IMG/VR virus record: IMGVR_UViG_3300010883_000190
Location: 1 to 34,093 of that record
From: a virus
Reading direction: 5' to 3' (one strand)
Length of the DNA: 34,093 bases
Shown one piece after another: positions 1-34,093 of the stretch. The position numbers and the translations under genes are program-made. The first letter of the stretch is position 1; every line of letters begins with the position of its first letter. Under the pieces are notes generated by a model. That model did not search any database. It had not been told where the DNA came from and saw only the letters and a program-made list of their open reading frames with translations.

Positions 1-2
1 CA

Positions 3-383
3 AGAAAGTGGGCCTGTAAGACTTACGGGTTAACAGATGCCGATCTAGAGTTATTGATATACCTAGATCATAAGGGTAGATTTACCCGAAACGAATTTAT
101 CGATGGTGCTTACACATACTCTTGGGATAAGAGAAGGTGGGAGAAACTACGATCAGCTGGATGGATAGAGATCTGGAGAAACAGAAATCGTACCAGTATA
201 AAGTACTCTATATTTAAGACGTCCTTTAAGTGTTCCCAGTTGGTAACGAGAATATATAGGATACTACTAGGAGAAGAGGACTTACCAACCTCAGAGAGGA
301 GTGTATTTTTTAGTAACAAGTCATATACAGACAAGGTCTATAATAAGTCCATAGATGATATGATACGAGATAAAGATAGATAA
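3..383 (+). CDS. Winged-helix-like protein, 5' end cut by window edge
   Basis: The reading frame is open from base 3, so the gene starts outside the window; a TTG at 54 is internal and is not needed as a start. The visible 126 residues begin with a stretch (LTDADLELLIYLD) that reads as a helix. A second helix, a Trp/Arg/Lys-rich recognition-helix-like segment (YSWDKRRWEKLRSAGW) and a short beta hairpin (IEIWRNR, SIKYSIF) follow. That order is typical of winged helix-turn-helix folds of the MarR/PadR kind. The C-terminal half is basic and has no motif I know. It ends in a TAATG overlap with the next gene, so the two are probably translationally coupled. DNA binding is an inference; a structural role cannot be excluded because the neighbours are virion and lysis genes. 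Confidence 0.6.
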   Translation, partial: RKWACKTYGLTDADLELLIYLDHKGRFTRNEFIDGAYTYSWDKRRWEKLRSAGWIEIWRNRNRTSIKYSIFKTSFKCSQLVTRIYRILLGEEDLPTSERSVFFSNKSYTDKVYNKSIDDMIRDKDR

Positions 384-754
384 TGGCGTTTAAACTTGGA
401 AATAAACCTTTACCAGGTATTGCTCGGGGAGGTGATATCAATAAAAAGCACGGCTTCAAGATCGAGAGAGCTAAACTAGATGATGGTGTCTTAGGTGAAG
501 CTCATCCAGGGAAGGTTATTATAGATAACAAGGTTGAAGAAGGTAGTGCTCAGGAGAAAAGAGTGCTATCGCACGAAGGTCAACATGTGAAAGATATGGA
601 TAGTGGTAAAGCCGCTTTTGGAGATGACTGGGTTAGATGGAATGGCAGTACATATGCTAGGAAGGACGGGAAGATAAAATACAATGGTAAGTGGAAGGAT
701 GAGGGAGACAGTTCTTTCCCTTGGGAGCAATCAGCTATAAAAGCAGAAAAATGA
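383..754 (+). CDS. Small HExxH zincin-like protein (putative metallopeptidase)
   Basis: This 123-residue protein carries HEGQH at residues 64-68 in the context VLSHEGQHVKDM, the signature of gluzincin-type zinc peptidases, where the two His bind zinc and the Glu activates water. A third ligand is not certain; E115 in the downstream PWEQSA segment is a candidate. No signal peptide is visible. It starts at the ATG in TAATG and ends in an ATGA overlap with the holin-like gene. Being coupled to a holin raises the possibility that it is a lysis enzyme, although it lacks the HxH pattern of M15 or LysM/M23 endolysins. Other options are a virion maturation protease, since no other prohead protease is seen here, or a virion-carried effector. 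Similar short 'putative peptidase' proteins are familiar to me from marine phage genomes. The motif is clear; the function is inferred. Confidence 0.72.
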   Translation: MAFKLGNKPLPGIARGGDINKKHGFKIERAKLDDGVLGEAHPGKVIIDNKVEEGSAQEKRVLSHEGQHVKDMDSGKAAFGDDWVRWNGSTYARKDGKIKYNGKWKDEGDSSFPWEQSAIKAEK

Positions 755-1143
755 ATATACTAGGTAAACTATTTTCCAGTGGAGCAACTGAGCTAGTCAA
801 AGGTGTAGGAGGAGTTTTAGACAACTTGATAACATCTAAGGACGAGAAGCTAGAAGCAGAGCTAAAGATAAAAGAATTAATCTCTAAGTACGAAATAGAG
901 ATGGAGAGCAATATAACAGCTCGATGGGAGGCAGATGCAAAGTCAGATTCGTGGCTTTCTAAGAACGTTAGACCATCGGTGTTGGTATTCCTAATAGTTT
1001 GCACCATGCTTCTTATATTTATAGATGCCGGTACAATAGACTTCGACGTCAAAGCCTCCTGGGTTGATTTATTACAATTAGTATTAATAACCGTAATAGG
1101 TGCATACTTTGGCGGTAGGTCATTAGAGAAAGTAAAAAAATAA
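751..1143 (+). CDS. Holin-like membrane protein (GTA-type 3TM holin-like)
   Basis: I choose the ATG at 751, which overlaps the previous stop as ATGA, giving 130 residues. A TTG at 721 would add ten residues lying inside the upstream gene. Residues 1-28 form an amphipathic helix. Residues 30-65 are a charged helix ending in WEADAKSDSWLSKNVRP. Two hydrophobic segments follow at about 75-94 and 104-122, and the C-terminus is basic. The charged Trp/Lys/Asp segment just before the first membrane span is characteristic of holins in the GTA_holin_3TM family, which open the inner membrane at the end of infection. The adjacent zincin-like gene may be its lysis partner. The family assignment is from recognition of the pattern, not a search. 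Confidence 0.75.
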   Translation: MNILGKLFSSGATELVKGVGGVLDNLITSKDEKLEAELKIKELISKYEIEMESNITARWEADAKSDSWLSKNVRPSVLVFLIVCTMLLIFIDAGTIDFDVKASWVDLLQLVLITVIGAYFGGRSLEKVKK

Positions 1144-1169
1144 CAATTAACAATTTAAAATAAAGAATT

Positions 1170-1526
1170 ATGGGTTTAAACAACATGGTAGTATCATATG
1201 GCTTTGGTCAAATGGGTGGTGCTTACTTAGCGGATGGAGCTGCATTTACACCTCCAACAGGGTCTGTTATTATAGCAATACAATGCTTAGCCTCGACAAC
1301 GTTCGATGTATTAACACCAGACACATCTGGGTACGTGGATGCGGCTGGCTCTGTGGGTTCTGTAGCTCACATTGGTACAACTGCCGTCGTAGGTGCTAAC
1401 GGAACTAACGCTGACGCAATACCAACAACAGCTGTTTTTGGTAAGGGTATGTCTCTTTTTGGTAGATGGACAGGTCTTGAGTTAGGTCAAGGGAAAGTGA
1501 TAATGCATTTCGCGCCAACTACATAA
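1170..1526 (+). CDS. Small Gly/Ala-rich putative structural protein
   Basis: This 118-residue protein has low charge and is rich in Gly, Ala, Thr and Val (for example FGQMGGAYLADGAAF, then GTTAVVGANGTNADAI). It ends in a short beta-like segment (KVIMHFAPT). Such composition is typical of phage beta-barrel decoration or tail proteins. No known motif, signal peptide or coiled coil is visible. An A/T-rich 26-base leader without a Shine-Dalgarno sequence precedes the start. The stop overlaps the next start as TAATG, and the next gene has the same composition, so the two probably form one structural unit. The function is unknown; a virion role is inferred. Confidence 0.6.
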   Translation: MGLNNMVVSYGFGQMGGAYLADGAAFTPPTGSVIIAIQCLASTTFDVLTPDTSGYVDAAGSVGSVAHIGTTAVVGANGTNADAIPTTAVFGKGMSLFGRWTGLELGQGKVIMHFAPTT

Positions 1527-2179
1527 TGATAGGTCTAAGCATAGGTTCTGCGGGTTCGGCTGCCGCTACCTCTACTATAATTAGTCAGGAAATCTCTATT
1601 TCCCACACAAACGGAGTGGCATCAGTAGCTTATAACACTGGCGGGGGAGAGGCTAACGCTACCTCAGCACCAGGTATAGCTATCGCAGGAGGATCTACAA
1701 CACCGACTTTGAATGGTACATGGAACACACTACTAACAAATGGTCAAATTTCCAGTCTAAAAGTGAAATCAAATATCGTAGCCGCGGATGTAACCACGGC
1801 TGGCGATGAGGATATATCAATCATACTACAACAATGTTATGTGAAAGAGGCAGGTATCGCGGCCCTTGGCAACAGAAACAGCGGTACAACGGGAGGAATA
1901 AACGATAATGGAGCTGCTTTGACCACTGGTCTTCCTGATACTTCATCTGGTGATGTCGGTTATGTAGGTACTTACGTATTGGAAAGTGTGCAAATGAATT
2001 CTACGACGGGGCTGTTCGGCCACCCGGGAATGGTGGTTGGTACAAACTACCTGGAAACCCCAGTTATGCTAGGCAGTAATATCGCTAGCTCTGGTTATTG
2101 GAGTTATAGGTTCTCTATTCATGAGGACTATCCAACTAAGGTGTACAAGTTTATAGTGGAACTAGAGGTTGAATTTTAA
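1526..2179 (+). CDS. Ser/Gly/Ala-rich putative virion protein
   Basis: This 217-residue protein is translationally coupled to the gene before it through TAATG. The first 60 residues are small-residue rich (GLSIGSAGSAAATSTI). The middle holds short beta-like strands, and the C-terminus (TKVYKFIVELEVEF) reads as a pair of beta strands. It has no Cys-rich motif, no catalytic signature and no membrane segment. I do not recognise a family. Location upstream of the packaging genes and the composition suggest a decoration, fibre or tail accessory protein. After the stop comes an A-rich 40-base intergenic stretch. Confidence 0.58.
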   Translation: MIGLSIGSAGSAAATSTIISQEISISHTNGVASVAYNTGGGEANATSAPGIAIAGGSTTPTLNGTWNTLLTNGQISSLKVKSNIVAADVTTAGDEDISIILQQCYVKEAGIAALGNRNSGTTGGINDNGAALTTGLPDTSSGDVGYVGTYVLESVQMNSTTGLFGHPGMVVGTNYLETPVMLGSNIASSGYWSYRFSIHEDYPTKVYKFIVELEVEF

Positions 2180-2219
2180 TATAAAAAAAACAAACAATTT
2201 AATTTAATACAATATAATT

Positions 2220-2495
2220 ATGAGTAAGAATAAAAACAAGGTCGTAGACCTAAAGCCAGAGGCTATCTCTAAGGATCAATTAGAGAGAGTACAGAACATT
2301 GTTAGTACTGTAAACAAACTTCACGCGGACATCGGTAAGATAGAGGCGCAGAAGCATAGTTTACTACATACGCTAGCTCAGGGCAACGATCAGCTTAACG
2401 AAGTTCAAGAGGAAATCCGCGAAGAGTATGGCGAGGTGAATATAAACATCCAGGACGGGTCTATTAAATACGGAGATGAGCCATCTGATTCGTAA
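2220..2495 (+). CDS. Small coiled-coil protein, unknown function
   Basis: A 91-residue, highly charged protein. Residues 18-70 form a continuous helix with regular hydrophobic spacing (LERVQNIVSTVNKLHADIGKIE and the following stretch), consistent with a coiled coil. The C-terminal 20 residues (VNINIQDGSIKYGDEP) look like a short beta hairpin. The 40-base leader is nearly all A and T. The gene overlaps the next by 20 bases. Proteins with this helix plus INIQDG-type ending recur in marine phage genomes in my memory, always as hypothetical. It may oligomerise or act as an assembly factor; no function is claimed. Confidence 0.6.
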   Translation: MSKNKNKVVDLKPEAISKDQLERVQNIVSTVNKLHADIGKIEAQKHSLLHTLAQGNDQLNEVQEEIREEYGEVNINIQDGSIKYGDEPSDS

Positions 2496-2697
2496 GATCA
2501 CGATAGGTAAAGACTACAAGAATGACTCCATGCACTATGCCGTAGGGCAGGAAGTGTATGGAGGTCATACTATCTGTGATATATTAGAAGAGGAAACAAA
2601 GTACTCTATATATATCAAGAAAGGGAAAGCGGTTATACCTTGGAAGGATTTCAATAAGAATATGGCTATATCCGTTGAGTATAACCTGGAGTACTAA
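2476..2697 (+). CDS. Small beta-rich hypothetical protein
   Basis: This is 73 residues, starting inside the end of the upstream gene. It begins MSHLIRKITIGKDYKNDSMHY, then VGQEVYGGHTICDI, YSIYIKKGKAVIPWKDF and ISVEYNLEY. The pattern is short alternating strands with Gly turns, so a small beta-barrel-like fold is likely. There is one Cys and no catalytic motif. It ends in TAATG with the GroES-like gene, which fits translational coupling. I recognise the general look (MSHLIRKI at one end, EYN near the other) from uncultured marine phages but know of no function. Confidence 0.58.
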   Translation: MSHLIRKITIGKDYKNDSMHYAVGQEVYGGHTICDILEEETKYSIYIKKGKAVIPWKDFNKNMAISVEYNLEY

Positions 2698-3290
2698 TGC
2701 ACTCGGTTTACAACTATATTGTTGAACCACTAGGAGAAAGGTACAACAACATTAAGCAGGTTGGGGATAAAGAGTTAATACTAAACACAGAGGTTTTTAA
2801 TCATCAGCATGTTAATAGAGAAGCTTTAGTGTTGGCTGTGCCTCAAGCAGGTGCACCATTATATATAAAGCGTGGAGATATAGTTATAGTACATCACAAT
2901 GTGTTTAGACGTTGGCACGATGTAAAGGGTAGAGAAAGGAACAGTAGCTCCTTTTTAGAGGAAGGCAAGTACTTAGTATCTCAAGATCAGATCTTTTTAT
3001 ATAAAAGAAATGGTGATTGGATTTGCCCTAAGGGATATTGTTTTGTACAACCTATAAAGGACAATAGCCAGTTAAGTAGCGAAACAGAGAGGCCACATGT
3101 AGGTGTTGTTAAATACTCTGACGGAACTGTTTCCAAAGGGGATATAGTTGGGTTTAGGCCTAGCAGTGAGTTTGAGTTTGTTATAGACGGTCGAAGGATG
3201 TATCGAATTTTATCTAATTTTATTACAATTAAATATGAATATCAAGGAGACGAAGAGGAATATAATCCAAGCTGGGCACAAGGCAGTTGA
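2697..3290 (+). CDS. Tandem GroES (Cpn10)-like protein, candidate co-chaperonin
   Basis: A 197-residue protein with two similar halves. Residues 5-104 start with YIVEPLGERYNN and reach VLAVPQAG, then KRGDIVIVHHNVF (G60-D61), a loop, and YLVSQDQIFLY. Residues 109-182 start with WICPKGYCFVQPI and reach VGVVKYSDGTVSKGDIVGF (G148-D149), then FEFVIDGRRMYRILSNFITI. Both follow the GroES order: an N-terminal strand like 'DRVIVKR', a mobile-loop region, a 'GEVLAVG' strand, a 'VGDIVIF' strand, and a final 'EEVLIMSESDILAI' strand. GroES caps GroEL during folding, and phages such as T4 (gp31) carry a version for capsid folding. Two fused copies in one chain are unusual for a phage. It sits just upstream of the packaging and capsid genes. 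Whether it binds host GroEL is inferred; sequence identity is low and the call depends on strand order. Confidence 0.62.
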   Translation: MHSVYNYIVEPLGERYNNIKQVGDKELILNTEVFNHQHVNREALVLAVPQAGAPLYIKRGDIVIVHHNVFRRWHDVKGRERNSSSFLEEGKYLVSQDQIFLYKRNGDWICPKGYCFVQPIKDNSQLSSETERPHVGVVKYSDGTVSKGDIVGFRPSSEFEFVIDGRRMYRILSNFITIKYEYQGDEEEYNPSWAQGS

Positions 3291-3510
3291 AGAACTAATC
3301 AAAGTAGCTAAGGAAGCTATTGTAGATTCTGGTGATGACATCACTGCTGATAGACTTAAGAATGCCGCCGCCACGAAGAAGCTTGCTATTTTCGACGCTT
3401 TTGAGATATTGACTAGAATCCAAGAAGAGGAGAATCTCTTAGAAGGGCGAGAGCCTGAAGATAAAGGAGGCACTGTTTTTAAGGGTTTTGCTGAAAGAAG
3501 ATCTAAATAA
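3235..3510 (+). CDS. Small helical protein, candidate small terminase subunit
   Basis: This 91-residue gene starts within the last 56 bases of the GroES-like gene and ends in TAATG at the large terminase start. It is helical, with alternating hydrophobic and charged residues (IIQAGHKAVEELIKVAKEAI, then ADRLKNAAATKKLAIFDAFEILTRI), and has a basic end (FAERRSK). Small terminase subunits are short helical DNA-binding proteins that usually lie directly before the large subunit, so position and composition fit. There is no clear helix-turn-helix. The function is therefore an inference from position. Nothing else in the window competes for the role. Confidence 0.55.
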   Translation: MNIKETKRNIIQAGHKAVEELIKVAKEAIVDSGDDITADRLKNAAATKKLAIFDAFEILTRIQEEENLLEGREPEDKGGTVFKGFAERRSK

Positions 3511-5723
3511 TGTACGAACAAACATTATTTAAAATAATAGAGCCTATAAAAAAAACCACCCTCACCAGACTAAATAGAGGTAAGAAGTGGAAATATGGTT
3601 ACGATAAAGATCACGACATAGTGGTATTGTCTAAGACTGGAGTTATAGGTGATATATACGACATACAAGGGTTTAAGATCGCCTTACCAAAGCCTACTAG
3701 CGTTTTTAAACACGAGAGTAATAAATGGAAGAAGGTGGATCAGCCTAAAGAACTTAGCCGCATAAAAACTATATTTGACTGGAGGGGTTATCCAGATGAA
3801 CAAAAGGATAAGTGGCATGCATATATAGATGAAGAGTTTAGACGTAGAGAAGAAGGGTTTTGGTTTACTAATAAAGGTAAACCTACTTATATAACCGGTA
3901 GCCACTACATGTACTTACAATGGAGTAAGATTGATGTCGGGGCACCAGACTTCAGAGAAGCTAATCGATTGTTTTTTATCTTTTGGGAAGCATGTAAAGT
4001 AGATAAGAGATGTTACGGCATGTGCTACCTTAAGAATCGTCGTTCAGGTTTTTCTTTTATGAGTTCAGCTGAAACAGTTAACTTAGCCACTATATCGAGT
4101 GATAGTAGATATGGTATACTATCTAAGTCAGGTGCTGATGCTAAGAAGATGTTTACAGATAAGGTTGTGCCTATATCTATAAACTACCCTTTTTTCTTTA
4201 AACCCGTACAAGATGGTATGGATAGACCTAAATCAGAACTTGCTTATAGAGTTCCATCTACCAAGTTTACTCGTAAGAAGATACAGAGTAATGAGAAGTT
4301 GGAGGAAATAGTTGGTCTTGACACTACTATAGATTGGAAGAATACTGGTGATAATAGTTACGATGGTGAAAAGTTAAGTCTATTAGTTCATGACGAGAGT
4401 GGTAAGTGGGAGAGACCAGATAACATATTAAATAACTGGCGAGTAACAAAGACTTGCTTAAGACTTGGTAGTAGAATCGTAGGGAAATGCCTTATGGGAT
4501 CTACTTCAAACGCACTAGATAAAGGAGGTTCTAATTTTAAAAAACTGTTCAATGACTCAAATGTATCCAAGCGAAACCGTAATGGACAAACAAAGTCTGG
4601 GTTATATTCTCTCTTTGTCCCAATGGAATGGAACTATGAAGGATTTATTGATGAGCACGGATTTCCAGTGTTTAATAATCCAGGTAATGATGAGCGATTT
4701 GGACCAGACGGTGAATTAATAGATATTGGAGTTATAGACAGTTGGGAGAATGAGGCTGATGGACTTAAAGAAGATCAAGATGCTTTAAATGAGTTCTACC
4801 GACAATTCCCAAGGACGGAGGAGCACGCTTTTAGAGATGAAAGTAAGAGTAGTCTTTTTAACCTTATGAAAATCTATGAACAGATAGATTACAACGAAGG
4901 CAGTAGACATTCCGCTCATACTACAACTGGTAGCTTTGGTTGGGTGAATGGTGTTAAGGATACGCAAGTGGTTTTCCACCCAGATCCAGGAGGTAGATTT
5001 AAGGTAAGTTGGGTTCCACCATCTCACCTGCAAAATAAGCAAGTAATAAAGAATGGAGTTAAGTCACCAGGGAATGATCATATTGGCGCGTTTGGGTGTG
5101 ATAGTTACGATATTAGCGGTACTGTTGATGGTAAAGGGTCGAAAGGGGCACTTCATGGATTAACAAAGTTCTCTATGGAAGATGCACCTTCGAGTACATT
5201 CTTCTTAGAATATATAGCTAGACCACAGACCGCAGAAATCTTCTTTGAAGACGTATTGATGGCATTAGTATTTTATGGAATGCCTATACTAGCAGAGAAT
5301 AATAAACCTAGACTACTATACTACCTCCGCCGAAGAGGCTATAGAGGTTACAGTATGAATAGACCAGATAAGATATGGAGAAAACTATCAGTTGCTGAAA
5401 AAGAAGTAGGCGGTATACCAAACTCAAGTGAAGATATAAAACAAGCTCACGCAGCGGCTATTGAAATGTATATACAACAACATGTAGGTCACCTTGGAGA
5501 AGGTAACTATGGAACCGTATACTTTAACGAGCTACTTAATGATTGGGCTAGATTTGATATAAACAAGAGAACCAAGCACGACGCCTCAATAAGCTCGGGC
5601 TTAGCCATCATGGCTTGTAATAGACACTTATATACACCTAATGCCAAGGTAGAAATACAACCTTTGGACTTAAATATATCAAAATACAACAATAAGGGAT
5701 TCAACTCCCAAATAATTAAATAA
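3510..5723 (+). CDS. terL: Terminase large subunit (TerL)
   Basis: 737 residues, longer than most TerLs (about 400-600). The protein packages DNA with an N-terminal ATPase and cuts it with a C-terminal RNase H-fold nuclease. The Walker A region is the atypical LKNRRSGFSF (residues 174-183), lacking the usual GK[ST]. Walker B is LLVHDESGKW, with D295-E296 as the metal and catalytic acids. The nuclease has three acids in the expected order: D531 in FGCDSYDIS, E596 in PILAENNKP, and D691 in TKHDASISSGLAIM. It starts at the ATG of TAATG and is followed after two bases by the portal gene, the usual order. Confidence in the family is high from the motif set; the unusual Walker A is discussed as a finding. 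Confidence 0.92.
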   Translation: MYEQTLFKIIEPIKKTTLTRLNRGKKWKYGYDKDHDIVVLSKTGVIGDIYDIQGFKIALPKPTSVFKHESNKWKKVDQPKELSRIKTIFDWRGYPDEQKDKWHAYIDEEFRRREEGFWFTNKGKPTYITGSHYMYLQWSKIDVGAPDFREANRLFFIFWEACKVDKRCYGMCYLKNRRSGFSFMSSAETVNLATISSDSRYGILSKSGADAKKMFTDKVVPISINYPFFFKPVQDGMDRPKSELAYRVPSTKFTRKKIQSNEKLEEIVGLDTTIDWKNTGDNSYDGEKLSLLVHDESGKWERPDNILNNWRVTKTCLRLGSRIVGKCLMGSTSNALDKGGSNFKKLFNDSNVSKRNRNGQTKSGLYSLFVPMEWNYEGFIDEHGFPVFNNPGNDERFGPDGELIDIGVIDSWENEADGLKEDQDALNEFYRQFPRTEEHAFRDESKSSLFNLMKIYEQIDYNEGSRHSAHTTTGSFGWVNGVKDTQVVFHPDPGGRFKVSWVPPSHLQNKQVIKNGVKSPGNDHIGAFGCDSYDISGTVDGKGSKGALHGLTKFSMEDAPSSTFFLEYIARPQTAEIFFEDVLMALVFYGMPILAENNKPRLLYYLRRRGYRGYSMNRPDKIWRKLSVAEKEVGGIPNSSEDIKQAHAAAIEMYIQQHVGHLGEGNYGTVYFNELLNDWARFDINKRTKHDASISSGLAIMACNRHLYTPNAKVEIQPLDLNISKYNNKGFNSQIIK

Positions 5724-5725
5724 GC

Positions 5726-8089
5726 ATGGCTGAGTCAGTATATGTAAATTTCCCTTCTCAAGCGGTACCGGATCTAGAGAAAATGAGTCCAGAATATGGG
5801 CTTAAAGTAGCTAGAGCTATCGAACAGGAGTGGTTTAAAAGCTCAGACAGGTACGGCACCACCCAGCAGAGGTTTCACAACCTAAGGTTATACGCTAGAG
5901 GAGAGCAACCTGTACAGAAATATAAAGATGAATTGTCTATAAATGGCGATTTATCTTATCTTAATTTAGACTGGAAGCCAGTACCTATTATACCTAAGTT
6001 CGTAGATATTGTTGTCAATGGTATGTCTGAAAGGATGTTTAGCGTAAGAGCTTACTCCCAGGACCAATTTGGTGTTAGTAAGAGAACGGAATATATGGAG
6101 TCTATGATAAGAGACATGGAAGCTAAGGTATACAATGACCAAGCAGCTCAAATGTTTAATATAGATCTTTATGAAAATAAGAAGGAAGATCTACCTGATA
6201 CTCAAGAAGAGTTAGATCTCCATATGCAGCTTAGCTATAAGCAAGGCGTGGAGATTGCAGAAGAGCAAGCTATAAATGTGTTACTAGATGGTAACAAGTA
6301 TGACTTAACTAGACGCAGGTTGTTGTATGATTTAACAGTGCTTGGTATAGGTTGTGTTAAAACAAACTTCAACTGGAGTGATGGAGTAACAGTGGAATAC
6401 GTAGATCCTGCTAACATCGTTTACTCTCACACAGATTCTCCTTACTTTGACGATATATATTATGTGGGAGAAGTAAAAACCATCCCAATAAATGAACTAG
6501 CTAGAGAGTTCGACAACTTGACTGAGACTGATTTAGAGGATATTTACTCTAACAACAGTAAGAGACATATTGGTAGACACACTCAATATGCTGATAAAAA
6601 TAAGGTTCAAGTTTTATACTTTAACTTTAGAACGCATACTAATGATGTCTACAAGATAAAGGAAACAGGTAGTGGTGGGTACAAGGCCATAGAGAAGCCA
6701 GACACATTTAATCCACCTAAGGATAAGGAGGGTGGATATTCTAGGTTACAAAGATCTGTTGAGTGCATATTTGAAGGGGCTATGATTGTCGGGTCAGACA
6801 AGTTGTTGAAATGGGAGAAGGCTGAGAATATGATGCGTAGTAAGAGTGATTTTAACAAAGTTAAAATGAACTACTCTATAGTAGCACCAAGAATGTATGA
6901 AGGCCGAATAGAGTCTTTAGTTAGTAGGATAACTGGATTTGCCGATACCATCCAATTAACGCACCTTAAATTACAGCAAGTTATGTCTCGCATGGTACCC
7001 GATGGAGTGTACCTTGACGCAGATGGACTTGCTGAAGTAGATTTAGGCAACGGTACTAGCTACAACCCACAGGAAGCTTTGAATATGTTCTTCCAAACAG
7101 GTTCAGTTATTGGTAGATCACTAACAGGTGATGGGGATAATAACCCCGGTAAGATACCTATTCAACAGATATCTAATGGAGCTGGTCAAAACAAGATAGG
7201 CAGTTTAATCAGTACATATAATTATTACTTACAAATGATCCGTGATGTAACCGGATTAAATGAGGCTAGAGACGGTAGTTCGCCAGATCCTAATTCTCTA
7301 GTTGGGGTTCAGAAGTTAGCGGCAGCTAACTCTAATGTAGCTACTAGACATATATTACTATCATCGATGTTCCTAACATCTGAGGTTGCTGATGCTTTAT
7401 CTCTTAGGATATCTGACATATTAGAGTATTCGCCTACTGCTGATGCATTTGTTCAAGCTATAGGTGCACACAACGTAGCTACATTGAAAGAAATGTCTGA
7501 GCTACATTTATATGACTTCGGTATATTCTTAGAACTAGAACCAGATGAAGAAGAAAAGCAGTTACTAGAGAATAATATTCAAACAGCTATAGCTCAGCAG
7601 TTGATTGATCTAGATGACGCTATAGATATAAGAGAAGTTAGGAACTTAAAACTTGCTAACCAATTGCTCAAAATAAAACGCAAGAAGAAGCAGGAGCGTG
7701 ATCAAAAGCTCCAGCAAGAAAATATTCAAGCTCAGTCACAGGCTAATATACAAGCTCAACAAGCATCAGCTGAATCTGAGATGCAGAAGAACCAATCGAA
7801 AGCACAAGCGGATCTACAACTGGAACAAGCTAAATCCCAAGGTAAGTTAACGCACCTTCAAGAGGAGGGTAAGTTAAAGAAAGAATTAATGCAGTTTGAG
7901 TTTGATCTCAACCAGTCTACGCGTGATGCAGAGCGTGAAGACATGAAGGGTTTAGAACAAATGAAGGAGTCTGGTAAAGACAAGAGAGAAAATATGAAGC
8001 AAACTAGTAAAAAGTTTGAATCTTCAGGTAATGATATAGTAGGTGGTGGACTTGGTTTAGACCATTTTGACCCCTCAGTAGGTAGATAA
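5726..8089 (+). CDS. Portal protein
   Basis: 787 residues, at the long end for portal proteins but usual for crAss-like and T7-like podoviruses. It follows TerL by two bases, and portal proteins form the 12-subunit channel through which DNA enters and leaves the head. Residues 1-620 form the core, with a wing/stem-like helical section and a region ending LNEARDGSSPDPNSLVGVQK, which matches the 'G...P....G' portal loop seen in this family. Residues about 635-760 are a Gln/Lys/Glu-rich coiled coil (IQAQSQANIQAQQASAE and following), probably a C-terminal barrel or tail extension. The ATG at 5726 has no Shine-Dalgarno sequence. The call rests on position, length and overall look. Confidence 0.85.
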   Translation: MAESVYVNFPSQAVPDLEKMSPEYGLKVARAIEQEWFKSSDRYGTTQQRFHNLRLYARGEQPVQKYKDELSINGDLSYLNLDWKPVPIIPKFVDIVVNGMSERMFSVRAYSQDQFGVSKRTEYMESMIRDMEAKVYNDQAAQMFNIDLYENKKEDLPDTQEELDLHMQLSYKQGVEIAEEQAINVLLDGNKYDLTRRRLLYDLTVLGIGCVKTNFNWSDGVTVEYVDPANIVYSHTDSPYFDDIYYVGEVKTIPINELAREFDNLTETDLEDIYSNNSKRHIGRHTQYADKNKVQVLYFNFRTHTNDVYKIKETGSGGYKAIEKPDTFNPPKDKEGGYSRLQRSVECIFEGAMIVGSDKLLKWEKAENMMRSKSDFNKVKMNYSIVAPRMYEGRIESLVSRITGFADTIQLTHLKLQQVMSRMVPDGVYLDADGLAEVDLGNGTSYNPQEALNMFFQTGSVIGRSLTGDGDNNPGKIPIQQISNGAGQNKIGSLISTYNYYLQMIRDVTGLNEARDGSSPDPNSLVGVQKLAAANSNVATRHILLSSMFLTSEVADALSLRISDILEYSPTADAFVQAIGAHNVATLKEMSELHLYDFGIFLELEPDEEEKQLLENNIQTAIAQQLIDLDDAIDIREVRNLKLANQLLKIKRKKKQERDQKLQQENIQAQSQANIQAQQASAESEMQKNQSKAQADLQLEQAKSQGKLTHLQEEGKLKKELMQFEFDLNQSTRDAEREDMKGLEQMKESGKDKRENMKQTSKKFESSGNDIVGGGLGLDHFDPSVGR

Positions 8090-8110
8090 TTAATTATATA
8101 ATATTGTATT

Positions 8111-9259
8111 ATGGAAGAAGTGAAAAATGAAGAGGTTACCGAAGAGGTTACCCAAGAAATCCCTCCTACAGAGGAGGTTGCTGAGGAGCAAGAACCTGAA
8201 TTAGATTTAAGTAAATTTGAAAGTAAAGATGACCCAGATGTCATTAAGTTAGACCTAAGTAAACCAATAGTAGATGAAAATCAAACTGATCTCGAAGAGT
8301 CAATTGAAGAAGTTGCACAAGAAGAGGACACTAATGACGAAACACCCACGCTTGAAGAGATAACCGATGAAGAGGTTATCACCGAAGATGAGGTTGTTGA
8401 GGCTATAGAACAAAGTGAAGAGTCAGGTAAACCACTGCCTGAAAACGTTAAGAAATTATTAGATTTCATGGACGACACAGGTGGAGATCTAGCGGATTAT
8501 GTTAATCTAAATAGAGACATCAAAGATCTGGATGATCAAGACGCTATGCTTGAATACTACAAAAGAACTAAACCTCATCTAAACTCAGAGGAAATAAACT
8601 TCCTTATGGAAGATAAATTTTCTTTCGACGAGGAGTTAGATGATGAAATAGATATAAAGAGAAAAAAATTAGCCCTCAAAGAGCAAGTTGCCGAGGCTAA
8701 GACCTATTTAGACGGGCAAAAGTCTAAGTATTACGAAGATATCAAAGCTGGTAGCAAACTCACTAGTGAGCAGCAGAAGGCAATTGATTTCTTTAGTAGG
8801 TATAATAAAGAAGCAGAGCAAACGCAGAAAGTAGCTCAACAGCAGAAGTCTAGGTTCGACAAGAAGACCGAGCAGGTTTTCAATGACAATTTCAAAGGTT
8901 TTGAATATAGTGTCGGGGAGAAGAACTTTAGATTTAATGTTAAGGACACAAACCAAGTTAAAGAGAACCAGAGCGACATTAATAATTTCGTTAAAAAGTT
9001 TTTAAACGAAGATAATACAATGAACGACGCTAAGGGGTATCACAAGAGTTTGTACACAGCTATGAATGCAGACGCAGTTGCTAATCACTTTTACGAACAA
9101 GGCAAGGCAGACGCACTGAAAGACAGCGTGGCCAAAGCTAAGAATATCAACACAACGGCTAGATCCTCTCACGGGGAAGCACAGACTGGTGGTATGAAGT
9201 TTAAAGTGCTAGGTGACGATTCAGCTTCTTTTAAGTTTAAAATTAAGAATAAAAATTAA
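8111..9259 (+). CDS. Scaffold-like acidic protein between portal and capsid
   Basis: 382 residues lying between the portal and major capsid genes, where scaffolding proteins are encoded. Residues 1-115 are Glu/Asp-rich with almost no basic residues (for example EEVTQEIPPTEEVAEEQEPE), and include repeated EEVT-type units. Residues 160-260 are predicted coiled coil (KKLALKEQVAEAKTYLDGQK, then QQKAIDFFSRYNKEAEQTQK). The C-terminus is strongly basic (SFKFKIKNKN), the arrangement used by P22-type scaffolds to bind capsid subunits. No protease signature is present, so it is not a fused prohead protease. The acidic N-terminus, coiled coil and basic tail together support a scaffold. The stop lies in the A/T-rich leader of the capsid gene. 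Confidence 0.75.
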   Translation: MEEVKNEEVTEEVTQEIPPTEEVAEEQEPELDLSKFESKDDPDVIKLDLSKPIVDENQTDLEESIEEVAQEEDTNDETPTLEEITDEEVITEDEVVEAIEQSEESGKPLPENVKKLLDFMDDTGGDLADYVNLNRDIKDLDDQDAMLEYYKRTKPHLNSEEINFLMEDKFSFDEELDDEIDIKRKKLALKEQVAEAKTYLDGQKSKYYEDIKAGSKLTSEQQKAIDFFSRYNKEAEQTQKVAQQQKSRFDKKTEQVFNDNFKGFEYSVGEKNFRFNVKDTNQVKENQSDINNFVKKFLNEDNTMNDAKGYHKSLYTAMNADAVANHFYEQGKADALKDSVAKAKNINTTARSSHGEAQTGGMKFKVLGDDSASFKFKIKNKN

Positions 9260-9272
9260 AAATTAAGAAAGA
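9256..9272 (+). promoter_or_regulatory. A-rich translation leader of the capsid gene
   Basis: Bases 9256-9270 read ttaaaaattaagaaa, then GA, then the ATG. The identical 15 bases sit directly before the ATG at 18878. Both copies span the upstream stop codon. No Shine-Dalgarno sequence is present, and A-rich leaders without it are known to drive strong initiation in Bacteroidota. Confidence 0.45.
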
Positions 9273-10685
9273 ATGGCTATAACAAGCAATGGTGCGCCCG
9301 CAGCGGCAGCATCCAAACAAACCCTAGCAAGCGCTTACATCGACTTCACTGCCGATGGCAACGGCTGGGCACAACAATATTTACCAGAGCTTATGGAGAA
9401 AGAGTCTGAGATTTTTGGAAACAGAAGTATCTCAGGATTCCTTTCACAAGTAGGAGCTGAAGAGGCAATGCAATCTGACCAAGTTATTTGGTCTGAGCAA
9501 GGTCGTTTACACCTATCTTACCAAGGTGACATATCAAGTGAGACAATAGTGTTAGATAAAGATGCAGATGGTGTAGCAGTTACATCATGCGGCGTTCGAG
9601 CTGGCGATATGATTATCGTAGCTGACGCTAACTCAACAGCTAAATGCTTTGTCGTGAGTGTAAGCACTGACACACTCACTATAACAGTTAAGCCTTATCA
9701 GTTTGCTAATTTAGCAGGTGCAGGTCTAGCTGGTGAGGTTCAAGTACTAGTATTTGGATCTGAGTACGTTAAAGGTTCTGTCGGACGAGATGCGGTTAAT
9801 TCACCATCTTTCAAGACTTACAACAACAACCCTATTATCATTAAAGATAAGTATGAGATCTCAGGATCTGACGCGTCTGCTATTGGTTGGGTTGAAGTTG
9901 CTGGAGAAGAAGGTCAAAATGGTTACTTATGGTATCTAAAAGCTGAGGGCGATACTCGTGCTCGTTTTACTGATTACTTAGAGATGGCTATGATTGAGTC
10001 TGAGAAAGCTACAAACGCAACTACACCACTTCAAACTGGTGCGATTGGTCAAGACTTAGCTGGTACAGAGGGTTTATTCGCTGCTATCAACGCAAGAGGT
10101 AATGAGGCTACAGGTGTAACAGGAATTAATGCTGCTACTGACTTAGCTGAATTTGATGCAATCTTAGCTGAGTTTGATAAGAATGGAGCTATTGAAGAGA
10201 ACATGATGTTTGTAAATAGAGCAACAGCTCTAGCTATGGATGATATGCTTGCTTCTATGAATTCTTACGGTGCTGGAGGTACTTCTTACGGAGTATTTGA
10301 CAACAGCGAGGATATGGCTCTTAACTTAGGATTCTCTGGATTCCGTCGTGGATCTTATGATTTCTACAAGTCTGATTGGAAGTACTTGAATGACTTATCT
10401 ACACGAGGATTGATTAACGGTAAAGACACTGTTAACGCTATTCGAGGCGTTATGATTCCAGCTGGAGTATCTACTGTGTATGACCAAGCTCTAGGTAAGA
10501 ACCTTAAGCGTCCATTCTTACACGTACGTTACAGAGCTTCTGCTACTGATAATCGTAAACTTAAGACATGGACAACTGGTTCAGTTGGTGCTACTACATC
10601 TGATTTAGATGCAATGGAGGTACACTACTTATCTGAGCGTTGCTTAGTGGTACAAGGTGCTAACAACTTCATGTTGTTGAACTAA
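9273..10685 (+). CDS. Major capsid protein
   Basis: 470 residues, the usual size for HK97-fold capsid proteins of the crAss-like and related podovirus lineages, and next in line after the scaffold-like gene. It opens with a flexible N-arm (AITSNGAPAAAASKQTLASA), followed by GNGWAQQYLPELMEKESEIFGNRSI as the E-loop/spine-like helix. Beta-rich segments follow (for instance TDTLTITVKPYQF), then the C-terminal P-domain-like part (NGKDTVNAIRGVMIP). It has an unusual codon pattern: I count 13 CGN and 4 AGA arginine codons, where neighbours use mainly AGA and AGG. This fits a very highly expressed gene. A terminator follows. I cannot check for a protease-cleaved delta domain; the N-terminus has none obvious. 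Confidence 0.87.
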   Translation: MAITSNGAPAAAASKQTLASAYIDFTADGNGWAQQYLPELMEKESEIFGNRSISGFLSQVGAEEAMQSDQVIWSEQGRLHLSYQGDISSETIVLDKDADGVAVTSCGVRAGDMIIVADANSTAKCFVVSVSTDTLTITVKPYQFANLAGAGLAGEVQVLVFGSEYVKGSVGRDAVNSPSFKTYNNNPIIIKDKYEISGSDASAIGWVEVAGEEGQNGYLWYLKAEGDTRARFTDYLEMAMIESEKATNATTPLQTGAIGQDLAGTEGLFAAINARGNEATGVTGINAATDLAEFDAILAEFDKNGAIEENMMFVNRATALAMDDMLASMNSYGAGGTSYGVFDNSEDMALNLGFSGFRRGSYDFYKSDWKYLNDLSTRGLINGKDTVNAIRGVMIPAGVSTVYDQALGKNLKRPFLHVRYRASATDNRKLKTWTTGSVGATTSDLDAMEVHYLSERCLVVQGANNFMLLN

Positions 10686-10700
10686 GAGGAATATTTGGTG

Positions 10701-10744
10701 AAACTACCCTGCCTTCGGGTGGGGTAGTTTTATATTAATTTTTT
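10701..10744 (+). terminator. Rho-independent terminator after the capsid gene
   Basis: Bases 10701-10713 pair with 10718-10730: nine Watson-Crick pairs (AAACTACCC with GGGTAGTTT), two wobbles and two more G-C pairs. They close a TTCG loop at 10714-10717 as C(UUCG)G, a very stable tetraloop. A run of T follows at 10739-10744 after an A/T-rich gap, so termination may be partial. It lies in the 72-base gap between the capsid gene and the next gene and likely limits readthrough after the most expressed gene. Confidence 0.85.
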
Positions 10745-10757
10745 ATTATATTATATT

Positions 10758-11624
10758 ATGGCTAAAAAGCAAACAAAAAAAGTTACCCCCGTTAAGAATA
10801 CGGAGGTAGATATTACACACGAAACGGTTGTGCTAGAGGAGACTCCAGTTCAACACTACGAGGAACCCGTTAAGATTAAGGTGGTTGAAACATTACCAAC
10901 GACTAAATGGGAAGTTAAAGATAGGGTATATACCTTGACAAAAGGTAGGTCTCCATTGAGTAAATCACTTCGCTCATCAGGTATATTCTACTTTGATGAA
11001 GAGAAAGGTTATGAAAGAGAACTGAAGTTCACTGATAACCAGAGAACGCCATTTGTAGATGAAATGAAGGGAGAACACAGGTTATCTCATATCGTTTTTA
11101 GAAATGGAGTTCTTAGTGTTCCTAAGAATAAGGTTACACTCCAGAAGTTATTGTCTCTTTACCACCCACATAATGGTATTATTTATGAAGAGCTTAAACC
11201 AGCACAAGCAGCCGCATCTCAGATTGAGGTGATAGAGTTAGAAATAGAGGCTCTCAATGCTGCTCAGTCTTTAGACATAGACATGGCAGAAGCTGTTATG
11301 AGAGTTGAGATCGGATCTAAGGTATCAGAGATGAGTTCTAAGGAGCTTAAGCGTGATTTGTTACTATATGCTAAGAGAAACCCTAGGTTGTTCTTAGATC
11401 TTGTTAATGATGATAACGTTATGCTTAGGAACTTTGGTATTAGAGCTACGGAAATGGGGATTATAAAATTATCACCTGATCAAAGAACTTTCAATTGGGG
11501 TTCTAATGACAGGAAGTTAATGACTGTTCCTTTTGATGAGCACCCATATTCAGCTTTAGCAAATTGGTTTAAGACTGATGAGGGAATGGAGATGTACTCC
11601 AATATAGAAAAACGATTACAATAA
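10758..11624 (+). CDS. Conserved-looking hypothetical, post-capsid position
   Basis: 288 residues between the capsid gene and the connector genes. Residues 1-45 are low complexity and charged. Residues 55-135 form a beta-rich unit (WEVKDRVYTLTKG, LRSSGIFYFDEEKGYERELKFTD, FVDEMKGEHRLSHIVFRNGVLSV). Residues 145-200 are helical (QIEVIELEIEALNAAQSL). Residues 200-288 form a small helical segment (RDLLLYAKRNPRLFLDL, MLRNFGIRATEMGIIKLSP, NWGSNDRKLMTVPFDEHPY). I recall similar proteins beside capsid genes of marine phages, always unnamed. It may be a head fibre, vertex or head-completion protein. The C-terminal segment could be a small winged helix, which I cannot confirm. It is bracketed by hairpins on both sides, so it may be transcribed as its own short unit. 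Confidence 0.62.
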   Translation: MAKKQTKKVTPVKNTEVDITHETVVLEETPVQHYEEPVKIKVVETLPTTKWEVKDRVYTLTKGRSPLSKSLRSSGIFYFDEEKGYERELKFTDNQRTPFVDEMKGEHRLSHIVFRNGVLSVPKNKVTLQKLLSLYHPHNGIIYEELKPAQAAASQIEVIELEIEALNAAQSLDIDMAEAVMRVEIGSKVSEMSSKELKRDLLLYAKRNPRLFLDLVNDDNVMLRNFGIRATEMGIIKLSPDQRTFNWGSNDRKLMTVPFDEHPYSALANWFKTDEGMEMYSNIEKRLQ

Positions 11625-11640
11625 TAGTTATCCATAGGTA

Positions 11641-11668
11641 GAAAGGCCCCCAATATAGGGGGTCTTTC
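11641..11668 (+). terminator. GC-rich hairpin, terminator-like without a T tract
   Basis: The stem is GAAAGGCCCCC against GGGGGTCTTTC with one G-T wobble and a six-base AATATA loop. A/T-rich DNA surrounds it, so it stands out. No T run follows directly, so it may act as an attenuator, an RNA-stability element or a Rho-type site rather than an intrinsic terminator. Confidence 0.6.
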
Positions 11669-11679
11669 ATGCTATGAAA
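11665..11679 (+). promoter_or_regulatory. Second hairpin overlapping the first stem
   Basis: TTTCAT at 11665-11670 pairs with ATGAAA at 11674-11679 across a GCT loop. It shares bases 11665-11668 with the larger stem, so both cannot form together. This is a possible switch or processing site, but the stem is short and could be chance. Confidence 0.35.
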
Positions 11680-11692
11680 CATAAAAAGAATT

Positions 11693-12379
11693 ATGGCAAT
11701 AAGTATAGACACAGTATATCAACGAGTATTAGCAATAGCTAATAAAGAACAGAGGGGGTATATAACACCACAAGAGTTTAACTTGTTAGCCAACCAGGCT
11801 CAGATGTCAATATTTGAGTCTTACTTTTACACTAAAAATAATAGAGAGAGAATTGAGGCTGATAGAGATGATACCTCTGAGTCTAATATAGACGAGTTGC
11901 TTAGTAGAAAATTAGCTCCATTTACCACTGTAGCTGCTGTAACAACTGGAACAACCTTCCCTGCTCATTACCAAATAGGTAATGTATACTACGGTGGGTT
12001 TGTTTGTAAAAAAATAAACGTAAACGAATTACAACGGTTTTTAGGATCTGTTAGACATACTATTAGTGAACCAGTTTATATTGATTCAATTGAGACCGGT
12101 GAGGATATAGCTGTTTACAGCTCAGGAGCAACAGTAACAACAAGTATAACTTGTGATGTAGTGAGTAAGCCAGCCGCTGTAGAGTGGGCGTATGTAGTTG
12201 TAAACACAAAAGCTCTATACAATTCTAACGCAACCACGGATTTTACTCTACATGATTCAGAAGAGAATACCTTGGTAATGTCAATACTAGAGCTAGCAGG
12301 TGTCGTTATGAATAAAATTGGGCTCGTACAGGTAGCATCTGGAAAAGTGGCTATTGAAAAACAATCGCAAAACTTATAA
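11693..12379 (+). CDS. Putative head-tail connector (ring/tail-tube-like), first of two
   Basis: 228 residues. The N-terminus (ISIDTVYQRVLAIANKEQRG, then YITPQEFNLLANQAQMSIFE) is helical, with the 'yitp.efn..a..aq..if' pattern I associate with connector or ring proteins of podoviruses of Bacteroidota and marine phages. The rest is beta-rich, with VTTGTTFPAHYQIGNVYYGGF and a Cys-containing strand. Position between the capsid-proximal gene and the large tail protein agrees with a ring protein on the portal. The ATG at 11693 follows an A/T-rich leader after the hairpins. The next gene begins four bases after this stop. Family assignment is by pattern only. Confidence 0.62.
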   Translation: MAISIDTVYQRVLAIANKEQRGYITPQEFNLLANQAQMSIFESYFYTKNNRERIEADRDDTSESNIDELLSRKLAPFTTVAAVTTGTTFPAHYQIGNVYYGGFVCKKINVNELQRFLGSVRHTISEPVYIDSIETGEDIAVYSSGATVTTSITCDVVSKPAAVEWAYVVVNTKALYNSNATTDFTLHDSEENTLVMSILELAGVVMNKIGLVQVASGKVAIEKQSQNL

Positions 12380-12383
12380 ATAA

Positions 12384-13304
12384 ATGGGTATTTTAACAAC
12401 AGAGGAACAGGCTTATTACGGCACAGGTGGTGCACATGGTAACTACCGACTGTTATCACTTACAGACATTATAGACTCTTTTATGGCTACATATGTAGGT
12501 GAAGGGAAGATATGCGAAAAAGTACTAAAACAAGATGTAACATTCCATGCAGTTAGAGCTCTTCAAGAACTTAGTTATGATACTTTGAGATCCGTCAGAG
12601 ACTGGGAGGTGACAATACCTTCAACTCTAGTATTAGTGATGCCACTGGATTATGTTAACTATGTTAAACTAACGTGGAGCGATGGTAATGGTATTGAGAG
12701 GATTATATACCCAACGTCAAAAACATCTAATCCCAAGGATATAATCGAATCAATGGAAACCTGGGGAGGTTTTACAACTTCAGCTACTAATACGGATATA
12801 ACCTCGGATGAAGATTCTGACACGTGGACTAAGTATAAAGCAAACGAAGATACTAATATAGGATCGATTAACGCGGACGATGTGGACAGCGAGTATGGTA
12901 ACTCACTAGGAGCTAGATTCGGTATAGATCCACAGCACGCTCAGATTAATGGGTCGTTTTTTATAGATGAAGATGCTGGTAAATTTCATTTTAGCTCTAA
13001 TATTAGTGGTAAAACTGTAATACTAAGGTATATAAGTGATGGAATAGCCACTACTAACACAGCTGGTACTTTCACTTTAAACCCAGGTGGTTCTCACGTA
13101 CCTAAGATGGCGGAGGAAGCTATGTATAAACATATATTATATGGTATACTACTAGCAAGGAAAGATTCCCCAACAGGTCTACTGGCTCAGATTAAGAAAG
13201 AACGATTTGCTGAGACTAGAAAAGCTAAACTACGCCTATCAAATATAAAGATTGAGGAGTTAACACAGATACTTAGAGGGCAATCTAAAATAATAAAGCA
13301 CTAG
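12384..13304 (+). CDS. Putative tail tubular/adaptor protein, second connector
   Basis: 306 residues. It opens with YRLLSLTDIIDSFMATYVG and a helical segment (KVLKQDVTFHAVRALQELSYDTLR), then DWEVTIPSTLVLVMPLDYVNYVKLTW, a beta strand pair in the style of T7 gp11-like tail tubular A proteins. Residues 125-250 hold a long beta-rich insertion, and the C-terminus is helical and basic (KERFAETRKAKLRLSNIK). Tail tubular A proteins join the portal to the nozzle. The stop is three bases from the start of the 1852-residue tail protein, which would be its partner. The call is inferred from position and secondary structure. Confidence 0.65.
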   Translation: MGILTTEEQAYYGTGGAHGNYRLLSLTDIIDSFMATYVGEGKICEKVLKQDVTFHAVRALQELSYDTLRSVRDWEVTIPSTLVLVMPLDYVNYVKLTWSDGNGIERIIYPTSKTSNPKDIIESMETWGGFTTSATNTDITSDEDSDTWTKYKANEDTNIGSINADDVDSEYGNSLGARFGIDPQHAQINGSFFIDEDAGKFHFSSNISGKTVILRYISDGIATTNTAGTFTLNPGGSHVPKMAEEAMYKHILYGILLARKDSPTGLLAQIKKERFAETRKAKLRLSNIKIEELTQILRGQSKIIKH

Positions 13305-13307
13305 AGC

Positions 13308-16300
13308 ATGCCAGAGATCAAGCACACTTTTGCAGGGGGTAAGATGAATAAGGACATGGATGAACGTATAGTTCTAGATGGTCAATATAGAGATGCTCTT
13401 AATATACAGATAGCTACTTCAGATGGTTCAAATGTAGGTTCAGCTCAAAACATCCCAGGTAACACAAAAAAGGATACAACGGCTACCGGTGATACTATAG
13501 TCCTAAGCAACGCCGTGTGCGTAGGTGCATTAATCAACGACAGTACTAGCAAGATATATAGCTTAATATCATCGCGTATCGCAGGTGGTATAAGTAAGGA
13601 TTATATATTTGAGTTTGATACAAAAACAAATAGATCTAAGTATGTATTTATAGATATACATAGCGTTAGTTTTGTGTCGCTCACTACGGTTAGCAACAAT
13701 ATTGTTTACATATCAGACTCAGCATCTCCTAATATTAATAAAACAGGTGTTAGAATAGGCATGAGCTTCACAAGTGGCTTGTACTCTCTTGATAATGATA
13801 TAACCGTTACTAATATAATATATGATACCGGTAATAGCAGGTGGGCTATATACTTAAGTGAATCCGTTTCTGTTACTGCTAGTGACATAGGTATATTCAT
13901 AGCGAATAAAGTTCTAAATTTTCCACGAACAGGTTTAATAACCGGTATTAATATACTAGGTGACTCACTTTTTTGGACAGATAATAGTACTGAACCTAAG
14001 AGAATTAACATAACTAGATCAATAGCTGGTACAGGTGGCACAGAGTATTTACATACAGGGTTAGCGACTTCAAATGCCGCACATGCTGGGTTTGGATATA
14101 TCAGTTTAAACACATCTAACACTTCTAACTCTTTTTCAGGTGACACTGGTTACTTCCACACAAGATTAACAAAGAGTGTGTTAACAGGTGCTACTACTGA
14201 TAACTCATTTGAGGTTGTGACTAACACGGCTAAGAATAAAGTGGTTGACGTCGAAGAAGCTCATATAACTGTTATAAGGAAAGCACCAACTCAACCGTTG
14301 CAATTAGATATGTCTAGGACTTCTTTATCTAGAATCGCTAGTGATGGGGCTATAAACCCGGTATCAACAGTTGCCCCGAATGTAATAATAAATAACACTT
14401 TATTTCCCGCGGGATCAACTATAAGTAATGTAACAGTTTCTAGTAATGTAGATTTCAGAATAGGTGATATAGTTCTATTCAGAGCCTTGTTGGTTAACAC
14501 CAGCTCTAATAGCAGTGGCAACAGTGTTAGAACAGAGGTTACAGAGTCAAGTGTAACTAACTCAAACTCTATGGCTACCACTGGGTTTGATTTCAAAGTT
14601 ATATCCATAGTACCTGATCTTCCAGGTGAATCAACAGATTGGGATTTAACGCTAGAAGATGCTGAGCCCATGTTTAGGTCTAGGTTTCCTAGGTTCTCTT
14701 ATAGGTATAAATATGAAGATGGTGAGTACTCCACTTTTGCCCCATGGTCTAAGGTTGCCTTTCTTTCAGACACGTTTGAATACTTGCCTAAAAAAGGTTA
14801 CAATCTAGGTATGGTGAACCAGTTACGTGGTTTAAAACTAAAAGGGTACCATCCTTTCAATACACCCGAAGATGTGGTGTCAATAGATATTCTGTACAAA
14901 GAGACTAATAATCCAACTGTTTACTCAGTTAAAACAGTCAAACCAGTTGATGGTCACCCTATATGGCCTAGCTTGAGTGCTGATGTTGATTCTAGAGGGG
15001 AGTTTGAGGTTAAGACAGACATGATTCACATGGTTGTACCGTCTAATCAACTGCTGCGCCCGTGGGACAATGTGCCTAGGAAAGCTCTTGGACAGGAGGT
15101 TAGTGCTAATAGACTTATATATGGTAACTACTTACACAACTATACTGTAAACAAGGACCCAATAATAAATGTTAGTTTAGATCAGTTAGCAACTGTATCC
15201 GATACGCAACCATCCTCACCTTCCGTTAAAACACTCCGTGATTATCAGGTTGGTGTAGTTTTTAGTGATGAATACGGTAGAGAAACACCGGTATTAACAA
15301 ATGAAGGTGCGGCTATAAATGTCCCTATAGAAGCCTCCTACACCAGTAACAGGTTGAAAGTGAACATGGGCTTCGGTACTATAATACCAGATTGGGCTAA
15401 ATACTTCTCTTACTACATAAAAGAAGCGTCAACTGAATATAATAACCTGCCTATGGACAGGTGGTATAACGCGTCTGATGGTAATATATGGTTGTCATTC
15501 CCGTCCTCTGAAAGAAATAAGCTAGATCTAGAGTCATTTATATACTTGAAAAAGACTCACGGAACAGATGATTTCGCTGGCGGTAAAACTAAATATAAGA
15601 TACTAGCGATAGAAGAGGAGGCTCCGGATTTCATAAAAACAAAGAGGAAAGTAGCTGGTACATGTTATAATACAGATAGTAATAACAATGAGAATTTTGG
15701 GAATAGCAACGGTGGGTACTTATATGAGGGATTTGATTATGTGATTGTAGTTGAGTCAGTCTTTGATGGTGCTTTTGGTAGCGATTTTATGACACGTGTA
15801 CCAGACACTTTAACCGTTAGTTTTAGTGATGGAGATAATAGAACTGTAGAATATAAGGTTGATCAGATATCAAAGTCTAGTGCTGATTATTACATAGTCA
15901 AAATTGAGGGTGTTTTCGGTTCTGATGTATCTTTTGCTACTACAAATGGAATGTGGAGCGGAAGGATAGATAACTTACGTATGCAGATGTCCCAGTACGA
16001 TACTGAGAATAAACCAGAATTTGATGGTAGATTTTTTGCTAAGATATTTAAAGATGCGAATCTAACCTCTTATGTATTGTCTTATACTCAACCAGAGGCT
16101 AACTACATAGTAGACGCGTCATGGAACTGTAAGTATATAAACAACAACGGATACAATATCAATCCCCCTAACTTCCACCCTAGTGTCCCTTATAATGCTA
16201 AAGAAGTTACTCAAGCTCAGGCAAGTCTTTGGGACATGCAGACTGGCTCCTCGTCAGGGGAGCGTAAATACCACCCCACTGTATATAGTCATCATTATCA

Positions 16301-18866
16301 GTATTATTGGGACAGCGGTACAACAGGAGTTAATGTTAACGACATTAACAACCACCCAGTTAGAGCTGTTAATGGTTCTAGTGGTGATAGCGAAAACTTC
16401 TGGGAGGATGTAGCAAGTGCTAAAATGTTTTTTATAGACGCTTGTACTGCTTACTCTTGGGCTGGTGAACAGAATAATAAACCCGGTAATCACTATATCG
16501 GAGATAATACAACGGAAATATGGAGCAGTGGTGCACATGCTTGGGGTAGAAAAGAAGGTGCCCCTGCATTTGGTGGTTACCAGCAGGTTCAAGGTAATAT
16601 GAAGAGTCAGCGTGGAATGCCTAGTAGGGGTATATGGAATGCTCCAAACCAAGATAGCTCTAGCTATATGGATATATCCTGGGCAGGGATGGGTGTAGCA
16701 CACGATGGTGCAAACTGGAGCTCAATACCTTATCCACATATGCTACAAGATCTTTCGTCTGAAGCGTCATATACATCGGCTGGTAATTTCATAATGACAC
16801 TAGTGGAGCCAGGTACTAAATTCCGCTTTAGACTAGATCCTGATAAGACAATTTATACAGTAGAGGACTTTTCAAGTGCTTTTCTTTTTGGGTATAACAT
16901 GTCCTATCATTGGAAAAACGGTTCTAATTACAAATCTGGAGCTTTTGGTATAAGAAACTACAAGACTAGTGATGATAAACATCAGTTTGAAGGCGCTAAT
17001 ATGAGACAGCGTTGGACGTTAAAGGTTTATCCTAAGATAGGTAGTGGTCCTAGTGGGTATAATCCTGTTACAGGTACTGTGCCTCAAAGCAATGTCAGTG
17101 TAACGGCTCTACATCACGATGGTACGAATAATGACCAGATAGACATAATGGTTCCAGAGGAGAGTGGAGACATATATGGAAATATATCCAACTACAATAA
17201 CAACCCAGCTGTATGGGAGGTGGAACCTAAAGAAAGTGTAGATATAGATATTTACTACCAAGCTAGTGGTTTAATACCTCTTAAATTAAACAACAAGACT
17301 AACGAGGGATATATACCTATCGGATCTACATTTAAGCTCGTTAACTCTACTGGCCTTGCTTCAACACACACTGTGACATCATGGGATCATAAGACAATAA
17401 CCTTCACGCCTGTCGTACCTGCCGATGTTACTCTAAATAACTTTACAACTATAGAGTTTGATAAGAGCGATAATCATTCACTAACCGCTATGATAGCTGG
17501 TACATATAGTGAGAATGCTTCCGCTTTCATTCTAAGAGACTCCATTGCTTCACTTGGTAATTCGGAGCTACTTCACAGGCAAACTCATAAGTTACCTTGG
17601 AACAACTGCTGGTCATTCGGTAATGGCGTCGAATCTGATAGAATAAGAGATGATTACAATGAGAACCAAATGGATAACGGGGTGAAAGCCTCCTCTGTTT
17701 TAAACAAGCAATTAAAAGAAGAGAGAAGGAAGCACGGTCTCATATGGTCTGGTATATACAATTCAAATGTAGGTATAAACGATACTAACCAGTTTATAAT
17801 AGCTGAGGGTATAACCAAAGATTTAAACCCTAGCTATGGTAGCATACAAGCCTTGTTGAATAGAGATACAAGGCTAGTTATGTTCTGTGAAGATAAAGTT
17901 CTTAGAGCGGAGACAAACAAAGACGCTTTATATAACGCTGATGGAAACCCTCAGTTAATAGCGAGTAACAGGGTTATTGGAGATGTAACCCCATATCGTG
18001 GAGATTATGGTATATCCAGGAATCCAGAATCGCTAGCTATAACGCCTAATAATTCCTATTTTACTGATATAGACAGGGGTCAAGTGTTAGTTCTATCTGT
18101 TGAGGGTGTTAGATCTATTTCAGATGTAGGCATGAGGAATTACTTTTCTAAATTTAAAAGCTCTTTTATTGATAAAGCTGTAGGTTCTTACGATAATGAG
18201 AGTAACGAATATAACATAACTATTAGCGAGAAACTACCTGTCATCAAGAACAGCACTATATCATATAGTGAAAGATCTAAAGGTTGGGTTAGTTTTAAAT
18301 CATTTATACCTGAGATGGGGGTAAGTATAGATAATGATTATTACACCTTTAAGAATGGGTATACGTATAAACACCATTCTAATTCTTTATTCAACAACTT
18401 CTATGGCACTCCATACACGTCTAGTATTACGCTACTATTTAATGATATATCTGGTAGTGTTAAAAGCTTTGGTTCTATAAATTACGAGGGATCGCAAGCT
18501 AAAGTAACTGAGTTTGACACAGCCACTGTAAATTTCTTTAACAACAACTACGCTCTAAATGGTCTAGACGGCTTGATATCTGTGACTGTAAACGATAGTG
18601 AGTTTTTTAACCTAAATGCTTCTTTAGGTTGGTATACAGATAGTATAAAAACAAACTTGCAAGATAGTGGTATTATAGAATTTAAAAACAAAGAGGGGAA
18701 GTGGTTTGGTTATCCAACAGGCGTTGCTTCTACTTTAAGTAACTTAGATACTAAAGAATTCTCAACACAGGGTCTAGGTGAGGCTTCTATAGTAACAGAG
18801 GACCCTGGTTTAGGCAACCCATCCAGTATATATATATCTGACTCCTCAGCAGGTGGTTGGGATTAA
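13308..18866 (+). CDS. Giant tail stabilization/nozzle-like protein
   Basis: 1852 residues, the second largest product here. The N-terminus (EIKHTFAGGKMNKDMDERIV, then GQYRDALNIQIATSDGSNVG) is the start seen in phage stabilization or tail tubular B-type proteins, T7 gp12-like beta-propeller nozzles that sit under the portal. A propeller-like C-terminal part spans about residues 1435-1720, with repeats such as ISYSERSKGWVSF and PYTSSITLLFND. The middle third (about 780-1330) is rich in Asn, Tyr, Gly and Trp and low in motifs; it may be an inserted receptor or appendage domain. No membrane or signal segment is seen. In the podovirus-like plan it would close the tail tip and hold the fibres. T7 gp12 is about 800 residues, so this version is more than twice as long. 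Confidence 0.75.
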   Translation: MPEIKHTFAGGKMNKDMDERIVLDGQYRDALNIQIATSDGSNVGSAQNIPGNTKKDTTATGDTIVLSNAVCVGALINDSTSKIYSLISSRIAGGISKDYIFEFDTKTNRSKYVFIDIHSVSFVSLTTVSNNIVYISDSASPNINKTGVRIGMSFTSGLYSLDNDITVTNIIYDTGNSRWAIYLSESVSVTASDIGIFIANKVLNFPRTGLITGINILGDSLFWTDNSTEPKRINITRSIAGTGGTEYLHTGLATSNAAHAGFGYISLNTSNTSNSFSGDTGYFHTRLTKSVLTGATTDNSFEVVTNTAKNKVVDVEEAHITVIRKAPTQPLQLDMSRTSLSRIASDGAINPVSTVAPNVIINNTLFPAGSTISNVTVSSNVDFRIGDIVLFRALLVNTSSNSSGNSVRTEVTESSVTNSNSMATTGFDFKVISIVPDLPGESTDWDLTLEDAEPMFRSRFPRFSYRYKYEDGEYSTFAPWSKVAFLSDTFEYLPKKGYNLGMVNQLRGLKLKGYHPFNTPEDVVSIDILYKETNNPTVYSVKTVKPVDGHPIWPSLSADVDSRGEFEVKTDMIHMVVPSNQLLRPWDNVPRKALGQEVSANRLIYGNYLHNYTVNKDPIINVSLDQLATVSDTQPSSPSVKTLRDYQVGVVFSDEYGRETPVLTNEGAAINVPIEASYTSNRLKVNMGFGTIIPDWAKYFSYYIKEASTEYNNLPMDRWYNASDGNIWLSFPSSERNKLDLESFIYLKKTHGTDDFAGGKTKYKILAIEEEAPDFIKTKRKVAGTCYNTDSNNNENFGNSNGGYLYEGFDYVIVVESVFDGAFGSDFMTRVPDTLTVSFSDGDNRTVEYKVDQISKSSADYYIVKIEGVFGSDVSFATTNGMWSGRIDNLRMQMSQYDTENKPEFDGRFFAKIFKDANLTSYVLSYTQPEANYIVDASWNCKYINNNGYNINPPNFHPSVPYNAKEVTQAQASLWDMQTGSSSGERKYHPTVYSHHYQYYWDSGTTGVNVNDINNHPVRAVNGSSGDSENFWEDVASAKMFFIDACTAYSWAGEQNNKPGNHYIGDNTTEIWSSGAHAWGRKEGAPAFGGYQQVQGNMKSQRGMPSRGIWNAPNQDSSSYMDISWAGMGVAHDGANWSSIPYPHMLQDLSSEASYTSAGNFIMTLVEPGTKFRFRLDPDKTIYTVEDFSSAFLFGYNMSYHWKNGSNYKSGAFGIRNYKTSDDKHQFEGANMRQRWTLKVYPKIGSGPSGYNPVTGTVPQSNVSVTALHHDGTNNDQIDIMVPEESGDIYGNISNYNNNPAVWEVEPKESVDIDIYYQASGLIPLKLNNKTNEGYIPIGSTFKLVNSTGLASTHTVTSWDHKTITFTPVVPADVTLNNFTTIEFDKSDNHSLTAMIAGTYSENASAFILRDSIASLGNSELLHRQTHKLPWNNCWSFGNGVESDRIRDDYNENQMDNGVKASSVLNKQLKEERRKHGLIWSGIYNSNVGINDTNQFIIAEGITKDLNPSYGSIQALLNRDTRLVMFCEDKVLRAETNKDALYNADGNPQLIASNRVIGDVTPYRGDYGISRNPESLAITPNNSYFTDIDRGQVLVLSVEGVRSISDVGMRNYFSKFKSSFIDKAVGSYDNESNEYNITISEKLPVIKNSTISYSERSKGWVSFKSFIPEMGVSIDNDYYTFKNGYTYKHHSNSLFNNFYGTPYTSSITLLFNDISGSVKSFGSINYEGSQAKVTEFDTATVNFFNNNYALNGLDGLISVTVNDSEFFNLNASLGWYTDSIKTNLQDSGIIEFKNKEGKWFGYPTGVASTLSNLDTKEFSTQGLGEASIVTEDPGLGNPSSIYISDSSAGGWD

Positions 18867-18877
18867 AAATTAAGAAA
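18863..18877 (+). promoter_or_regulatory. A-rich leader identical to the capsid gene leader
   Basis: The 15 bases ttaaaaattaagaaa are identical to 9256-9270 and touch the ATG directly, and again contain the upstream stop codon. The repeat suggests a shared translation-initiation element for abundant proteins. Confidence 0.4.
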
Positions 18878-20830
18878 ATGGCAAATTGGACTATAGATTA
18901 TACAGGTGCTGTTTTAACGGGAACTGTAGGTACAGCTGTTACGGCGGGGGAAACTATCTCCGCGGTAATAAAACCTATAGATGAGAATGGTGATATATCT
19001 GGATATTACATAGAGGCGAAGAACTTTATGATAGGTAATGCAGCTCAAGGCACTGGTTCACCTACCCTGCTTAACACTTGGACTGGCGGTAATGTCGATA
19101 CTGAAGTTAACAGTATTGTATTCGCAGACCTTGGTACGCCAGGTGACATTGACAATACTGTCTCTATGGTAGTTACTTTAAATGGGTTCACCCCAGCAGC
19201 TGAGGTAGACACCTTGACATTTGATGTTGATGAAAACCCAGCACATCCAATCAGTATTTTTGTTGAAAGCAAGTCAGCTATATTAGCATCTTGGCCATTC
19301 GTTAATACAGCTCAACACACTGTAGCTATTGACACCACCTACTCTACTTACACAACTACTACATTAGGTGATGTTGCAACGCCAGCTTTACATAGCGTAG
19401 TAGCCACCCCGCAAGATGAGGCTTTTTCAAAAATCTTTAGCGCTACGTTTACCAGTGGTGCCAGTTACCATTATACAGACAACCCCACTGCTTCTTTAAC
19501 CAACCTAGGTACATATATTGATAACTACGTTGTTAAGATTGATAAAACTATATCAGGTGGTTTAACAACAGCATTTACTGTTAACGTATTATATAGCCCA
19601 CCTAAAAGTGGTTCTAACTACCCAGACCCAGTTAATTTTAGTTCACTAGGTCACAGGTTAAACTTAAGCTATAACGTAGTGCCCAACGAGGTCTCTGTCA
19701 CTAACACTATAACTAGTGTAACGGTTAATAAACGTGTTTCTTACTTAGGCGGTGAGCAGTTAATACAGGTTTATGGTACAGCTGGAGCTAGTTATACTAT
19801 TTATGCGCAAAACAAGACATCTAATGAGTACTATGATTTTAACGGAAGTTATCAAGCCGCCTCTATAGGGGAGATTGGAGTTGTAGATTCCAAAGGTAGC
19901 TCATGGCACGTGCTTAATATTCCATCATCGACAGTGGATGTATCTTACGATATTCTTGTTGTTGGCTTGGACAGCGTTACTCTAAATAGTATAGTGCCAA
20001 CGGTATCTGGTGATTTAGTTATAGTTCAATATGGATTAAAGACAGCTAGCATAAACCTACACTCGCACACGTTAGCTAATTTCAGTACATTACCTTCAGC
20101 TATAACTTTTGCTAGAGGAGGGAGATACAAGGGTGATTACTTTACTACGATAAGCGCTATAACAACTACTGGGTATGCCTCAACAAGAGGATCTTCAACA
20201 TTCGTTAATCTAACTAAATATAATCCAGTTATAAAACCCGGTATGCTAGCCATAGGTAATCTAATACCTTATAACACAACTGTATTAGATGTTAATGAGA
20301 GTTATATAGTGTTAAGTCAAGCTTCAACGCTAAATTCAACTACTATTAAGTTTATAGAAAATACAGCGGATATAGTGCCTTTTTCTTTTTCGGTGGCTCC
20401 TAATAATAATACTTTAAGTGTTAACGCCTCTAATGACCACGTAAGGTCTGTATGGGGTTTTGATGATGTAACTGGAATTGTAAGTGGAAATCAAACTGGA
20501 AGTGCTAAAACTTTAGTGTTAGATTCAACTAATGGTATATTAGTTGGCATGCAAGCTACAGGCGCTGGTATAACGGCTGGGTCGTTAGTAAATACTATCA
20601 CGGATGCTACTACTCTACAACTGGATACTACTTACTCAAGCGTAACGGACGATGCTGAAATTGAGTTTAGTGGAGCTAATAATCCTGAGATGTCCGTCGT
20701 TAGTATGGTGGTTACTAAAGTTGGAACAAACATAGTTATAAGCGGATATATAAAAGCTAGGGAGGTAACAACCACGGCAGATATAAAAATAAATATAGAT
20801 GACATGATCACAATATCAGCGGCACCATAA
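18878..20830 (+). CDS. Beta-rich tail fibre/appendage protein
   Basis: I start at the ATG at 18878, giving 650 residues, because it follows a clean A-rich leader; a TTG at 18857 lies within the upstream coding end. The protein is rich in Thr, Ser, Val and Gly. Near residues 450-500 a unit reads PGMLAIGNLIPYNTTVLDV, and near 555-610 a related unit reads VGMQATGAGITAGSLVNTI. Both then have a 'L...T' beta segment ending in I.F. This 'GM.v.G.gI..gt.V..i' unit is common in phage fibre and spike proteins. Its position after the tail hub gene fits a tail appendage. No catalytic site for a depolymerase is visible. It ends in TAATG with the next small gene. Confidence 0.7.
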   Translation: MANWTIDYTGAVLTGTVGTAVTAGETISAVIKPIDENGDISGYYIEAKNFMIGNAAQGTGSPTLLNTWTGGNVDTEVNSIVFADLGTPGDIDNTVSMVVTLNGFTPAAEVDTLTFDVDENPAHPISIFVESKSAILASWPFVNTAQHTVAIDTTYSTYTTTTLGDVATPALHSVVATPQDEAFSKIFSATFTSGASYHYTDNPTASLTNLGTYIDNYVVKIDKTISGGLTTAFTVNVLYSPPKSGSNYPDPVNFSSLGHRLNLSYNVVPNEVSVTNTITSVTVNKRVSYLGGEQLIQVYGTAGASYTIYAQNKTSNEYYDFNGSYQAASIGEIGVVDSKGSSWHVLNIPSSTVDVSYDILVVGLDSVTLNSIVPTVSGDLVIVQYGLKTASINLHSHTLANFSTLPSAITFARGGRYKGDYFTTISAITTTGYASTRGSSTFVNLTKYNPVIKPGMLAIGNLIPYNTTVLDVNESYIVLSQASTLNSTTIKFIENTADIVPFSFSVAPNNNTLSVNASNDHVRSVWGFDDVTGIVSGNQTGSAKTLVLDSTNGILVGMQATGAGITAGSLVNTITDATTLQLDTTYSSVTDDAEIEFSGANNPEMSVVSMVVTKVGTNIVISGYIKAREVTTTADIKINIDDMITISAAP

Positions 20831-21192
20831 TGGCATTAATAACATTAACATTTACAGCTCCATTGAATACCTCTTGTCAGGTCGGAGATGTAGCTTACTA
20901 TGTAAGCACAACAACCGAAGCTGGGTTTGAAGTAAACAACGGCGACATAGTTGAGATAGGCGAGATAAGAGAAATAACTGGCGCTACAACAGCGTCACCA
21001 ATAGTTAAGTGCGAAACCACTGCTAATGGTGACTTAAATAGTACAACTCAATTTATATTATTTAGCAAAGATAATAAGGCTAATCTTAGTTCTATACTAG
21101 GGTATTACGCAGAGGTTAAGTTAGTTTGTGATGCTACAACTGAGGCTGAGATCTTTAGTGTTGGGATGGATATATTTGAAAGCAGTAAATAA
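20830..21192 (+). CDS. Small beta-rich tail-associated protein
   Basis: 120 residues, coupled to the fibre-like gene by TAATG. It starts MALITLTFTAPLNTSCQVGD, then VAYYVSTTTEAGFEV, NGDIVEIGEIREI and a C-terminal YAEVKLVCDATTEAEIFSVGM, which reads as a string of beta strands. It has two Cys and no membrane segment. The 'QVGDVAYYV' opening occurs in several phage structural proteins of unknown function. It could be a fibre adaptor or a cap on the preceding protein. Confidence that it is a gene is high; its role is unknown. A 46-base A/T-rich gap follows. Confidence 0.62.
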   Translation: MALITLTFTAPLNTSCQVGDVAYYVSTTTEAGFEVNNGDIVEIGEIREITGATTASPIVKCETTANGDLNSTTQFILFSKDNKANLSSILGYYAEVKLVCDATTEAEIFSVGMDIFESSK

Positions 21193-21238
21193 ATGCTGAA
21201 AAGTGTAACTATATATTAGTATAATTCAATTAAATTTA

Positions 21239-21736
21239 ATGACTAACAATAGCTTACAAGAGAGTGACAAGAAAGAACTAGCTAGGAGTTTTAATTCAAC
21301 AGTGGATAAGCTATATAGAAACTTAGTTGCTAATGCTGATGGAGAAAATATAATAGTTGGTACGAAAGATAAACCTATAGTTACAAACTCGGATAAGCTA
21401 CCTATAGAACACTTCTTCATGGATAGTGTTTATATTAGGAAAATGACGATGTACGAGGAGACTGTAGTTGTTGGTGCGATACATAAGCACTTGCATATTT
21501 GCTTCCTATTATCTGGACACATAACAGTTTCCAGCAAGGAGGGTACAGCAGAATACAAGGCACCATGTCACATAGTAGCAACGCCTGGTATTCAAAGAGT
21601 TTTATATGCACATGAAGATTCCGTGTGGTACAATATACACAAAAACCCCACTAGCACAGAAGATATTAGTCAACTAGAAGAGGAAATTGTAGTTACAACC
21701 CAAAAAGATTATGAAGAATATATCAAAAATAAATAG
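21239..21736 (+). CDS. Cupin-fold protein in the tail cluster
   Basis: 165 residues. After a helical N-terminus (residues 5-30), residues 75-125 form a cupin-like core: VVVGAIHKHLHICFLLSGHITV (His at 82, 84 and 86), then YKAPCHIVATPGIQRVLYAHEDSVWYNIH. These match the cupin pattern 'HxH....l..G...' followed by 'P.g..H' and a terminal HxN-like end. A metal-binding site could use H82, H84 and H115 or H124, although the usual Glu of motif 1 is not obvious. Cupins include small-molecule enzymes, sugar isomerases and structural units. In phages cupin-like modules occur in tail and fibre proteins. Its place between tail and ejection genes suggests a virion role, but an enzyme acting on host sugars is possible. 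Confidence 0.65.
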   Translation: MTNNSLQESDKKELARSFNSTVDKLYRNLVANADGENIIVGTKDKPIVTNSDKLPIEHFFMDSVYIRKMTMYEETVVVGAIHKHLHICFLLSGHITVSSKEGTAEYKAPCHIVATPGIQRVLYAHEDSVWYNIHKNPTSTEDISQLEEEIVVTTQKDYEEYIKNK

Positions 21737-21739
21737 AAC

Positions 21740-22492
21740 ATGGCATTTGCATTAAGCACAGTAGCGCTAATAGGTCTGGGTATAGCTGTAACTGGAGGCA
21801 CAGCTAAAGCTATAGATGGCGGGGTGAAAGCTAACAAGGCAAAAAAAGCAGCCGCTAAAGCGAAGATAGAGCTAGATAAACACAAGCGTTCTTTCGAAGC
21901 CTTAGACACTAGTAATCCATATCTCAATATGGAAAACATGATGGAGGACTTGACGGTTAATCAAAAGCAAGCGGAGTTTCAAAAGCAACAGTCTATGCAG
22001 TCACAATCTAATATTATGCAATCTATGCGCGGTGCAGCGGGTGGGTCTGGTATAGCATCTTTAGCCCAAGCATTAGCTAATCAAGGCTCTCTAGATGCTC
22101 AGAAAGCGTCCGTGTCTATTGGAACTCAAGAAGCTAATAACCAAAGACTAGAACGAGGGGAAGCTAGTAGAATACAAGGATTGGAGAGATCAGGTGATCT
22201 CATAAGTAGACAAGCTAAAATGGGTAAGGTTGAATCTCTAATGGGGATGTCAGCGGATGAACTAGCTAACCGTAAGGCGGAGCAAGCCGCTGGTAACGCC
22301 CAGATGTACCAAGGTATTTCAGATGTTGGTAACTCAATGATGTCGTATGGAGGAGTGGGGGGAAACAAAACCACGGGTGGTGTTGATGGAGGTAGTATGT
22401 CCGGGGTAGATTTTAATTCTAGCTTAGGAAATCCTTATGACATATCGTCCAACCCGTACGAATGGCAACAGTGGAATTCAGAACACCAATAA
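21740..22492 (+). CDS. Putative internal virion/ejection protein with N-terminal TM helix
   Basis: 250 residues, three bases after the cupin-like gene. Residues 4-22 are a hydrophobic helix (ALSTVALIGLGIAVTGG), followed by a Lys/Ala-rich helix (KANKAKKAAAKAKIELDKH). Residues 75-190 are Gln/Ser/Gly-rich (KQQSMQSQSNIMQS, GAAGGSGIASLAQAL) and low complexity. The C-terminus is Gly/Ser/Asn-rich and ends in YEWQQWNSEHQ. The architecture resembles T7 gp14-type core proteins, which are ejected into the outer membrane. It opens the run of three candidate cargo genes ending in the giant protein. The family is inferred. Confidence 0.65.
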   Translation: MAFALSTVALIGLGIAVTGGTAKAIDGGVKANKAKKAAAKAKIELDKHKRSFEALDTSNPYLNMENMMEDLTVNQKQAEFQKQQSMQSQSNIMQSMRGAAGGSGIASLAQALANQGSLDAQKASVSIGTQEANNQRLERGEASRIQGLERSGDLISRQAKMGKVESLMGMSADELANRKAEQAAGNAQMYQGISDVGNSMMSYGGVGGNKTTGGVDGGSMSGVDFNSSLGNPYDISSNPYEWQQWNSEHQ

Positions 22493-22495
22493 ATT

Positions 22496-23641
22496 ATGGC
22501 TAAATTAGATTATAGACTAACAGGTAATACCTTAGATAGAGTCAAAGCGGCGGACGCTACTATACTTCCAGAGACATCAGCTTGGGACGCTATTGAAAGC
22601 ATCGGGAAAGATATAGAAGAAAATATAAAAGGTAAACAGGATTCTTTAGCTTTATGGGACACCGGTTTTGAGTCACTAGACGACCGAGGGTCATGGGCAT
22701 CAACAGATTTATTTGATTCCTTTCAACTTCTGGAAACTGGTTACAGAGATGAATTCATTAACGCTGTAAAGAGTGGTGATAAACAACTGCAGGCTAAGTT
22801 ACTTAAACAACAGGGGGATAGGTCTTCTTCTTTACAATCGTGGAAGGGCACTATGGATGTAGCTAAAAGTACTAATGACGACATAGGTTGGGGAGCTGTT
22901 GTAACTAATAACTCTGAGAATAAGCAAATACTAGGAGCTCTAGCAGCCCAAGATGGTACAGCTAGAATGCGTATGACGGATAAGATGGAAATGGTATTCG
23001 ACATCGATATACTTGATGATAATGGTAATGTAACACATACTAAGACCGTTAAGAGATCTGAGGTAGATGATTTAGTATCTAAAGGTATGATACCATACGA
23101 GAGAGAAAACGATTGGTTTGATGGCTTATTAGCTATAGAAGAGTCAGGGTTGAGTAATAAATCTTTTCATGACGATATACAGTTAAAGAGAAATATGAGT
23201 CAGATCAAGCCTGAGAATGTTGAATCTATGATATATGACAAGTGGACAGGAACAACCTCTTTTGCCGAGGATTTCCTTGAGCATCCAGAGCTAAATAGCG
23301 GATACATGCAGTTGGCTGATCTAGACGGAGATGGTACTTTAAGCAAATATGAGCTAGGTCAAAATGCTCCATCTCAAATGTTAGAAGCGATGGCTGGTGA
23401 TGCCGATGTGGCTAGGGATATTTTAGCAGAATGGATGACCATGAAGCAGAAGAAAATGTGGACGGTTGGCAACAAGAAATACAAGCAAGAAGCGTGGGCA
23501 AAACAACAGAAGGATAACGAAGGGAGCGATAGTGACGGAGATGACGGCGAATGGGATCCCGAAGAGGAAGCTGATGATATGATAGCGAGGCTACTCGGGG
23601 GAAGTTTTGGGGGATGGCCAGATCTTTATCCAGAAAACTAA
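22496..23641 (+). CDS. Putative internal virion protein with an EF-hand loop
   Basis: 381 residues. The N-terminal 130 residues are mixed helix (LDDRGSWASTDLFDSFQLLE and following), followed by a beta hairpin (VFDIDILDDNGNVT). Residues 275-286 read DLDGDGTLSKYE, a textbook EF-hand calcium loop with D275, D277, D279, G280 and E286. The C-terminus has an acidic stretch (GSDSDGDDGEWDPEEE) that could also bind calcium. No membrane segment is visible. Located between the TM-containing small ejection candidate and the giant protein, it is a candidate second core protein. Calcium could control assembly or ejection; that is inference. Confidence 0.65.
   Translation: MAKLDYRLTGNTLDRVKAADATILPETSAWDAIESIGKDIEENIKGKQDSLALWDTGFESLDDRGSWASTDLFDSFQLLETGYRDEFINAVKSGDKQLQAKLLKQQGDRSSSLQSWKGTMDVAKSTNDDIGWGAVVTNNSENKQILGALAAQDGTARMRMTDKMEMVFDIDILDDNGNVTHTKTVKRSEVDDLVSKGMIPYERENDWFDGLLAIEESGLSNKSFHDDIQLKRNMSQIKPENVESMIYDKWTGTTSFAEDFLEHPELNSGYMQLADLDGDGTLSKYELGQNAPSQMLEAMAGDADVARDILAEWMTMKQKKMWTVGNKKYKQEAWAKQQKDNEGSDSDGDDGEWDPEEEADDMIARLLGGSFGGWPDLYPEN
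23318..23353 (+). other. EF-hand calcium-binding loop in the internal virion protein
   Basis: The 12 codons give DLDGDGTLSKYE, with D at 1, 3 and 5, G at 6, a hydrophobic residue at 8 and E at 12, as in canonical EF-hands. Helical flanks (NSGYMQLA before and LGQNAPSQMLEAMA after) support an intact helix-loop-helix. Confidence 0.7.
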
Positions 23642-23659
23642 TTTAGTAATATATATTTT

Positions 23660-26600
23660 ATGAACGAAGAGCAGATTAGACTTATCATGGCTAAGTTAAA
23701 AGCTGAAGGTAAGACACTAGAACAAGCTAAACAGGTTATTGAAGTTCTCAAAGCAAGAGCGGAAGCTCAAGCATTGTATGGGAAACCTGTGTCAGCATCT
23801 AACGAAAAACCAGTTACCACAAAAGAGACAGCAGCTAGTAAAGCTAAGTCTATGTACGGACAACCCGTATCCGAGAAGCCAAAAAAAGCAAAGGACTCCC
23901 CAGAGAGCGCGAGTGGAGAGTCGTCAATATCTGCGCTGACAGAACCAGGTACGGGTTTAGAGCCGGAAAGTGGTTCATCGGAATCACCAGGGAAGACTAA
24001 CAGCGAACGTGAGATAACCGCGTATAGTACTATAAAGTCTAGATACAAGAGAGATGACCAATCTAACGGTGACTTCTGGGAAGAATTAAAACCTGTTAAG
24101 TATCAGGCTACTATGAAGGAGGCTCAGGCTATGTATGGAACGCACTTAGCTGATATACCTAAAGAGGGTTTTGTCACATATGGTGGGGTGAAGAAAAGTG
24201 AAGATCCCGTTAAGTTCTTAGAGTTAAAGTATCTACATGATATTCACAATAGAGCTGGGGTAATACGATCTAAAAAAGCTGGTGATTCTCACGAAAATCT
24301 ATCAGATATAGAGGTATTACAAGAAAATAAAGGTTACAAGGAAAAGATAAAAGACTACGAGGCTGATCCAGATTTAGCTTATAGCTATAAGGATTTCGCG
24401 GACTACACGGAAGACTCAAATGACGAGTTAGTAGCTAGCTTTACAGATACGTATGCTCAATCTATGGCGCCATTTGCTGATAGACAAGAACAAGATAGGA
24501 GTGACTTAGTAGATGGTAAGTTGAGAGCCAAATATGAGGACATTGTTAAGCAAGACTGGGAAAATCCTAGCAGTTGGTTAGGTATGGAGCTTGAGGCACT
24601 AAAGATTAAATATAAAGATATTCAGAATCCGTCTATCACAGACGAACGCCGCTCTGAATTACAATCTAAGCTTATTGAGGAAGTTAATAGTCTCCAGCAG
24701 AATAGATTCTCTAGTTTGATAAACAAAGACCCAGCCTATATAAAGCTTATTACAAAGCAACTTGTAGATATAGATACTGAGGAAGAAAGGTTATTCAATG
24801 ATTTTGCTAAAAATCTAAAGCCTAAATTAAGTGTGCTTACAGAGGACGAGCTGAGTTCTATAGGTGACAGACTAGATAAAGTAGGTTTTGCGTCTGCTAA
24901 CGCTCCTGATAAGAAGAAGATACTAGAGATAACGTTACAAGATATAATTAGGGAGCTTCCAGATTTAAGCGACCAAGGGGTTTTAGATGTTAAGAATGAA
25001 TTTTGGAACCACTTTTATACTAAGCTGCAAGAGTCTACAATTGGAGGTCCATCTCAGTTTGTCTTAAAGGACGTTGCGCAAGAAACCTTAGAGTACACAA
25101 ATACAAGGATAGAAGAGCTAATTGGTAATGAGGTTGAGCGTTTAAAGAGTGAAGGTTATAAACCTAAAGAAAGAAAAGGACTTACTGTCTCTATAAGTGA
25201 CCAAGCTGCCTTTAACGTTATTAGGTCTGAAGAAGGTAGAGTCCTAGAATTAGCTAAAGTAAAAGCTGAGGATGTTATTTCAAATCCAGAGTCTACTAGT
25301 GATATGGGTGATGCGGATTTTTGGGCTGGGGCTACATCTGCTAGAGGACATAAATATATGCCTGTATTTGGAGGTATAATTGATATGTCTCACTCATGGC
25401 GTGTTAAAACCGCTCAAGACAAAGCACCTGAGGATAGATCTAGATCTGACAATACACTACTTGGCATGCTGTCTATAGAACAACAGAGTAATTCTATAAA
25501 GCGTGAGATATCTGAGAACTATAATGCTGGTGTCATACTAGGTGATATGGTACCTTACATGGGTGAGTTTATATTAACTGGTGGTATTTTTACAGCTACA
25601 AAATCAGCTGTGAAAATAGGTCTCAAGAAAACATTAGCTAAAAAAATAACTGGTAGTGCTAAGACTAGGGTGATTAATGGTAAGTGGGCTTTTGTTAAGA
25701 AAGGTGCTGGAGTTAAGATATCAGAGAAAACAATCGATGCTCTTGCAATGTTAACAGGTGTTGGTGCTCAGAATGCCTCACAGTGGTGGAGGATATCTGG
25801 TGGTTTAGCTGAGAATATGACAGACGAAATGTTGTGGTCTTACTCTAGTGACGCTGATTCAACTTTGGATGAACTATCCTTGATACCTGTTGTAGCAGGT
25901 GAAGATGGTGCACCAGATGGTTTGGAACACGGTGATAACTTTGGTAAAGCTTTTTTAAGGTCATTCGGTACTAATTATGCTGAGCTATTCACTGAGAGAC
26001 TAGGTTATTATATGCCTGGTTTAGGTAAAAAGGGGTTAAACTTACTGAAGACAAAAAAAGGTCCACTTGGCGATCTACTGACAGATTCCAACTGGCTAAA
26101 GCGTGTTTCACTAGGTCACTTTTTACGTAAAGTTAAATTTGACAATATTAATGACTTTATGCGGTGGTCAAAAAAAACCGCAGGATGGAACGGTATACTA
26201 CAGGAGATCACGGAGGAGCTTATAAACTTTCCGATGCAAAATGTCATTAATGGCGATCCCACTCTGTTAGGTATATATAACTACAACCAGGATGGCACTA
26301 GAGGAGACGTTGACTGGCAGGGTTTAAGAGAGATGAGCAAAGCTATAGCCTTTAGTGGTTTAGTATTTGGAGCAGGTGCTGTTGTACATGGGGCTGCTAC
26401 AGGTCGTAAAGCACCAGCTTATTATGTTGACGGTGTTTATTATCAAACCTGGGCAAAAGCTAAAGCACGTCTAAAGAAAATGCCAAAGTCTAAAATCACT
26501 TCAGATCTAGACATTGAAATAAGAAATGACTACATGGCTTACGATGAAGCCGCTGATATACTTAAGAAAGCAGGTGTAGAGGAGGATATCATTAAGACTA

Positions 26601-29600
26601 GAGGCGCTGGTGTTTCCAGTGGTGAACTTGTTGCTACTGAAGTTGAGATACTAAATGCTATAGAAAGTAAGGAAACAAGGGAAGAGTTAGAGGGGATAGA
26701 TGCTGAGATTGCGGCTCTAGAAAAAGAGAAACAATCCGTGAGCGGTGGATCGAAAAGTCGTTCAGCTAAGACAAAAGCAATAGCTGACATACAGAATGAC
26801 ATAAACGATTTAAAGATAGCTAGGGATAATATAATAAAGCCTATAAGCGATAACATAACAAAACGTAAGAAAACAGCTAGGTACCAAGATATTGTTAGTA
26901 AGATAAGAAAAATTAACGAAAGTCTACCTGAAAACAAGCGTATTGTAATAGATGAGGATACGTCTACATTAGAGGAGTACCAAGCTAAAGTTTCTGAAGT
27001 TTATCTTGCTCAAGCTGGATATAAAGTTGTTAAAGACAGCAACGGTGAATACAAAAAGGGTCAGAGTGCAGACGGTAGAAGCTACATCGAGATATCAACT
27101 GGTGATGTGGTTATAATGGCCAAAGAGGCCATTGATCAGATAGATAATGAGATTAAAGAACAAAGCTTAGTTCACGGTTACATAGATGCAGGTGTAGAAG
27201 GTAAACCATCTCGTATGGTACTAAATAGAGCTGTGGCTTTATCACTTGATGGAACCAACGTAGCTAGTCACGAGTTTTTACACTTCATGCTTGAGGGTAT
27301 ATTCCAGGGTAACCCAGAAGTGTCTTTAGCTGTGGGTGAAACGTTTAAGTCATATATATATAATCTAGATCCAAAGCAAATTAGGGACACTGGATTTAGA
27401 AGCAGAGTGTTACATTATCAAGCTGAGCGCGGTAACATTGTTTCAGCTGAGGAGTCTATGAATCTCTTTGTCGATGCTATAGCTAATGGCACCATGCAAT
27501 ATAACGAAGGTACATTAGTTAAAATTGGCGATGTAATACGTAGAGTGTTACAATCTTTCGGTAAAGAGGTTGTTTTTGAAAACGGTCAAGATGTCTTCAA
27601 CTTCCTTAGGGATTATAGCGACGGTGTTGCTAAGGGTCATTTATCCAAGGGGCTTAAAAAAGCTTTTGATCCAGGTGGCATAAGAGTAGAAGGTCGCATA
27701 TCAGCGTCTAAAGAAATAGCTGCTGAAGGTATAGAAAACAGTAGAAAAATAAACCTTAAGTTAGCTGAGACGCTAGGATTCACAGAAGAAGAGTTTAGAG
27801 AGGTATACGAAAACAACTTAAATAGAAGAAAGTCATCTAAAGAACCTGCTGACTTAAAGGAAAGATTTGATAGGCATACGCAGGTTGATGGGAAACCTAA
27901 GTTTGAATCAAAAGAGGAATGGCTGCAGTCTTCAGAATTTATGGACGCTTACCAAGATATATCAGAGACAAATAGCTTAGATGGTCTCATTAAAAAAGGT
28001 ATGGCCAGTCTTGGTCTTCCTAGCGGTACAGCTGAAATAGATTTCATACAGAGTGTAAAAGATCGACTTGTAGAAAGATTTATCAAGAATTACGATCCTT
28101 CAATGGCTAATGGTAGCTTGTTTGGCTGGTTAACTGGAGAAGCAGGTGGTGGAATGAAAGGTGGGATGATATTCAGGTCTAAGCAGGACATCAAGAAAAA
28201 GTACCTACAAAGAATAAAGACATTAGACTCTGATGCTTCAATGGGTGACGATGTTACCTTTGGGGATATGCACGCGGCAGATGCGGACTTAGGTGTTGAA
28301 GCTTTTGAGGAAGCAGATATGTCTATAGGATCAAAAGGTAGAAGTAAGAGCATTGTAGATAGTCGTACTAGTGAGTACGGTGTTGTCTTTGTTGATAGTA
28401 TAGACTTAGAGAGCGATCTGATAGATAAGATACACGACATAATACGTAACGCTGATGTAGACTTAAATGGATTAGATTATAGGGGTGTAAAAGAACTTAT
28501 TACAGAAGTAGCTGACTTAATTCTAGAGAATGGTAAAAAGAGACGACCAAGTAAAGAGTCAGACGTTAGAGCTCTAGGGCCTTTATATGCCATACTGGAA
28601 GTGATTGGTGAAAAGTTTGACGTTCCAGCCGCTAGAATATTAGCTGGTCAAAACCTAACTTCTCAGTCAAGGAAAAATGCTCAAAAATATATAAAGGAAA
28701 ATGTAACCCAGCTAATGGATATGATTCCAGATAGCGGTACTAGGAGTGGTACGTCAACGGGTGTAGCTAGTTCGTGGTCATTAGGTGATTTATTTACTAA
28801 AGGTAAAAGAGTAAGCTCAGCTTTAGGAGAGGGAACTCAAGGTAGGTATAATCAGGACTTAAATATATTTAGAGAGCTAGATGAAGAGTATTCTCAAGAT
28901 CAAATAGATCTGTTTTTAGGTTTATTTGGTATGACTCCAGATGGAGGGTTTAGCACTGATAGAAACTTAGACAGTCCTATTAGAGCGCTGGTAACTCAAG
29001 CTGCTGTTATTGTAGCTAACCAAACACTCCGCCAACAAGGTATGGAAAGTCGTATTCACCCAGTGAGTATAATAAACTTAGTTGGAGTAGGTAAGTCTAA
29101 TATAATGTACTCTATGGAGTCTGATGTTAACCTTGAAAACTTCAAAAACACATCCGAAAAAGTAGATGGTGTAATAAGGGAGATGGCTATCTACGGTAGT
29201 GTGCTGAACAGCCCTAGTAAAGCAGCTGATGCGGTTGCCGAGAAGCTTGGTGTTGATAGATCTGATTTCAACGAAGCTGTTAAAATTGTAAAAGCAGAGA
29301 TCAAGGAGATTAAAGTACAGCAAGACATATCTAGAATACGTTTCAGTAAAGAAGCGCCGAAGAAGATAGCGGAGATAATTAACGCTGAAGCTAAGAAAAA
29401 GCCTAAGAAAAAGCCTAAGAAAAAGCCTAAGAAGAAAGCTAAAGCCCAAACGGCAAAACAAAAAGCAAAAGCTAAAGCTGATGAAGAAGCTAAAAATAAT
29501 GAGAAAAACTTAGATACAAAGTTCAACAATATTATAGAGGATGTAACTGGGTTTGGTTCTAAAATTGAGGTAAACGCGGCAAGGGCTAATAAAGAGGGTA

Positions 29601-31849
29601 AAGGCAAGGGTAATTGGAAGTTCTTTATACCACCTTCAGCGGAGGATTTTGAAGGCTTAATGTACAGTTTCCTTGGTAAAGGAAAAGAAGGTGAGGCTCA
29701 CCAGGAGTGGTTTAAGAAACATTTGTATGATCCATTTTCAAGAGGTATACGTAGGGTAAATACGCTTAAGCAAGCTGTGAATACCGATCTAGTATTGTTA
29801 AAAAGGGATATGCCTAAGGTTAACAAGAAGCTGAAGACGGGTGTTAAAGGTAGTAGTGGTTATAGTGTTGAGGATGCTATAAGGATATACAACTGGAAGA
29901 GAGCTGGATTTGAAGTCCCCGGTTTGTCAGCTAATCATGCTAAACTCCTTAATGAGTTTGTCTCCAAAGATAAGGATCTTGTTAAGTTTGCTAATAGAAT
30001 TAACGCTATAGCTCAAAGACCTGGTGGTGTGGCAGAACCGTCTGACTATTGGCACTCCGGCACTATATCATCGGATATGTTTGCTGCAGTACAAAAACAT
30101 AGATCAAAGATACTCGACGAGTGGATTACAAACAAAGATATAATATTCTCTAAGGAGAATCTCAATAAAATTGAAGTTGTATATGGTAAAAACTTTAGAA
30201 TAGCTTTAGTTGATGTTTTAGAAAGAATGCAGCTTGGTACTAATAGTAAGAATAAAAACCCAGACCAACAAGAAGCAAGGGTTATGAGGTGGATCAATGG
30301 CTCAGTGGGAGCTACTATGTTTTTGAACTCTAGATCAGCGGTATTGCAGTTACTTTCTACTGTTAACTTTGTTAACTGGGGTGATAATAATCCTCTGAAG
30401 GCGGCTAAAGCATTTGCTAATCAACCTCAATACTGGGGTGACGTAGCTATGATATTTAACTCTGGCTTCTTGAAGCAAAGGAGATCTGGTCTAGCACATG
30501 ATATCAATGCCAGTGAGTTAGCTGAGGCTGTTAACAGAGCTAACAACCCTTTTGAAGCCGCCTTAGGTTTTTTACTTAAAATAGGTTTTACGCCAACACA
30601 AGCGGCGGATAGTTTAGCTATAGCTTTAGGTGGAGCTACTTTTTATAGAAATAGGATTGACACATACGTAAAAGAAGGTTTGACACAAGCTGAAGCTGAA
30701 AAGCAGTCTTTCTTAGATATGATGGAGTTAGCAGAGAAAACTCAACAGTCTTCCAGAGAAGATAGAGTTTCCAAGCAACAGGCTTCACCGTTAGGTAAAT
30801 TCTTTCTTTCTTTCCAGAATACACCTATGCAATATAATAGGTTGATAAAGAAAGCTTTTATTGACCTTAAGAACCGCAGAGGTGATCCTAAGGAGCATAT
30901 ATCTAGGATTATATACTATAGCACTATACAAAACGCTATATTTTACACATTACAAACAGCACTTCACGCGGCTATGTTTGGAGATGACGAGGATGAGATT
31001 GACAAGAAAACCGAAAGAGTTGTCAATGGAATGATTGACAGTTTATTAAGAGGTTCAGGCATGGTAGGTGGTGTTATGGCTATGCTAAAAAATACCTACT
31101 TGAGATGGCGTAAAGAGAGAGCCAAGGGCTATAAGGGTGACATGGGTGCAGTTGTGATTGAGATGACCAACGTTGTACCACCTATTGGTATTAAAATGAG
31201 AAAGATATATAACGCACTTAACGCTGATAAGTTTAATAAGGACGTTATGAGTTACATGCCATACTCAGATATTGATAACCCTATATATAATGCTACCACT
31301 TCTTTAATTGAAGGACTTACTAATATGCCTGTAAACAGGTTATATCGCAAGGTTTCTAACTTAGTGGAAGCTATGGATGGTGATTTACACACTATGACGC
31401 GATTATCTCTAGGACTTGGTTGGAGCAAGTGGAACTTAGGTATCGGCAGCGAAAGCGTTGAACAAGCTAAAGAGACAGTTAAGTTACTAAAATCATATGA
31501 GAGGAAAAACCCTACTACACCAGAGAACATCGAAAAAGCAAGACTCAAGGAATACGAAAAGGCATCTGAGAAAGCTGCCGAGGAAAAGATCTTAAAAGAT
31601 AAGTTTAAGAAAGAGCAAGATTCGGAAAAGGAAGCTGGTAAGAAGAATATAACATGCGCGGGCGTGAGTAGCGTAGGTAAGAGATGTAGCCTCAAAACTA
31701 AGGGTAAAAGTAGATATTGTACTATCCACGAGAAAGCAAAGAAGAACTCAACTGGTAAGAAACACCAGTGTAAGCATAAAAAAGATAATGGTACAAGGTG
31801 CAAAATAATGACGTCTAATGAATCTGGTAAATGTTATTACCATGATTAA
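23660..31849 (+). CDS. Giant multidomain polyvalent/ejection protein, 2729 aa
   Basis: The largest gene in the window and the last of three cargo-type genes. By residue: 1-165 is a linker-like N-terminus with three related AxxxYG motifs (36-45, 62-71, 155-164). About 620-650 and 895-915 are hydrophobic patches. HEFLH at 1204-1208 is a zincin motif, followed by a helix with Glu residues (SAEESMNLF) that may give the third ligand. About 1460-1562 resembles sigma-70 regions 2-3. A Lys/Pro repeat starts at 1912. About 1980-2450 looks like the conserved C-terminal part of marine polyvalent proteins (for example FFIPPSAEDFEGLMY and FLNSRSAVLQLLSTVNF). Two zinc-knuckle motifs are at 2666-2690 and 2704-2728. 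Polyvalent proteins are packed in virions and enter the host with the DNA. An ejected multi-effector role is inferred; the zincin and zinc motifs are seen directly. Confidence 0.8.
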   Translation: MNEEQIRLIMAKLKAEGKTLEQAKQVIEVLKARAEAQALYGKPVSASNEKPVTTKETAASKAKSMYGQPVSEKPKKAKDSPESASGESSISALTEPGTGLEPESGSSESPGKTNSEREITAYSTIKSRYKRDDQSNGDFWEELKPVKYQATMKEAQAMYGTHLADIPKEGFVTYGGVKKSEDPVKFLELKYLHDIHNRAGVIRSKKAGDSHENLSDIEVLQENKGYKEKIKDYEADPDLAYSYKDFADYTEDSNDELVASFTDTYAQSMAPFADRQEQDRSDLVDGKLRAKYEDIVKQDWENPSSWLGMELEALKIKYKDIQNPSITDERRSELQSKLIEEVNSLQQNRFSSLINKDPAYIKLITKQLVDIDTEEERLFNDFAKNLKPKLSVLTEDELSSIGDRLDKVGFASANAPDKKKILEITLQDIIRELPDLSDQGVLDVKNEFWNHFYTKLQESTIGGPSQFVLKDVAQETLEYTNTRIEELIGNEVERLKSEGYKPKERKGLTVSISDQAAFNVIRSEEGRVLELAKVKAEDVISNPESTSDMGDADFWAGATSARGHKYMPVFGGIIDMSHSWRVKTAQDKAPEDRSRSDNTLLGMLSIEQQSNSIKREISENYNAGVILGDMVPYMGEFILTGGIFTATKSAVKIGLKKTLAKKITGSAKTRVINGKWAFVKKGAGVKISEKTIDALAMLTGVGAQNASQWWRISGGLAENMTDEMLWSYSSDADSTLDELSLIPVVAGEDGAPDGLEHGDNFGKAFLRSFGTNYAELFTERLGYYMPGLGKKGLNLLKTKKGPLGDLLTDSNWLKRVSLGHFLRKVKFDNINDFMRWSKKTAGWNGILQEITEELINFPMQNVINGDPTLLGIYNYNQDGTRGDVDWQGLREMSKAIAFSGLVFGAGAVVHGAATGRKAPAYYVDGVYYQTWAKAKARLKKMPKSKITSDLDIEIRNDYMAYDEAADILKKAGVEEDIIKTRGAGVSSGELVATEVEILNAIESKETREELEGIDAEIAALEKEKQSVSGGSKSRSAKTKAIADIQNDINDLKIARDNIIKPISDNITKRKKTARYQDIVSKIRKINESLPENKRIVIDEDTSTLEEYQAKVSEVYLAQAGYKVVKDSNGEYKKGQSADGRSYIEISTGDVVIMAKEAIDQIDNEIKEQSLVHGYIDAGVEGKPSRMVLNRAVALSLDGTNVASHEFLHFMLEGIFQGNPEVSLAVGETFKSYIYNLDPKQIRDTGFRSRVLHYQAERGNIVSAEESMNLFVDAIANGTMQYNEGTLVKIGDVIRRVLQSFGKEVVFENGQDVFNFLRDYSDGVAKGHLSKGLKKAFDPGGIRVEGRISASKEIAAEGIENSRKINLKLAETLGFTEEEFREVYENNLNRRKSSKEPADLKERFDRHTQVDGKPKFESKEEWLQSSEFMDAYQDISETNSLDGLIKKGMASLGLPSGTAEIDFIQSVKDRLVERFIKNYDPSMANGSLFGWLTGEAGGGMKGGMIFRSKQDIKKKYLQRIKTLDSDASMGDDVTFGDMHAADADLGVEAFEEADMSIGSKGRSKSIVDSRTSEYGVVFVDSIDLESDLIDKIHDIIRNADVDLNGLDYRGVKELITEVADLILENGKKRRPSKESDVRALGPLYAILEVIGEKFDVPAARILAGQNLTSQSRKNAQKYIKENVTQLMDMIPDSGTRSGTSTGVASSWSLGDLFTKGKRVSSALGEGTQGRYNQDLNIFRELDEEYSQDQIDLFLGLFGMTPDGGFSTDRNLDSPIRALVTQAAVIVANQTLRQQGMESRIHPVSIINLVGVGKSNIMYSMESDVNLENFKNTSEKVDGVIREMAIYGSVLNSPSKAADAVAEKLGVDRSDFNEAVKIVKAEIKEIKVQQDISRIRFSKEAPKKIAEIINAEAKKKPKKKPKKKPKKKAKAQTAKQKAKAKADEEAKNNEKNLDTKFNNIIEDVTGFGSKIEVNAARANKEGKGKGNWKFFIPPSAEDFEGLMYSFLGKGKEGEAHQEWFKKHLYDPFSRGIRRVNTLKQAVNTDLVLLKRDMPKVNKKLKTGVKGSSGYSVEDAIRIYNWKRAGFEVPGLSANHAKLLNEFVSKDKDLVKFANRINAIAQRPGGVAEPSDYWHSGTISSDMFAAVQKHRSKILDEWITNKDIIFSKENLNKIEVVYGKNFRIALVDVLERMQLGTNSKNKNPDQQEARVMRWINGSVGATMFLNSRSAVLQLLSTVNFVNWGDNNPLKAAKAFANQPQYWGDVAMIFNSGFLKQRRSGLAHDINASELAEAVNRANNPFEAALGFLLKIGFTPTQAADSLAIALGGATFYRNRIDTYVKEGLTQAEAEKQSFLDMMELAEKTQQSSREDRVSKQQASPLGKFFLSFQNTPMQYNRLIKKAFIDLKNRRGDPKEHISRIIYYSTIQNAIFYTLQTALHAAMFGDDEDEIDKKTERVVNGMIDSLLRGSGMVGGVMAMLKNTYLRWRKERAKGYKGDMGAVVIEMTNVVPPIGIKMRKIYNALNADKFNKDVMSYMPYSDIDNPIYNATTSLIEGLTNMPVNRLYRKVSNLVEAMDGDLHTMTRLSLGLGWSKWNLGIGSESVEQAKETVKLLKSYERKNPTTPENIEKARLKEYEKASEKAAEEKILKDKFKKEQDSEKEAGKKNITCAGVSSVGKRCSLKTKGKSRYCTIHEKAKKNSTGKKHQCKHKKDNGTRCKIMTSNESGKCYYHD
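27269..27283 (+). other. HEFLH zinc metallopeptidase motif in the giant protein
   Basis: Residues 1204-1208 are H-E-F-L-H in the context NVASHEFLHFMLEGIF, the zincin signature. A helix about 70 residues later (SAEESMNLFVDAIANG) carries possible third-ligand Glu residues. Confidence 0.7.
28037..28345 (+). other. Sigma-70 region 2-3-like segment in the giant protein
   Basis: Residues about 1460-1562 read FIQ, thirteen residues, then YDPSMANGSLFGWL. Further on comes KTLDSD (1520-1525), then GDDVTFGDMHAADAD and an acidic EAFEEADM. Sigma-70 factors have 'LIQeG....a..kFDPsrG..FsTYA', later 'sLD.p.Ge....lgD...D....peea'. Order and spacing match well, identity is partial. This is a pattern match by eye. 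Confidence 0.5.
29393..29440 (+). repeat. 12-bp tandem repeat coding for a Lys/Pro-rich segment
   Basis: Three exact copies of AAGAAAAAGCCT (from 29393, 29405 and 29417) plus a degenerate fourth, encoding KKKP repeated from residue 1912, with a Lys/Ala-rich tail after it. It gives a strongly basic, flexible linker between the sigma-like region and the C-terminal domain. Confidence 0.9.
31655..31846 (+). other. Twin C-terminal zinc-knuckle motifs in the giant protein
   Basis: The first is C2666, C2676, C2687, H2690; the second is C2704, C2714, C2725, H2728. Both have C-x9-C-x10-C-x2-H spacing, with 'GKRC' and 'GTRC' before the second Cys and aromatic-Cys-x-x-His endings (YCTIH and CYYH). The layout resembles small DUF5763-type zinc motifs with 'kG.rCk...g..yC..H'. 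Confidence 0.8.
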
Positions 31850-31875
31850 ATTTCAACTATAAGTGAGTGATTATT

Positions 31876-32217
31876 ATGAAGGATACTAAAGAAGTTAAAA
31901 AAATGCAGGAGATAATTGAGGCGTTACAGGAGATCCGCAGCCACCAACCTAACGGTGAGTTGAAGAGGATAGAGAAGTGCGTAAATGGATTAGCTGCTAA
32001 AGTTGATGACATACACAATAAGATTATGGACCCAGAAGACGGACTGATCGTTCACACGAATAAAAACACTGAGTTCAGAGTTATGTGTGAGCCAGAGCGA
32101 AATGCTTTGATAGATCAGTTCAAAGGTGTCCTTCGTTGGAAGAAGACTGTTGAATGGAGTGCGGGTATTATATTCGTAGCAATAATCGGTACACTTGTAA
32201 AACTAGCTCTAGCATGA
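31876..32217 (+). CDS. Coiled-coil plus C-terminal TM protein, XhlA-like
   Basis: I start at the ATG at 31876 (113 residues); a GTG nine bases earlier is possible. Residues 5-60 form a helix with a heptad-like pattern (EVKKMQEIIEALQEIRSH, then LAAKVDDIHNKIMDPEDG). Residues 80-90 are basic and aromatic (GVLRWKKTVEW). The C-terminal 18 residues (AGIIFVAIIGTLVKLALA) are a single membrane span. An N-terminal coiled coil ending in one C-terminal TM segment matches the XhlA/hemolysin-type holin helper, but a tail membrane anchor is also possible. It lies between the giant protein and fibre genes and overlaps the next gene by ATGA. With the holin-like protein at 751-1143 there are two lysis-type membrane proteins far apart. 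Confidence 0.62.
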   Translation: MKDTKEVKKMQEIIEALQEIRSHQPNGELKRIEKCVNGLAAKVDDIHNKIMDPEDGLIVHTNKNTEFRVMCEPERNALIDQFKGVLRWKKTVEWSAGIIFVAIIGTLVKLALA

Positions 32218-32582
32218 AGTGGATTGGAGCTAATGTCCAAGAGTGGACATCCTACTTCCGCAATGACGTTTATATTGAAAATATAGAAACGTTGAGCGCG
32301 GCTCATGTCATAGGGATAGGTTCCAACGGTAAGATAACGAAGTTTACAACCCCTACCAGCACCTCAGGGGATGCTACATATACGCATGCACAGAGCCTAG
32401 CGGCTGATACCTGGGTAATAAACCATAATCTAGGCAAACGCCCAAGCGTGGTAGTTATCCTAGACGGAGGAGGGGAAATAGAAGGCTTTGGCCTTACATA
32501 CAACAGTACTAATCAACTAACACTAACATTCGAATCTGCCGGATCTCCAACTCAGATTGAGGGTGTGGCATATCTAAACTAA
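32214..32582 (+). CDS. Small tail-fibre tip/receptor-binding-type protein
   Basis: I start at the ATG at 32214, which overlaps the previous stop as ATGA; this gives 122 residues, while an ATG at 32154 is in the upstream gene. The C-terminal 75 residues contain TWVINHNLGKRPSVVVILDG, a GFGLTYNSTNQLTLTF segment and an ending VAYLN. That 'w.i.HnLgk.P.v.v.d..g' pattern is a fibre C-terminal domain often found in tail fibres and receptor-binding proteins. The N-terminus (MKWIGANVQEWTSYFRNDVY, then ENIETL and SNGKITKF) is a short spacer. The next gene starts six bases later. A separate fibre-tip subunit is the most likely reading. Confidence 0.68.
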   Translation: MKWIGANVQEWTSYFRNDVYIENIETLSAAHVIGIGSNGKITKFTTPTSTSGDATYTHAQSLAADTWVINHNLGKRPSVVVILDGGGEIEGFGLTYNSTNQLTLTFESAGSPTQIEGVAYLN

Positions 32583-32588
32583 TAAAAA

Positions 32589-34093
32589 ATGGCTAAATTA
32601 TTTTATAGCGCAATAGATCTGAAGCAAAATCAGCTTCAAAGAGCAGTAATACACAATATAGAGGAGCCCACAAGTCCGGTTAAGGGTCAGATATACTACG
32701 ACACTGGCGATGATATACTGAAATACTACAATGATTCAGCGTGGATATCCGTTACAGCTAATACAAACACTCAGGATGATACGGACCTAGGAGAAACCCT
32801 CGCGGTTAACTCCTATACTATAACCTCGTCTACTGGTACCAACTTGAGTATGTCCGCCGCGGACAGCACTAACTGGGGTATAATGACAGATGACCATGTC
32901 GCAGCGATTGGCTTAAATACAAATAAGTTAACAAACGTTACCACAGACTTAACTATCACCGGAACAACTGGCGCTAGGACTATAGTCTCTTCAGACGGAA
33001 CAGACGCTGTAATACCTGTAGCCACAACGTCTGCTTCGGGTGTTATGTCTACCGGTATATTTGACGCAGTTGGTGCAAATACAGCTAAGAATACAAACGT
33101 TACCACAGATTTAGGTATCACTGGAACAGACGCTGCTAGGACTATAACATCTTCTGATGGTACTAATGCTGTTATACCTATAGCTACAACGAGCGTTTCT
33201 GGTTTAATGACGCCAACTATGTTTGATGCCAACGCTCTTATATCTGGGAAAGCCAACATAGCTAGCCCTACGTTTACGGGTACGGTAACTACAGCTGGAC
33301 TTATGACTATGACAAGCGCGGTCAGCGCTGAGCCCCTGTTTAAAATCTATAATTCAAATGCCGACAATAAAGGCGGGACTATTCAGTTTGATAAAAATGG
33401 GGCGTCTCCAGAGGTAGGGGATGTCATTGGTACAGTGTTATTTAGAGGTGAGAACTCGACACCTACAACGGTAGACTTTGCTTCTCTAACCGCTAAGCAG
33501 ACAGGGATAGGCCCGGGTACAGAAAAAGGGGAGGCTAGTATTAATGTTATAGCCGCGGGTGCTTTAGCCCCAGGTATAACTATGTCAGGCACATCCACCG
33601 CAAGCCGAGTTGATGTTACATTGGGTAATGGCGCAGGGTCAACTGTAACCATCCCGGGTGATCTTGTCGTAACAGGTACTACTATAACCCAGAATGAAAC
33701 GATTTCGGTTGTTGAAAATAACACTATACTATTTGAAGGAACTCTCAATGATGCACACGAGACTAAGTTAACCGTAGCAGGTCCAACAGCCGATAGGGTT
33801 ATAACTTTACCTGACGCAACGGGTACGGTGGCCTTAACAAGTGAGCTGTCAGACACCCAACTATCCTCAGAGCAGGTACAAGACATAGTGGGAGCGATGC
33901 TCGTGGGGACAGAGACCAGAATTGGGGTAGCCTACAACGACACAGATGGCCGCATCAACTTCGTTGTTGATGATATGACCGCCAACGATAATACCCAGCT
34001 AAACGCTGCATCGCAATTGATCGCAATAGCGAGTGTTAACGCTACCACAAAGAGAGCTGAAATCACCCATGGCTTTACCGGAGGGGCAATGGC
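32589..34093 (+). CDS. Tail fibre protein, 3' end beyond the window
   Basis: The ATG at 32589, after an A-rich leader, opens a frame with no stop to the right edge, so at least 501 residues are present. The N-terminus (MAKLFYSAIDLKQNQLQRA, then SPVKGQIYYDTGDDILKYYN) is a short adaptor followed by the 'G.iYydt..d.l..y..' motif common to phage fibres. Residues 115-222 hold a 54-residue tandem unit, then ALISGKANIASPTFTGTVTT, a classic fibre connector. The later part (TLPDATGTVAL) is another fibre module. The strongly Thr/Gly/Ala-rich composition fits a trimeric beta-stranded fibre. It probably gives host range. The C-terminal receptor-binding end is outside the window. Confidence 0.8.
   Translation, partial: MAKLFYSAIDLKQNQLQRAVIHNIEEPTSPVKGQIYYDTGDDILKYYNDSAWISVTANTNTQDDTDLGETLAVNSYTITSSTGTNLSMSAADSTNWGIMTDDHVAAIGLNTNKLTNVTTDLTITGTTGARTIVSSDGTDAVIPVATTSASGVMSTGIFDAVGANTAKNTNVTTDLGITGTDAARTITSSDGTNAVIPIATTSVSGLMTPTMFDANALISGKANIASPTFTGTVTTAGLMTMTSAVSAEPLFKIYNSNADNKGGTIQFDKNGASPEVGDVIGTVLFRGENSTPTTVDFASLTAKQTGIGPGTEKGEASINVIAAGALAPGITMSGTSTASRVDVTLGNGAGSTVTIPGDLVVTGTTITQNETISVVENNTILFEGTLNDAHETKLTVAGPTADRVITLPDATGTVALTSELSDTQLSSEQVQDIVGAMLVGTETRIGVAYNDTDGRINFVVDDMTANDNTQLNAASQLIAIASVNATTKRAEITHGFTGGAM
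32931..33230 (+). repeat. 162-bp tandem unit in the tail fibre gene
   Basis: Unit 1 starts at 32931 and unit 2 at 33093, both with TNVTTDL, ITGT, ART, SSDGT, AVIP, ATTS, SG.M and FDA in order. The period is 162 bases (54 residues). Between copies the DNA differs at many third positions, so it is an old duplication. Confidence 0.8.

Follow-up and report, generated by a model that had tools for sequence, protein, structure and literature searches.

In the tail region of podophages, the gene that lies just before the ejection proteins is one of those for which explanation is poorer. In T7 and P22 the equivalent slot is held by gp13 (PF11090) and gp14 (PF11039), the former entered in Pfam as 'probable scaffold protein Gp13' and the latter assigned to the head morphogenesis family phrog_651. 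A GNAT-like identity has been proposed for T7 gp13 (PMC6775973), and a report on the T7-like phage phiPsa17 does not count gp13 among its 11 detected proteins (PMC4517105), so the products of this slot need not be parts of the virion. Cupins in podophage tail regions are also already on record. The families concerned are PHROG_12032, named 'short tail fiber protein', and PHROG_24280, named 'tail fiber adhesin', and the VvAW1 genome paper lists that phage's family member under CDD PHA00672 (PMC3558961). ORF43 of Ralstonia phage phiAP1, which may belong to the same family, has been annotated without experimental validation as a short tail fiber whose cupin domain is RmlC-like (PMC8703784). A search of an open-access library with cupin terms showed no experiment on the function of the family, and the word 'cupin' is absent from PMC11440229, PMC13320782 and PMC10172136. 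The gene analysed here is a new member of this known family.

The window, by which we mean the whole 34,093-nucleotide stretch of IMG/VR record IMGVR_UViG_3300010883_000190, belongs to a short-tailed virus, probably of Bacteroidota bacteria. Its terminase and portal place it near podophages of Cellulophaga, Flavobacterium, Tenacibaculum and Maribacter and near a Manatee Spring podophage, to whose terminase that of the window is 63% identical. The features discussed here are collected in Table 1. The muzzle/nozzle-like tail protein matches phi40:1 gp097 (blastp E 5.5e-43) and scores 23.0 bits against crAss_MUZ_C, the crassvirus muzzle C-terminal domain, below the cut-off of 27. The small protein directly upstream of the cupin resembles the C-terminus of the Calle_1/phi40:1 tail protein, with blastp matches to residues 1236-1321 of the 1324-aa Calle_1 protein (E 0.001), to phi40:1 (E 0.010) and to Panino (E 9.6e-8). 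The 657-aa ORF stands between these two, and the arrangement looks as if an ancestral muzzle gene had been split. The protein encoded just after the cupin has no PHROG match at E 0.001, reaching phrog_4398 at E 0.02 only, and a profile of cupin-downstream proteins that includes it reaches phi40:1 gp099 at E 2.1e-5; from its position it is the probable first ejection protein. The next protein along has EF-hand matches below the Pfam cut-off, and the 2729-aa protein is a probable large ejected or internal virion protein. Elsewhere in the window, the GroES-like gene lies near the terminase, as it does in the elemo and phi46:3 phages.

Table 1. Features of the window, with the basis on which each is described.
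Feature	Coordinates	Strand	Details and basis
ORF with GTA_holin_3TM (gene-transfer-agent holin) similarity	721-1143		140 aa; 24.2 bits, just below cut-off 24.8
GroES-like protein	2697-3290		197 aa; phrog_13932 'co-chaperonin GroES', E 2e-15
Muzzle/nozzle-like tail protein	13308-18866	+	1852 aa; phrog_14478, E 1.3e-107
ORF with listed TTG start	18857-20830	+	657 aa; no family found
Protein directly upstream of cupin	20830-21192	+	120 aa; phrog_18548, E 0.0012
Cupin-fold protein	21239-21736	+	165 aa; ATG at 21239, stop ends 21736
Ala/Gly-rich protein	21740-22492	+	250 aa; position, place of P22 gp7 / T7 gp14
Second gene of putative ejection cluster	22496-23641	+	381 aa; position only
Probable large ejected/internal virion protein	23660-31849	+	2729 aa; position and size; weak LPD14 match (23.3 bits, cut-off 27)

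The cupin reading frame is open over exactly the interval originally predicted. Six close IMG/VR relatives (set A2) share 55-72% identity with the window protein and more distant ones 35-39%. Calculation of dN/dS was tried on four pairs, three of which had saturated dS and gave no ratio; the single computable pair, with locus L024, gave 0.13, which indicates constraint on the cupin codons. On the basis of the relatives and this ratio, we consider the ORF to be a real gene.

By sequence alone the link of this protein to cupins is weak, with no match to Pfam cupin models at E 0.1 by any of 17 family members and a match to the cupin TM1459 over the core at E 0.004 (99-row profile A4). The predicted structure is a different matter. 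An AlphaFold2 model built from 99 aligned sequences (pLDDT 92.7, pTM 0.82) has a helix at residues 5-31, a beta barrel at about 49-137 and further helices at 143-150 and 155-164. Its top Foldseek match in the PDB is TM1459 (E 3.2e-6), and the 50 matches listed are titled as cupins or are cupin-superfamily proteins such as ectoine synthase and KdgF. A VIA comparison with DddK (6a55) gave Z 11.0 and an rmsd of 2.4 over 99 aligned residues, with many cupins tied, and the best BFVD matches are phage proteins, including those of Sphaerotilus phage SnaP-R1 and Ralstonia phage Firinga. As modelled, then, the window protein is a double-stranded beta-helix cupin barrel with added terminal helices, and the original prediction of a cupin fold, which a model of another architecture would have overturned, has held.

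We had also been led to expect that such a protein is not a usual phage component, and this is mistaken. The window cupin matches PHROG_12032 at E 1.3e-29 and PHROG_24280 at E 3.1e-24, and all members of a 17-member set (A1, which includes 12 phages from the tblastn search) match both. It resembles these families (CDD PHA00672) in sequence, length and late-region gene position, and its subgroup differs from the rest of them in a longer linker (about residues 35-49, in A1) and in a two-residue insertion at 135-136 that is common to 38 of 145 representatives. Fifty GenBank phage records carry the cupin by tblastn, all at below 60% identity and some of them RefSeq duplicates, and the family extends to more than 200 IMG/VR loci. 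The representatives were obtained from 243 pooled loci (counting the window's own and 14 from GenBank, with some contigs present twice), 236 of which have a family-matching ORF; these ORFs and the window protein gave 203 distinct sequences and, at 85%, 145 representatives. Hosts of the podophages that carry the family include Vibrio, Shewanella, Thalassomonas, Rhodoferax, Variovorax, Sphaerotilus, Acinetobacter and others, and the genes sit in the late region beside tail and ejection genes. Eight records of a plasmid collection (six Acinetobacter, two Stenotrophomonas; 40-56 kb, non-mobilizable) also hold a relative, and some of these are perhaps phage-plasmids or misfiled phages. In Rhodoferax phage P26218 (L019, 7899-8771) the cupin is 291 aa long with a C-terminal extension and, separately, one BFVD match to our model carries the name 'SET domain containing protein', so that the two domains may be fused there.

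Canonical cupin motifs 1 and 2 carry a metal site of the 3 His / 1 Glu type. HKHLH (residues 82-86), PGIQR (116-120) and later His residues (H125 and H134) had been read as a match to this core, and all are present, but HKHLH is not the canonical HxH. Across the 145 representatives, in which conservation is inflated near residues 58-67 and 80-86 because peptide patterns from these same segments served to retrieve the loci, the conserved positions of the first motif are H82 (142/145) and H86 (115/145), the middle H84 being His in only 79, while at R120, the motif-2 position, 133 representatives have Arg and 10 have Lys, making 143 with one or the other. We placed the TM1459 motif-1 ligands H52, H54 and H58, taken from mutant names in Foldseek titles, at window positions 80, 82 and 86 by profile alignment, and assigned position 120 by pattern as the motif-2 equivalent of the fourth ligand, which we take to be H92. 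Residues of ligand type (H, E, Q, D or C) occupy all four positions in none of the 145, three positions in 6, two in 125 and one in 14, so that the complete canonical site is absent throughout this set. Position 80 is Lys, Ala or Arg in 138 of 145, mostly Lys, with Ala in the window. The protein thus resembles TM1459 and other single-domain cupins in its barrel and core profile match, and differs from TM1459 in the replacement of the first and fourth metal-ligand positions (A80 and R120) and in its terminal helices.

What is kept lies partly elsewhere. R67 and G93 are invariant, and Y65 (143/145), H58 (138/145) and H134 (128/145), like R120, nearly so, the counts at 58-67 being subject to the inflation noted above; in set A1 the invariant residues are F60, R67, H82, G93 and G117. 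Given this retention, H58, R67, H82, R120 and H134 could form a binding or catalytic pocket of another kind. The closeness of the fold to the metal and sugar enzymes TM1459 and KdgF, together with the mostly conserved H82, H86 and H134, would suit an active enzyme of isomerase, epimerase or dioxygenase type, carried in the virion or made by the phage, that acts on host polysaccharide or a small molecule, and cupin phage MW202691 has genes annotated 'polysaccharide biosynthesis' and 'pectate lyase superfamily' within a few kb of its cupin. Against this stand the missing ligand set and the basic residue at position 120, the ejection genes that often follow the cupin, and the regions of 14 GenBank phages, in which none of the directly adjacent genes carries a sugar-enzyme annotation. 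We regard such an enzyme as quite unlikely, and a sugar enzyme as the main explanation was set aside on account of the incomplete metal site.

In 142 of the 145 representatives a same-strand ORF of at least 60 aa starts within -150 to +200 nt of where the cupin ends. Among 59 downstream proteins picked, 28 match the DNA ejection family phrog_598, as P22 gp7 itself does, 5 match a second DNA ejection family, phrog_21132, and a few match internal virion protein families, where families can overlap. In 5 of the 14 GenBank phages the record itself calls the following gene product an ejection or internal virion protein, and the record of Shewanella phage X14 labels its cupin 'putative structural protein', the basis for which is not given. 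The family lies between the nozzle or needle gene and the first ejection gene, a placement which in the window depends on the ejection role we ascribe to the following gene; Dickeya phage Amaethon, with its DNA-ejection-family gene upstream of the cupin, is the exception. A tail-needle or plug reading of the cupin was also considered and was lowered in our estimation, since P22 has needle gene 26 in addition to slot gene 14 and since several phages have genes of fibre or collar type upstream of the cupin. That the neighbours are often ejection proteins would also suit an ejected cargo that acts after delivery into the host cell, perhaps on one of its proteins; another phage GNAT, the Rac protein of phiKMV-like phages, has host RNA polymerase as its target (PMC7824862). 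However, annotated GNATs in two phages lie away from the slot, before the head-tail connector, namely SnaP-R1 gp30 (L012, 2116-2553) and JG068 gp29, a GNAT by HHpred; both may be of Rac type. We consider the cargo explanation very unlikely.

Relatives of the window phage by terminase and portal fill the same slot differently. The cupin is absent from seven Bacteroidota-phage relative records searched whole, and between the tail protein and the gp7-like protein all five Bacteroidota-phage relatives tested have a protein of 132-169 aa belonging to phrog_17252; phi46:3 has three small reverse-strand ORFs between this gene and the gp7-like gene, and Calle_1 encodes a protein nearly identical to that of phi40:1. 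A phrog_17252 match is present in Gundel_1 as well. An AlphaFold2 model of the phi46:3 member (pLDDT 92.9) aligned by VIA with 3bln at Z 15.5 and an rmsd of 2.1 over 126 residues, and phrog_17252 is predicted from this to have a GNAT fold, unrelated to the cupin. The phi40:1 member, gp098, is annotated from virion MS/MS, which pulls in the opposite direction to the phiPsa17 gp13 result on whether slot proteins stay in the virion. At one locus (L271, 4546-5336) two GNAT-like ORFs occupy the slot in tandem.

The window cupin is like T7 gp13, P22 gp14 and phrog_17252 in being small and in standing between the nozzle or needle and the first ejection gene, but unlike them in having no detectable relation to any. 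Alignment of the cupin profile with gp13 and gp14 by hhalign gave meaningless local matches only (probability below 4%), and the same method found no sequence link among T7 gp13, P22 gp14 and the Bacteroidota-phage GNATs. The published suggestion of a GNAT for T7 gp13 is accordingly unconfirmed here, and for P22 gp14, which we had likewise presumed to be a GNAT, hhalign also gave nothing. GNAT motif A has the form [QR]xxGx[GA]; it occurs in 1 of 20 phrog_17252-type proteins (apparently out of register), 1 of 15 gp13 and 0 of 6 gp14 sequences. The only PDB sequence matches up to E 1 are, for T7 gp13, two acetyltransferases at a non-significant E of 0.39-0.40 and, for P22 gp14, a glyoxalase at E 0.008. 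Neither protein is among the 50 BFVD matches listed for the GNAT model, about 22 of which are unnamed and were not counted, and NCBIfam gave nothing useful for nine proteins.

A further reading makes the cupin a small fibre of the tail, or the tip of an adhesin, with a surface glycan as its ligand. Some cupins bind sugars, and both the PHROG names and the similar description of phiAP1 ORF43 would agree with such a role. Adhesin tips usually vary, however, and this barrel keeps invariant or near-invariant residues across the 145 representatives; some phages have distinct genes of fibre or collar type close by, and the slot is held in relatives by a GNAT, which to our knowledge is not a fibre fold. 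We therefore think a fibre or adhesin unlikely.

We also asked how the cupin and the other slot proteins are distributed. Among cupin-bearing IMG/VR records, which may be fragments and in which absence is a weak indication, phrog_651 and phrog_308 were each found in 0 of 48 (P22 and T7 controls positive) and phrog_17252 in 0 of 49; the 14 GenBank cupin phages gave no match to phrog_17252, PF11039 or PF11090. Reciprocally, none of 17 IMG/VR records with a GNAT in the slot yielded the cupin, with the same reservation about fragments, nor did any of 7 named phages, a positive control being detected. The families searched for were narrow, and part of this complementarity reflects phylogeny only. 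Strict exclusivity, or replacement of one by the other, looked perfect at first and was refuted by the genes upstream of the cupin, which match acetyltransferase phrog_1249 in 5 of 100 cases and phrog_308 in 2 of 100. In a group of Acinetobacter phages the gene before the cupin encodes a GNAT of 150 aa, in most cases overlapping it by 4 nt, and a custom gp13 profile detects a gp13-like ORF directly before the cupin at L100 (E 6e-7), L088 (E 0.0045) and L090 (E 0.0073). As to ALTERNATIVES OR PARTNERS, a record among those tested usually has either the cupin or the GNAT, and sometimes both as neighbours. Such adjacency in some genomes means that one does not simply stand in for the other, and the pattern fits better with two factors that serve one process than with one replacing the other.

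Weighing these observations, we give about an even chance to the cupin, whose metal site is no longer complete, being a podophage virion-morphogenesis factor or an accessory to the ejection apparatus in the virion. Its gene is a late one, placed after that of the tail muzzle/nozzle and before those of the ejection proteins. The protein would most likely act as a binding module, its barrel and added helices holding or chaperoning an ejection protein while the particle is assembled, or else the junction of nozzle and ejectosome, and it may possibly stay in the virion. A location in the virion, binding of an ejection protein and performance of the job done by T7 gp13 or P22 gp14 are all things we infer. 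The original prediction left the choice between a structural element and an enzyme acting on host polysaccharide; the structural half fits better, and the enzymatic half is opposed by the absence of a complete metal tetrad from all 145 representatives and by the ejection genes so often found downstream. Because the family is widespread in podophages, lies beside DNA-delivery genes and has an incomplete metal site, we think it likelier that the cupin helps to build the virion than that it is an enzyme acting on sugars.

More tentatively, and as a generalisation that we hold to be possible but doubtful, podophages may load their ejection machinery through small accessory proteins drawn, on two occasions or more, from enzyme folds whose catalytic signatures were lost, once as a GNAT (T7 gp13-like, phrog_17252) and once as a cupin that lacks its metal site, the two being substitutes in most lineages and side by side in some. 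The window cupin would then be a new-fold counterpart of T7 gp13. We regard the comparison of slots as the part most worth following. Two unrelated enzyme folds in one position, mostly as alternatives in the records tested, make for a testable idea on how ejection proteins are loaded. This idea would improve on annotations such as 'short tail fiber' or 'hypothetical', and it carries the cautions that phage cupins should not be read as sugar enzymes and that the PHROG name 'tail fiber' is not a tested function.
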